Below are positions 1 to 42,573 of a DNA stretch of 42,573 nt, in pieces. The DNA comes from Gammaproteobacteria bacterium (GTDB lineage: Bacteria > Pseudomonadota > Gammaproteobacteria > Steroidobacterales > GCA-2729495). The DNA lies in contig JAJRUG010000020.1 in assembly GCA_024277915.1 (NCBI GenBank), positions 1 through 42,573 on the forward strand. The letters run 5' to 3'. A model generated the notes under the pieces. That model was given only the letters and a program-made list of their open reading frames with translations. It was not told the origin of the DNA and searched no databases. Numbering within the stretch: the first letter of the stretch is position 1; each line of letters opens with the position of its first letter. Both the position numbers and the translations under genes were made by a program.

Positions 1-72
1 CAGCCTGTCCCAGGCTTCCCGAACCGAGATATCCCCCGCATATTCCACCTGAGGGGTCGTCTTCCAGGACAT
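1..72 (-). CDS. Rhodanese-like domain protein, N-terminal fragment cut by the window edge
   Basis: Only the first 24 codons are inside the window. They begin with ATG at 72-70, three bases after the DUF3795 stop codon. The peptide contains YAGDISVREAWDRL, which resembles the opening strand and helix of single-domain rhodaneses (usually followed by a DVR motif and then the active-site Cys, both outside this window). The short spacing suggests co-transcription with the DUF3795 gene. The assignment rests on a short stretch, so the family is probable and the substrate is unknown. Confidence 0.5.
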   Translation of the reverse strand, partial: MSWKTTPQVEYAGDISVREAWDRL

Positions 73-75
73 GCT

Positions 76-474
76 TTATTCCAGCCCCGTTTCCTGCCGA
101 ATGGCCTGAAGGTTCAGGCTTGCAGTGGCAACACCATCAACTGCCTTGCCAACGTTGATCATTGCTGCATGCACGCTTTGCAATTTCTCACAACCATAGC
201 TCTCGCAGGCGGCACAATTTTCCAGCCCGCGATTGATCGCGCAAGCGCGAACTTCGCAGCGGGCACAAAAACCGGACTTCGGCCGCGCATCACGACATCC
301 ATGACAATTCAGGGTCGAAGGATCGATTTCGATCTTGAATTGGGAGAAAACCTTGTCTGCATACTTTTGAAGTAACTGACCATCTTCCAGTTTCGTGCCC
401 CGATAAATATCGCAACCAGAACAGTCGAGACCGCAATAGGCAATATGCGGGGCTAGTGCTTCTGCTGTTAACAT
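76..474 (-). CDS. DUF3795 cysteine-rich protein
   Basis: 132 aa, with no signal peptide or membrane segment. The N-terminal AYCGLDCSGCDIYRGT followed by paired cysteines (CHGC, CARCEVRAC, CAACESYGC) is the typical layout of DUF3795, a small cytoplasmic family thought to bind a metal or Fe-S cluster through its clustered cysteines. The start at 474 is preceded by a good ribosome-binding site (GGGGAG) six bases upstream. It follows the ABC permease by 25 bases on the same strand and may be a distal member of that operon. The family assignment is fairly secure, but no biochemical function can be given. Confidence 0.8.
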   Translation of the reverse strand: MLTAEALAPHIAYCGLDCSGCDIYRGTKLEDGQLLQKYADKVFSQFKIEIDPSTLNCHGCRDARPKSGFCARCEVRACAINRGLENCAACESYGCEKLQSVHAAMINVGKAVDGVATASLNLQAIRQETGLE

Positions 475-499
475 GGTGCTCCCCTGGCTGGTGTCACTT

Positions 500-1597
500 T
501 TAGTCCAGCCTCTTTCGGAATCGCAACACAGCGATGCTCATCATGACTACAAAGAAAACCAGTAATGCCAAGGTACTGGACCAAAGATCACTAAAAGTTG
601 CACCGCGCAGCACGATACCGCGAATCATTTCCACGAAATGGGTCAGTGGCAGCAGTTTGCCGAGCCACTGTGCGAATTGAGGCATGCCATCATAAGGAAA
701 CATGAAACCTGACAGCAGAATGGAAGGCAGATAGGTAAAAAAGGTCAGCTGCATTGCCTGGAACTGTGTTTTAGCCCAAGTGGAAATGGCCAGACCGAGA
801 CTCAGGGTGGCAGCGATAAAGATCAAGCTTCCCGCATACAAATCCAGCATGCTGCCGACAATAGGAATATTGAAAAGCAGGATGCCGACTGCCAGAATAA
901 TCGAAACCTGAATAAGTCCGATCACGACGTAGGGTGTAATTTTCCCGATCATCAGCTCGATATTGCGAATCGGTGTGGTAATCAGCATTTCAAGGTTACC
1001 ACGCTCGCGCTCGCGCACGACTGCCACACTGGTAAACAACACCATGGTCAGATTGAGAATGACACCAATGAGTGCCGGTACTATCTGGACCGCCGAGCGG
1101 CGTTCTGGATTGAAATAATTGCGCACCTCAAGAAGACTGACTTTCTGGGCACTAGTGACACTACGAATATCAAAACGCATATCGCGCAATTGCGCAGCAA
1201 TGTTCGCAATGGAAGTATCACTACCGTCGATCAGGAGTTGCGCAGCTGCACGCGAGGAATCAACCAGGCGCCGGTCAAAATCGGCCGGAATCACTACCCC
1301 AACCTTGATGTCACCCTGACGCATCCTGTCGATCAGGCCCTCAGCACTATCGCTGGTCACAACAAAATCAATCACCTGGGTGGCCTGAATGGCAGCAGTG
1401 AATTTGCGTGAGGAATAGGTGTCGGCAAGATCGACAATGCCGCCATTGAGGTGCCGAACATCCATATTGATGGCATAACCGAATAGAATAATCTGCATCA
1501 GCGGAATACCGATAATCATGCCAAAGGTCAGGCGGTCCCGGCCGAGCTGGCGGATCTCCTTGATGATGATCGCGAAGATGCGCTGTACGAACATCAT
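500..1597 (-). CDS. ABC-2 type transporter permease (YbhS/YbhR/YhhJ-like)
   Basis: 365 aa. There is one N-terminal membrane helix (about residues 22-44), a large extracytoplasmic domain (about 45-175), then five hydrophobic segments in the C-terminal half, ending with a short basic tail. This is the classic ABC-2 membrane subunit layout. The RERERGNLEMLITTPI segment before the second helix is the conserved cytoplasmic coupling-helix region of this family. It overlaps the ATPase gene by one base and completes an exporter with the upstream ATPase and HlyD adaptor. In E. coli the related YbhGFSR system has two permeases; here there is one, which would have to form a homodimer. The substrate is unknown, perhaps a drug or hydrophobic compound. 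Confidence 0.9.
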   Translation of the reverse strand: MMFVQRIFAIIIKEIRQLGRDRLTFGMIIGIPLMQIILFGYAINMDVRHLNGGIVDLADTYSSRKFTAAIQATQVIDFVVTSDSAEGLIDRMRQGDIKVGVVIPADFDRRLVDSSRAAAQLLIDGSDTSIANIAAQLRDMRFDIRSVTSAQKVSLLEVRNYFNPERRSAVQIVPALIGVILNLTMVLFTSVAVVRERERGNLEMLITTPIRNIELMIGKITPYVVIGLIQVSIILAVGILLFNIPIVGSMLDLYAGSLIFIAATLSLGLAISTWAKTQFQAMQLTFFTYLPSILLSGFMFPYDGMPQFAQWLGKLLPLTHFVEMIRGIVLRGATFSDLWSSTLALLVFFVVMMSIAVLRFRKRLD

Positions 1598-2535
1598 CAG
1601 CCGGCCCCGTTGCTAAAGCCGGTTGCTGCAACAAAAACATCTTCCAGGCTGGCCGGGGTCGTTTGAACCTGTGCAACCAGCCCGGCATCATCAAGCATGC
1701 CCTGCAATCGACTGACAGGTTCTTCCAGACCACGATCGACCATCGCATGCAGCCGGTTACCCAGCTGTGTTACCGCCTTGACAAACCCCGCCTGCTCCAA
1801 GGTAGTACGGCTGCGCCGAGGCTGTTGTGTCTCGATATCCAGCACGATGGCATCGATGTTGCTCGACAGGTCTCTGGGTATGCCGGAGGCAACCAGCACA
1901 CCTTTATCAAGAATAGCCAGTTCGTGACACCGCTCGGCCTCGTCCATGAAATGTGTCGAGACCAGAATAGTCGTGCCTTGATCAGTAAGCTCGAACAGGG
2001 CATCCCAGAAATTTCGTCGGCTTTGGGGATCCACAGCACTGGTCGGTTCATCGAGCAACAAAAGTTCCGGCTCATGCAAAGTCACCGCAGCTAATGCAAG
2101 TCGTTGCTTTTGCCCACCGCTCAATGTGCCGGCACGCTGGATGGCAAATTCGGTCAGCCCGTATTTGACCAGGTTCTCCTCGATGCGCATTCGTCGCCGG
2201 TGCTGATTCAGGCCAAAAATCCGCGCGATAAATTCGAGGTTCTCCAGCACCGACAGGTCTTCATAGAGCGAAAACTTCTGTGTCATATAGCCAATGCGCT
2301 GGCGCAGCTTTTCGGCATCCCGCGGCACTGACAAACCCAGTACTGAAACCTCCCCTTCACTCGGCATGAGCAAACCGCACAACATCCGGATGGTAGTCGA
2401 TTTGCCGGAGCCATTCGGCCCGAGAAACCCATAGATTTTCGCCCGTGGAATCTCAAGACAAACCTGATCGACGGCGACAATTTTTCCGAAGCGCCGGGTC
2501 AGATTGGATGCAACAATGGCGTAGTCATTGTTCAT
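1597..2535 (-). CDS. ABC transporter ATP-binding protein (exporter type)
   Basis: 312 aa, a single nucleotide-binding domain. Walker A GPNGSGKST lies near residue 38, the Q-loop in YMTQKFSLYEDL, the signature LSGGQKQRLALA near 137, Walker B LLLLDEPTSAVDP and the H-loop STH near 193. The C-terminal extension of about 80 residues is usual for drug or lipid exporter ATPases of the CcmA/YbhF group. YbhF itself has two fused ATPase domains, so this is a half-length form. It overlaps the adaptor gene by four bases (ATGA type) and the permease gene by one, indicating translational coupling. It should energise the permease at 500-1597. Confidence 0.92.
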   Translation of the reverse strand: MNNDYAIVASNLTRRFGKIVAVDQVCLEIPRAKIYGFLGPNGSGKSTTIRMLCGLLMPSEGEVSVLGLSVPRDAEKLRQRIGYMTQKFSLYEDLSVLENLEFIARIFGLNQHRRRMRIEENLVKYGLTEFAIQRAGTLSGGQKQRLALAAVTLHEPELLLLDEPTSAVDPQSRRNFWDALFELTDQGTTILVSTHFMDEAERCHELAILDKGVLVASGIPRDLSSNIDAIVLDIETQQPRRSRTTLEQAGFVKAVTQLGNRLHAMVDRGLEEPVSRLQGMLDDAGLVAQVQTTPASLEDVFVAATGFSNGAG

Positions 2536-3497
2536 AACAATGATGGAAAGTTCACTTCGACCGGTACGCCATTGGGCAGTTCGATTGCTGCTTCATCGGT
2601 GAAAGTAACTTCGGACAAGAAAGCCAGTCGACTGCGATCCCGCTGAGTCAGTGAGTAATAGGGTGTGAATGTCGCGTCATTTGCGATGTATCGCACCCGG
2701 CCATGGAAAGTACTCTCTATACCATCGATCCTGATGGCCGCCTCGAGACCGGGTTTGATCCGTGCGCGTAATGGTTCGGGGATATAGACACGTGCGAACG
2801 GTGCCATATCGGTGGCGAGCATAACGATAACGACAGTGCCGATGGAAGGCCGCTCGCCGAGCCTGTAAGGGACAGCATCAATGATACCGTCGCGTGGAGC
2901 ACGTATCTGCAGTCGTGCCGCGATTATCTCGAGCCGCCGCAACACTGCTTCCTCACGATCAAGCTCCGCTTGTGCCTGACCCAGTTCCTCCGGTGTTGTT
3001 CCATCCACCAATCGATCCAGCACGGCGGCATATTCTTCTACGCGCGCCTTGGCTGCCTCAAGGTTGTTGTATGCCTGATCCAGATCGGAAGGACTGGCCA
3101 GTAACTTTTCTACCAGGTTCTCTACACGAATGAATTCCCTGCGTTGCACAGCCTGGTTCTCTTGTGCTCCAGACAGCCGGGCCTGTGCTTCGCGAATTTC
3201 CTCTTCCCTCGGACCCCGTGTCAATTCAGCCAGGCGCTGCTTAGCTCTTTTCCTGAGCGCCCTTGCTTCATCTATCTGTGCCTGATAAAGCTCCGGCTCA
3301 AGACGCATCAGGGTCTGGCCCGCTTCGACGCGGTCTCCTTCGGTGACCAGTACTTCGACAATACGTTCATTTGCTTCGGCGACCACCTCCAGGCGATCAC
3401 GCTCCAGTGTACCGACCAGCGGAAGCGGAGAATCACTCGATTCGCATGCCCCAATACCTACCGTGAGCAGCAATATGAGTATCCGCAGTAACATCAT
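2532..3497 (-). CDS. HlyD-family periplasmic adaptor lipoprotein of the ABC exporter
   Basis: About 321 aa from the ATG at 3497, chosen because it forms an ATGA overlap with the tetR stop and has AAGAG upstream. An in-frame ATG also lies at 3515. The N-terminus is hydrophobic and ends in a lipobox (VGIGAC, Cys near residue 18), so the protein should be membrane-anchored in the periplasm. A biotinyl/lipoyl-like half (VTEGDRVEAGQTLMRLEP) is followed by a long coiled-coil hairpin (about residues 65-190) and a second lipoyl half (IRAPRDGIIDAVPYRLGE). This is the YbhG/HlyD adaptor architecture. It would link the inner-membrane exporter to an outer-membrane channel, and no TolC-like gene is present in the window. 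Confidence 0.9.
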   Translation of the reverse strand: MMLLRILILLLTVGIGACESSDSPLPLVGTLERDRLEVVAEANERIVEVLVTEGDRVEAGQTLMRLEPELYQAQIDEARALRKRAKQRLAELTRGPREEEIREAQARLSGAQENQAVQRREFIRVENLVEKLLASPSDLDQAYNNLEAAKARVEEYAAVLDRLVDGTTPEELGQAQAELDREEAVLRRLEIIAARLQIRAPRDGIIDAVPYRLGERPSIGTVVIVMLATDMAPFARVYIPEPLRARIKPGLEAAIRIDGIESTFHGRVRYIANDATFTPYYSLTQRDRSRLAFLSEVTFTDEAAIELPNGVPVEVNFPSLL

Positions 3498-4183
3498 CGG
3501 GCTCTTGTATTGCATTCGCGTGCCCCGGTTGCCGTGCCGTGATAAAAAATATCTGCGGTATGGGGAATCAGAAGCTCGATGAGTTGCTGATCGATCCGGA
3601 TGCCCAGGGCAGGCTCGATGATCGGCGCAGCAAGAAATGGAAAAACTGCCATCGATGCAAAGGACAGCGTGGTGAGTACCGGGTCTAGATTCGATTGCAG
3701 GCGACCTGCCGCCTGATCTCTTCGAATTAGCAGCGGTATCATACGTGCCGTACGGCTCGCAAATTCACTGATAAAGATCTCGCGCAAACGACCATTGTCC
3801 GGCAGTACCTCGCGCACCATCAGCTTGGGTAGCCAAGGATTTTCCGCCAGCGTGCGCATGTACATGCCGAAGAATTCACTGAGTGACAGATCAGGGATTT
3901 CAGACGATTCGAAAGCCTTGACCCGGTCGAGCAAGGGTTGTAACGCCTCTCGCAGCATAGCCTCGTTGAGGCCAGCCTTACCGCCAAAATAGTAGTGGAT
4001 CAAAGCCGGATTCACCTGTGCATGCTGTGCAATCATTTTTGTTGTCGTAGCGTCGAAACCCAACTTGCCGAACAACTCACGAGCGGCTGCAAGCAGCGCT
4101 TCACGCGCCAGGACTTTCTTTGCCTGATCGGCGTTGGGTCGCCCGGATTTGCGCGGGGCAGATGAATTTTTGATCTGAGTCAT
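3494..4183 (-). CDS. TetR/AcrR-family transcriptional regulator of the ABC exporter operon
   Basis: 229 aa. A basic N-terminal tail (KSGRPNADQAKK) is followed by a TetR helix-turn-helix at about residues 28-75 (ELFGKLGFDATTTKMIAQHAQVNPALIHYYFGGK), with the conserved YYF at the end of the recognition helix. The remainder is the helical ligand domain, resembling the C-terminal domain of the CecR/YbiH group. It is the first gene of the exporter operon and overlaps the adaptor, the same arrangement as cecR-ybhGFSR in E. coli. A near-palindromic AT-rich site just upstream of its start suggests autoregulation. The inducing ligand is unknown. Confidence 0.9.
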   Translation of the reverse strand: MTQIKNSSAPRKSGRPNADQAKKVLAREALLAAARELFGKLGFDATTTKMIAQHAQVNPALIHYYFGGKAGLNEAMLREALQPLLDRVKAFESSEIPDLSLSEFFGMYMRTLAENPWLPKLMVREVLPDNGRLREIFISEFASRTARMIPLLIRRDQAAGRLQSNLDPVLTTLSFASMAVFPFLAAPIIEPALGIRIDQQLIELLIPHTADIFYHGTATGARECNTRAR

Positions 4184-4191
4184 GGTGATTA

Positions 4192-4217
4192 ATATTAATT
4201 GGTCGATTAATTAATAT
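4192..4217. promoter_or_regulatory. Inverted repeat, probable TetR-family operator
   Basis: A perfect 9-base inverted repeat, ATATTAATT (4192-4200) and AATTAATAT (4209-4217), is separated by 8 bases. It lies 9-34 bases upstream of the tetR start codon, where a repressor would block transcription of the exporter operon. The size and position suit a TetR dimer. That the neighbouring TetR binds it is inference; the base composition is AT-rich, so chance symmetry is possible. Confidence 0.5.
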
Positions 4218-4255
4218 CAAGCAGGGAATAAAAGAAGGGCAAATGGTTTTGTGCC

Positions 4256-4525
4256 CTATAGCAGGCTGCGGGCCACAACCTCGCCTCCCGAAATTGCTAC
4301 CACCTCTCCTTCGAGCAGCGGCTCCCATGGCTCTGCGGTCAACGGCACGCTCGCGATGAGCGATGCCTGCTGACTTGGCGCAGCAATGGCTATACCCGTT
4401 ATTTCCGCACCCGGGGGCTCAATGCTGCATTGCCGATGCAGCAGGTGCAGACCCGGTGCCCTGATCTGTCCGTCAGCCTGCTTCCGGCGCTGGGAAGGAG
4501 TGTATGAGCAATTAAAGATATTCAC
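4256..4525 (-). CDS. Doubtful hypothetical protein, possibly a 5'-truncated remnant
   Basis: An 89-residue frame from a GTG at 4525, without a recognisable ribosome-binding site. The same frame stays open about 19 codons further upstream (including RIRDAESRYDQPAGFHETL) without any ATG before a stop, which could mean a gene that has lost its start. The C-terminal half (PLLEGEVVAISGGEVVARSLL region) reads like a folded beta-rich protein, but I do not recognise a family. If it is not a gene, the interval 4218-4675 holds no other feature I can identify beyond the upstream region of the next gene. Confidence 0.3.
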   Translation of the reverse strand: MNIFNCSYTPSQRRKQADGQIRAPGLHLLHRQCSIEPPGAEITGIAIAAPSQQASLIASVPLTAEPWEPLLEGEVVAISGGEVVARSLL

Positions 4526-4675
4526 CAGAGTTTCATGAAAACCGGCTGGCTGGTCATAACGGGACTCCGCATCACGAATGCGACCTCTACTGATTCAAGT
4601 CATTGCGAAATCGGGAAGTATCACTAGAGTACCGTTTGGGGGAGCGTTCTTGGCAAGAAAATTGAGGAGAACAGC

Positions 4676-5047
4676 ATGGCTACGAAACCATCAAATGTGA
4701 CAATCACCAAGACAATGCTGGAGGCAATCAAAAAGACCTCCATAGCAGAAAGAGAAGCTGTAGAAAAAGTCATTGCAGCAGTCAAGAAGGCTGAAGAAGC
4801 CAAGGCAGATGCCAAGGTGAAGGTATATGCCGCTAAAGCGATTGCCCATCTTGCGAAAGAGGCAGGTATCAAGGGTCCGCCAGAGTCAGTGAAGCAGGCC
4901 GCCATTGAAGGCGCGCGGGCCAAAGCAGAGGCCGCCAGGGAAAAGGCAGCTGCCGCCAAAGCAAAAGCGGAAGCAACTGTTGCCGCAGCACGGGAAAAAT
5001 CAGCCGCAGCACGAGCCCAGGCAGAAGCAGCAATCGCCGCAGCATAA
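4676..5047 (+). CDS. Ala/Lys/Glu-rich helical protein, function unknown
   Basis: 123 aa, with no signal peptide or membrane segment. The first 70 residues are mixed helical (TKTMLEAIKKTSIAEREAVEKV). The last 45 are a near-repetitive AREKAAAAKAKAEA-type sequence that should form a long charged alpha-helix. It superficially resembles lysine/alanine-rich nucleoid proteins or coiled-coil scaffolds, but the composition alone does not establish homology. GAGGAG lies 8 bases upstream of the ATG, and a strong intrinsic terminator follows 45 bases after the stop, so this is a single-gene transcription unit. No function is claimed. Confidence 0.75.
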   Translation: MATKPSNVTITKTMLEAIKKTSIAEREAVEKVIAAVKKAEEAKADAKVKVYAAKAIAHLAKEAGIKGPPESVKQAAIEGARAKAEAAREKAAAAKAKAEATVAAAREKSAAARAQAEAAIAAA

Positions 5048-5092
5048 GAACAGCTTCCTGCCAGCAGTCAACAAAGAAGCATAAAAATACCT

Positions 5093-5119
5093 GTGCCCGC
5101 CATGAGCGGGCACTTTTTT
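5093..5119 (+). terminator. Rho-independent terminator
   Basis: A perfect 8-bp GC-rich stem, GTGCCCGC (5093-5100) and GCGGGCAC (5106-5113), has a 5-base loop (CATGA) and is followed directly by six T residues. It lies 45 bases after the stop of the Ala/Lys-rich gene and ends that unit. Confidence 0.9.
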
Positions 5120-5279
5120 GCACAACAGCTCATTGCCTTTCTTGTCATGTGCAGCATTCAGAATCTGCGGATCACATTGTCCTGACCCAGATCAGATACA
5201 GACCTTTCCACTCATGCTAATAATCAGGTTGCGAGTCACTGTAATCAGCATTCTGACCATGTGTCAGAGGAGATACGAG

Positions 5280-5726
5280 ATGAAAACCTATATAGCTGCT
5301 GCACTGCCTGCCATCCTTTCCTTATTAGTATTTGCGCCACCAGCAACTCTCGCAGGGGATGTGACCTGTGACGATATCACATGGCGACCGGACGTCATCA
5401 AGCGGTTTCCGGATGTTGTGACGGGTTGCCGTGAGGTAATCGTACAGGACAAACATTTGTTTGCGCGCTTTGAGGCAAAAATGGTACGTGCCCGGGTTAC
5501 CACCGGTGAAGTTAAAATAAAAATCCTGTTACCAAATGGTGGACAAGTGGAGCGCACTTTTAACGCACCAAAAAACTTCAGGGTGAAAACGCCCAAAGGC
5601 AACAGAAAGCTTATTTTCGAACTGGAGCGCGGAGAATTGATCGACATCCTGATCTCTGACAATAGCTTCTCTTTGGCCAGCGTGGATGAGAATGGCAGAA
5701 TTTCACTCGCCCCTCCCCTTTCGTAG
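5280..5726 (+). CDS. Small exported protein, unknown function
   Basis: 148 aa from the ATG at 5280, selected because AGAGGAG lies about 9 bases upstream and a typical signal peptide follows (MKTYIAAALPAILSLLVFAPPATLA). The frame itself opens further upstream at 5118, across the terminator, which argues against a longer protein. The mature part begins with two cysteines about 22 residues apart (VTCDDITW and VVTGCREV), which could form a disulfide, and then appears beta-rich (KIKILLPNGGQVERTF, KLIFELERGELIDILI). I do not recognise the family. It is monocistronic and converges with the next gene. Confidence 0.7.
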   Translation: MKTYIAAALPAILSLLVFAPPATLAGDVTCDDITWRPDVIKRFPDVVTGCREVIVQDKHLFARFEAKMVRARVTTGEVKIKILLPNGGQVERTFNAPKNFRVKTPKGNRKLIFELERGELIDILISDNSFSLASVDENGRISLAPPLS

Positions 5727-5773
5727 CTTGGGTATAGTTCAGAACGAATAAAGTCCGGCAGCAGGCGCTGCGG

Positions 5774-6850
5774 TTACCGCATGTACTGGTAAGTGAAACT
5801 GAAAATCCAGTCAGTTTCCATCTGTGGGCCTTCCAGGTTCTGGTGAATTGGCATAGCAAACTCAAACCCCAGGGAATGACCACCGCCGAAAAACCCGTTC
5901 AACCCAAGGCTGAGATCGACCCGAGTACCTCCGGTAGCTTCCGGGTCGCCCGCTGGTGACATTCGGGCAGCAATAGCCGGATCTCTGCCGTCAATTTTCC
6001 CCCAGTCGGTAAAGGTCAGTTTACTGGAAACCAGGAAACTTGGATTCAGAACATATTTACCCCAGGCAAATACTTCGAATTTATCACCCAGAGAATAGTC
6101 GTTGTCATTTTCACCAAGGCGCAAAATATAGTTGGCTTGTGCCCCCCATCCGAGTTTCGTTGAGCTGGCTTTGTAGGTAATACCAGGTATCAGATCATAG
6201 GTACCGGAACCCAACTGCATCGGGTATGACGCATAAATACCGGTATTGGTCACGGACATTGGCATTCCCGTCACCGGATTGATACCACGCATGGTCATAT
6301 CCACCGTGTTGTCGATTTTCCCGGTTGGCAGGCCAAGACTAAGGCTGGTGGTCCATTGATTATTGATAGATAACATACCACCAAGCAATGAGTCCCCCAG
6401 ACCGCTGGTTTCCATTGTGCCGAACATATCCAGCATGGGCATATGCATCACCATGTCCATCCGGTTATCCCGGTAGTTTGCCATCGCCATCAGGGACAAA
6501 CGGTCAGTCAATCCATACATCAGCATCAGCATATGCATATCCATCTGCATCTGGGTCGGAGACATCAGATAAGACCTGGCGGGATTAATAACTGGTGGGG
6601 CACCTGGAAGCGCGCCCGAAATATCACGACTGTCAACGCTGCTGGTGCCATCGAGCAAACCACCCATATTCATTCTCATGAAACGGTATTCCAGCATCCA
6701 CATGCCTTTTTCATGACTGTGATGTATATGTGCCGCCGCGCCGGTGTGAGTGACATGGCCGGTCATGTCATGTTGACTGTGATCCGTTTCCGCCAACGCG
6801 GGAGAAAGACCAATCAACAGGCAGAACCCTGCCAGAAGCCCATTGCGCAT
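5774..6850 (-). CDS. Outer-membrane beta-barrel protein with His/Met-rich N-terminus (transporter-like)
   Basis: 358 aa from the ATG at 6850, preferred over the one at 6904 because it gives a standard signal peptide (MRNGLLAGFCLLIGLSPALA). The mature N-terminus is very rich in His and Met (TDHSQHDMTGHV, HIHHSHEKG, MQMDMHMLMLMYG, MDMVMHMPML). It is followed by alternating amphipathic strands with barrel turns (LGLPTGKID, LGENDNDYSLGDKF) and ends FTYQYMR. This matches the 'transporter' family of Phenol_MetA_deg-like barrels, which I associate with heavy-metal loci. Metal (copper/silver) contact is inferred from composition only. It stands alone next to the cytochrome locus. Confidence 0.65.
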   Translation of the reverse strand: MRNGLLAGFCLLIGLSPALAETDHSQHDMTGHVTHTGAAAHIHHSHEKGMWMLEYRFMRMNMGGLLDGTSSVDSRDISGALPGAPPVINPARSYLMSPTQMQMDMHMLMLMYGLTDRLSLMAMANYRDNRMDMVMHMPMLDMFGTMETSGLGDSLLGGMLSINNQWTTSLSLGLPTGKIDNTVDMTMRGINPVTGMPMSVTNTGIYASYPMQLGSGTYDLIPGITYKASSTKLGWGAQANYILRLGENDNDYSLGDKFEVFAWGKYVLNPSFLVSSKLTFTDWGKIDGRDPAIAARMSPAGDPEATGGTRVDLSLGLNGFFGGGHSLGFEFAMPIHQNLEGPQMETDWIFSFTYQYMR

Positions 6851-7270
6851 GTCGCCATTCCTGTTTGTCCCGGATGAATCATTGAAGACTGCCTGCCGGC
6901 TCAAAGGTATCGTGACTTGATCTGATTGCTGTACGGAAACCCCTTATCGAGCCGGAATAGCAACGGAATAAAAAAGCGAAAAAAAACATGCGCAGTGCTG
7001 TGCCAACAAATTAGTTCTCTCCCCATTTACCATAAAGCATTTCCTGTCGATAACTTTTACAAAAGGCACCGATAAATTACTTTTTATCATTGCCAGATAC
7101 CATAATGCATACAAAAGTAGGCATTTATACCTGCATGAGTAGGCAACATTACTAGCATAAATAGCATACAAAACCGCGAGTTAGGAGTTGTTACGATGAG
7201 CACATTCAGGCTAAAATGGCACCAGCTCAGGAAAGGTTTATAATTTATTTTCAAAACTAAGGAGGCTGAC
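6851..7270. other. Intergenic region upstream of the cytochrome operon
   Basis: About 420 bases separate the divergently oriented barrel gene and the tetrahaem cytochrome gene. It is AT-rich and no convincing coding frame is visible. It holds the candidate promoter described separately near 7239 and an unusually good ribosome-binding site (AAGGAGG) before the cytochrome start. I found no tRNA-like or riboswitch-like structure by eye. A long untranslated leader or small RNA cannot be excluded. Confidence 0.6.
7239..7264 (+). promoter_or_regulatory. Candidate -10 element and strong ribosome-binding site of the cytochrome operon
   Basis: A perfect TATAAT lies at 7239-7244, 27 bases before the start codon. 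The sequence 17 bases upstream (ATGGCA) is a poor -35, so an activator may be needed. AAGGAGG (7258-7264), a near-perfect anti-Shine-Dalgarno match, lies six bases before the ATG, consistent with high-level translation of the first gene. Confidence 0.45.
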
Positions 7271-7963
7271 ATGGATATAAAAAATGATAGCGGCCGGGTA
7301 ATTTCTTTCATCAAAGTCGCTGCAGGAGTATTGGTGCTTGGATTGTTTTCCGGTCAGGCATCGGCCGGCACAATAGTCGGAACAGATCATGACTTTTCGA
7401 CTTCGGGGTTCAGCGGTGGTCAGTTATGTGTGGTATGCCATACCCCTCATAATGCAGATACATCGGTCAGTACCGCGCCGTTGTGGAATCATGAACAAAC
7501 GGTGGCGACATTCACGATGTACACCAGTCCATCAATGGATGCGGCACAGGATGCCCAACCAACCGGCACATCGAAACTTTGTTTGTCCTGCCATGACGGT
7601 ACGGTCGCCATTGACAGCTTTGGTGGCAATACCGGTACCAACTTCATGGGTGGCGGCGATGCCGTCGGTGCTGGTGGCGACCTGACGGACGACCATCCGA
7701 TTTCGATTAATTTCGATACTGCATTGTCGGTTACCGACCCCGGGCTGCATGATCCGAGCTCAACAACAGTCACGATCGGCGCTGGTGGTGACAAGACCAG
7801 AACCGGCTCAATCAGTCAGTTGTTGTTGTCCGCAGACAAGGTTCAATGCTCATCCTGCCATGACGTTCATAACAACTTCGTCGCAGCAGGTACTGGTGGA
7901 AATCCTTTCCTGAGGATTACCGCCAATGGCAGCGAAATTTGTCTGGCCTGCCATAACAAGTAA
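7271..7963 (+). CDS. Secreted tetrahaem c-type cytochrome, OmcE-like candidate filament subunit
   Basis: 230 aa. The signal peptide ends near GQASA, giving a mature protein of about 198 residues with exactly four CXXCH motifs: CVVCH (53), CLSCH (104), CSSCH (193) and CLACH (224). Motif surroundings (CVVCHTPHN, APLWN, CLSCHDGT, SCHDVHN) are those of the small doubled-CXXCH cytochrome family. The size and haem number equal those of Geobacter OmcE, a tetrahaem cytochrome that polymerises into extracellular filaments. It is the first gene of the locus, with a very strong ribosome-binding site and a hairpin just after the stop, as expected of an abundant structural subunit. The cytochrome assignment is certain; polymerisation is inference. 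The first half of the 12-haem protein at 12247 repeats this architecture. Confidence 0.88.
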   Translation: MDIKNDSGRVISFIKVAAGVLVLGLFSGQASAGTIVGTDHDFSTSGFSGGQLCVVCHTPHNADTSVSTAPLWNHEQTVATFTMYTSPSMDAAQDAQPTGTSKLCLSCHDGTVAIDSFGGNTGTNFMGGGDAVGAGGDLTDDHPISINFDTALSVTDPGLHDPSSTTVTIGAGGDKTRTGSISQLLLSADKVQCSSCHDVHNNFVAAGTGGNPFLRITANGSEICLACHNK

Positions 7964-7987
7964 CAATTGCTTCATGGCATTTGACGA

Positions 7988-8026
7988 CCACTGCCCATCG
8001 GTTCAATAACAACCGGTTGGCAGTGG
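7988..8026 (+). terminator. Imperfect hairpin between tetrahaem cytochrome and NHL gene, possible attenuator
   Basis: The arms at 7988-8003 and 8011-8026 pair at 14 of 16 positions (the CCACTGCC/GGCAGTGG and CGGTT/AACCG segments) around a 7-base loop. They begin 24 bases after the tetrahaem stop codon. Only TTTGT follows, so termination would be partial. It may stabilise the upstream mRNA or lower expression of the downstream genes relative to the first one. Confidence 0.55.
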
Positions 8027-8056
8027 TTTGTATCCTCGCGGCAGGGTATTGTTCCC

Positions 8057-9208
8057 GTGGTGCCCATAATGAAGCAGTCAACACAAAGCCATACTATCGC
8101 AGTAATCCCCCGGATCGTCGTGATCCTGGGGATTGTGGTGTTGTGGGGATGCGCAGGTGGTCCGGCACCCGCGCCTGATCAGGCTGCGCTTTTTTATCCT
8201 TCCCCCCCCGCCCAGCCACGGTTGCAGTTTCTGACCCGCCTGTCATCACAAAGGGATCTTGCAGCAGATCCCGGCGGTTTCATGGATTTCGTATTCGGCG
8301 AGGAAACTACCGAAGGACACCTCGTGCGCAAGCCATATGGTGTGACACTGTACGATGGCAGTGTATTCGTCGTGGATACGCGCAATTCCGGGTATGGTGT
8401 CTTCGATCTGCGCCAACGCAGCACCAGAATTGTACATGGCTACGGTGGCGGCGTGATGAAGAAACCGATCAATATCACCATCGAAGCAGATGGTACGCGA
8501 TATGTCACTGATACGGATCGGAAGCAAATTCTTGTTTTCGACAAGCAGGACAAGTTTCTCAGGGCATTGGGAAAGCCCGACCAGTTCAAACCGATAGATG
8601 TCGCGGTAGTCGGAGACCGGCTGTATGTCTCTGACCTTGATCATCATGAAATCCAGGTACTGGACAAGTATTCCGGCGAGGTGCTGTTCAGATTTGGCGA
8701 GGTAGGCTCAGAAACCGACCAGCTGTTTCAGCCGACCAATCTTGCAATCGGACCTGATGACAGTCTGTACATTAGTGACACCGGTAATTTCCGGGTACAA
8801 AAGTTTTCCCTAGATGGGAAATACCTGCAGACATTCGGGCAAATCGGAACTGCACTGGGTCGATTTGCCCGTCCTAAAGGGATCACGGTCGATCGTGACC
8901 AGCGCCTGTACATCATTGATGCCGCATTCGAGAACATCCAGATTCTGGATTCAGATGGCTCACCATTGCTGGTTTTTGCTCAACCGGGAGACAACAGGGG
9001 CAATATCAACATGCCCACAGCAATCAAAATCGACTATGACAACGTAGAATACTTCCAGCAATTCGCGGCACCCGGGTTCAAACTGGAGTATGTCATTCTC
9101 GTGGCCAGCCAGTTCGGTATCAACAAGGTTGTTGTATTCGGTTTTGGAGAACGGCAGGATATGGAGAACCCAGTTGAACGCCGCAATCTGGCACCGAACG
9201 GACAATAA
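8057..9208 (+). CDS. NHL-repeat six-bladed beta-propeller lipoprotein A
   Basis: 383 aa from a GTG at 8057, with AGGG ten bases upstream; an ATG at 8069 is an alternative. The hydrophobic segment ends in a lipobox (VVLWGC, Cys32) and the +2 residue is Ala, so by the Lol rule the protein should go to the outer membrane. Six NHL-type repeats follow, each of the form P..I.v...g.lYV.D....rIqvfd (for example PTNLAIGPDDSLYISDTGN). NHL propellers bind proteins or ligands rather than carry redox centres. It sits between the tetrahaem cytochrome and the beta-barrel gene and overlaps the latter, suggesting a role in assembly or secretion of an outer-membrane electron conduit or filament. Confidence 0.88.
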   Translation: MVPIMKQSTQSHTIAVIPRIVVILGIVVLWGCAGGPAPAPDQAALFYPSPPAQPRLQFLTRLSSQRDLAADPGGFMDFVFGEETTEGHLVRKPYGVTLYDGSVFVVDTRNSGYGVFDLRQRSTRIVHGYGGGVMKKPINITIEADGTRYVTDTDRKQILVFDKQDKFLRALGKPDQFKPIDVAVVGDRLYVSDLDHHEIQVLDKYSGEVLFRFGEVGSETDQLFQPTNLAIGPDDSLYISDTGNFRVQKFSLDGKYLQTFGQIGTALGRFARPKGITVDRDQRLYIIDAAFENIQILDSDGSPLLVFAQPGDNRGNINMPTAIKIDYDNVEYFQQFAAPGFKLEYVILVASQFGINKVVVFGFGERQDMENPVERRNLAPNGQ

Positions 9209-11207
9209 GGGCAGATTCCCTTCATCGATAGTCTGGATGGGGTTGTTGGCCATGATATCCACCACCACGATAGCCCAGCAGTACGAACAATATGAAATTG
9301 CACCATTCCGGTTAACGGATATCTCCGGGAAGATAGCAACCCGCTACCTTCTGGATGAGCAGATTCGCGGGCAAAGTGGTTCGGAAGATGTTTTCCAGAC
9401 TCGTCCAACTTTCGAGGAGGAGCTGTTTATACAAACCGAGAGCTACATCTACCACCCCGGCTTTCTCAATATGGACATCGGCGCGGGTGCGCTGCTTGTT
9501 CAGCAACAGTTCGATTCGAATGCCGGTGACAACAGCACCAATGAAGCTTTGTTTAATTTTCTGGTCAACCTGGATTTCCTCACATTGAAGGAGTACCCGG
9601 TTACACTTTACTACCAGCGCAGGCATCCTTCTGTTTCGACGAGTCTCGCAGGGCGATTCCTGGTGGAAGAGACCCGGTACGGACTGAACGCATCCTTGCG
9701 TGAACCTGTTTCGCCGGCTCTGCTGACCGTTGAAGCGTTTCGTATCAATACCAGGGGATCCGGATTTGATACATCAGTCGATGACATTGTCGATGAGGCG
9801 ACGTTCCGGGCCTCCAAGTCCTACGGTGACGGTGACAGAATCGCGCTGACCGAGCGCCTGAGTCGCCGGGACTCCAGTAGTGGCAGCCCCGATTTGCCGA
9901 TCCAGCAAACCATATCAACCACCAACACGACCGACATCGATGCACGGAACAGATTTGGCGAAGACCGGCAGTTTAATCTTGTGCAACAGCTGACTTTTTC
10001 TGACCAGAAAACCGAGCAGGATATTACTACCGATGTAAGCGACACCCGCTACTACGGGAATCTCATTTGGTCCCATTCGGAAAAAACACAATCGTTCTAC
10101 AGGTACCAAACGCAACGTAACCAGAGAAGCGGAATCGATGCCGTGACACAGCGCGCCGTAGTCGGCGCATCCCATATCAAGGGAATCAACCAGTCTGTAG
10201 ACGGAAATCTGTATTTCAGCACAGATAAAAACGAGGGTTTCAACAAGCAGGTGAACGGAGCTACCGGATCTATTACCCACACCAGGCAGTTTGGTTTTGG
10301 CTCCGTCCAGCTCGGAGCGGGTCTGTCATATGATCGCACTGATCAAAAGTCTACTGTCGATTTCGTCAGCGTATTTGACGAAATCATTACCCTTAATGGG
10401 TCCATGCCGGTAATTTTACGAAATAATTTTGTTATCTCCGGCAGCATCATTGTCAGAAATACCCCGAAAACCCAGGTATTTATCGAAGGCATGGACTATC
10501 GTCTGGTAACAACCGGAGATGCAACATCCATCGAGCGTCTGATCGGCGGCAGTATCATCGATGGACAGACAGTGCTTGTTGACTATCAATACCAGCCTGG
10601 TGGCACGATGAATTTCGACACTACCAGTCAAAGCTACTCCATAAACACGCGACTGTTTGACTATGTCAATCTGTACCTGCGGGTTCGCGATACGAATAAC
10701 CGGCTGCGTAGTGGAACACCGACTACTCCACTGAACTCCATTCGCAGCTACCAGGCGGGAATCCGGGTAGACTACCCGTTATCGAATGGATGGACGGTGG
10801 GCGGAGAGTATCTTTACACCAATCAGGATGAAGATATCGCGCCGTTCGTCCGTAACAGTTTTGATACCTATTTCCAGGTTGCGTTGCCCGGACTATCGGC
10901 ACTTCGGGTCTCGGCGCACAGGGAGACCGTTGATAACGCCGCATCACTTGAGGATGTTGATTTGGTCGAGTACCGGGCAAGATTCACCTCCCGGCCCTGG
11001 GGTCGCGCTACATTGTCTATTGATGCAGACTATCTGGAGGACACGGGTGGGAGCCTCAGGCGGCTTCGGCGTGGACAAAATCTTGCACTGGAATGGGGTT
11101 ATCGACAAATGCGGTTTGTCGTGCGAGCTCAGTACCTGATCGAGTCACAGGGGGTTGTGGACCGTGAGCAGACTATCGTGAAGGCAGAATTGAGCCGGAT
11201 ATTTTAA
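9174..11207 (+). CDS. Large outer-membrane beta-barrel protein of the cytochrome locus
   Basis: About 677 aa. The frame is open from an ATG at 9090, but I prefer TTG at 9174: GGAG lies 7 bases upstream and it gives a plausible signal peptide (basic HRTDNKGR, then a hydrophobic stretch ending TTTIAQQ). ATG 9237 would leave almost no n-region. The mature protein alternates polar and hydrophobic residues throughout, with many aromatic-flanked strands (VTLYYQRRHPS, FYRYQTQRN, GWTVGGEYLYTNQDE), and ends in Phe (AELSRIF), the beta-barrel assembly signal. Its length is near that of MtrB/PioB-type porins, but no CXXC motif is seen near its N-terminus. It abuts NHL lipoproteins on both sides, so it is the candidate outer-membrane channel. 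Confidence 0.8.
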   Translation: MNAAIWHRTDNKGRFPSSIVWMGLLAMISTTTIAQQYEQYEIAPFRLTDISGKIATRYLLDEQIRGQSGSEDVFQTRPTFEEELFIQTESYIYHPGFLNMDIGAGALLVQQQFDSNAGDNSTNEALFNFLVNLDFLTLKEYPVTLYYQRRHPSVSTSLAGRFLVEETRYGLNASLREPVSPALLTVEAFRINTRGSGFDTSVDDIVDEATFRASKSYGDGDRIALTERLSRRDSSSGSPDLPIQQTISTTNTTDIDARNRFGEDRQFNLVQQLTFSDQKTEQDITTDVSDTRYYGNLIWSHSEKTQSFYRYQTQRNQRSGIDAVTQRAVVGASHIKGINQSVDGNLYFSTDKNEGFNKQVNGATGSITHTRQFGFGSVQLGAGLSYDRTDQKSTVDFVSVFDEIITLNGSMPVILRNNFVISGSIIVRNTPKTQVFIEGMDYRLVTTGDATSIERLIGGSIIDGQTVLVDYQYQPGGTMNFDTTSQSYSINTRLFDYVNLYLRVRDTNNRLRSGTPTTPLNSIRSYQAGIRVDYPLSNGWTVGGEYLYTNQDEDIAPFVRNSFDTYFQVALPGLSALRVSAHRETVDNAASLEDVDLVEYRARFTSRPWGRATLSIDADYLEDTGGSLRRLRRGQNLALEWGYRQMRFVVRAQYLIESQGVVDREQTIVKAELSRIF

Positions 11208-12250
11208 TGATGTGCAAGAGTCGCTTGTTTCGTTTCTTCTTCCTGCTGCTGTTATTGACCGGCCTGCTCGCCTGCAACCCGACCTCCCGGCCGACCGTTG
11301 CAACAGAAGTCAGCCGCGCCTGGCCAGCCCCTCCTGCGGCGCCACGCTATGTATTCGTGACCGAGTTTTCAACCCCGGAGGATCTGGGGATCCAACCATC
11401 ATTCTGGAGCAGGCTGGTAGGTCTCGTCGCCGGGGCCAGTGAACAGCGAATGGTTCGGCCAATGGCAGTAGTCGCCGACGATGAAGGCCAACTGATCTTT
11501 GTTGCCGATCCGGGTGTTCAGGGAGTTCACCGGTTCGATCTTCGGCGGAGCAAGTATCGGCTGCTGCGCATCGATGACAACATGCCTGCGCCCTCTCCGG
11601 TAGGAATGGCGATTTCATCGACTGGCCAGGTATTCATCACGGATTCTCAACTGGGCAGGTTGCTTACAGTCAAGCCGGGGTCAGACCACCTGGAATTTCT
11701 TGGTACCGGAAAAGATTTGCTGCAACCGACCGGGATCGTATTCGATGACAACACCGGGAAAATCTTTGTGGTAGATACCGCCGATCACAACATCAAGGAA
11801 TTCGCGCTATCCGGTGTTCTTGTCAATCAGTTTTCTCGGCGCGGCAATGCGCCGGGAGAACTCAACTATCCCACCTATCTGTGGCAGGACATGCAGCATC
11901 GACTACTGGTCTCTGATTCACTCAATTTTCGCATTCAGTTTTTTGATGCGGACGGGCAACTCAGAGACGGTTTTGGCAAGGTCGGGGATGGCTCCGGCAG
12001 CCTTTCACGCCCGAAGGGCGTTGCCTCGGACAGTTTTGGGCATATTTACATCATCGATTCGATGTTCCATGCGCTGCAGGTATTCGACGAAACCGGCACA
12101 TTACTACTAAGCCTCGGTGAGCAGGGACAAGGAGCCGGAGAATTCTGGCTGCCGAACGGACTGTTCGTGGATGTGAACAATCTGATCTATATCGCTGACT
12201 CCCATAATCAACGGGTTCAGATTCTTCAGTATGTAGGTGTCACACCATGA
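11207..12250 (+). CDS. NHL-repeat six-bladed beta-propeller lipoprotein B
   Basis: 347 aa. The ATG overlaps the barrel stop codon by one base (TAATG), so translation is coupled. The N-terminus (RLFRFFFLLLLLTGLLAC) contains a lipobox with Cys23 and Asn at +2, predicting outer-membrane retention. Six NHL blades follow, from PMAVVADDEGQLIFVAD to PNGLFVDVNNLIYIADSHN. It is a paralogue of lipoprotein A: both share a segment before the propeller resembling PxxPRxxFxTxxSxxxDL, here PAAPRYVFVTEFSTPEDL. Having two related lipoproteins flank one barrel suggests they act as a pair. A binding or scaffolding role is inferred. Confidence 0.88.
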   Translation: MMCKSRLFRFFFLLLLLTGLLACNPTSRPTVATEVSRAWPAPPAAPRYVFVTEFSTPEDLGIQPSFWSRLVGLVAGASEQRMVRPMAVVADDEGQLIFVADPGVQGVHRFDLRRSKYRLLRIDDNMPAPSPVGMAISSTGQVFITDSQLGRLLTVKPGSDHLEFLGTGKDLLQPTGIVFDDNTGKIFVVDTADHNIKEFALSGVLVNQFSRRGNAPGELNYPTYLWQDMQHRLLVSDSLNFRIQFFDADGQLRDGFGKVGDGSGSLSRPKGVASDSFGHIYIIDSMFHALQVFDETGTLLLSLGEQGQGAGEFWLPNGLFVDVNNLIYIADSHNQRVQILQYVGVTP

Positions 12251-13941
12251 GGATTCGACTGAGTTGGCTGGTTGGTGTGGTGGCGCTGCTGGTCACCGTT
12301 GACCCATTGCTGGCGAGTGTGGCGGATACCCGCCACAATCTATCGGTCTCGGGGCCGGGTACCACGAAATCCGGTCTGGAAAGTCAGATTTGTATTTTTT
12401 GTCATACACCGCATAGCGCCTCTCCGGATGCGCCCCTGTGGAACCGGCGCCTCCCCGGCACCACTTATGTGCCATATAGCAGCAGCACCGCTGTTGCACA
12501 GCCAGGCCAGCCCACTGGTGCTTCCATCCTGTGCCTGAGTTGCCACGACGGCACCATCGCGCTGGGCGAAGTGTTAAGTCGAACAACGCCCATATCAATG
12601 ACAGGCGGTATCACCACAATGCCCGGTGGGTCGGCACTGATCGGCACCGATCTGTCCCACGATCACCCAGTGTCATTTGATTATTCCAGCAGTCTTGCAA
12701 GTCAGAACACAGAGCTTGCCGATCCTGCAACCCTGCAACCGGAAATCAGGCTGGATGACAACGGGCAGCTGCAATGCACAGCTTGTCACGATGCGCACAA
12801 CGATACCTACGGTAATTTTCTGGTCTGGCCAAACACTGGCTCCGCACTATGCAAGGCCTGCCATTTGAAGGAAGGCTGGCAAATATCGGCGCACAGTACA
12901 TCCGCAGCTACCTGGAACGGACAGTCACCCGATCCCTGGCCGCTGCGTGACCGGACGAACGTTGCAGATAATGCTTGTGAAAATTGCCATATGCCCCACC
13001 TGTCCACAGGTGGCCCCCGGCTGCTGATGTACGGTGATGAACAGCAGAACTGTTCTGCCTGTCACAACGGCAATGTGGCCACTGACGATGTGATGACAGT
13101 ATTCAACCAGTTGTCGGCTCATCCAATGACAGCAACTACACTGATTCATGACCCTGGAGAGCAAAGCATCGTATCCAGCCGGCATGTCGAATGTGCAGAC
13201 TGCCATAATCCGCATGCGGCCCGGGCAGCCACTGATCCTCTATCAGGCTCACTGGCGAATATCCGTGGCATCTCTATAGACGGCATAGAGACAGATCCTG
13301 TTTCCAGGGTTTATGAACTGTGCTTCCGTTGTCATGCAGACAGCCCGAATCAACCCATCCCCAGAACACCGCGCCAGTTACCACAGGTGAATACCCGGCT
13401 GGAATTTCAATTGGACAACCCGTCTTTTCATCCGGTCGCCGGACCGGGAAGAAACCCGACAGTACCAAGTCTTATCGCCCCATGGACGGTAAGCTCATCG
13501 ATGGGATGCGTGGATTGCCACAACAATAATGCAGCGAGCAGTGCAGCCGGTTCCGGCCCGGAGGGACCACATGGCTCGGCATTTTCACCCATCCTCGTGC
13601 AGCGCTACGAAACGCTGGACAACACACCGGAAAGCGCTTCCGCCTATGCACTGTGTTACAACTGCCATGATCGAAACAGCATTCTCAATGATGACAGTTT
13701 CAAAGAGCACAAAAAACATATCGACAAGGAAAATACACCCTGCAATGTTTGTCATGACCCTCACGGTGTCAGCAGCCAGCAGGGAAACAGCATCAACAAT
13801 TCCCACCTGATCAACTTTGATACCTCGGTGGTATTCGCCAACTCCAATGGCTTGCTTCGGTTTCGGGATAACGGGCAACTGGCCGGTTCCTGCGATCTGG
13901 AGTGTCATGGAGAGGATCACAGGGACGAATCCTATCCCTAG
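12247..13941 (+). CDS. Exported dodecahaem c-type cytochrome (11 CXXCH + 1 CX3CH)
   Basis: 564 aa with a signal peptide (cleavage near PLLA). The start overlaps the previous stop by four bases (ATGA). Eleven CXXCH motifs are present (CIFCH, CLSCH, CTACH, CKACH, CENCH, CSACH, CADCH, CFRCH, CVDCH, CYNCH, CNVCH), plus a C-terminal CDLECH, a CX3CH site that may also take haem. The first four, at residues 49, 96, 177 and 202, reproduce the spacing and flanks of the tetrahaem protein at 7271 (CHTPHS, APLWN, CLSCHDGT, CHDAHND). This is therefore an OmcE-like module fused to an eight-haem extension. Position after the barrel and NHL genes makes it a candidate conduit, terminal reductase or filament cap; these roles are inference. 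Confidence 0.9.
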   Translation: MRIRLSWLVGVVALLVTVDPLLASVADTRHNLSVSGPGTTKSGLESQICIFCHTPHSASPDAPLWNRRLPGTTYVPYSSSTAVAQPGQPTGASILCLSCHDGTIALGEVLSRTTPISMTGGITTMPGGSALIGTDLSHDHPVSFDYSSSLASQNTELADPATLQPEIRLDDNGQLQCTACHDAHNDTYGNFLVWPNTGSALCKACHLKEGWQISAHSTSAATWNGQSPDPWPLRDRTNVADNACENCHMPHLSTGGPRLLMYGDEQQNCSACHNGNVATDDVMTVFNQLSAHPMTATTLIHDPGEQSIVSSRHVECADCHNPHAARAATDPLSGSLANIRGISIDGIETDPVSRVYELCFRCHADSPNQPIPRTPRQLPQVNTRLEFQLDNPSFHPVAGPGRNPTVPSLIAPWTVSSSMGCVDCHNNNAASSAAGSGPEGPHGSAFSPILVQRYETLDNTPESASAYALCYNCHDRNSILNDDSFKEHKKHIDKENTPCNVCHDPHGVSSQQGNSINNSHLINFDTSVVFANSNGLLRFRDNGQLAGSCDLECHGEDHRDESYP

Positions 13942-13957
13942 GGGAGGGCTTCAGTTT

Positions 13958-14851
13958 GTGCTTAATTACATCTGGCAAGTATTGGCGCTCACGGCAATGG
14001 CATTCCCGAGCTGGACTGCAATGGCAGAGGATGGCCAGAATCCGCACTGGCGCACCGACGCTTGCGATACCTGCCATATAGAAAAATCACCAACCGCCGG
14101 GAATCCTTTGCTCAACGCTGCCCCGGATGATGCCCTCTGTCTGGACTGCCATGCTGCAACGAGTGAGTCAGCTTGCCGCCATCTGTCAACGATTCCGGCA
14201 GATCCTGACATGCAAAGACGTATGCCCGGGTCATTCCAGGCTTCACTGCGGGATGATCAGGTGGTGTGCGAAACCTGTCATGAGCTTCCTGCACAGTGTC
14301 TGGATGAGCGGCGAAATGAGCGTTTCACCAACCCGATGTTTTTAAGAGAGGGGCCATTTCACCAGCGCAGTGACCCTTGCTACCTGTGTCACGATAAGAA
14401 TGCCTACACAAAACTGAATCCACATGATCAATTTGCCGATAGTGGCGATTTGCGAGAGGCGATATGCCTGTTGTGCCACACGAGTGTTGACGCAACGGGC
14501 AAGATCACCGGGAATAATCTCTCTTTTAGTACTGGTGATGATCTTTCGGCCATGTGCACAGGCTGTCACCCCGTAGAACCTCACCCAGGGGCAACATTTT
14601 CATTTTCAGGAACCGACAGCTCCAACCACCTGGTCATTCCTTCTCCTGAAGTGCGCCGCCGGATGGATGAAACAGCAGCAAGCACCGGAATCAGGTTACC
14701 GGTTGATCCTTTATCAGGGAAAATATTCTGTGCAACCTGCCACGATCCGCATGATGATAATTTGCCCGATTATCCGGTTACCCCGGCCGATACACGTGAT
14801 ACAAACAGGCTGCGTCAAAAAAATATCTGTCTGGCATGCCATGACAAATAG
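13958..14851 (+). CDS. Exported octahaem c-type cytochrome
   Basis: 297 aa from a GTG at 13958, chosen because GGGGAGGG lies 9 bases upstream and a clean signal peptide follows (ending AFPSWTAMA). The frame is open back to 13817, inside the preceding gene. Eight CXXCH motifs are visible: CDTCH, CLDCH, CETCH, CYLCH, CLLCH, CTGCH, CATCH and a terminal CLACHDK. The last pair (CATCHDPHDDN, CLACHDK) is typical of doubled-CXXCH cytochromes. It starts 16 bases after the dodecahaem gene, ends this plus-strand operon, and converges with the giant cytochrome 39 bases downstream. It is probably a soluble periplasmic or secreted electron carrier. Confidence 0.87.
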   Translation: MLNYIWQVLALTAMAFPSWTAMAEDGQNPHWRTDACDTCHIEKSPTAGNPLLNAAPDDALCLDCHAATSESACRHLSTIPADPDMQRRMPGSFQASLRDDQVVCETCHELPAQCLDERRNERFTNPMFLREGPFHQRSDPCYLCHDKNAYTKLNPHDQFADSGDLREAICLLCHTSVDATGKITGNNLSFSTGDDLSAMCTGCHPVEPHPGATFSFSGTDSSNHLVIPSPEVRRRMDETAASTGIRLPVDPLSGKIFCATCHDPHDDNLPDYPVTPADTRDTNRLRQKNICLACHDK

Positions 14852-14890
14852 GCTATTTTCAGCCTGTGTCCATGGCGCATAACAACAGAA

Positions 14891-17800
14891 TCAGCGGCGA
14901 TTCCGGCGCTCTTCCTCTGAGTGGAAATACTGGTAGCGAAATATTGAATCCGCTCCGTGGCAATCAGCACACAGGAATGAAGCCGTACTGGACAGGCGCA
15001 GAAAGCTGGTGCTGATATCACCTTCGGTGTTCTTGCCTGGGGCAGGCTGAGTCAGGTCTGCCTGCCACTGGTGAGGATCATGACAGCTTGAGCAGCTGAT
15101 GACACCGGTCAGGGCCGCATGGCCTTCATTATCAAATACCGGTAGTGGCGCGACTGTGACCGGGTGCAGGTCTTCACGCAGTTTTTCTGACCAGGCTATG
15201 ACCTTGTCGGGGTGCAGCATATTTGGCGGGATCTTGGCTTGCGCAACCGCGTTGTCGACATGACAGCTCCGGCAGGTTTGCTCCACCGGGTTATCGCCAT
15301 CGCCCAGGGTCCTGGCCCACAGGCGCATTGGTGAAATGGCATTGTGTATGCTGTGGCAAGCACCACACAGGCCGGATGTCTGGACTGTCTGGGCATGGTC
15401 ATTCATGTCCTCGGGCCCGGTAATGGCAAGATCATGGTCGGTGCCAAGCACCTGTTGCTGATCGCGATGGCACTCACTACACAACTCACCCCGCATCGCA
15501 GACATGCGCAAGAAACTGTCACCGGCATCACCTTTGCTGTCGGGGGTCTGGCCGCTACGGCTCAACCGGTCATCCGCTTGCCATTGGTGGGGGTTATGGC
15601 GGCTGCCGCAGTCCACTGTACCGTCATGCATCGCCTGCTTGCCATCCGGCGTGTACAACGGCAGGTGTTCCGGGAGGTCGGCATTCGCCACCTTGACCTG
15701 AAGAGGGGGGCTGTAGCGACCAGGCTGTGTTTCTTCGGCATCACCCTTGTCACGGTGGCAGCTGGTGCAGCGCTTTTCACCAGCACTGAGCCCGGGACCC
15801 TCGTCTCTGGCCCACAAAAATGTACCCTTGGAATTATGCGGTTGATGACAGTTTTCACATACACCGGAGACAGCATTCCGGGGTGTCTCTTGATCCAGTA
15901 ACAAATGCTCGCCTCCATGCATGGATAAAGACACCACGGCCTGGTCGGTATGGCAATTGATGCACAGATCACTGTTGCCCTGCTCGCTGATGCGCAGGAA
16001 GCTATTGCCTGAATCGCCTTCAACATCGAGTGCAACCACCTCGGTATCCGGCGACCATCGATGCGGATCATGGCAACTGCCGCAACTGACCTGCCCATCC
16101 TGCCCGGCTCGCTGGCCATGCTGGTTGAAGAGGGGGAGTGGCAGTAGCGGGTCAGCTCCGGGCAGTGATGCAAGGCTATTGCTCCATTCATCCAGGCTGG
16201 TGCGAATACCAAGATCGGTGATCGGAACATCCAGGGGATGGCTGTGATCGCCGACCAGTTTCTTTGCGGCAACCCCATCCGGATTGTGGCAACTGAGACA
16301 GGGAGTTGCTGCAGTACTTGTCTGACCCGGTAGTACCCGGCCCCACATGCTTAACCCGGTACTGTTGTGTACCTGGTGGCAGCTACCGCACAGTCCGGAC
16401 TGCGCGGCTGTTTGATCGAGCGCATTACGTGCCTCAGGCGCCACTTTAGCCAGATCATGTTCGGTTCCCTGTATCAACCACTTTTCCTCGTGACAGGCCC
16501 GGCACAGTTCCGAATCCGGGCCATCGGCTATACGCAGGAAACTGTTACTGGCATCGCTGCTGTCACCGGGTTTGCCTGCATGGCCCGGCCGTGCCGGATC
16601 CCACTGGTGAGGATCGTGGCAACTTGCACAGGTGACCAGGCCAGTGTTGCTGTTAACCAGCTTCAGGCCATCACTGCTGAAGGTGGGCAACTCCACCGGT
16701 TGTCCGAGCCGTCCGACATCAACACCCACCGGGTGGCTATAGCGTCCGACCAGGTGCTCCTCAGCCAGACCACCCTCGTCATGGCAGCTCAGGCATAGTG
16801 CCGCCATGGCATCCTGGCTTGCCCCCGGCTCGCGAGCCCACATCTTCGGGCCTTTGCCCTGATGCGGCAGGTGACAGGCACTACAGACATCACCTTCAGC
16901 TTCCGCAACCAGCTGCATATCGTGTTTACCGCCGGCAATCCGGCGCTGTTTCTCGTGACAGTCTCCACAAAGCGATGATTGCTTGTTGTCGGCGACCAGC
17001 AGACTGGACGATGGACGCGCTTCGTGGAGTTTGTGGCAGGTCTCACAGATCACTTCACCATCGGGACCCGACCTGGCGCCCTGTTCTTCCAGTGATGGCG
17101 GAATCCTGGCCTGCTCGGGGATTATATTTACAGGGTGAGTGTGCAGACGTGCTGCAGCGGCCATGGAATCAGCGGCGTGATCCTCGTGACAACTGCCACA
17201 TAACTGGGATCGGTCATTTGCTGTGACCAGCAGTTTTTCTTCCCGGGCGGCATGTGCACTGTGGCAACTCTGGCAGGTGATTTTTTCTTCATTACTCAAT
17301 TTTGCACCCGTCGTATCAAACAAGGCAGGGCGTCCTTCCAGCGCCTCATTGAGCGGGTGGTAACCCGCAGCGGGGCCTTTTGTTTTCTCATCATGGCAGG
17401 CCTGACACAGCTCGCCGTCGCGGCTGCGTACTCGCATGAAAACCGGTGAATCGGTGGCTCCCCATTCGACACCATGGGCAGTGTGGCAGGTACCGCAGTA
17501 TATTTTACCGTCATCGTTGAGCGGGAAAAGGTTCTTGCCCTCCACGATCGGGATATGGATTTCCTCGGACGGTTCTTGCCCGACCGGGTGAGCATGTTCC
17601 TTGTTTTTCCACAGATCACGTGATTCCAGCACCCAACCGTCGTGACATGACAGGCACATGCGCTCGGTACTGGAGACATCCTGCCTGCCGGATTCAACCA
17701 GCGGCCTGGGATCGTAGGAGACCAGGGGTGTCACATCATCACGTTTGAATTCATTCAGCCACATAATATGACAAAGTGCACATTCGCGTTTCGCTGACGG

Positions 17801-17899
17801 CAGTCGCGGTGCGGCAGTTACATGATCTGCAATCAACAGAAAAAGAATCAGCGGTGTCAGTAACCGCACCAGACAGGGAAAAACCTGTCTGGTCATCAA
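14891..17899 (-). CDS. Giant exported multihaem cytochrome, 23 intact CXXCH of 24 ordered sites
   Basis: 1002 aa. The signal peptide is about residues 1-29 (LLTPLILFLLIADHVTA), and there is no C-terminal anchor. Twenty-three CXXCH motifs occur. From residue about 339 the protein consists of four tandem blocks of roughly 160 residues (starting near 339, 504, 681 and 845), each with four motifs in the order CH.PHN..g..mWaR, CLSCH, CxSCHDPHQW...NSFLRI, LCxxCH...gtEHDL. The first eight motifs form two less regular groups, so the plan is 6 x 4. In the third block the expected CXXCH is CGSRH (Arg767; TGC to CGC, base 15601). It is the last gene of the minus-strand operon, overlapping the NHL gene by four bases. 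It is likely a long periplasmic or extracellular wire. Confidence 0.9.
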   Translation of the reverse strand: MMTRQVFPCLVRLLTPLILFLLIADHVTAAPRLPSAKRECALCHIMWLNEFKRDDVTPLVSYDPRPLVESGRQDVSSTERMCLSCHDGWVLESRDLWKNKEHAHPVGQEPSEEIHIPIVEGKNLFPLNDDGKIYCGTCHTAHGVEWGATDSPVFMRVRSRDGELCQACHDEKTKGPAAGYHPLNEALEGRPALFDTTGAKLSNEEKITCQSCHSAHAAREEKLLVTANDRSQLCGSCHEDHAADSMAAAARLHTHPVNIIPEQARIPPSLEEQGARSGPDGEVICETCHKLHEARPSSSLLVADNKQSSLCGDCHEKQRRIAGGKHDMQLVAEAEGDVCSACHLPHQGKGPKMWAREPGASQDAMAALCLSCHDEGGLAEEHLVGRYSHPVGVDVGRLGQPVELPTFSSDGLKLVNSNTGLVTCASCHDPHQWDPARPGHAGKPGDSSDASNSFLRIADGPDSELCRACHEEKWLIQGTEHDLAKVAPEARNALDQTAAQSGLCGSCHQVHNSTGLSMWGRVLPGQTSTAATPCLSCHNPDGVAAKKLVGDHSHPLDVPITDLGIRTSLDEWSNSLASLPGADPLLPLPLFNQHGQRAGQDGQVSCGSCHDPHRWSPDTEVVALDVEGDSGNSFLRISEQGNSDLCINCHTDQAVVSLSMHGGEHLLLDQETPRNAVSGVCENCHQPHNSKGTFLWARDEGPGLSAGEKRCTSCHRDKGDAEETQPGRYSPPLQVKVANADLPEHLPLYTPDGKQAMHDGTVDCGSRHNPHQWQADDRLSRSGQTPDSKGDAGDSFLRMSAMRGELCSECHRDQQQVLGTDHDLAITGPEDMNDHAQTVQTSGLCGACHSIHNAISPMRLWARTLGDGDNPVEQTCRSCHVDNAVAQAKIPPNMLHPDKVIAWSEKLREDLHPVTVAPLPVFDNEGHAALTGVISCSSCHDPHQWQADLTQPAPGKNTEGDISTSFLRLSSTASFLCADCHGADSIFRYQYFHSEEERRNRR

Positions 17900-18831
17900 G
17901 GTGATATCTCGAATACTGAAACCTGGTTTTTCAGCATTTCAACGACATACAGTCGATCCTGTGTATCCAGTGCAATACCGGTCGGTGTGTCAAAGCGCCA
18001 GGGCATGCCGTCTTCACTACCGAGTACATAAAGAAACTCACCTGAATCCGCGAATACCTGTATCAGGTTCATATAACTGTCCGAAACGTAGAAACGACCT
18101 GCACTGTCAACGGCCACTCCCTTGGGACGGAAAAATTGTCCCGGCAAAACACCCCAGTCGCCAACCACCAGAGACAAATCTCCGCCTGGATTAAAAACCT
18201 GAACCCGTGTATTTAATACATCGACTACGGCAAGGCGGCCATCCGCCAGCAGTGTTGCACTGGCAGGATAGCGGAATTGACCGCGGTTGGAGCCGTTGCT
18301 GCCCCATTCGCGTAACAGATTTCCCTGACGGGAAAATACCATGACTTTATGATTCCTGTTGCCGGTAATATACAGTTCCTTGCCGTTGTGATTAACCGTG
18401 ATATCAATGGGTCGTGCCGGTTTGCCGCCATCATGCATGACGATACTACTGATAAAATTCCCCGTCTGGCTGAAAATCTGAATTCGGTGATTTCCGGTGT
18501 CGGCTACGTAGATTTCTCCATTGCCAGCGGTAATGCCAACCGGGCTACTGAACTGCCCCTCAGCTTCGCCCGGCCCGCCGATCTGAAATCGGTACCTGCC
18601 ATTGTGATCGAAGACAACGACGCGGTGGTTACCACCGTCGACCACGTAGATATACCGTGCATCGACGGCCACATCGCTGGGCAGTGCCAACAGATCACTG
18701 GTCTGGCCACCGAGTTCCATCAGCGGTTGAATGGCGCGAGTCGGAATAGAATCTGCCTTGCCGGGGCAGGAAATCAACAGGAAAAGAAAAATGAAAAAAC
18801 TCTTGGCGACCAGCTTACGGCTCAGGCACAT
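17896..18831 (-). CDS. NHL-repeat six-bladed beta-propeller lipoprotein C
   Basis: About 311 aa. Three consecutive ATGs occur at 18837, 18834 and 18831; the third has GGAG at proper spacing. It gives a hydrophobic lead ending in a lipobox (FLFLLISC, Cys22, Pro at +2). Six canonical NHL blades follow, such as PVGITAGNGEIYVADTGNHRIQIF and PKGVAVDSAGRFYVSDSY. It overlaps the end of the trihaem gene upstream and the start of the giant cytochrome downstream, so it is co-translated with both. It is closer to the textbook NHL consensus than lipoproteins A and B. It may position or secrete the giant cytochrome. Confidence 0.87.
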   Translation of the reverse strand: MCLSRKLVAKSFFIFLFLLISCPGKADSIPTRAIQPLMELGGQTSDLLALPSDVAVDARYIYVVDGGNHRVVVFDHNGRYRFQIGGPGEAEGQFSSPVGITAGNGEIYVADTGNHRIQIFSQTGNFISSIVMHDGGKPARPIDITVNHNGKELYITGNRNHKVMVFSRQGNLLREWGSNGSNRGQFRYPASATLLADGRLAVVDVLNTRVQVFNPGGDLSLVVGDWGVLPGQFFRPKGVAVDSAGRFYVSDSYMNLIQVFADSGEFLYVLGSEDGMPWRFDTPTGIALDTQDRLYVVEMLKNQVSVFEISP

Positions 18832-19900
18832 CATCATCTCCGCTCGGTGGGGGGGAGGATTTGCGCCACCAGGCGCGTGGCTTTGCAGCTTCTTCATCGC
18901 TGGTTGGCATCTCCTGATCCTCACCGATCAGCGTCTTGCTATCGGGTAATGACAGGCCACTCTCGAAGAGTCTGGGAAGATAGAATTCCCGGTATTTGTC
19001 GACGATACCAACCAGATTGAGATTAGTGACGTCGTCGATTCGCTGATCGGAGAATCCGAGCTCACGAAACGGCAGGTAACTTTTGTCTTCTGCGATATGG
19101 CAACGCGAGCAGAAGCGACCCTTGGGGCTGACCATCGCATGAAAGCGTTTTTTCAATGCATCCTTGTCCTGATCGGAAAGCTGTTCGCGAATGGCCAGAA
19201 ACTCTTGCACATCGGATGATTGTTCAGTAATTTCCAGCAGCTCATTTTCACCGCTGCTGGTGTCATAAACCACAATCTTCGAATAGTAGTCATCGGTATC
19301 GACCAGAAACCCGGTGTCGGGGTTGGTACTGGTGCCGAAATGCGGCCCCTGTACCTCGATCCCCGAATAGTTCAGCCACGCAAATTGATAGTTTTCTTCC
19401 GGTGCTTTGCGCGGGTCCGTATGACAGGTCATGCAACCGATAAACTGGGTATGCATATTGAGCAGTGTGCGCACCATGCGCTGCTTGGAATGGGAATAGT
19501 CACCGTGGCAGTAGAAGCAGACTGATTTCTTGCCGAGGTTGACCAGATCCTGTTCGGGTTCGTTATGAAAATGCCGCATACGTTCCGTAAAACGCTGTTC
19601 ACTCAGTTCCTGTAACAGCTTCGGCTGTTCGGCACTACGCGGCAACCCAAGAAACCCGGTCAATGCGACAGTCAGCTCGAATAGCAATACCAGAATGATC
19701 GAACCGAGAATCAGCGTGGTCAGGAAGCTGATGACAGGGTGTCCTGTCCGTAGTCCGCTGATGCTGAACGGATCATTGCGGAAGGCACCGGGAATTTTAG
19801 CCTTGTGGTCAATGATGACCAGCATGGCGATGCCGAGCAGCACAAACAGCACTACTGTGAGGACAATAAAGATAACCAATTGAGGACTGACCTGACCCAT
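18815..19900 (-). CDS. Membrane-anchored trihaem c-type cytochrome (module 1)
   Basis: 361 aa. Two N-terminal membrane helices (about residues 8-30 and 57-82) precede a periplasmic domain with three CXXCH motifs: CFYCH, CMTCH and CSRCH. Conserved stretches around them (LLNMHTQFIGCMTCH, VGIVDKYREFYLP) reappear in the plus-strand paralogue at 24703 (FMNMHAFYLACETCH, VGMIEKYKEFYIP). The C-terminal tail is acidic and proline-rich (PPPSGDDDVPEP). It follows the 38-aa membrane protein by four bases and overlaps the NHL gene. Next to a cytochrome b it probably accepts electrons from the quinol-oxidising subunit. It is not a NapC/NrfH protein: it has too few haems and different spacing. Confidence 0.85.
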   Translation of the reverse strand: MGQVSPQLVIFIVLTVVLFVLLGIAMLVIIDHKAKIPGAFRNDPFSISGLRTGHPVISFLTTLILGSIILVLLFELTVALTGFLGLPRSAEQPKLLQELSEQRFTERMRHFHNEPEQDLVNLGKKSVCFYCHGDYSHSKQRMVRTLLNMHTQFIGCMTCHTDPRKAPEENYQFAWLNYSGIEVQGPHFGTSTNPDTGFLVDTDDYYSKIVVYDTSSGENELLEITEQSSDVQEFLAIREQLSDQDKDALKKRFHAMVSPKGRFCSRCHIAEDKSYLPFRELGFSDQRIDDVTNLNLVGIVDKYREFYLPRLFESGLSLPDSKTLIGEDQEMPTSDEEAAKPRAWWRKSSPPPSGDDDVPEP

Positions 19901-19904
19901 TACC

Positions 19905-20021
19905 CTAGTACTCGGTGAGTATCAACCAGATTGCAAAAAGACCAAGCAGTGTCGCGCAGAACACAAAGAACAGCGAGCTGTAAGCAATAATTTTTTGCAA
20001 TGCTGTCAGAGGTTTCATCAT
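19905..20021 (-). CDS. 38-aa single-helix membrane protein (module 1)
   Basis: A 38-residue peptide, MMKPLTALQKIIAY followed by one hydrophobic helix and a short LTEY tail. Its ATG at 20021 overlaps the cytochrome b stop codon (ATGA) and its stop lies four bases before the trihaem gene, so it is embedded in the operon. The size and topology are those of small stabilising subunits of respiratory complexes. The divergent operon has a similar-sized peptide at 22588. Function unknown. Confidence 0.65.
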   Translation of the reverse strand: MMKPLTALQKIIAYSSLFFVFCATLLGLFAIWLILTEY

Positions 20022-20944
20022 GAGGAAGTACTCTCGGCCATATCCTCGCCCGGTTTCCAGTTCGCCAGGAGATCCAGAAGATAGGCCCGTTCCCCGGGGA
20101 ACTCTACCAGGTTGCGCAGGTACTCCAGAAAATGTTCCTCGATCTGGTGCTCGCGGGTAATTTTTCCGGTCAGGAACGTCCATTGCATCGGGAAACGCCC
20201 CGGTGCGAGGTGAACGTTGTACCAATGCCAGAAAGCGATCACCAACAAAGCCAGCAGCGCTTCGTGTGGATGTGACAGACGCATCATCTCCTGGAAATTT
20301 GAAACAATACCAATCGGCAGCACAGCAGCCCAGAACTCCGGAAACAGGAAAGATGAGCCGGAGATAATCATTACCAGGTTGCCGAAAGCAGCGGCAAAGT
20401 AATGGATCTTCTGCTTGTACATGAACTTGTCCATTTCCGGTCGCTGATCATGCTTGCCTGCAAAATACAGCATGTCCTGTTTGAAGTCGCGGATATCCTT
20501 GAAAGTAGGAATGATGGTGCGCTGCAGTTCGAAACGCCCCCGCATTATCTGCTGGAGTGGTCCGAGCGTGATAGTGACCATGTGATACAACATCCCGAAA
20601 ATCATGACACTGGCGAGGGTACGGTGCATGATTCTGGATACGTCAACCCCACCGATCAGGGAATTAAGAGGCTCCGCCCAGAAATGATCAAAAAAAGCGA
20701 TCGGCAAGCCGGTGAAAGCCAGTGCCAGAAAGCTTACAAAGATCATCATATGCTGAATACGGGTATGAATAGAGTAACGCGGCAGATCGCCGATCGGGTT
20801 GGAGACAACATTTTTATACAGCAACACCTTGTCATCCGGCATTGCGGCGATCACCTTTTCGATCTCGCTGCGTTGCTGATCATCGACACGATGGATGCGC
20901 ATCGAAGTTTCAAGAACATCCCGGGCCTCTGCTGAAAGGTTCAT
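20018..20944 (-). CDS. Di-haem cytochrome b (FdnI/HydC-like), module 1
   Basis: 308 aa. A soluble N-terminal segment of about 50 residues is followed by four hydrophobic segments. Conserved histidines sit where the b-haem ligands lie in the formate dehydrogenase gamma/NiFe-hydrogenase cytochrome b family: RIQH (His65), IMHR (His107), HPHEALLAL and FWHWYNVH. The paralogue at 23891 keeps the same four sites (RVQH, LIHR, MHTDEALLAV, FVHWYNVH). It should oxidise or reduce quinol and exchange electrons with the flanking c-type cytochromes. It lies 26 bases after the octahaem gene and overlaps the small membrane protein. The extra N-terminal domain is absent from the paralogue. Confidence 0.85.
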   Translation of the reverse strand: MNLSAEARDVLETSMRIHRVDDQQRSEIEKVIAAMPDDKVLLYKNVVSNPIGDLPRYSIHTRIQHMMIFVSFLALAFTGLPIAFFDHFWAEPLNSLIGGVDVSRIMHRTLASVMIFGMLYHMVTITLGPLQQIMRGRFELQRTIIPTFKDIRDFKQDMLYFAGKHDQRPEMDKFMYKQKIHYFAAAFGNLVMIISGSSFLFPEFWAAVLPIGIVSNFQEMMRLSHPHEALLALLVIAFWHWYNVHLAPGRFPMQWTFLTGKITREHQIEEHFLEYLRNLVEFPGERAYLLDLLANWKPGEDMAESTSS

Positions 20945-20970
20945 GATTTTTGTTTCCTGTTAGTGTTCAA

Positions 20971-22101
20971 TCACGACTCACGATCGCGTCCGCGTCGTGA
21001 ACGTCGCCACCAGGATGAACCGTTGCGGATACGCCATCCGACTCCGTCTCGCCGGCGACCGACAGTTTCGAATAATGCCAGACCGACCAGTGCTGCAATC
21101 ACAATGTAAGCCACCCAGTTGTATACAATCTCGGCATAATAGATGAATGGCCCCTCTTCGCGATCACTGGTCGGATGGGGGTCGAGTGCCGCATAGTTTT
21201 CATTGGCATAGGTATGGCAGCGTTTGCAGGTTTCGACTTTGCGCCCGGGGCTGACCGGCGACAACGGATCACGTGAAGGGCGTATGAAGTGGGCGCTGAG
21301 GTAATAGTTGTCCTGGTCAACATGGCAATCCAGGCAGTTGGGCGTGTTCTGGAATCCATAGCGTGTCACTTTACCGTGAAAGCTGTTGTTATAGGATTCC
21401 ACTGCCAGGCGGTATTTTTTTCCCAGCTCACGTCCTTCAGCAGCAGCCACCTTCAAATGACGTTCCACCAGGCGCTCGTCCCCGTGACACGATGAGCATA
21501 GCGCCACAATTTCCTCCGGAGTGCGCTTGACCTCGCGAATACGCCGGCTGGTATGTTTATACCAGTTTTCAACAAACTTGTTGTCTTCATGACAGATAAC
21601 ACAGCGGTCTACAATCTCTTTTGGCGGCTGTCCTTCATCGGGGTTATAGATCGGGTTACGGTGGCAGGTCACACAGTAAGGTTTGTCTATATCTGGTCCT
21701 TCAGCCTGTTTCTCCCGGCCGTGAGTACTGCGCTGATATTCCTCAGCGATCAACCGGTGACTGAAATTTTTCCCTGTTGCAGGGTTCTTGATAGAGTGAC
21801 ATTCAGAGTCACAGGTTACGCCGGTTTCAACATCACGGTGCGGGAGTTGCTTGATGTAGGTATGACAATCTGTGCAGGGTACGTTGCGGTGTACGGTGGA
21901 GCCGAAGATATGCGGCATGACATAGTAAGATCGTTTGGCGCCTTCTTCTGTGATCCGACCCATCTTCGGGTACTTGTGACACAACAGGCACCCTTCATCA
22001 TCTTCGAAGGCTGCCAGAGAACCAGCAGACCAGAGAATCCCGCAGAAGGCAATTAACAATAGCCATCCTGTTTGCCGAATATTTACAACGCCATGATTCA
22101 T
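20971..22101 (-). CDS. Octahaem c-type cytochrome with C-terminal membrane anchor (module 1)
   Basis: 376 aa from the ATG at 22101, which gives a normal signal peptide (about 30 residues); an ATG at 22155 would add an unusual extension. It has seven CXXCH motifs (CLLCH, CTDCH, CVTCH, CVICH, CSSCH, CLDCH, CKRCH) and one CX3CH, CDSECH, as the third site. A single membrane helix (about residues 325-347) is followed by a very basic Arg/Trp-rich cytoplasmic tail. The paralogue at 22836 has the same order and topology and also a CX3CH at site three. It is the first gene of the minus-strand operon and probably the electron-accepting subunit on the periplasmic face of the cytochrome b. Confidence 0.87.
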   Translation of the reverse strand: MNHGVVNIRQTGWLLLIAFCGILWSAGSLAAFEDDEGCLLCHKYPKMGRITEEGAKRSYYVMPHIFGSTVHRNVPCTDCHTYIKQLPHRDVETGVTCDSECHSIKNPATGKNFSHRLIAEEYQRSTHGREKQAEGPDIDKPYCVTCHRNPIYNPDEGQPPKEIVDRCVICHEDNKFVENWYKHTSRRIREVKRTPEEIVALCSSCHGDERLVERHLKVAAAEGRELGKKYRLAVESYNNSFHGKVTRYGFQNTPNCLDCHVDQDNYYLSAHFIRPSRDPLSPVSPGRKVETCKRCHTYANENYAALDPHPTSDREEGPFIYYAEIVYNWVAYIVIAALVGLALFETVGRRRDGVGWRIRNGSSWWRRSRRGRDRES

Positions 22102-22136
22102 GGGTTTCTTTTGGTTGTATTTCAGAACCTGACAAT

Positions 22137-22142
22137 AGTATA
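22137..22142 (-). promoter_or_regulatory. Candidate -10 element of the minus-strand cytochrome operon
   Basis: On the minus strand TATACT (5 of 6 to consensus) lies about 36 bases upstream of the octahaem start codon. No convincing -35 is visible at 16-18 bases, which would fit an activator-dependent promoter. An FNR-like palindrome lies upstream, at 22170-22183, centred near -46 relative to a start site predicted from this element. Confidence 0.35.
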
Positions 22143-22169
22143 GGGTAAAATGCAAGTGCAGTGCCCCTA

Positions 22170-22183
22170 TTGACCTGTGTCAT
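22170..22183. promoter_or_regulatory. FNR/DNR-like palindrome between divergent operons
   Basis: TTGACCTGTGTCAT fits the TTGAY-N4-RTCAA layout of FNR/DNR boxes with one mismatch in the last base. It lies in the 97-base gap between the divergent cytochrome operons, where one site could serve both. Anaerobic or redox control would suit the locus. The spacing to the predicted -10 is not the canonical -41.5, so this is only a candidate. Confidence 0.35.
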
Positions 22184-22198
22184 TTCCGGCGAGAAATC

Positions 22199-22426
22199 AT
22201 GAGTACTTACAAAGCCCGGTTGCGGGCTCTTAACCGTATCGTATGGATCGCATTATTTTTCGCCCTGTCCGTCACATTTGCCTGGCTGGAATGGCGTTCA
22301 GAGGGCAGGTCAACTATGGGCTGGTTTCTTGCAACCGGCCTGTGGTCTGCAGCCTGCGGAATCGGGTTTTCGGGTGGTGAATGGTGGATTCGTCGTTCCG
22401 GTGTTAAAAACCGCCGGCCGGAGTAG
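22199..22426 (+). CDS. Small two-helix membrane protein
   Basis: 75 aa with a basic N-terminus (MSTYKARLRALNR), two hydrophobic segments (about residues 14-30 and 40-58) and a basic C-terminus. A weak GCGAGAAA precedes the ATG. It is divergently placed from the minus-strand octahaem gene and 160 bases ahead of the next small gene. I do not recognise the family. Membrane location and position suggest it belongs to the plus-strand module, perhaps as an accessory subunit. Confidence 0.55.
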   Translation: MSTYKARLRALNRIVWIALFFALSVTFAWLEWRSEGRSTMGWFLATGLWSAACGIGFSGGEWWIRRSGVKNRRPE

Positions 22427-22520
22427 TAATCAACGCCTGTTTATGCGCACTGTCCACTGTGTGCACCCCCTGCTTGCCCGGCGCACTGTTTGAGTCTAAT
22501 ATAGTATTGGTTGCAGCTTA

Positions 22521-22534
22521 TTGTGTACAATCAA
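22521..22534. promoter_or_regulatory. Second FNR-like site upstream of module 2
   Basis: TTGTGTACAATCAA matches the FNR consensus TTGAT-N4-ATCAA at 8 of 10 specified bases. It is 53 bases upstream of the 37-aa gene and overlaps a weak promoter-like pair (TTGTGT, 17 bases, TATACC at 22544-22549). Together with the site at 22170 it suggests common redox control. It is a candidate only. Confidence 0.3.
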
Positions 22535-22587
22535 TAAGTTGCATATACCTGCATGTTGCCGATTGTGAAAATCAAGGAGGTACAGGC

Positions 22588-22701
22588 ATGGTCAAAGCAG
22601 ACAGCCCATTTCGCGAGATCTGTACCTGGTGTATCGCGACTCTGGTGGCTCTGATACCGCTGGTGTTACTGCTGGTCTGGTTGATGTCTTCCGCTGACTA
22701 G
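22588..22701 (+). CDS. 37-aa single-helix membrane protein (module 2)
   Basis: A 37-residue peptide with an N-terminal MVKADSPFREI and one hydrophobic helix ending LLVWLMSSAD. AAGGAGG lies 7 bases before the ATG, one of the best ribosome-binding sites in the window, which strongly supports translation. It is the likely counterpart of the 38-aa peptide in module 1, although here it precedes the octahaem gene. It is too short to assign to a family. Confidence 0.6.
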   Translation: MVKADSPFREICTWCIATLVALIPLVLLLVWLMSSAD

Positions 22702-22747
22702 TCTGCGGGTGTGGCCGTCTTCGTTTGAATACGTTATATACTGCCTG

Positions 22748-22767
22748 TTGATATGTATAAGTATCAA
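22748..22767. promoter_or_regulatory. Inverted repeat upstream of the module 2 octahaem gene
   Basis: A perfect inverted repeat, TTGATA (22748-22753) and TATCAA (22762-22767), is separated by 8 bases. It lies about 70 bases before the octahaem start. The half sites look like FNR halves, but the spacing is wrong for FNR. It could be another regulator's operator. Confidence 0.3.
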
Positions 22768-22835
22768 TATCCGGGCAGAGTGTAGCGTGGTAAAAATCCT
22801 GCAACAGGAAAAATTAAACAAGGGCGGCACAGCCA

Positions 22836-23888
22836 ATGATTAGGCGCTATTCGCACATATTTGGTGCGTCTCTGGTAGCTATTGTTTCGTTGACTCTCTA
22901 TTCAGCTCCGGTAGTAGCGGATGACGAACTCGATTGCATCATGTGCCACAAATACCGCGGTCTGAGCAGGATTGATGAAGACGGCGAATTCAGGCTTTTT
23001 TACATCAACCAGGAGTTATTCAACAGCGGACCCCATCGCCGTAACCAGTGCAAGGATTGCCATAACGATATCGACCGTATCCCGCACAAGCCTGCTGTCA
23101 AAGTGGACTGCGCACAGCAATGCCACATTGTAGAACCTTCGGGTGAGAAAAGATTTACCCACGAATCGATTGCTGAAACACTTGCGCGCAGTGCTCATGG
23201 CAAGCTTGATGCCGAGGGCAACCCGAAACCCTTTCAGGAGGATTATCCTGACTGCAAGGATTGCCACGATCAGCCATTCTACCGGCCGGTGTCCGTGGAC
23301 AAGGGTACGATTCACCCAGGGGTCAGTGAACGGGCTGTCACCCGATGCAAAAGCTGCCACAAGAACGGCGATTTCGCCGAAGACTTCTACGAACATGTCA
23401 CTTCACGATTGCGTAAAACACGCTTCCCGATGGAGACCATTGAGAACTGTGCCAAGTGCCATCAAGACCCGGAGTTCAGGGAGCGGCACGAGCTGGATGA
23501 TGTTGTTACTTCCTACAAGCAGACTTTTCACGGAAAACTGATTGCGCTGGGTTCCGAAAAAACGGCGGACTGCCTGGACTGTCATGTTGTTGCCGGTGAG
23601 AACACACATCTGATCGAGTCACAATCAGAACCGGCTTCGGCTGTCTATAAGACAAACGTTCCAGCAACCTGTGGAACCGAAGGCTGCCATACTCAGGCAG
23701 GGCCCTATCTGGCGGGTTTCCAGACGCATGTGACCTATGATCGGGAAAAATATCCGATGCAATTTTACATGCTGATTTTTTTCAAGGGCCTGATCGCCGT
23801 AGTATTGTATTTCTTCCTGGCGCTGATCTTTTTTGAGCTGTTGCGCCGCTTGTTTCCGAACTTTACGTTCATCAGGGAGAAGCGCTGA
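22836..23888 (+). CDS. Octahaem c-type cytochrome with C-terminal membrane anchor (module 2)
   Basis: 350 aa with a signal peptide ending near PVVA. Six CXXCH motifs (CIMCH, CKDCH, CKDCH, CKSCH, CAKCH, CLDCH) are joined by CAQQCH (CX3CH, third site) and CGTEGCH (CX4CH, last site). A single hydrophobic helix (about residues 311-333) near the C-terminus anchors it, with a short basic tail. Segment-by-segment similarity to the minus-strand protein at 20971 is clear: CHKY near the N-terminus, THESIAE versus SHRLIAE, FHGK and NCLDCH/DCLDCHV. It heads the plus-strand bc-type module, with the cytochrome b gene two bases downstream. The unusual haem motifs are probably functional because their positions are conserved. 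Confidence 0.87.
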   Translation: MIRRYSHIFGASLVAIVSLTLYSAPVVADDELDCIMCHKYRGLSRIDEDGEFRLFYINQELFNSGPHRRNQCKDCHNDIDRIPHKPAVKVDCAQQCHIVEPSGEKRFTHESIAETLARSAHGKLDAEGNPKPFQEDYPDCKDCHDQPFYRPVSVDKGTIHPGVSERAVTRCKSCHKNGDFAEDFYEHVTSRLRKTRFPMETIENCAKCHQDPEFRERHELDDVVTSYKQTFHGKLIALGSEKTADCLDCHVVAGENTHLIESQSEPASAVYKTNVPATCGTEGCHTQAGPYLAGFQTHVTYDREKYPMQFYMLIFFKGLIAVVLYFFLALIFFELLRRLFPNFTFIREKR

Positions 23889-23890
23889 TC

Positions 23891-24706
23891 ATGTCCCGAT
23901 ATGAGCCCATTATTTACAAGGACGGCAAGCGTTATTTCTACCGTTTCTCCGTACACCAGCGGGTGCAACATGTCATTCTGTTCAGTATGGTTCTGTTGCT
24001 GGCAATAACCGGTTTTCCATTACGTCATGCCGAGGAACCATGGGCCAAACCGCTGTACGATTTTATGGGCGGGACGGACCTGGCGCCATTGATACATCGT
24101 GCCGCAGGTACGGTATTACTGGGTCTGTTTGTCTACCACACGATCTACTGGATCGTGTTGTTTATTCGGAATGATCTCGGCCAGCTCAAGGCTCATGGGC
24201 AACTGAACTTCAAAACCGGCATCAAGGCATTTTTTTCCCAGGAGATGGTTCCCAACATGAGGGATTTTCACGACATTGTGGATGCGTGGAAATACCTGTT
24301 GTACTTCACCAACCGGCCACCCCGGCATGAAAGAATGTCATGGCGGGAGAAATTTGATTATTTTGCACCTTACTGGGGAGTGCCCATACTCGGCCCGGCG
24401 GGCGTCCTGTTGTGGTGGCATGATGAAGTCACACACTTCATTCCGGGTATCGTGCTCAATGCCGCTTACATCATGCACACAGACGAGGCGTTGCTGGCGG
24501 TGCTGTTTCTGTTCTTCGTACACTGGTACAACGTTCACTACGCGCCCGAAAAGTTCCCCGCTGCCACGGTCTGGCTGACCGGATATCTCACTGAGGATGA
24601 GATGATTCACGAGCATTACTCAGAGTATCTGAGAGTAATGACCGAGCATGGTCTTGAGGATGAGATCAGGCCGCAGCATTTCGGTGGCCAGGAGTATGAG
24701 CTGTGA
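23891..24706 (+). CDS. Di-haem cytochrome b (FdnI/HydC-like), module 2
   Basis: 271 aa, four membrane helices. Putative b-haem ligands are His in RVQH, LIHR, MHTDEALLAV and FVHWYNVH, all conserved in the module 1 paralogue, which is longer only at its N-terminus. It starts two bases after the octahaem gene and its stop overlaps the GTG start of the trihaem gene, so the three are translated together. It probably forms the quinone-reactive core of an inner-membrane complex with the octahaem and trihaem proteins. The direction of electron flow cannot be deduced from sequence. Confidence 0.86.
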   Translation: MSRYEPIIYKDGKRYFYRFSVHQRVQHVILFSMVLLLAITGFPLRHAEEPWAKPLYDFMGGTDLAPLIHRAAGTVLLGLFVYHTIYWIVLFIRNDLGQLKAHGQLNFKTGIKAFFSQEMVPNMRDFHDIVDAWKYLLYFTNRPPRHERMSWREKFDYFAPYWGVPILGPAGVLLWWHDEVTHFIPGIVLNAAYIMHTDEALLAVLFLFFVHWYNVHYAPEKFPAATVWLTGYLTEDEMIHEHYSEYLRVMTEHGLEDEIRPQHFGGQEYEL

Positions 24707-25599
24707 ATCTTTTCAAGCGTATTGTATTCAAGCTCTATGTGCTGATCCTGATGGGGTTTACAGTCTGGTATGGCATGTTCATGTACCCGTTGATTTTTGG
24801 TTTCGAGGGAAAGGAAGAAGCAGCCTTGTCCCTTCAGGAACTGGGTGACGGCGTAGCTGCCGATGAGGAAATGTTTGCCCGGCTGATCGAGGAACAGGAA
24901 CACACCAGCAGGACCGATCTTGGCTTCAAGGTAATCGAGCAGCCATACATCGAAGGCCGGTTCCACCATATTGGTTTCAGTGTCCAGAAAGATCAGACCA
25001 GTATGTGCGTGCGCTGCCACGGAAATATTCCGCACGATAAATCTGTGGAGCTGCGCAGCTTTATGAATATGCATGCATTCTATCTTGCCTGTGAAACCTG
25101 CCACATGCCGCCAGAGGAAGGTCAGCCGGATCACGAGTTTCGCTGGTATGACAAGGATAGTGGCAAGCTTGTCCCCAATCCGCGCGCCTTGCACGATATT
25201 GAAGAAAGTTATCGGACTGCAGCGCGCATTTATCCCACCTATGGAAACTACGGCGCGAAGATCGCGCCCGGTATTGAAGAAAACGGGAGCTTCCGCCTGC
25301 TGCATGGCAAAAAGGATATGCTATTTGTAGAACGTTATATCAGTGAGCAGGGACGCCTTACCCCCGAGAAGAAGTCACAGATGGAGCGCGTCATTCATCG
25401 CGGGGTCAGCGAGAAACCAATCGAGTGCAAGTATTGTCATAATGATCAGGATCAGTTCCTGCCATTCGCCAAACTGGGTTACCCGCCACAGTGGACTACA
25501 GAACTGACGAACTCTTCTGTGGTTGGTATGATTGAGAAGTACAAGGAGTTCTATATTCCAAGTTTCCTGACCCCTGGCATCGACGAAGGGGCAGATTGA
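24703..25599 (+). CDS. Membrane-anchored trihaem c-type cytochrome (module 2)
   Basis: 298 aa from a GTG at 24703 (GTGA overlap with the cytochrome b stop). One N-terminal membrane helix (about residues 5-27) anchors a periplasmic domain with three CXXCH motifs: CVRCH, CETCH and CKYCH. It is a paralogue of the protein at 18815, sharing a MNMHxFYLACxTCH-like core and the VGMIEKYKEFYIPSFL C-terminus, but lacks the extra N-terminal helix and acidic tail of that protein. It is the third subunit of the presumed bc-type complex. Confidence 0.86.
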   Translation: MNLFKRIVFKLYVLILMGFTVWYGMFMYPLIFGFEGKEEAALSLQELGDGVAADEEMFARLIEEQEHTSRTDLGFKVIEQPYIEGRFHHIGFSVQKDQTSMCVRCHGNIPHDKSVELRSFMNMHAFYLACETCHMPPEEGQPDHEFRWYDKDSGKLVPNPRALHDIEESYRTAARIYPTYGNYGAKIAPGIEENGSFRLLHGKKDMLFVERYISEQGRLTPEKKSQMERVIHRGVSEKPIECKYCHNDQDQFLPFAKLGYPPQWTTELTNSSVVGMIEKYKEFYIPSFLTPGIDEGAD

Positions 25600-25611
25600 C
25601 AGGTTGCTGCT

Positions 25612-26346
25612 ATGTACAGGATTTGGATGGCGTTTGCCTTATTGTCACTATCTGCCGCAGCTGATGCGGAATGGACACTCAGGCAAACCGACGATGGTCA
25701 CTGGGTTACTACCAGCACGCCGAATGGCCACCAGTTCATTGTTACCCATAACCAGGCGAATGAAACCCATTTCCTGCTGGCGCTGGAGATTGACAAGTCA
25801 GCACCGGCTCTCCCCTCTCGCATATCCCTGTCTGTTGACCGTGGCCCGGTGACCGAGACCGGGCTTGTTCTGCTGGAGCAGCGACCCGGCAGTCGTTTAT
25901 TCAGGACGCAGCTGAGCAGCGAACAAAAGGCCGCTTACATTACGCGCATGATTGCCGGACTGACTTTGCGCCTGTGGTTTGGAGGGCAGGAGCCGGGAAA
26001 GAATGCGCTGCAGTTCTCCCTGATCGGCTTTACTGCCATATTCAATGATCTGCTGATTGCCGACCGGGTCGGGCGCCTGGATCCGGTCTGGTTGATCGAG
26101 CAGCACCGCGAGCGGGAACTGGGTTGTTATTACACCGCTAACCTGTTTGTCGCAGCGATGCAGAAACGTATTAGTGGCCGCAGCGCTGCACAGGTGCTGG
26201 AATCGCTGCCTCGTTCCGGAGAGCCTACAGTGGATGCAATGATCCCTGACATCATTTCCCAGGTTTACGCAGTGCAGGCCGCGCAGTTGCCGATTGAACC
26301 CAGGGGAGATAAATTTGCCATTTTCGAGGAGTGCATGGCGCAGTAG
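25612..26346 (+). CDS. Exported hypothetical protein linked to module 2
   Basis: 244 aa with a short signal peptide (MYRIWMAFALLSLSAAADA). The mature protein has a beta-rich first half (WTLRQTDDGHWVTTSTPNG) and a helical second half, with no CXXCH and only two cysteines (LGCYY, EECMAQ). I do not recognise the family; the first half vaguely resembles invasion-associated-locus-B-type folds, which I would not rely on. It starts 12 bases after the trihaem gene on the same strand, so it is probably the last gene of the operon. Module 1 has no counterpart. Confidence 0.65.
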   Translation: MYRIWMAFALLSLSAAADAEWTLRQTDDGHWVTTSTPNGHQFIVTHNQANETHFLLALEIDKSAPALPSRISLSVDRGPVTETGLVLLEQRPGSRLFRTQLSSEQKAAYITRMIAGLTLRLWFGGQEPGKNALQFSLIGFTAIFNDLLIADRVGRLDPVWLIEQHRERELGCYYTANLFVAAMQKRISGRSAAQVLESLPRSGEPTVDAMIPDIISQVYAVQAAQLPIEPRGDKFAIFEECMAQ

Positions 26347-26393
26347 TTTGTGCTGGCCTGGTACTTCACCTGCGTTTTGGCGAGGAAATCATC

Positions 26394-28070
26394 ATGCACA
26401 CTTTTAACCTTGGAAATTGGCTGGTTCGTACCGCAATGATATCGGTCGGGTTTTACCTTGTCGCGACCAGTTGGACAGCGTCCGCAGCCCCGGCACTCAC
26501 CATCGATCAGGAACAGTGGATCGAGGATCATCTGCAAAGCGGCGACTTGATTGGCCTGGTCGTGGTCAGTATTGACAGGGACTCGGAACAATTTTTTTCA
26601 TTCGGACACACCTCTGCCAAAGACACGCGTGCGCCAAACGAGTCAGCACAGTTCGAGATCGGTTCCATCACCAAGGCATTCACGAACCTGCTGCTTGCAG
26701 AGTTGGTAACCAGGGGCAAGCTCGACTACGACACCACGATCGCTGATGTCATGACAGATCTGGAATTCGAAAACCCGGACATAGGTCGCATCACCCTGCT
26801 GGAGCTGGCGACACATACTTCAGGACTACCCCGCTTGCCGGCTAATATGATACTCAGTGACAATGCCGATCCCTACGCGGACTACGACACCGCAGCACTG
26901 CGGACCGGGCTGCAATCCGCCCGCCCAGGCCAGGAACTCAGCAAGACATACGCCTATTCCAACTTTGGTATGGGTCTGCTCGGCCATCTGCTGGGAATCG
27001 TGGAGGGTGGCGGATACGTGAAGGCTCTTAAGACTCATGTGCTGATGCCACTGGGCATGGAAACGGCAAACTTTGAAGACGGGGAAGCGCTGGTACCCGG
27101 CCACCATGCCGGCCAGCGGACATCTAACTGGCACTTGAATGCCCTGGCCGGTGCCGGAGGCCTGCGCGCCAGCGGTCTGGAACTGGCCCGGGTGTTCCGA
27201 CCCTGGCTGACCGAGGGAACCAACGCACTGCACCACGACGTATCAGCAGATCTGGAGATAGCCGCTGCCACCGATACCCGCTACATGAAAGTCACCCGGG
27301 TCTGGCATGTCGTCGAGGTTGGCGATGTACGGGTTTTCTGGCATAGCGGTGGCACCGGTGGTTATCGCAGTTTCGTGGGTTTTAACCCGAGTACGGGCCA
27401 GGGACGTGTTGTGCTGTCCAATACTGACTATGATGTGACCGAATTCGGCCTGGGACTGCTGGCCGTTGAGCGGCCTGAAGTGGCAGCAGCAGCCCAAAAT
27501 CACACAGGGGACGGACAAGATACATACAGTGATTACCATGGCCACTTCGCCATAACACCCGGCTTTGTGCTGAGCATTTTCCAGCTCAGGGGGCAATTGG
27601 TGCTCCAGGCCACCGGGCAACAGCCGGTGCCGCTTGCGTCCAGCGGCGAAGACCGGTTCAACGTTAGCTACGTAGATGCACAGCTGGTCTTCGAGCGGGA
27701 CGAGTCCGGCACGGTTCAGCGAGCAATCCTGCACCAGAACGGCCAGATAATGCCCGCTGAGCGTGTCGATGCGCCGGCCACCATTCGAACCTTCACCGAG
27801 AACGAAATCGAAATCGACGAAGACACGCTGAGCATCTACGAGGGCGAATACGACCTCGCGCCGGGAACTCTGATCACTGTCACGCGGGATGGGTCAAAAT
27901 TATTAGTGCGTCTGGAAGGCCAGCCGAAAGTGCGGGTATTCCCCTTCGAGACAGACCGGTTCTTTTACAAGGTAGTGAACGCGCAATTGACCTTCAACCG
28001 GAAAAACGGCGAGATAGTCAGCCTGACCCTGCACCAGAACGGCATAGATCAAATTGTGCCCAGACGATGA
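26394..28070 (+). CDS. Exported serine beta-lactamase-like hydrolase with two DUF3471-like C-terminal domains
   Basis: 558 aa from the ATG at 26394, with GAGGAAA upstream and a signal peptide ending near TASA. The class C/penicillin-binding fold motifs are present: SITK (catalytic Ser and Lys), YSN, and HSGGTGG replacing the KTG box. After about residue 370 two similar beta domains follow, each ending in a TLHQNG/ILHQNG-type motif, matching the DUF3471-type tail seen on such hydrolases. Family members act as esterases, peptidases or beta-lactamases, so the substrate cannot be named. It lies 47 bases after the module 2 operon but has no obvious link to electron transfer. Confidence 0.85.
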   Translation: MHTFNLGNWLVRTAMISVGFYLVATSWTASAAPALTIDQEQWIEDHLQSGDLIGLVVVSIDRDSEQFFSFGHTSAKDTRAPNESAQFEIGSITKAFTNLLLAELVTRGKLDYDTTIADVMTDLEFENPDIGRITLLELATHTSGLPRLPANMILSDNADPYADYDTAALRTGLQSARPGQELSKTYAYSNFGMGLLGHLLGIVEGGGYVKALKTHVLMPLGMETANFEDGEALVPGHHAGQRTSNWHLNALAGAGGLRASGLELARVFRPWLTEGTNALHHDVSADLEIAAATDTRYMKVTRVWHVVEVGDVRVFWHSGGTGGYRSFVGFNPSTGQGRVVLSNTDYDVTEFGLGLLAVERPEVAAAAQNHTGDGQDTYSDYHGHFAITPGFVLSIFQLRGQLVLQATGQQPVPLASSGEDRFNVSYVDAQLVFERDESGTVQRAILHQNGQIMPAERVDAPATIRTFTENEIEIDEDTLSIYEGEYDLAPGTLITVTRDGSKLLVRLEGQPKVRVFPFETDRFFYKVVNAQLTFNRKNGEIVSLTLHQNGIDQIVPRR

Positions 28071-28252
28071 ACCTGGCGAGTAAGTGGCGCACCAGAAGTT
28101 CGGGATTACTGCCCAGCAATTATCAAGCCTCGGGGGCGTACTACCCCTAACTCTTGGCGTTTGCGCAGGTCACAGCTTGGCTGAATACCGTGCCAATAGC
28201 TCGGCCTGGCCTGTCCTATCCCTTTATTGACGGGATGGCTCCCTGTGGTTCG

Positions 28253-30601
28253 TTATCGGTTCTCGAGACGGCTATAGTCCAGCAAACCCGCCGTCAACGG
28301 GCCACTCTGCAAATAAGCCATATGGAAAGAATCACTTTTGCGCCAGAATTCCGGGTCTGTTCGCCTGATGCCGTAGGAGTCGACCAGCCTGCCATAATCC
28401 GCTTCTGAGTCGAGACTGCCGATCATGTCAATAAAACTTTCAAGTGCATTTTCATCAACAACGTAAAAGGCATTGGGATAAGCGCCGATGAACCCGGGGA
28501 TTACAGAGAGCGTGTCATTTTCAGGCAGGCGGTTTTTCTGCTCTTTAAACATTGACGTCATATTCGAATGAGCACGATTGTTCACGATAGTGACATACTG
28601 ATCACCGGATGATGCTTCGATTCGAATAAAGGCAACCTCAGGCATCAACGTAGCAGGTGTACCCTTGAGCAGATGAATACGCGCAAGTTTTGTGCGTATT
28701 TCCGATTGTTTGATCGTGGATAGCTCGTGCACTGTCGGCAGCACTTTCTTCAGGCGCTCGGCAAGCATTCCGAACAATTCCTGTTTTTCGTTGTCCGTAT
28801 AATAGTTGATTGCCGGTTCCGATACTTCCTCCATACCCGGCAGGGTCAGATAGGTTTTGACTTCATCTTCAGCACCCAGATACCAAAGGTTGCGCTCCCG
28901 GGTTCGAGCGGATGCCGGCAACATAAGCAGGAAGTTTTCTTCGCCCTCCATGCGCAGAAAGTCCATATAAAGGCGAGTCACAAGCTGGTGCCCAACATTG
29001 CCATAGGGGTCATAGCCTGCAACCAGAAGATAATGGATGCGTTCCAGCAGCGAGTAATCGATTAGCCAGGCCGTTTTTGGCACCTGGCCCAGTAGTCCTT
29101 TCTCGACCGTTGCGCTGTCGAAATGTCTCAATATGGTCAGACTAGCGTTCTCGTTGATACCATCGCCATCCCAGACAAGCCCCAGGTCGATTGCATCGGA
29201 TGAGGTAATATTGGCCGCAATAAACTGGTTCTTTGCGGCCAGAAGTGTCTTTTGTTGCTTTTTGTATTGACGCCAATGTGCAGCCGGCAGGTAAATATCG
29301 ACACTGGAAGCAGGTAGCACGAGATTCTTACCCTGATCAACCAGAAATTCTTCATATAGTGCCACTCGCGGCATTGCCGGATTGACGAAAAATACCCAAA
29401 AATTATCATTGATCACATTGAGTGCTACCTGCCCCCGACATACTGCACCCTTGATAAAGCCCATGATGGTGTACTGCGCCTCATCGAGTAAAAATGCATA
29501 TCGAGACTTGACCGGTAGCGCAGCGAAGGTTCGAAACGGATTGGATGCCTGACCATCCTCATACGAAGACATTTGTTTGACCTCAAAGGGCTCGTCGACA
29601 AACAAGGAACGCCAACGCTGCATACGAGATTCATCAAGCCGATAGGGCATATGCGTCTTGGCCACGACTGTAGCCAGCACTTCCCTGAACCGGTAATAAA
29701 CGCGATCAACACCCGGGTCGCTGTACGGTCGACGGGTTGTGATCAACTGAACGGGGTCTCCGGGTGGCGTTGCTGATCGAACCAGTGTAAAAAACTTGCT
29801 GTCATCTGCTTCCGGAAAGTAAAGATTGGCAAGATACAGGTGCTCGTAAATATATCGACTCACAAGCTGTTGCTTCATCGAGTCGCCATTGAAAAAATCC
29901 TCCCATCGCTCGATCAACTTCAGATACCGGGGTGCCAGCGGTGCTCGGGCAGTATAAGGCGCCCCCTGCTCCATCCAGCGCATCAATATATTCTGTTCCG
30001 CCGGCGGCAAACCGGGCAACGCATAGGGCATTCCCCACTGGGGATGCTTTGCAGCGAACTGATCATAATTTTCAGCTTTCGGACAGAACTGCGAACGCCT
30101 CAGTGACAGGTCGAAGCTGTCGGGAAGGCGTGCTTCATTGGGCAAAGGGTTTTGCGCTTTTAACTGCAATGAACGATACATCACCCCGGCTTCACGATTA
30201 GCCTCAGGTATGTCGGCATACTCATTGAGTATGGGATAAAAACCTTTTTCACGCCATTCGGCAACCGATCGTGCATCCTCGAACAACCTGGTTGGTGGCG
30301 CTGCCTTAAGCCGCATGGCGTTATACACCCTGACCCCGGTGGCGCCACGCTCGATACCCTCGATTGAGCTCATCTTTAACTGGCAGGGCGCATCGTAGCA
30401 ACCGTGACACACGACACATCGTTGCTCCAGAACAGGTTTTACCTCAGACCAGTAATCAACCGTACCGGGCGGCAGTGCTTCGACAACACGCTCACGAGGT
30501 TCGGCTGTTCCGTAGCGCTGCTCCAGCTGCATTGTGCCAATCGCAGTACAGCCGCTAACAAATACAATCGCTGCCAGCCGGTATTTTCGGGGGAAATTCA
30601 T
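28253..30601 (-). CDS. cti: Fatty acid cis/trans isomerase (periplasmic haem protein)
   Basis: 782 aa, near the length of the Pseudomonas enzyme. An N-terminal hydrophobic segment (AAIVFVSGCTA) serves for export and contains a possible lipobox. A single c-type haem site in CVVCHGCYDAPCQLK is the hallmark of Cti, which converts cis- to trans-unsaturated fatty acids in membrane phospholipids in response to solvents or heat. The rest of the protein matches the family layout, with conserved VYNAMRLKAAPPTRLF and NPFRTFAALPVKSRYAFLLDEA segments. The gene is alone on the minus strand, convergent with the serine hydrolase. A 17-bp triple repeat lies just upstream of its start. Confidence 0.92.
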   Translation of the reverse strand: MNFPRKYRLAAIVFVSGCTAIGTMQLEQRYGTAEPRERVVEALPPGTVDYWSEVKPVLEQRCVVCHGCYDAPCQLKMSSIEGIERGATGVRVYNAMRLKAAPPTRLFEDARSVAEWREKGFYPILNEYADIPEANREAGVMYRSLQLKAQNPLPNEARLPDSFDLSLRRSQFCPKAENYDQFAAKHPQWGMPYALPGLPPAEQNILMRWMEQGAPYTARAPLAPRYLKLIERWEDFFNGDSMKQQLVSRYIYEHLYLANLYFPEADDSKFFTLVRSATPPGDPVQLITTRRPYSDPGVDRVYYRFREVLATVVAKTHMPYRLDESRMQRWRSLFVDEPFEVKQMSSYEDGQASNPFRTFAALPVKSRYAFLLDEAQYTIMGFIKGAVCRGQVALNVINDNFWVFFVNPAMPRVALYEEFLVDQGKNLVLPASSVDIYLPAAHWRQYKKQQKTLLAAKNQFIAANITSSDAIDLGLVWDGDGINENASLTILRHFDSATVEKGLLGQVPKTAWLIDYSLLERIHYLLVAGYDPYGNVGHQLVTRLYMDFLRMEGEENFLLMLPASARTRERNLWYLGAEDEVKTYLTLPGMEEVSEPAINYYTDNEKQELFGMLAERLKKVLPTVHELSTIKQSEIRTKLARIHLLKGTPATLMPEVAFIRIEASSGDQYVTIVNNRAHSNMTSMFKEQKNRLPENDTLSVIPGFIGAYPNAFYVVDENALESFIDMIGSLDSEADYGRLVDSYGIRRTDPEFWRKSDSFHMAYLQSGPLTAGLLDYSRLENR

Positions 30602-30624
30602 TGCGTCAAATATTTCTCACAAAA

Positions 30625-30675
30625 TGAATTGTAAACGACCCTGAATTGTAAACGACCCTGAATTGTAAACGACCC
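30625..30675. repeat. Three perfect tandem copies of a 17-bp unit
   Basis: TGAATTGTAAACGACCC occurs three times without interruption at 30625-30641, 30642-30658 and 30659-30675. It starts 24 bases upstream of the cti start codon, inside its 5' region, and 29 bases after the end of the LLM oxidoreductase gene. The units are identical, suggesting recent expansion. There are no spacers, so it is not a CRISPR array. Confidence 0.9.
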
Positions 30676-30703
30676 CGCTACTTACTGTTGCGGATACAGG
30701 CTG

Positions 30704-31717
30704 CTATCCCTGCAATGCCGGCACGACATGCTGCCCGATGATCCGGATAGCCTCTTCCGGATTGTCGTAAATCCGCAGCGCAATTTCCGTCAGCCCGGCA
30801 GCCTTAAACTGCCGGATACGATCTATTTCCTGATCAATCTCACTCACCGCACATGCCGATGTACAGGCTTTAACCAGTTTTTGAATAATTTCTTCCGGCA
30901 CGCCTGGAACATCGTAACTCTTTTTGTTGTAAGCATTGATGAATGAACTGATATTGGCATTGACGATTTCTGCCTCATCCTCATCCAGCACGTTCTGGAT
31001 ATGCGGAGGATAAAGTGTGCCACGTACTGCCAGCCATAACCGTGCTTCCAGCTCCGCTTCCTCACGGCTTTCCTTGATATGCCAGGCCCAGAAGTTGTTC
31101 ATCTGGATGCTGGTTTTATCCCGACCACATTCTTCCATGGATGCATCGATCATCGCACGGGATCTCCGGACGTGATCAACAACAAAGTCACTGACCATGA
31201 TTCCATCCGCATAACGGGCAGACGACCGTAACATTTGCGGCCCACCGGCACCCACATAAATCTTCGGTGCCGTGCTGGTTGCCCACGACGGGTTGTACCA
31301 TTGAACTTTATAGATCTCACCCTGATACTGAACGGGCTTGCCGCTGGCAGCCAGCTTGAGTATCTCGACGCACTCACGAACCGCCCGCACGCGTCGCTCC
31401 TGGGGCACACCCATGGCAGTGGCTGTGCCACCACCGGCACCTACAACAATTCTTGCCCTTCCTCCGGTAATCTCATTCAAGGTCAGCAACGAGCTGGCCA
31501 TTTTCATCGGATGCAGCTCGAAAGGACTCACTGCAATCGGCCCAATACCGATCCGGTCAGTATTCGCCGCCAACTGGGCAAAATTAAGGAACGGGTCGCG
31601 GGCATCTGTCATATTCGACACCCAGACTCCACCCAGGCCAACTTCTTCGGCCAGTTTCCCGAGCTTCAGTACCATCTCTGGTGAATTATTGGACTCGAGA
31701 ATCACGTCGATTTTCAT
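30704..31717 (-). CDS. LLM-class (luciferase-like) flavin-dependent oxidoreductase
   Basis: About 337 aa; two adjacent ATGs at 31720 and 31717 are possible starts. A luciferase-like TIM-barrel is indicated by the N-terminal KIDVILESNNSPEMVLKLG, GGVWVSNMTDARDPF, IGIGPIAVSPFELHPMKMA and GGRARIVVGAGGG. These are typical of FMN- or F420-dependent monooxygenases and reductases of the SsuD/Mer superfamily; the exact cofactor and substrate cannot be determined. It is 144 bases downstream of the FMN dehydrogenase gene on the same strand and may share its transcript. Confidence 0.85.
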   Translation of the reverse strand: MKIDVILESNNSPEMVLKLGKLAEEVGLGGVWVSNMTDARDPFLNFAQLAANTDRIGIGPIAVSPFELHPMKMASSLLTLNEITGGRARIVVGAGGGTATAMGVPQERRVRAVRECVEILKLAASGKPVQYQGEIYKVQWYNPSWATSTAPKIYVGAGGPQMLRSSARYADGIMVSDFVVDHVRRSRAMIDASMEECGRDKTSIQMNNFWAWHIKESREEAELEARLWLAVRGTLYPPHIQNVLDEDEAEIVNANISSFINAYNKKSYDVPGVPEEIIQKLVKACTSACAVSEIDQEIDRIRQFKAAGLTEIALRIYDNPEEAIRIIGQHVVPALQG

Positions 31718-31861
31718 CAACTACGCTCCTGTCTGGTTGAAAATGCTGCCGGGGCGAGTATTTAACCGCATTAGACCTTCGTATTCCGAGTACCCCCGTG
31801 CTGCCCGACCACGGGGCAGCCGTCTGCCGTTACTGCATTCTGATCCACCCGGGACGGCCCC

Positions 31862-33025
31862 TTATATTTTATCCAATCGCGGTCTGACGTGCCGCCTCTC
31901 AAGTTCATCAATTTTTCGACAACCGAGCAACGCTAAACTCCGCTCTACTTCCGACTTCAACAAACTGATCGCCCTTTCCACACCTGCTTGCCCGGCTGCA
32001 GCCAGTCCATACAAATACGGCCGGCCGATACTGCAGGCTTTGGCACCCATAGCCAGCGCCTTGATGATATGCGTACCGCGGCGAATACCTCCGTCACAGA
32101 TAATATCCAGCTGATCAGCCACAGCATCTGCAATTGGCCCGATACAGTCTATTGCAGCCGGAACTGCATCCAGTTGTCTCCCGCCATGGTTTGAAACCAT
32201 GATACCTGCTGCACCAATATCCACGGCACGTTTCGCATCAGCTACTGTTTGCAAGCCCTTGATAACCAGCGGTCCATCCCATTGTTGCGCCAGCCACTCG
32301 GCATCTTTCCATGACACGGTACGATCGAACTGGCTATTCACATACTCAGCCAGCCCCATATCCTGATCTGCCAGTGCGTCCACCCGGTGTGCAACATTGG
32401 CCAGCCTGAAATCAGGATGCAGGGCAAGATTCATCGCCCAGTAAGGATGCGTTGCAAAGCTCCACAGACTTTTCAAACCGAAACGAGGTGGCATGCTCAT
32501 GCCGGTCACAAGATCACGCTCCCGGTTGCCTGCAAGCGGTGTATCCACAGTCAGACACAGCGCCTGGTATTCCGCATCCTTGCAACGCTGCACAAACTCC
32601 CGCGTCAGTTCGCGATCCTTGAGAATATATATCTGAAACATCTTTGGCGCGTCTGAAACCGCTGCAATGTCTTCGATACTTGTGGTTGCCACCGTCGAAA
32701 GGGTATACAGGGTGCCAAACTCTGCTGCCGCTTTTGCTACTCCGTATTCCTTCTCATGATGAAACAGCCGGGACATACCAGTGGGAGCCAGGAAAAAAGG
32801 AAGCTCCAGCTCAAGCCCCAGTACCTTGGTCTTCAGATCAATGGTTTCAATGTCGGTGAGATAGTTTGGCTGTAATTCGTATTCGTCAAATGCCTCTGTA
32901 TTTCTCCGGAGCGTCCACTCATCGTCTGCCCCGCCATCGATATAGTGAAACATCGGCGATGGCAGCTTTCTCTGTGCCATGCTGCGAAGATCATGAATAT
33001 TATTGCAGCGGGACAGCTTTCTCAT
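31862..33025 (-). CDS. FMN-dependent alpha-hydroxy acid dehydrogenase (lactate dehydrogenase LldD-like)
   Basis: 387 aa, the usual length. FMN-binding and catalytic motifs of the family are in order: PMFHYIDGGADDEWTLRRN, LAPTGMSRLFHHEKEYGVAKAA, LCLTVDTPLAGNRERD, LVIKGLQTVADAKRA, the catalytic SNHGGRQLD and ICDGGIRRGTHIIKALAMGA. Members oxidise L-lactate, mandelate or glycolate, passing electrons to quinone or oxygen. Membrane association cannot be judged from sequence. It ends 140 bases before the LLM gene and lies 13 bases after the lepA stop on the same strand, so it may be read through from lepA. Confidence 0.9.
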   Translation of the reverse strand: MRKLSRCNNIHDLRSMAQRKLPSPMFHYIDGGADDEWTLRRNTEAFDEYELQPNYLTDIETIDLKTKVLGLELELPFFLAPTGMSRLFHHEKEYGVAKAAAEFGTLYTLSTVATTSIEDIAAVSDAPKMFQIYILKDRELTREFVQRCKDAEYQALCLTVDTPLAGNRERDLVTGMSMPPRFGLKSLWSFATHPYWAMNLALHPDFRLANVAHRVDALADQDMGLAEYVNSQFDRTVSWKDAEWLAQQWDGPLVIKGLQTVADAKRAVDIGAAGIMVSNHGGRQLDAVPAAIDCIGPIADAVADQLDIICDGGIRRGTHIIKALAMGAKACSIGRPYLYGLAAAGQAGVERAISLLKSEVERSLALLGCRKIDELERRHVRPRLDKI

Positions 33026-33038
33026 CCTGCCGCCCCGG

Positions 33039-34832
33039 CTAGTCGCGCCCTACTTTAAGTACGGCCAGAAATGCTTCCTGGGGAATCTCGACATTACCGA
33101 GTTGCTTCATACGCTTCTTTCCGGATTTTTGTTTTTCCAGTAACTTTTTCTTGCGCGTCACATCTCCGCCGTACAACTTCGCCGTAACATCTTTACGGAA
33201 TGCCTTGATATCAGCACGAGCAACAATATCCGCACCAATCGCTGCCTGGATGGGAATCGGGAACATCTGTCGGGGAATCAACTCCTTTAGTTTCTCAACC
33301 AGCATCCGTCCCCTGACCCTTGCCGAATCACGGTGGACAATCAAAGATAGCGCATCGACCTTTTCCTTGTTGATCAACACATCAAGTCGCACCAGATCAC
33401 CGGGGACAAACTGCGAAAACTCATAGTCGAACGATGCATGTCCACGGCTGACCGACTTGAGTCGGTCAAAAAAGTCCATCACTACTTCTGCCATTGGTAA
33501 TTCATACTGGAGAGATACCTGTGTTCCTATGTACTCCATACCTTTCTGCACACCCCGTTTTGATACACACAACTGAATGACGGCGCCGAGGTAATCCGGT
33601 GGCATCAGCAGGCTGGCCCGAATGTATGGTTCACGTATCTCTTCAATATCCTGCAATGGTGGCAGCAGGGAGGGGTTGTCGACCGGAATCACCTCTCCCT
33701 TTCTGGTCTGGATTTCAAACTCCACAGTCGGCGCCGTGGTAATGATGCTCAGGTCATACTCTCGCTCAAGACGCTCCTGGACGATCTCCATATGCAGCAT
33801 CCCCAGAAACCCGCAGCGAAAGCCAAAGCCAAGTGCGGTCGAAGACTCTGGCTCGTACTGTAATGCAGCGTCATTCAATCGCAATTTCTGCAAGGCATCC
33901 CGAAATGCCTCGAACTGATCAGACTGGATCGGGAACAGGCCGGCAAAGACCCGTGGCTTTATTGGCTGAAAGCCGGGCAACGCATCTGCCGCGGGGTGCT
34001 TGTCGAGCGTAATCGTATCGCCGACCGGAGCGCCCTCGATATCCTTGATGCCAGCGATCACATAACCGACTTCACCCGTTCTCAGACTGTCCCGGCCAAG
34101 CCGCTTGGGTGTAAAGACACCGACATCGGTAGCAATGTAGGTGTCTTCAGTCGACATGATTCGAATTTTCTGACCAACCGGCATTTCACCGTTAATCACA
34201 CGAACCAGTGACACCACACCGACGTAGCTATCGAACCACGAATCGATAATCAACGCCTGCAGGGGCTCATCCGGCTCTCCCTCGGGCGGCGGGATTTTGG
34301 TGACCAGTATCTCAAGAAGTTCCTGCACACCCTGTCCGGTTTTCGCACTGACCAAAGCGACATCAGTTGTATCCAGCCCGATGATCTCTTCAATATCATT
34401 GATCACCTTGTCGACATCTGCCGATGGCAGATCGATCTTGTTGATCACAGGAACAATCTCAAGCCCCTGCTCGACTGCTGTATAACAGTTGGCAATACTT
34501 TGGGCTTCGACGCTCTGCGCGGCATCGACGATCAGCAATGCGCCCTCACAGGCTGCCAGAGAACGCGACACCTCATAGGAAAAGTCGACGTGGCCCGGCG
34601 TGTCGATGAAGTTCAGGTGATAGATCTCGCCATTAAGGGCTGTGTAGTCCAGCGACACACTTTGCGCCTTGATAGTAATGCCACGCTCTCGCTCAAGATC
34701 CATCGAGTCCAGGACCTGAGCTGCCATCTCGCGCTTTTCAAGACCACCACAAAATTCGATCAGACGATCCGATAAAGTAGACTTGCCGTGGTCAATATGG
34801 GCAATGATCGAGAAATTGCGAATATTCCGCAT
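33039..34832 (-). CDS. lepA: Elongation factor 4 (back-translocating GTPase LepA)
   Basis: 597 aa, as in E. coli (599). GTPase motifs are G1 HIDHGKST, G3 DTPGHVDF and G4 [12 protein letters not shown], followed by domain II, the EF-G-like domains and the LepA-specific C-terminal domain ending with [46 protein letters not shown]. It acts on the ribosome during elongation and under stress. The usual partner lepB (signal peptidase) and rnc are not adjacent; a DUF2189 gene is upstream and an FMN dehydrogenase downstream, so the common lepA-lepB operon has been broken here. Confidence 0.97.
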
Positions 34833-34965
34833 AAGAGGTGGTCGCCTGTTGAAAAAAGAGGAAGATTATACCTTCCCGCAGTTTCCATAGGTGGCGAACC
34901 AAAAAATAGATTGGACGGTTAATTACCGCACCAAACCAGGAGTGGTCTCCAGCCTCTGATCCGGG

Positions 34966-35796
34966 CTAGGACCGGGCTGTCGAAGTAACGCCCTCAGCAT
35001 GTCGTGAAAACTGGCTGGCATCAATGGTTTCCAGATAGCCATGCCAGGAAGCATGGGCAATCAGTGGCAACATAATCACCAGACCGATCAGGAAAGTCGC
35101 CAGACCGATGATTACCGCGACCACGATCAGCAGCGCCCAGACAAGCATCGCGCGTTTGTTGTGGTTGACCGCATGAATGCTGGAAACGACCGCTGTAACA
35201 GCATCCACATCCCGATGCAGAATCATGGGTATGGAAAACACACAAACCGAAAAAATGATCGTGATAAATAGTGCGCTCACCAGTACCTGGGCGCTCCAGT
35301 AACCAATGAGATCAACCCAATCCGGATTAACTTCCAATGGTACAAATATATGCACCATCGACGCGATACGCGCCCACAAAAGACAAACCACTAATAGCGC
35401 CAGTGCAGACACCATCTGTGTGCCCAAATGACGTTTTTCTGCCCGAAGCGTGCGCAGCATAGTTGGCTTTTGATCACGCTCAAGTGCTGCGCTGATTGAG
35501 AAAAGACCTATGGCAAGCATCGGAGCGAGAAAAACCATCCCGAACAAACCTGCCAGCAGAAGCCCGAGACTGCCGAAATAATAGGCCAGCAATCCCATCA
35601 GGCCGGCAAGCAGGGTCAGAGCCACACCGTGCCGCAAGCTCTGGCGCGGTGCTCGCTGTATATCCTGCCACCCTTCCCTGAGCCAGCCAAACGAAGCCCA
35701 TGGTGAAAGCTCACGGCAGGGTGCGACGAAATTCTGAATCTGAGCCTCGCCCGGTTCGCAATTTTCCATCTTCACCCTCCCGCTCATGCTTTGCAT
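34966..35796 (-). CDS. DUF2189 integral membrane protein
   Basis: 276 aa. A soluble N-terminus of about 55 residues precedes hydrophobic segments near residues 60-80, 85-105, 130-150, 175-195 and 215-255. The WLREGWQDIQRAPRQSLRHG motif before the first helix and the repeated hydrophobic pattern match DUF2189, a family often found in beta- and gammaproteobacteria, commonly near respiratory genes. The function is unknown. The gene is monocistronic and divergent from the DUF423 gene. An alternative start is an internal ATG at residue 4 or 10. Confidence 0.85.
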   Translation of the reverse strand: MQSMSGRVKMENCEPGEAQIQNFVAPCRELSPWASFGWLREGWQDIQRAPRQSLRHGVALTLLAGLMGLLAYYFGSLGLLLAGLFGMVFLAPMLAIGLFSISAALERDQKPTMLRTLRAEKRHLGTQMVSALALLVVCLLWARIASMVHIFVPLEVNPDWVDLIGYWSAQVLVSALFITIIFSVCVFSIPMILHRDVDAVTAVVSSIHAVNHNKRAMLVWALLIVVAVIIGLATFLIGLVIMLPLIAHASWHGYLETIDASQFSRHAEGVTSTARS

Positions 35797-35927
35797 GCAT
35801 AACCGCCTGCAATAGCAATTTTATAGAGACTACCCTCGCAATTTTGGCGCGAGCAGAAAATGATTCAAGTCAATTCAAGCGGAAAAAGGTTAAGATGGCA
35901 ACGCAGCAAATATAGAGGAAAATGCAC

Positions 35928-36317
35928 ATGGGCAGAACCGGTAAAGCATTCATAATCTTCGGCGCTCTTGCCCTGGCAATAGCTGCAATGCTCAGTGCAT
36001 ACGGGTTCCATGGCCTGGCGAAGACAGCTTCACCGGAGCAGCTTGATGCGTGGAACTGGGCAATCAGAATGCAAAGCTACCACGCACTTGGGCTGTTGCT
36101 GATCGCGATTCTGATGAATCAACTCGGCCGATCACTGCTGTTTGGACTCGCCGGCTGGCTGTTTATTCTGGGAATAATGCTGTTTTCGGGCAGTATCTAC
36201 CTGGTTTCCCTTGGCGCCCCGGAGGCCATTATCGAAATCGCACCTGCAGGGGGAACGAGTTTCATGGTGGGATGGATACTCGTTGCCGCCGGTGCCTGGA
36301 GAGCCCCGACTCAATGA
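35928..36317 (+). CDS. DUF423 small membrane protein (YgdD/TMEM256-like)
   Basis: 129 aa from the ATG at 35928 (GAGG 9 bases upstream); an ATG at 35922 is possible. Four hydrophobic helices, an N-terminal GALALAIAAMLSAYGFHGLAK and a C-terminal APAGGTSFMVGWILVAAGAW match DUF423. This is a widespread inner-membrane family of unknown role. It ends 27 bases before the decarboxylase gene and may be co-transcribed with it. Confidence 0.87.
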   Translation: MGRTGKAFIIFGALALAIAAMLSAYGFHGLAKTASPEQLDAWNWAIRMQSYHALGLLLIAILMNQLGRSLLFGLAGWLFILGIMLFSGSIYLVSLGAPEAIIEIAPAGGTSFMVGWILVAAGAWRAPTQ

Positions 36318-36344
36318 AAGCATTTTTAGCGGACAGGCATTTCC

Positions 36345-37811
36345 GTGCCTGACAAAACAGAAGAACATGCCGGCATTACACCCATGGATCTTGAGGAATT
36401 CCGTAACAATGCGCACAAGGCAATCGACTGGGTCGTAGACTATCTGGGCAATGTGGAGTCCTATCCGGTTCTCTCCCGGGTATCACCCGGTGAAATTCGT
36501 TCACAATTACCCGCACATCCACCAGTGACCGGTGAATCCTTTGACTCCATTTTGAAGGATATTGATGAAATAATTATGCCGGGCATCACGCATTGGCAGT
36601 CCCCTGATTTTTTCGCCTATTTTCCATGTAACAGCTCTCCGCCCGGAATTCTTGCTGACATTCTCGCTTCCGGGCTGAACGTTCAGGGCATGCTGTGGGC
36701 AACCAGTCCTGCCTGTACGGAGCTTGAGACCCATATGATGGACTGGCTCGTTGAGATGATCGGCCTGCCGGATAAATTTACATCACATGGCAGTGGCGGC
36801 GGGGTTATCCAGCACTCCGGATCCGATGCCAATCTATGCGCATTACTTGCTGCACGCGAAAAAAAGACCACGGGTCAGTCCAATCAAAATGGCTGCACCG
36901 GGAAACTGGTGGCCTATACGTCAGCCCACGCTCATTCATCCATAGAAAAAGCCTGCATGATTGCCGGTATTGGCAGGGACAATCTCAGGTTAATCGAAGT
37001 GGACGATCAGTTTGCAATGTGCCCTGAAGTGCTGGATCTGCAAATCAGGCAAGATCTGGATCAGGGGCTGTTTCCGTTCTTCATTTGTGCTTGCATCGGT
37101 ACCACCTCATCCTTGGCGATTGACCCGATTGAGGAGATCGGCAAAATAGCCGCTAAATACGGCGTCTGGCTGCATATCGATGCTGCAATGGCCGGCACCG
37201 CTGCAATCTGTCCGGAATTCCGGTTTATTAATGCCGGTGTTGAATGTTCCGATAGCTATACCTTCAACCCGCACAAGTGGATGTTCACCAACTTCGATTG
37301 CACGGCATTTTTTGTCGCAGACCGTGCTGCTCTGATCAATGCCCTGAGTATTCTTCCGGAATACCTGCGCAACGAAGCGACGGAATCCGGAGCAGTATTC
37401 GACTATCGTGACTGGCATATTCCGATGGGAAGACGATTCCGCGCACTGAAGCTCTGGTTCGTCATTCGGCAGTTCGGTATAGAAGAATTACAGCAAAGAA
37501 TTCGTCAGCATATTGCCCTGGCCCAGGAATTCAAGAATTGGGTTAGCGAGAGCAGTGAATTTGAACTTGCCGTTAATGCACCACTTAACCTCATTTGTTT
37601 TCGACACCGTGATGGTGATGAAATCACCGAGCAAATCATGCAGCGTGTTAACAACAGCGGTGAAATGTATATTACCCACACCCGGTTGCAAGATCGATTC
37701 ATTCTCCGCATGTCCATCGGCCAGAGCCGCACCGAGCGGCGCCATGTCAAAAATGCCTGGCAGCTTTTGCTGAAAGCGAGTAAAGAACTGGCAGAAAATC
37801 CGGGGGTCTGA
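36345..37811 (+). CDS. PLP-dependent aromatic-L-amino-acid-type decarboxylase (group II)
   Basis: 488 aa from GTG 36345, with an alternative ATG at 36384 that would start at the usual MDLEEFRNNAHKAIDW. Features of DDC-type decarboxylases are present: PGITHWQSPDFFAYFPCNSS, TAHAHSS-type YTSAHAHSSIEKA, the PLP-aspartate HIDAAMAG and the PLP-lysine NPHKWMFTNFDC. The likely substrate is an aromatic amino acid (Tyr, Trp, Phe or Dopa), but this cannot be narrowed. Neighbouring genes for homogentisate and tryptophan breakdown are compatible with aromatic amino acid metabolism. Confidence 0.88.
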   Translation: MPDKTEEHAGITPMDLEEFRNNAHKAIDWVVDYLGNVESYPVLSRVSPGEIRSQLPAHPPVTGESFDSILKDIDEIIMPGITHWQSPDFFAYFPCNSSPPGILADILASGLNVQGMLWATSPACTELETHMMDWLVEMIGLPDKFTSHGSGGGVIQHSGSDANLCALLAAREKKTTGQSNQNGCTGKLVAYTSAHAHSSIEKACMIAGIGRDNLRLIEVDDQFAMCPEVLDLQIRQDLDQGLFPFFICACIGTTSSLAIDPIEEIGKIAAKYGVWLHIDAAMAGTAAICPEFRFINAGVECSDSYTFNPHKWMFTNFDCTAFFVADRAALINALSILPEYLRNEATESGAVFDYRDWHIPMGRRFRALKLWFVIRQFGIEELQQRIRQHIALAQEFKNWVSESSEFELAVNAPLNLICFRHRDGDEITEQIMQRVNNSGEMYITHTRLQDRFILRMSIGQSRTERRHVKNAWQLLLKASKELAENPGV

Positions 37812-37825
37812 ACTCTCGCACAATA

Positions 37826-38074
37826 TTATCTGGTGAGTTCTTCGGCCCGTACAGCAAGTTTTTCCAGAATCGAATTCAGTTGCTTGCGCTCATCACCACT
37901 CAGAGTTTCCAGCAGGGATTTTTCACAGGCCAGAGCCTTTGGTGTGATCTCTGCACACACACGCTCACCTTTTGCTGTCAACATCCGGTGAGACACACGG
38001 CCATCCGACTGTGAAGCGCGATGTCTGACAAAACCCTTGCTGGTCAATAACTGTACTGCACGGGTGATAGACAC
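37826..38074 (-). pseudogene. 5'-truncated MarR-family regulator remnant
   Basis: 82 codons from GTG 38074 encode only the second half of a MarR protein: the recognition helix VSITRAVQLLTSKGFVRHRAS, the wing SDGRVSHRMLTAKG and the dimerisation helix. Normal MarR proteins are about 140-160 aa. The reading frame continues upstream for only six codons (SSLYK) before a stop, so the first 60 or so residues are missing. The remnant resembles the intact MarR at 40526 (ITPKALACEKSL versus IIPKALAVESEL). It lies just upstream of hmgA, pointing away from it. A short functional protein is unlikely because the first helices needed for dimerisation are absent. Confidence 0.65.
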
Positions 38075-38145
38075 CTTGTATAGTGAAGAGGATTACCGTC
38101 TCGAATGTTGACTTACCTTCGGGATCAATCAGAGGAGCAGGGTCA

Positions 38146-39270
38146 ATGAAACAATATATTTCGTATCCTCGCGTTGAAGGAACCGCATCCCGGCAGGCCC
38201 ATGCGGATCTGCCCGAAGGCACTTATGAGCGAGAAATGAGCAAAGAGGGTTTTTCAGGCCCTGCAGCATTCACCTACCACAGGAACCCGCCAACCGGATG
38301 GACCAGTTTTGAAGGGCCACTTCAGCCGCGCGCATTTGACCTGAGCCAGGTTGGTGACACCAGCGCCTGCCCATGGGGCAGCCCCGATATCATGTTCAAT
38401 CAGGCAGTTCGATGCCGGCTGTGGAACCTCAGCGAGCCTATGGATCACCTGGCAAGAAACGGTGACGGGGATGAACTGTTATTCATACACCAGGGAGTGG
38501 CTGATTTTTTCTGTGACTTCGGGCATTTGACAGTTGCCGGTGGCGACTACATCGTCATCCCCAGGGGCACAATGTGGCGCCTGACCCCGTCGGAACCCCT
38601 GATGGTGCTGATGATAGAAAACACTAATGCATCTTACACACTCCCCGATAAAGGCCTGGTCGGACACCATGCTATCTTCGACCAGGCAATGCTGGATACC
38701 CCGGTCATGAACGAACAGTTCCTGGCTCAGCAGAGCAATTCCGAAACCTGGCAGGTGAAAATCAAGCGATACAATCAGATCAGCACCATCACCTACCCAT
38801 TCAATCCACTGGATGCCGTCGGCTGGCATGGTGATCTGTCGGTAGCCCGCATCAATGTAAAAGACATTCGCCCGCTGATCAGTGACCGCTACCATCTTCC
38901 ACCTTCAGCTCACACCACATTCATTGGCAACCGGTTCATCATTTGCACATTTGCACCACGACCCTTTGAGACTGACCCCGGTGCGCTCAAGGTGCCTTTT
39001 TTCCACAACAACGATGACTACGATGAAGTACTTTTCTATCACGCCGGAGATTTTTTCAGCCGGGACAACATTCACCCCGGAATGCTGACACTGCATCCGG
39101 CCGGATTTACCCATGGGCCTCATCCCAAGGCGCTGAAAAACATGCTGGTACAGCCTAAACCTGCTACCAACGAGTATGCGGTGATGATCGATACCCGAGA
39201 TGCACTGGAAGTCGGCGAAGCCGCTGAGGCGGTCGAATGGAAGAACTACGTAGACAGCTGGAAGGAATAA
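38146..39270 (+). CDS. hmgA: Homogentisate 1,2-dioxygenase
   Basis: 374 aa from the ATG at 38146 (AGAGGAG about 10 bases upstream); the frame opens earlier at 38083. It contains the HGD core: DELLFIHQGVADFFCDFG, PRGTMWRL, and the metal-binding region FFHNNDDYDEVLFYHAGDF with HPAGFTHGPHPKAL supplying the Fe(II) ligands (His, Glu, His). It is shorter than the ~430-aa classical enzyme, with a reduced N-terminal domain. It opens the aromatic ring of homogentisate in tyrosine and phenylalanine catabolism, giving maleylacetoacetate. The fumarylacetoacetase-type gene follows four bases later. No isomerase or hppD gene is in the window. Confidence 0.85.
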   Translation: MKQYISYPRVEGTASRQAHADLPEGTYEREMSKEGFSGPAAFTYHRNPPTGWTSFEGPLQPRAFDLSQVGDTSACPWGSPDIMFNQAVRCRLWNLSEPMDHLARNGDGDELLFIHQGVADFFCDFGHLTVAGGDYIVIPRGTMWRLTPSEPLMVLMIENTNASYTLPDKGLVGHHAIFDQAMLDTPVMNEQFLAQQSNSETWQVKIKRYNQISTITYPFNPLDAVGWHGDLSVARINVKDIRPLISDRYHLPPSAHTTFIGNRFIICTFAPRPFETDPGALKVPFFHNNDDYDEVLFYHAGDFFSRDNIHPGMLTLHPAGFTHGPHPKALKNMLVQPKPATNEYAVMIDTRDALEVGEAAEAVEWKNYVDSWKE

Positions 39271-39274
39271 CACC

Positions 39275-40258
39275 ATGAAACTCGCTACGCTGAAAAACGG
39301 CACCCGTGACGGAACACTCATCGTTGTCAGCCGTGATCTGTCCCGAGCCATTGCGGCAGACGAGGTAGCGCCGACCCTGCAGGCCGCACTGGATGACTGG
39401 TCAGAAACCTCACCCCGGCTAGACACTATATACAAGAGTCTGGAAACCGGTGAATCAGCAGATAAATCGTTTCCATTCAGCACCACCGACGTTGAATCAC
39501 CCCTGCCCCGGGCTTATCACTGGGTGGATGGCAGTGCCTATGTCAATCACGTCGAACTGGTACGCAAAGCCCGCGGCGCGGAAATGCCTGAAAGCTTCTG
39601 GCACGAACCACTTGTCTATCAAGGTGGTAGCGATGAAATGCTGCCGCCCGTCGGCGATGTACCGGTACCCTCCGAGGATTTCGGTATTGATGTTGAAGCA
39701 GAAACAGCAATCATCACTGATGACGTGCCGATGGGAACCAGTGCAGCTGATGCGGCCAACCATATCAAGCTGCTGATGCTGGTCAATGACTGGTCTCTGC
39801 GCGGACTCATACCCGGAGAGCTCGCAAAGGGATTCGGCTTTTACCAATCGAAACCGGCAACCTCATTTTCTCCCGTAGCAGTCACCCCCGATGAACTCGG
39901 TGACTCGTTCAGAGACGGTACATTTGATCTGCCCTTGATCACCCACTTGAATGGCGAACTATTTGGCCAGCCCGAGTGCGGCATCGACATGACATTCAAC
40001 TTTCTTCAGCTCATCGAGCACGCTGCCAGAACCCGAAAACTCGGGACCGGCACAATTATCGGTTCGGGCACAATTTCAAACTACGACCGCTCGCGGGGCT
40101 CGAGCTGCCTCGCCGAGAAACGTATGCTGGAAACCATAGAACATGGCAAGCCCGTTACCTCATTTATGCGCTATGGCGATACGGTTCGTATTGAAATGAA
40201 CGATGCTCAAAACAATAGTATTTTCGGCGCTATAGAGCAAAAGGTTGTACCAGGCTGA
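39275..40258 (+). CDS. Fumarylacetoacetate hydrolase family protein
   Basis: 327 aa. FAH-fold motifs include PLPRAYHWVDGSAYVNHVELVRKARG, DFGIDVEAETAIITDDVP, MLVNDWSLRGLIP and GTIIGSGTISNYDRSRGSSCLAEKR, with acidic residues in the expected metal site. It begins four bases after hmgA, so it most likely cleaves fumarylacetoacetate (or maleylacetoacetate directly) to fumarate and acetoacetate. The family also includes other C-C hydrolases, so the substrate is deduced from context. Confidence 0.88.
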   Translation: MKLATLKNGTRDGTLIVVSRDLSRAIAADEVAPTLQAALDDWSETSPRLDTIYKSLETGESADKSFPFSTTDVESPLPRAYHWVDGSAYVNHVELVRKARGAEMPESFWHEPLVYQGGSDEMLPPVGDVPVPSEDFGIDVEAETAIITDDVPMGTSAADAANHIKLLMLVNDWSLRGLIPGELAKGFGFYQSKPATSFSPVAVTPDELGDSFRDGTFDLPLITHLNGELFGQPECGIDMTFNFLQLIEHAARTRKLGTGTIIGSGTISNYDRSRGSSCLAEKRMLETIEHGKPVTSFMRYGDTVRIEMNDAQNNSIFGAIEQKVVPG

Positions 40259-40525
40259 ATCCGCTCCCGAAAGTCTGTGTCAAGAGCCTGCGAGCACCGT
40301 ATTTGACAGAACACAGCCCTATACGGGTGTGATACCAGTATCCGAAATACCCTCCGGGAATCTAAAAGTTGCCGTTGATGTCAGAGGATCAGGTGCTACT
40401 GAGTATTGCAGGCAGCAGCCAGGCAGTCGCGATATGACGTTGAAACTGGCATCCTTAGGCAGGCTCGCGAGGGCATCGGCAGAAAACTCATACAACAACC
40501 GGTTTGGTTAACAGCAGCAAGAAAA
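40259..40525. other. Intergenic region between FAH gene and marR, no recognised feature
   Basis: 267 bases with open but unsupported short frames and no recognisable protein family, RNA or terminator. It may carry the marR promoter. A decayed gene fragment is possible, but I could not identify one. Confidence 0.5.
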
Positions 40526-40999
40526 ATGAGCAGACATGACGGCGAATTCAGCATCGAGAATTGGCTACTCTATCGTCTTTGGAGCGTCTCGCAGGAAGCC
40601 GGCTTCATGCTGGAGCAGTTCTACTCAAAAGAATTTGGACTGGATGGCGAAGGATGGCGCTCGATTGCTGCATTGGCAACCTACGCCCCGATCTCGGCCA
40701 AACAGCTGGCGGCCATTCTTGATCTCAATGCCGTCCAAATGACGCGAGCGCTGACAAAACTCCAGACCCTGGGACTGGTCAGCCGCCGAACCGATCAACG
40801 TGATAAACGGCGCATCGTGCTGAGACTGACCACCCGAGGCACGGATGTTTTTCAGCAGATCATCCCGAAAGCTCTGGCAGTCGAAAGTGAGCTGATGTCG
40901 GGATTCAGCACCGCCGAGCGGGAGCAACTGGCATGGTTCCTGAAACGCATGGAAAAAAATGTTGCTGTGCTGGTGGGAGAGGCTTCCAGCCTTGAATAA
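40526..40999 (+). CDS. MarR-family transcriptional regulator
   Basis: 157 aa from the ATG at 40526; the frame opens at 40406, but the sequence before Met is not MarR-like. The winged helix-turn-helix is ISAKQLAAILDLNAVQMTRALTKLQTLGLVSRRTDQRDKRRIVLRLTTRG, with the typical DKR wing. It is a paralogue of the truncated copy at 37826. It is a plausible repressor of hmgA/FAH or of the convergent tnaA, whose promoter carries a palindrome; either is inference. The last residues (VGEASSLE and stop) are encoded inside the BIME hairpin at 40973, so the element supplies the C-terminus. Confidence 0.85.
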   Translation: MSRHDGEFSIENWLLYRLWSVSQEAGFMLEQFYSKEFGLDGEGWRSIAALATYAPISAKQLAAILDLNAVQMTRALTKLQTLGLVSRRTDQRDKRRIVLRLTTRGTDVFQQIIPKALAVESELMSGFSTAEREQLAWFLKRMEKNVAVLVGEASSLE

Positions 41000-41029
41000 T
41001 AAAAATTCGAGGCTGGAAGCCTCTCCCAC
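40973..41029. repeat. REP/BIME-type palindromic element
   Basis: Perfect 20-bp inverted arms, GTGGGAGAGGCTTCCAGCCT (40973-40992) and its complement (41010-41029), flank a 17-base centre. The GTGGGAGAGGCTTCCAGCC core resembles REP sequences of Pseudomonas, Xanthomonas and relatives, and two in inverted orientation form a BIME. It lies between the convergent marR and tnaA genes and can act as a bidirectional transcription or mRNA-stabilising stem. No RAYT transposase gene is in the window. Confidence 0.75.
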
Positions 41030-41044
41030 AAACCTCTCCCGGTA

Positions 41045-42409
41045 CTAAAGAGGTTTGAGTCTGGCCGTAAAATGCCGCAAAGAAGGCGGTTGCCATGTAA
41101 CCTCATAACCTTTCAGGTCACCGGATCGTCGGTAAATTTCCTCAAAACACTCGATCAGATAATCCGCATGACTTTGGGTATAGACCCGTCTGGGCATTGC
41201 CATGCGAACCAGTTCCATGGGTGCTGCAACCTCGCTGCCATCAGGTTGTAAGCCAAACATGAATGAACCGATTTCTACACCCCGGATCCCACCCACAACA
41301 TACATTGCTACGGCAAGGGAATGGCCAGGATATTGCAATGCGGGTATCTGCGGCAGTAACTCTCGGGCGTCAATAAATACTGCGTGACCTCCCGCAGGTT
41401 TCATCACCGGCACGCCGATTTCATCCAGCTTTTCGGTAATGTACTGAATCGACCTGATCCGGTATTGCAAATAGTCCTCATCGACTATTTCTTTCAGGCC
41501 GACGGCAATACACTCCAGATCGCGACCGGATAAACCGCCGTATGTGGCGAACCCCTCCGTCAGGATCAAACGGGCTCTTGCCTGCTCTGCCCAGTCATCA
41601 TCATTGAGCGCCAGCCAGCCACCCATGTTTGAAAATGCGTCTTTCTTTGCGCTCATGGTCATGCCATCTGCGTATGAAAACATCTCCCGAACAATATCTT
41701 CTATCAACTTTTCACCGTAGCCATCCTCGCGCATCTTGATGAACCAGGCATTTTCTGCAAATCGACACCCGTCGATAAAAAACGGTTTTCCATATTGCTT
41801 GCTCAGCACACTCGCTGCCCGAATGTTCGCCATTGACACCGGCTGCCCGCCACCCGCATTGTTTGTAATGGTTATCACTACCAGGGGAATATTGTCTGCT
41901 TCCGTTTGCAGCAGGTTTTCGAGTTCGCCGATATCCATATTGCCCTTGAATGGATGATCCGCTGCCGGGTCACGTCCCTCTGGAATAACCAGATCCACGG
42001 GCTTGATACCGACATCTTCAAAATTGGCGCGAGTCGTATCGAAATGAGTGTTATTGGGAACGACCTTGCCTTCGCCGCCAATAATCGACGACAAAATCGC
42101 CTCGGCAGCACGCCCCTGGTGGGTCGGAATAATATGCTTGAAGGGCATCAGATTATTCACAGCCTCTTCAAAGCGATAGTACGAGGGCGAGCCCGCATAA
42201 GACTCATCGCCTTTCATCAATGCAGACCACTGCTCTGCACTCATGGCTGATGTGCCTGAATCAGTCAGCAGATCGATCAGGACGTCCTCGGACTTCAGTG
42301 AAAAAAGATTGTAGTGAGCTTCTTTGATAAATCGCGAGCGTTCTTGCTCTGTTGTCATCCGGATCGGTTCAACGGTCTTGATGCGAAATGGCTCGATAAT
42401 GGTTTTCAT
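41045..42409 (-). CDS. tnaA: Tryptophanase (tryptophan indole-lyase)
   Basis: 454 aa (E. coli 471). PLP beta-eliminase of the tryptophanase/tyrosine phenol-lyase family: EPFRIKTVEPI, LIDLLTDSGTSAMS, PTHQGRAAEAI, NNAGGGQPVSMAN, the PLP-lysine in MSAKKDA, PRRVYTQSH and RHFTARLKPL. Two features favour tryptophanase over tyrosine phenol-lyase: Asp in FDTTR where the phenol-lyase has Thr, and VEIGSF where the phenol-lyase has the substrate-binding Arg (MERG). The product set would be indole, pyruvate and ammonia. No tnaC-like leader is evident in the 164 bases upstream. A well-formed promoter precedes it. Confidence 0.85.
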   Translation of the reverse strand: MKTIIEPFRIKTVEPIRMTTEQERSRFIKEAHYNLFSLKSEDVLIDLLTDSGTSAMSAEQWSALMKGDESYAGSPSYYRFEEAVNNLMPFKHIIPTHQGRAAEAILSSIIGGEGKVVPNNTHFDTTRANFEDVGIKPVDLVIPEGRDPAADHPFKGNMDIGELENLLQTEADNIPLVVITITNNAGGGQPVSMANIRAASVLSKQYGKPFFIDGCRFAENAWFIKMREDGYGEKLIEDIVREMFSYADGMTMSAKKDAFSNMGGWLALNDDDWAEQARARLILTEGFATYGGLSGRDLECIAVGLKEIVDEDYLQYRIRSIQYITEKLDEIGVPVMKPAGGHAVFIDARELLPQIPALQYPGHSLAVAMYVVGGIRGVEIGSFMFGLQPDGSEVAAPMELVRMAMPRRVYTQSHADYLIECFEEIYRRSGDLKGYEVTWQPPSLRHFTARLKPL

Positions 42410-42436
42410 GGCTGCTGGCCTCGGTCACGGAAAAGC

Positions 42437-42465
42437 CATACTAATTGCATTTTGCAATTGTTTCA
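42437..42465 (-). promoter_or_regulatory. tnaA promoter with operator-like palindrome in its spacer
   Basis: On the minus strand TTGAAA (42465-42460) and TAGTAT (42442-42437) are separated by exactly 17 bases, a good sigma-70 pair. The spacer is almost entirely an inverted repeat, AATTGCA-TTT-TGCAATT (plus-strand 42442-42458), positioned to block RNA polymerase when bound. MarR-type repressors use similar sites, and an intact MarR gene is next door. The match of promoter and palindrome is seen directly; the regulator is inferred. Confidence 0.6.
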
Positions 42466-42573
42466 ATATGAAAGTATTATTTTTTCATTAATAAATACCC
42501 TTTGAGCTGCTTTTCCGGTACAGCGGGTTCACTTTTCGTCGTGGCGCGTGACTATCCATGTACGGTGGTAACA

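What the first reader, a model, noticed from the sequence alone, without database searches (positions are those of the whole stretch)
7271..7963. Tetrahaem protein with features of an OmcE-type nanowire subunit
Exactly four CXXCH motifs, about 198 mature residues, first gene of the operon, near-perfect ribosome-binding site and a post-stop hairpin. Geobacter OmcE is a tetrahaem cytochrome that forms extracellular filaments, with similar size and doubled-CXXCH motif style. A gammaproteobacterial version with its own export locus would be notable.
Basis: partly seen in the sequence, partly recalled or inferred. Interest (0 to 1): 0.85.

Follow-up and report, generated by a model that had tools for sequence, protein, structure and literature searches.

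The report
OmcE-family nanowire subunit in Uet-like operon
This gene encodes a four-haem protein of the same family as Geobacter's OmcE "protein nanowire", and in these marine gammaproteobacteria it comes with the parts of an outer-membrane electron conduit, including a second, larger cytochrome that carries the same nanowire-type domain at its head; a filament is likely but has not been shown.

Summary
In detail: 230 codons at 7271-7963, four CXXCH, a signal peptide leaving 198 residues, AAGGAGG before the ATG, and a strong post-stop hairpin. The protein is a full-length homologue of the OmcE filament subunit 7TFS (E=1e-24; profile 3e-34). All eight presumptive haem-ligand histidines are conserved.

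The gene heads a conserved operon: tetrahaem, NHL propeller, ~650-aa presumed beta-barrel, NHL lipoprotein, 11-12-haem cytochrome, octahaem cytochrome, often a cytochrome-b/multihaem quinone module. This resembles the published Uet electron-uptake cluster of Tenderiales and Gallionella, without its isomerase and trihaem genes. In both cluster types the tetrahaem protein and the N-terminal ~200 residues of the 11-12-haem protein are OmcE homologues; these heads form one supported clade. The hairpin recurs in 20 of 22 loci with unrelated sequences, against 1 of 144 other gene ends, suggesting that the first gene is made in excess.

Best reading: a secreted subunit of an OmcE-type filament, joined to a Uet-like conduit through the OmcE-headed cytochrome. 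Family membership is near certain; filament formation about 0.7; the adaptor role is inference. AlphaFold models were unusable, so inter-subunit ligation was not tested.

The parts
7259..7265 (+). Shine-Dalgarno AAGGAGG of the tetrahaem gene
   Evidence: sequence
7271..7963 (+). Tetrahaem c-type cytochrome of the OmcE family (UetA-like), 230 aa; CXXCH histidines 57, 108, 197, 228; further invariant histidines 40, 60, 142, 200
7986..8028 (+). Stem-loop just after the stop codon of the first gene; present at this place in 20 of 22 related loci with unrelated sequences
8057..9208 (+). NHL beta-propeller 1, probable lipoprotein (LWGC); start may be ATG 8069
9237..11207 (+). Presumed outer-membrane beta-barrel (UetC-like position); about 656 aa, ends in an invariant Phe; start uncertain (ORF opens at 9090)
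   Evidence: no Pfam or PDB match
11207..12250 (+). NHL beta-propeller 2, lipoprotein (LLAC)
12247..13941 (+). Cytochrome with 11 CXXCH plus one longer motif (UetJ-like); residues 24-208 (12316-12870) are an OmcE-homologous head with all eight histidines
13958..14851 (+). Octahaem secreted cytochrome, last gene of the conserved block; start uncertain
14891..17899 (-). Very large multihaem cytochrome, 23 CXXCH, often near this locus in relatives
17896..18924 (-). NHL beta-propeller 3
18815..22155 (-). Presumed inner-membrane quinone module: trihaem protein, cytochrome b561-type protein, 7-8-haem protein; follows the octahaem gene directly in many relatives
22836..25599 (+). Second, paralogous quinone module: 6-8-haem protein, cytochrome b561-like protein (just under the Pfam cut-off), trihaem protein

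Best explanation
The 7271-7963 product is a secreted tetrahaem cytochrome of the OmcE family and most likely the repeating subunit of an extracellular cytochrome filament. Shown: homology to OmcE over its whole length, four haem sites, and the same eight invariant histidines. Shown: a conserved operon that pairs it with a presumed outer-membrane barrel, NHL propeller lipoproteins and an 11-12-haem cytochrome whose head is itself an OmcE-type domain. Inferred: the hairpin after the first gene keeps that part of the message longer lived, so that the subunit is made in excess of the conduit, as a polymer needs. Inferred: the subunits stack head to tail as in OmcE, one haem per subunit taking a histidine from its neighbour. 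Inferred: the OmcE-headed cytochrome is the end piece that lets the first subunit dock, passing electrons between filament and barrel conduit. The octahaem cytochrome and the cytochrome-b modules then link to the quinone pool. Direction of flow is open; RuBisCO and haem-copper oxidases in the genome fit electron uptake, as proposed for Uet.
For: Full-length hits to OmcE 7tfs and to 9yuq 'putative multiheme cytochrome c' (16 chains) by sequence and profile; no other PDB family comes near. Eight histidines conserved in 39-40 of 40 OmcE-type sequences including OmcE and in nearly all of 80. OmcE head on the 11-12-haem protein: 45% identity; 7tfs 4e-42; profile-profile E 1.6e-44. Conserved gene order in about 20 gammaproteobacterial loci. 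Same two-part scheme in Uet-type clusters with PPIase and trihaem genes and across other classes of the phylum. Heads of the large cytochromes form one clade, 96/91. Hairpin after the first gene. In OmcE haem 2 is ligated from the neighbouring subunit (PMC12203936; PMC9473688). RuBisCO and oxidases.
Against: No direct evidence of a filament. Both AlphaFold models failed, so inter-subunit ligation was not tested. The conserved histidines would be needed for four bis-His haems in a monomer too. The OmcE head on a protein that is presumably not a polymer shows that the domain can work without forming a long filament. Two loci lack a clear hairpin right after the first gene, as do the two Uet-type loci L063 and L065. 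The barrel has no recognised family.
Confidence: 0.68

Rival explanations
1. It is an OmcE-family protein that does not polymerise: a soluble or surface-bound extracellular tetrahaem cytochrome that docks singly on the OmcE-headed cytochrome and passes electrons to or from a mineral, electrode or partner.
For: The OmcE domain also exists as a head on a large cytochrome, so the fold alone does not mean a polymer. In the Gallionellaceae paper UetA is described only as an extracellular tetrahaem cytochrome (PMC10734462).
Against: The closest solved homologue, OmcE, is a filament, and the second one, 9yuq, was deposited as 16 chains. The conserved hairpin points to high relative output of the first gene.
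Confidence: 0.2
2. It is a periplasmic electron carrier between the quinone modules and the outer-membrane conduit.
For: Sec signal without lipid anchor; genes for quinone-linked modules lie next to the operon.
Against: Its nearest homologues are extracellular; periplasmic carriers are covered by the trihaem or octahaem genes of the clusters. The sequence is Gly/Ser/Thr-rich with long loops like OmcE, not like cytochromes c7 or c3.
Confidence: 0.08
3. It is a structural insert of the barrel (the wire inside the porin), not an extracellular protein.
For: Always within one or a few genes of the barrel.
Against: Four haems are too few to cross the membrane compared with MtrA's ten (general knowledge); the 8- and 11-12-haem proteins of the operon are better candidates; the separate expression signal is unexplained.
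Confidence: 0.04

Closest known systems
OmcE of Geobacter sulfurreducens (PDB 7TFS)
   Same: Full-length sequence homology, four CXXCH, same eight invariant histidines, similar mature length, signal peptide and no lipid anchor
   Different: Different phylum and different operon; filament formation and inter-subunit ligation not shown here; the gammaproteobacterial clade has WNH where OmcE has WNR
Uet cluster of 'Ca. Tenderia electrophaga' and Gallionella (uetABCDEFGHIJ; PMC10734462, PMC12575090)
   Same: Tetrahaem protein first, barrel, NHL proteins, 11-12-haem protein last; the tetrahaem protein and the head of the 11-12-haem protein are OmcE homologues in Uet-type clusters as well
   Different: The window lacks the PPIase (UetB), the three trihaem proteins (UetDEG) and UetF; it has an octahaem protein, an additional NHL protein between tetrahaem and barrel, and quinone modules alongside
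PDB 9YUQ 'putative multiheme cytochrome c'
   Same: Full-length homologue with the same four haem motifs, E=1.2e-19
   Different: Organism and assembly not described in any paper held
MtrCAB / PCC porin-cytochrome conduits
   Same: Barrel plus multihaem cytochromes plus inner-membrane quinol module
   Different: No MtrA, MtrB or MtrC homologue found among the core genes by Pfam, NCBIfam or PDB profile; the core here is OmcE-type

Membership tests
OmcE family (sequence) | Homology to OmcE over the full length | tested here: met
   phmmer E=1.2e-24 over residues 15-230; profile 3.4e-34
OmcE family (sequence) | Four CXXCH haem sites | tested here: met
OmcE family (sequence) | Four further histidines available as distal ligands at the OmcE positions | tested here: met
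   H40, H60, H142, H200 invariant with OmcE, 9yuq and the large-cytochrome head
OmcE family (sequence) | Secreted by Sec, no lipid anchor | tested here: met
   Signal peptide with ASA cut read from the sequence; no signal-peptide program was available
OmcE-type nanowire | Haem ligated by a histidine of the neighbouring subunit | tested here: inconclusive
OmcE-type nanowire | Polymerises into extracellular filaments | not testable with these tools
   needs cryo-EM of sheared filaments
Uet electron-uptake cluster | Tetrahaem (UetA), barrel (UetC), NHL (UetHI), undecahaem (UetJ) | tested here: met
   matched to the gene list in PMC10734462 and to Uet-like loci L063-L065 and L074
Uet electron-uptake cluster | PPIase (UetB) and three trihaem cytochromes (UetDEG) | tested here: not met
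   absent between 7271 and 14851; an octahaem protein stands in their place
Uet electron-uptake cluster | Works in extracellular electron uptake | not testable with these tools
   RuBisCO and oxidases in the genome are compatible

The most novel reading that the evidence does not exclude
Cytochrome nanowires of the OmcE family are built as a two-protein set across Pseudomonadota: a tetrahaem repeating subunit and a dedicated end piece that carries the same domain at its head, through which the filament is plugged into an outer-membrane conduit. The Uet electron-uptake pathway would then be a nanowire pathway.
Probability: 0.4. Interest if true: 0.78.

Novelty: new variant of a known kind. Interest (0 to 1): 0.57.

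Why it matters
How cytochrome filaments connect to the cell is described as poorly understood (PMC10553843). Here one operon holds a subunit of the OmcE family, a presumed outer-membrane barrel and a large cytochrome with an OmcE-type head, and this set recurs in many genomes. That gives a concrete candidate for the missing link between filament and conduit. It also places the Uet pathway, proposed for cathode-feeding and iron-oxidising bacteria, in the nanowire family, which makes a testable prediction: those organisms should bear OmcE-like filaments.

Tried and rejected
AlphaFold of the tetrahaem protein (25 sequences, pLDDT 42.5) and of the 11-12-haem protein (14 sequences, pLDDT 30.6): both unusable, so no fold search was made and ligand geometry was not read. 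Barrel: no Pfam or PDB relative even by profile. Post-stop hairpin as intrinsic terminator: rejected, no T-run. Plasmid collection: no relatives of either protein, so no route there to an annotated Geobacter-type record. Literature on OmcE and Uet primary papers (10.1038/s41564-022-01159-z, 10.1016/j.cell.2023.05.012, PMC9599434) is not held, so whether their authors noted the UetA-OmcE link could not be checked. Bacteroidota homologue L061: isolated gene without the operon, possibly misbinned or transferred; not pursued.

Full report
What is there. The ORF at 7271-7963 (+) has 230 codons and four CXXCH motifs. It follows a textbook ribosome-binding site (AAGGAGG, five bases before the ATG) and opens with a signal peptide that ends ASA|G, which leaves 198 residues. 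A stable stem-loop lies at 7986-8028, 22 bases after the stop codon. All points of the observation are confirmed.

Family. Against the solved structures the protein has two good matches: OmcE, the filament subunit of Geobacter sulfurreducens (7tfs, E=1.2e-24, residues 15-230), and 9yuq, a 'putative multiheme cytochrome c' with 16 chains (E=1.2e-19). A profile of 25 relatives gives 3.4e-34 and 3.6e-27; the next family is OmcS at 3.4e-5 over a short stretch. Beyond the four CXXCH histidines exactly four more, H40, H60, H142 and H200, are invariant in relatives, in OmcE, in 9yuq and in the paralogous head described below (nearly all of 80 sequences). Two other histidines, H74 and H160, are not shared with OmcE. 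That is the number needed for four bis-histidine haems. In OmcE one of these ligands comes from the next subunit, at haem 2 (PMC12203936; PMC9473688). Conservation is compatible with the same arrangement here but does not prove it, since a monomer would need the same residues.

Context. Among contigs of gammaproteobacterial assemblies and unnamed relatives, the gene heads the same block almost every time: tetrahaem protein; NHL propeller; a ~650-residue protein ending in an invariant Phe, presumably an outer-membrane barrel, though without a Pfam or PDB relative; a second NHL lipoprotein; a cytochrome with 11 CXXCH plus one longer motif; an octahaem cytochrome. Often there follows a module of 7-8-haem protein, cytochrome b561-type protein and trihaem protein, which I take to be a quinone-linked inner-membrane complex (inference). 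In the window two such modules and a 23-haem cytochrome lie downstream in varied orientation. Within its own family the gene is patchy: only two of the 36 other genomes of the family that were searched have it, which suggests transfer or loss.

The OmcE-headed cytochrome. Residues 24-208 of the 11-12-haem protein (12247-13941) are an OmcE-type domain: 45% identical to the tetrahaem protein, profile match to 7tfs at 4.2e-42, profile-profile E 1.6e-44 with 38% identity, all eight histidines kept. The remaining ~350 residues carry seven or eight more haem sites.

Relation to Uet. PMC10734462 lists the Uet cluster of Tenderiales and Gallionella as extracellular tetrahaem UetA, isomerase UetB, barrel UetC, trihaem UetDEG, NHL UetHI and undecahaem UetJ. 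Loci L063-L065 and L074, found here by similarity, have just this content and order: 271-304-residue tetrahaem protein, barrel-sized protein, three trihaem genes, two NHL genes and an 11-haem protein of 880-906 residues in L063-L065; a PpiC/SurA-type isomerase confirmed by Pfam in L064 and L074. In L064 the tetrahaem protein and the head of the 11-haem protein both match OmcE best (7.4e-24 and 6.9e-21). L069, L070 and L072 are intermediate forms. The common core is therefore OmcE-type tetrahaem protein, barrel, NHL protein and OmcE-headed 11-12-haem protein; the periplasmic cytochromes vary. In other classes of the phylum the same pair, a ~280-330-residue tetrahaem protein and a ~800-900-residue headed protein, usually lies about 9-10 kb apart on one contig. 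A maximum-likelihood tree puts the heads of large cytochromes from both kinds of cluster in one clade (96/91; one short partial row, cut by a contig end, falls inside) apart from the small proteins. Subunit and headed partner thus separated before the cluster types did. Deep branches of the tree are weak, and OmcE and 9yuq are long branches whose joining may be an artefact.

The hairpin. The stem-loop after the first gene is positionally conserved while its sequence is not: 20 of 22 loci fold at z < -2.5 in the 85 bases after the stop, median -3.8. Only 1 of 144 ends of other genes in the same clusters does so, with medians near zero (at least one duplicate locus among the 22, and some control ends counted twice). 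With no T-run it is more likely a 3' stabiliser or processing site than a terminator. This is what one expects when the first gene of an operon has to be made in excess. It is evidence for high relative dosage, not for polymerisation as such. Uet-type loci are mixed: present in L064 and L069, absent in L063 and L065.

Mechanism. Most likely the protein is exported through the Sec system, loaded with four haems in the periplasm, moved to the surface and added to a filament of the OmcE kind. The OmcE-headed cytochrome offers the same interface at the cell end and leads electrons through the barrel to the periplasmic octahaem protein and the cytochrome-b modules. Homology, gene order, histidine set, the headed partner and the hairpin are shown. 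Filament, surface location, docking and direction of current are inferred. The genome encodes a RuBisCO (fragment at a contig end) and three haem-copper oxidases, which fits an aerobic autotroph taking electrons up, as proposed for Tenderia, but reduction of an outside acceptor is not excluded.

Limits. AlphaFold failed for both proteins. The primary papers on OmcE, on the wide spread of cytochrome filaments and on Uet were not held, so novelty of the UetA-OmcE link is judged only from the papers that could be searched: the main Uet paper held does not mention OmcE. No Geobacter genome could be reached to see whether OmcE has a headed partner there.

Noticed in passing
14891-17899 (-): 1002-residue cytochrome with 23 CXXCH; a further site reads CGSRH (second Cys replaced by Arg) where neighbouring repeats have CGSCH, so a 24th haem site seems lost or misread.
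   Followed up: no
18815-25599: Two paralogous modules of cytochrome b561-type protein with flanking multihaem proteins, pointing in opposite directions; relatives carry one or the other or both.
   Followed up: partly
L043:17701-18444, L045:13217-13915, L056:583-1266: A second, about 50% identical tetrahaem OmcE-type gene after the octahaem gene in some relatives, perhaps a second subunit type.
   Followed up: no
L061:10021-10677: A lone OmcE-type gene (five CXXCH) on a contig labelled Cyclobacteriaceae, without the conduit genes; transfer or misbinning.
   Followed up: partly
5774-6904 (-): His/Met-rich predicted outer-membrane protein divergent from the operon, possibly metal-related.
   Followed up: no
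28253-30601 (-): 782-residue secreted protein with one CXXCH; looks like a fatty acid cis/trans isomerase (from memory, not tested).
   Followed up: no
4676-5047 (+): Ala/Lys/Glu-rich low-complexity protein of 123 residues, coiled-coil-like, upstream of the operon.
   Followed up: no

Follow-up and report, generated by a model that had tools for sequence, protein, structure and literature searches.

Why a bacterium should maintain more than one gateway in its inner membrane to a single outer conduit has been studied mainly in Geobacter, through ImcH, CbcL and CbcBA. The Cbc5 complex of Geobacter sulfurreducens (CbcEDCBA, which includes CbcBA) is an inner-membrane menaquinol/cytochrome complex that is built from a cytochrome b, several multihaem c subunits and a membrane protein (PMC11434368, PMC7894505). 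CbcL is a fusion of a 9-haem cytochrome c with an FdnI-type cytochrome b. The Uet pathway of Ca. Tenderia electrophaga includes a tetrahaem cytochrome, an NHL pair, a barrel and an 11/12-haem cytochrome (PMC10734462), and PCC3 and PCC4 (He et al. 2017) combine a porin and large multihaem wires with a di-haem-b inner-membrane protein.

The DNA analysed here (the window, 42,573 nucleotides of a contig from an uncultured gammaproteobacterium) carries two divergent modules, M1 and M2, that resemble Cbc5 in subunit types and, compared by description only, differ from it in haem numbers (7/12/2 in Cbc5 versus 8/3 here). Unlike CbcL, the multihaem cytochrome c and the cytochrome b are separate polypeptides in both modules and in the M1 and M2 relatives, which rejects identity with CbcL; the trios also add a trihaem subunit and micro-proteins, and occur as a pair of types. 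Kinship to CbcL is distant, as judged by comparison with CbcL-like fusions: the multihaem part of one such fusion (locus G035) is 22-23% identical to the octahaem protein, and the cytochrome b is ~36-39% identical to those of CbcL-like fusions. Because no description of the octahaem/cytochrome b/trihaem trio was found in the open-access literature, these comparisons suggest an apparently undescribed variant of the Cbc/CbcL kind, set apart from Cbc5 by description.

Organization of the two modules

The genes of the two modules are as follows.

20971-22155, minus strand: M1 octahaem cytochrome c, with eight CxxCH-type haem motifs, a signal peptide/TM and a C-terminal TM at 343-361
20018-20944, minus strand: M1 cytochrome b, FdnI/b561-like, with an M1-specific N-terminal extension of ~38 residues
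19905-20021, minus strand: M1 micro-protein of 38 aa with one TM, in ATGA overlap with the cytochrome b stop
18815-19900, minus strand: M1 trihaem cytochrome c, with three haem motifs and two N-terminal TM (12-30 and 56-74)
22199-22426, plus strand: M2 membrane protein of 75 aa, first in the M2 operon
22588-22701, plus strand: M2 single-TM protein of 37 aa, ahead of the octahaem gene
22836-23888, plus strand: M2 octahaem cytochrome c, with eight haem motifs and a C-terminal TM at 313-331
23891-24706, plus strand: M2 cytochrome b, FdnI-like
24703-25599, plus strand: M2 trihaem cytochrome c, with three haems and an N-terminal TM region
25612-26346, plus strand: M2-associated protein of 244 aa, with a likely signal peptide

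The two trios have the same composition (octahaem-TM cytochrome, FdnI-like cytochrome b, trihaem cytochrome) and diverge from ~22.2-22.8 kb, in agreement with the initial annotation, which had placed them on opposite strands with starts at 22.1-22.8 kb. Its identical gene order is found for the three large genes and breaks down at three short conserved membrane genes that it did not contain and that differ between the modules: one of 38 aa within M1, and two, of 75 and 37 aa, that precede the large genes of M2. The extra N-terminal domains that it assigned to M1 are present in the cytochrome b and in the trihaem protein, which relative to its M2 partner has a second N-terminal TM with a loop and a Trp-rich tail, but not clearly in the octahaem protein. 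There the longest reading frame begins with TTG, a start at the ATG at 22101 is more probable, and the supposed extension was rejected as a start-codon artefact. The additional 244-aa gene of M2 was correctly noted; its product matches no family in Pfam or NCBIfam, and homologues adjoin M2 in loci L062, L063, L068, L070, L072, L073 and L109.

In tblastn searches the M1 micro-protein is conserved in ~35 M1 loci, the 75-aa protein is found at 33-59% in M2 loci, M2-only loci included, and the 37-aa protein has matches in M2 loci with E down to 1.6e-10. Between the window and L062, dN and dS are 0.137 and 2.7 for the M1 micro-protein; the values are 0.32 and 0.76 for the 75-aa protein and 0.27 and 1.14 for the 37-aa protein. 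Sequence comparison thus indicates that purifying selection is acting on the small membrane genes. A promoter scan returned 12 sites against 9.5 expected from shuffles, which is no excess, and terminator-like sites numbered 25 against 12.3 in shuffles, but many were intragenic; neither set was used.

Family assignment of the module proteins

The M1 cytochrome b matches Pfam Ni_hydr_CYTB (PF01292) above the cut-off (E 2e-9), and that of M2 lies just under it (E 1e-6; 29.2 versus a cut-off of 30.1). A profile search with the cytochrome b gave a whole-length match to FdnI (1kqf_C, E 6.7e-11), and the membrane histidines 27, 69, 83, 196, 211 and 216 are invariant in M1, M2 and a third type of module, M3. 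Four-helix homology and the conserved haem-b histidines place the protein among the FdnI/b561-type cytochromes b. It is not the formate dehydrogenase gamma equivalog: TIGR01583 reaches 51.1 bits (M1, E 1.6e-13) and 20.5 bits, both under the cut-off of 115.85, FdnG/H neighbours are lacking, and the whole-length likeness to FdnI is accompanied by no formate dehydrogenase genes around the modules. A cytochrome bc1 or b6f complex was likewise rejected, there being no Rieske gene among the module open reading frames and only a partial, weak b6 match. Among PDB entries, no sequence relative of the octahaem protein was found, and the trihaem protein has a local match to 1sp3 only, which is taken as haem-motif resemblance.

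Conduit genes and neighbourhood

Single-copy genes after M1 and a putative conduit cluster complete the locus.

17896-18924, minus strand: NHL beta-propeller protein, single copy, after M1 (Pfam NHL, E 6e-37)
14891-17899, minus strand: giant cytochrome with ~23-24 haems, single copy, after the NHL gene
7271-7963, plus strand: conduit cytochrome with 4-5 haems
8057-9208, plus strand: conduit NHL protein (Pfam NHL, E 5e-19), with a lipobox-like N-terminus by eye
9090-11207, plus strand: conduit protein of 705 aa, presumed outer-membrane beta-barrel
11207-12250, plus strand: conduit NHL protein (Pfam NHL, E 2e-22)
12247-13941, plus strand: conduit 12-haem cytochrome, with 12 haem motifs
13817-14851, plus strand: conduit 8-haem cytochrome, with insufficient homology for a module octahaem protein

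The NHL gene that follows M1 holds the same position in most M1 loci, and the giant cytochrome has 18-24 haems in relatives. The presumed barrel, whose position between NHL genes is conserved, has no Pfam or NCBIfam match and no hydrophobic TM. In composition the conduit resembles the Uet pathway as PMC10734462 describes it, and differs in that neither a PPIase nor a periplasmic trihaem trio of the UetDEG type is seen here. The likeness to PCC3 and PCC4 lies in the porin, the large multihaem wires and the di-haem-b inner-membrane protein; the latter, however, is a single ~300-aa protein that contains two HX13H motifs, the descriptions of these systems include no octahaem-b-trihaem trio, and PCC3 was dropped as an identity for the conduit on account of the different inner-membrane protein.

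The modules could instead serve periplasmic enzymes, for example reductases of nitrogen or sulfur oxyanions, and be unrelated to the extracellular side. The M2-only loci, which lie away from conduit genes, would fit such a role, as would the weak resemblance of the trihaem motif region to octahaem tetrathionate reductase (1sp3). The neighbourhood that is fixed across the relatives' loci, however, comprises the NHL, giant multihaem and 8/12-haem conduit genes and no reductase gene, which makes a purely periplasmic role quite improbable.

Paralogy and age of the modules

BLASTP aligns each M1 protein with its M2 counterpart over most of its length, at 34% identity for the octahaem proteins (E 1e-58), 33% for the cytochromes b (E 5e-38) and 29% for the trihaem proteins (E 6e-28). 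Local alignment scores of 488, 334 and 255 for these pairs stand against maxima of 109, 54 and 98 in 300 shuffles that kept the haem motifs. No cross-match to another multihaem protein of the window scores as high; the 8-haem protein at 13817-14851, which is unrelated, reaches just 54-71. All three pairs are true paralogues, as had been proposed, and the sequences support duplication of the trio as a unit. Duplication of a whole operon, as first pictured, applies to the trio and does not extend to the NHL and 24-haem genes after M1, which are single in the window. In Nitrospirota and Desulfobacterota these two genes are doubled by a separate event, and for Pseudomonadota a test ruled out their duplication along with the trio.

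The gene trees distinguish three ancient types of module, M1, M2 and M3, and the duplication is ancient rather than genome-specific. The window's M1 and M2 fall in separate clades, both of them well supported and both with members from other phyla: support in the careful octahaem tree is 98/97 for M1 and 100/99 for M2 (both starred), and the M2 clade has 99 (starred) in the cytochrome b tree and 100/99 (starred) in the trihaem tree. Every protein of the two trios clusters with sequences of its own type from outside the genome, with just 71/19 for M1 in the trihaem tree. The initial annotation had pictured a recent local operon duplication with fast divergence, in keeping with two adjacent, divergent modules that have their three large genes in identical order. 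This is very improbable, since both modules group with own-type orthologues from other phyla, and M1 and M2 are only ~33% identical to each other, versus 80-82% to their L062 counterparts and ~40% to those of Nitrospirota.

Phylogeny of the three protein pairs had been proposed as the check on sister relationships. M1 and M2 are joined at 92/75 (unstarred) in the octahaem tree and at 85 in the cytochrome b tree, whereas the trihaem tree joins M2 with M3 (99/94, starred) and rejects M1 with M2 (p-AU 0.033). The pairs thus appear as sisters weakly for two genes and not for the third; the nearest sisters among M1, M2 and M3 seem to differ by gene.

Co-occurrence and inheritance of M1 and M2

M1 and M2 occur together in Gamma- and Betaproteobacteria, Nitrospirota and Desulfobacterota, and because both recur across several phyla they look like a lasting pair rather than a local copying accident. 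M1 accompanies M2 within the same ≤20.8 kb at 24 of the 49 M2 loci, where three orientations occur; of 20 genomes selected for their M2 loci, 14 have M1 elsewhere. The pair is not obligatory, since M1 is found without M2 in a same-genus genome (G001) and, among 18 genomes selected for their M1-only loci, in 15. The M1 and M2 distances correlate over 23 loci (r = 0.955; none of 2000 permutations was as high), a value that also reflects shared host-genome ancestry or joint transfer, and both trees separate Nitrospirota and Desulfobacterota from Pseudomonadota.

Alternatively, M2 may have been gained horizontally beside an M1 cassette that this lineage already had, the pair being a recurrent assembly rather than an old joint inheritance. 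The M2-free genome of the same genus, the existence of stand-alone M2 trios, the variable orientation of M1 and M2, and the rearrangement of the conduit block between G001, L062 and the window all lend themselves to this account. Loss in G001, however, explains the absence of M2 equally well, and the two trees mirror each other down to the same division between phyla, although joint transfer of both modules would have the same effect; separate acquisition of M2 is conceivable but doubtful.

Quinone type and a model for electron transfer

The initial annotation had suggested different quinones for the two modules. In a marker search of the host genome UbiG, a ubiquinone marker, exceeded its cut-off, and menD and MqnA/D, the menaquinone markers, stayed below theirs; different quinones thus lack support, as only a ubiquinone marker was found. 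The UbiA model gave a weak match adjoining a COX1 gene on contig C152, probably a haem O synthase, and was discarded.

Gene content, paralogy, age, co-inheritance, the single shared conduit genes and the cytochrome b family are established here. The modules are likely to be two parallel inner-membrane quinone/multihaem interfaces that share one trans-envelope conduit, and electrons probably move by way of both cytochrome sets between the quinone pool and a protein wire that leads out of the cell. The FdnI-type cytochrome b of each module would exchange electrons with the quinone pool, and the periplasmic octahaem protein, anchored by its C-terminal helix, together with the membrane-anchored trihaem protein would relay them from haem to haem between cytochrome b and the multihaem chain. 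This periplasmic and outer-membrane chain would consist of the giant 24-haem cytochrome, the NHL propellers, the 4-, 8- and 12-haem cytochromes and the presumed barrel.

M1 and M2 are presumably kept as a pair because they do different jobs, which may lie in potential window, electron direction or expression condition. Different potentials are plausible by analogy with ImcH, CbcL and CbcBA. That the modules simply run in opposite directions, one oxidising quinol and the other reducing quinone, with no difference in potential or expression, would suit their long retention and the one conduit and, by markers, one quinone type common to both; the conserved cytochrome b histidines are nevertheless identical in the two, and we regard this as unlikely. 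For the two parallel interfaces, inward flow from a solid or extracellular donor is, as a guess, somewhat likelier than outward respiration, given the candidates for a cbb3-type oxidase, the ubiquinone marker and the RuBisCO fragment in the host genome. Two ancient gateway types that are adjacent, are co-inherited across phyla and serve a single conduit gene set offer a compact natural pair for the question of multiple gateways.

In some relatives the octahaem protein is joined to a NapH-like Fe-S protein (L058, L059 and L061) or to a flavodoxin-FAD-NAD reductase (diflavin; L060) that replaces the cytochrome b; such fusions to other electron-exchange domains fit the reading of the modules as electron interfaces. 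Tentatively, the octahaem protein, with the trihaem protein, may be a general adapter with an interchangeable head (a separate diheme cytochrome b in M1, M2 and M3, a NapH-like Fe-S membrane protein or a cytosolic flavodoxin-FAD-NAD reductase), by which one kind of envelope wire could connect to pools of quinone, of ferredoxin-level carriers or of NAD(P)H. In this view M1 and M2 would be a long-lived pair of quinone plugs, each with duties of its own. The Fe-S and diflavin heads of these relatives would also bear on the ways in which electrons from outside the cell could enter non-quinone pools, an entry that is central to lithoautotrophs making reductant from poor donors.

Two paralogous trios

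The source assembly (G000) is gammaproteobacterial, 3.1 Mb in 178 contigs and 92.5% complete. Two trios of cytochrome genes, M1 and M2, are arranged divergently in the window:

22155-18815, minus strand: M1 trio (octahaem cytochrome, cytochrome b, trihaem cytochrome)
22836-25599, plus strand: M2 trio (octahaem cytochrome, cytochrome b, trihaem cytochrome)
20021-19905: M1 gene of 38 aa with a single TM segment, in ATGA overlap with the cytochrome b stop
22199-22426: membrane gene of 75 aa, upstream of the M2 octahaem gene
22588-22701: membrane gene of 37 aa, upstream of the M2 octahaem gene

In both modules the octahaem cytochrome has a signal/TM segment at its N-terminus and a TM segment at its C-terminus, and the trihaem cytochrome has an N-terminal anchor. 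The three protein pairs are 34, 33 and 29% identical, with most of their length aligned. Because CxxCH motifs by themselves make multihaem proteins align, each pair was compared with 300 shuffles of one partner in which the haem motifs were held fixed. The observed scores (488, 255 and 334) exceed the shuffle maxima (109, 98 and 54), and the window's other multihaem proteins score far below the M1/M2 pairs. The pairing is thus genuine and far exceeds what chance would give, as the initial annotation had proposed in describing two paralogous modules. The same annotation took a whole operon to have been duplicated, which does not hold: the beta-propeller (NHL) gene and the 24-haem (giant) gene after M1 each occur once in the window, and the trio alone is doubled. 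Separate NHL and giant genes accompany each trio in Nitrospirota and some Desulfobacterota; these two sets group together and not with the Pseudomonadota copies, so they were doubled separately.

Distribution and phylogeny of the trios

Orthologues were sought in 369 class-level genomes and by scanning a one-genome-per-species collection. The M1 and M2 orthologues come from Gammaproteobacteria of vents and sediments, Ca. Thiodiazotropha, Sedimenticola, Gallionellaceae, Sulfurimicrobium, Nitrospirota and Desulfobacterota, Thiobacillus has an M1 orthologue, and a third type, M3, was recovered in the same searches. In the cytochrome b tree, M1 (50 rows, support 100) and M2 (51 rows, 99) form separate clades, each divided into Nitrospirota/Desulfobacterota and Pseudomonadota parts. 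The careful octahaem tree supports M1 (98/97), M2 (100/99) and M3 (100/97), and the careful trihaem tree supports M2 (100/99) and M3 (96/84), with M1 at only 71/19. Judged by sequence, M1, M2 and M3 are distinct types, on which the octahaem and trihaem trees concur. Their nearest-sister order differs by gene: the cytochrome b (85) and octahaem (92/75) trees lean to M1+M2, and the trihaem tree joins M2 with M3 (99/94) and rejects M1+M2 (p-AU 0.033).

Trees and distribution are read with some caution because MAG contigs can be misbinned. Loci L097 and L098, named Candidatus Polarisedimenticolaceae (Acidobacteriota), are nearly identical to those of Sedimenticola, and their records are probably misnamed or misbinned. 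In L083, L091, L087, L088 and L108, M1, M2 and M3 lie side by side near a single NHL/giant set. The M1 octahaem gene of the same-genus genome G001 (L021:2324-3535) has a single in-frame stop following haem motif six, so the gene is broken unless the stop is a sequencing error.

M1 and M2 as a retained pair

M1 lies within the same stretch of at most 20.8 kb in 24 of 49 M2 loci; many stretches lacking a nearby M1 end at contig ends. The 24 pairs comprise 7 divergent, 10 M1-then-M2 and 7 M2-then-M1 arrangements; nearness therefore persists and orientation does not. A clear M1 orthologue occurs in 14 of 20 genomes (19 chosen as M2-only at the locus, plus that of L062, which has both), whereas a clear M2 orthologue occurs in 3 of 18 genomes chosen for M1-only loci. 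G001 has M1 and no M2. Thus M1 can stand alone more readily than M2. Distances from concatenated M1 and from concatenated M2, compared across 23 loci, give a correlation of r = 0.955 (0 of 2000 permutations); identity to the window is nearly equal for M1 and M2 at each locus. The correlation shows shared history, through vertical descent or joint transfer, and is no proof of interaction. Adjoining the M2-only, Sedimenticola-type loci L094, L095, L098 and L100 are four conserved small multihaem genes with 3, 3, 3 and 6 haems.

Block order also varies. G001 reads 11-haem, 8-haem, M1 trio, NHL and giant on one strand; relative to it, the window's M1-NHL-giant block is reversed and M2 lies beyond. 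L062 shares the window's divergent core, with the conduit block inverted on M2's other side.

Small membrane genes and N-termini

The initial annotation missed the three short membrane genes. The 38-aa gene is kept in about 35 gamma- and betaproteobacterial M1 loci and was not found in L106 and L103 (Nitrospirota) or L105 (Desulfobacterales), where the corresponding space is 0, 15 and 100 bases. The 75-aa and 37-aa genes are kept in M2 loci, also where no M1 is nearby. Against L062, dN is below dS for all three (0.14/2.7, 0.32/0.76 and 0.27/1.14 for the 38-, 75- and 37-aa genes), over very short alignments. The extra N-terminal domains ascribed to M1 amount to a 38-residue extension of cytochrome b and an added TM segment with a loop in the trihaem protein. 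The octahaem protein has no clear extension, and its translation more probably begins at the ATG at 22101.

Proposed function and quinone use

The cytochrome b family matches FdnI, the formate dehydrogenase-N gamma subunit (1kqf_C), over its whole length, and in all three types enough membrane histidines are retained to bind two haem b groups. Together with the anchored octahaem and trihaem proteins, cytochrome b would give a quinone/multihaem-cytochrome oxidoreductase layout like that of Cbc5 and CbcL, with no family membership claimed. The trios are probably inner-membrane gateways, a variant of the known Cbc/CbcL kind; pairing of two types is unusual and old. No published description of the trio was found in the open-access literature searched. 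The genes that recur beside the trios (NHL, giant multihaem, 4-, 8- and 12-haem cytochromes and a presumed barrel) indicate a putative, broadly Uet-like outer-membrane conduit. The window's set (7271-14851), in the order 4-5-haem cytochrome, NHL, presumed barrel, NHL, 12-haem and 8-haem cytochromes, resembles Uet by composition only. Direction of electron flow we only infer. The conduit's 12-haem and 4-5-haem proteins are related to each other (score 303).

The suggestion that the modules use different quinones fares poorly: a ubiquinone gene exceeds its cut-off and no menaquinone marker does, which speaks against the two modules being divided by quinone in this organism, subject to the incompleteness of the assembly and to ubiA itself not having been found. 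The genome also holds cbb3-type and two further COX1-family genes and, at the end of one contig, a fragment of the RuBisCO large subunit.

Possibly exchangeable heads

The most interesting by-product, in our view, comes from four loci in which other parts take cytochrome b's place:

L058:4125-6304, L059:6443-8674, L061:1212-3380: octahaem attached to, or beside, a NapH-like Fer4_5 (Fe-S) membrane protein
L060:2440-5385: octahaem fused to flavodoxin-FAD-NAD (reductase) domains

In the L060 fusion the last haem (311) is separated from the flavodoxin (445) by a TM helix (355-373), which would place the flavins inside and the haems outside. All four retain the trihaem partner, and NHL and giant multihaem are fused in one gene. 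A different cluster, of short cytochrome b, 9-haem, second cytochrome b and 18-haem genes, occurs in L110-L114 and L122 (Acidobacteriota and one Desulfobacterales MAG).
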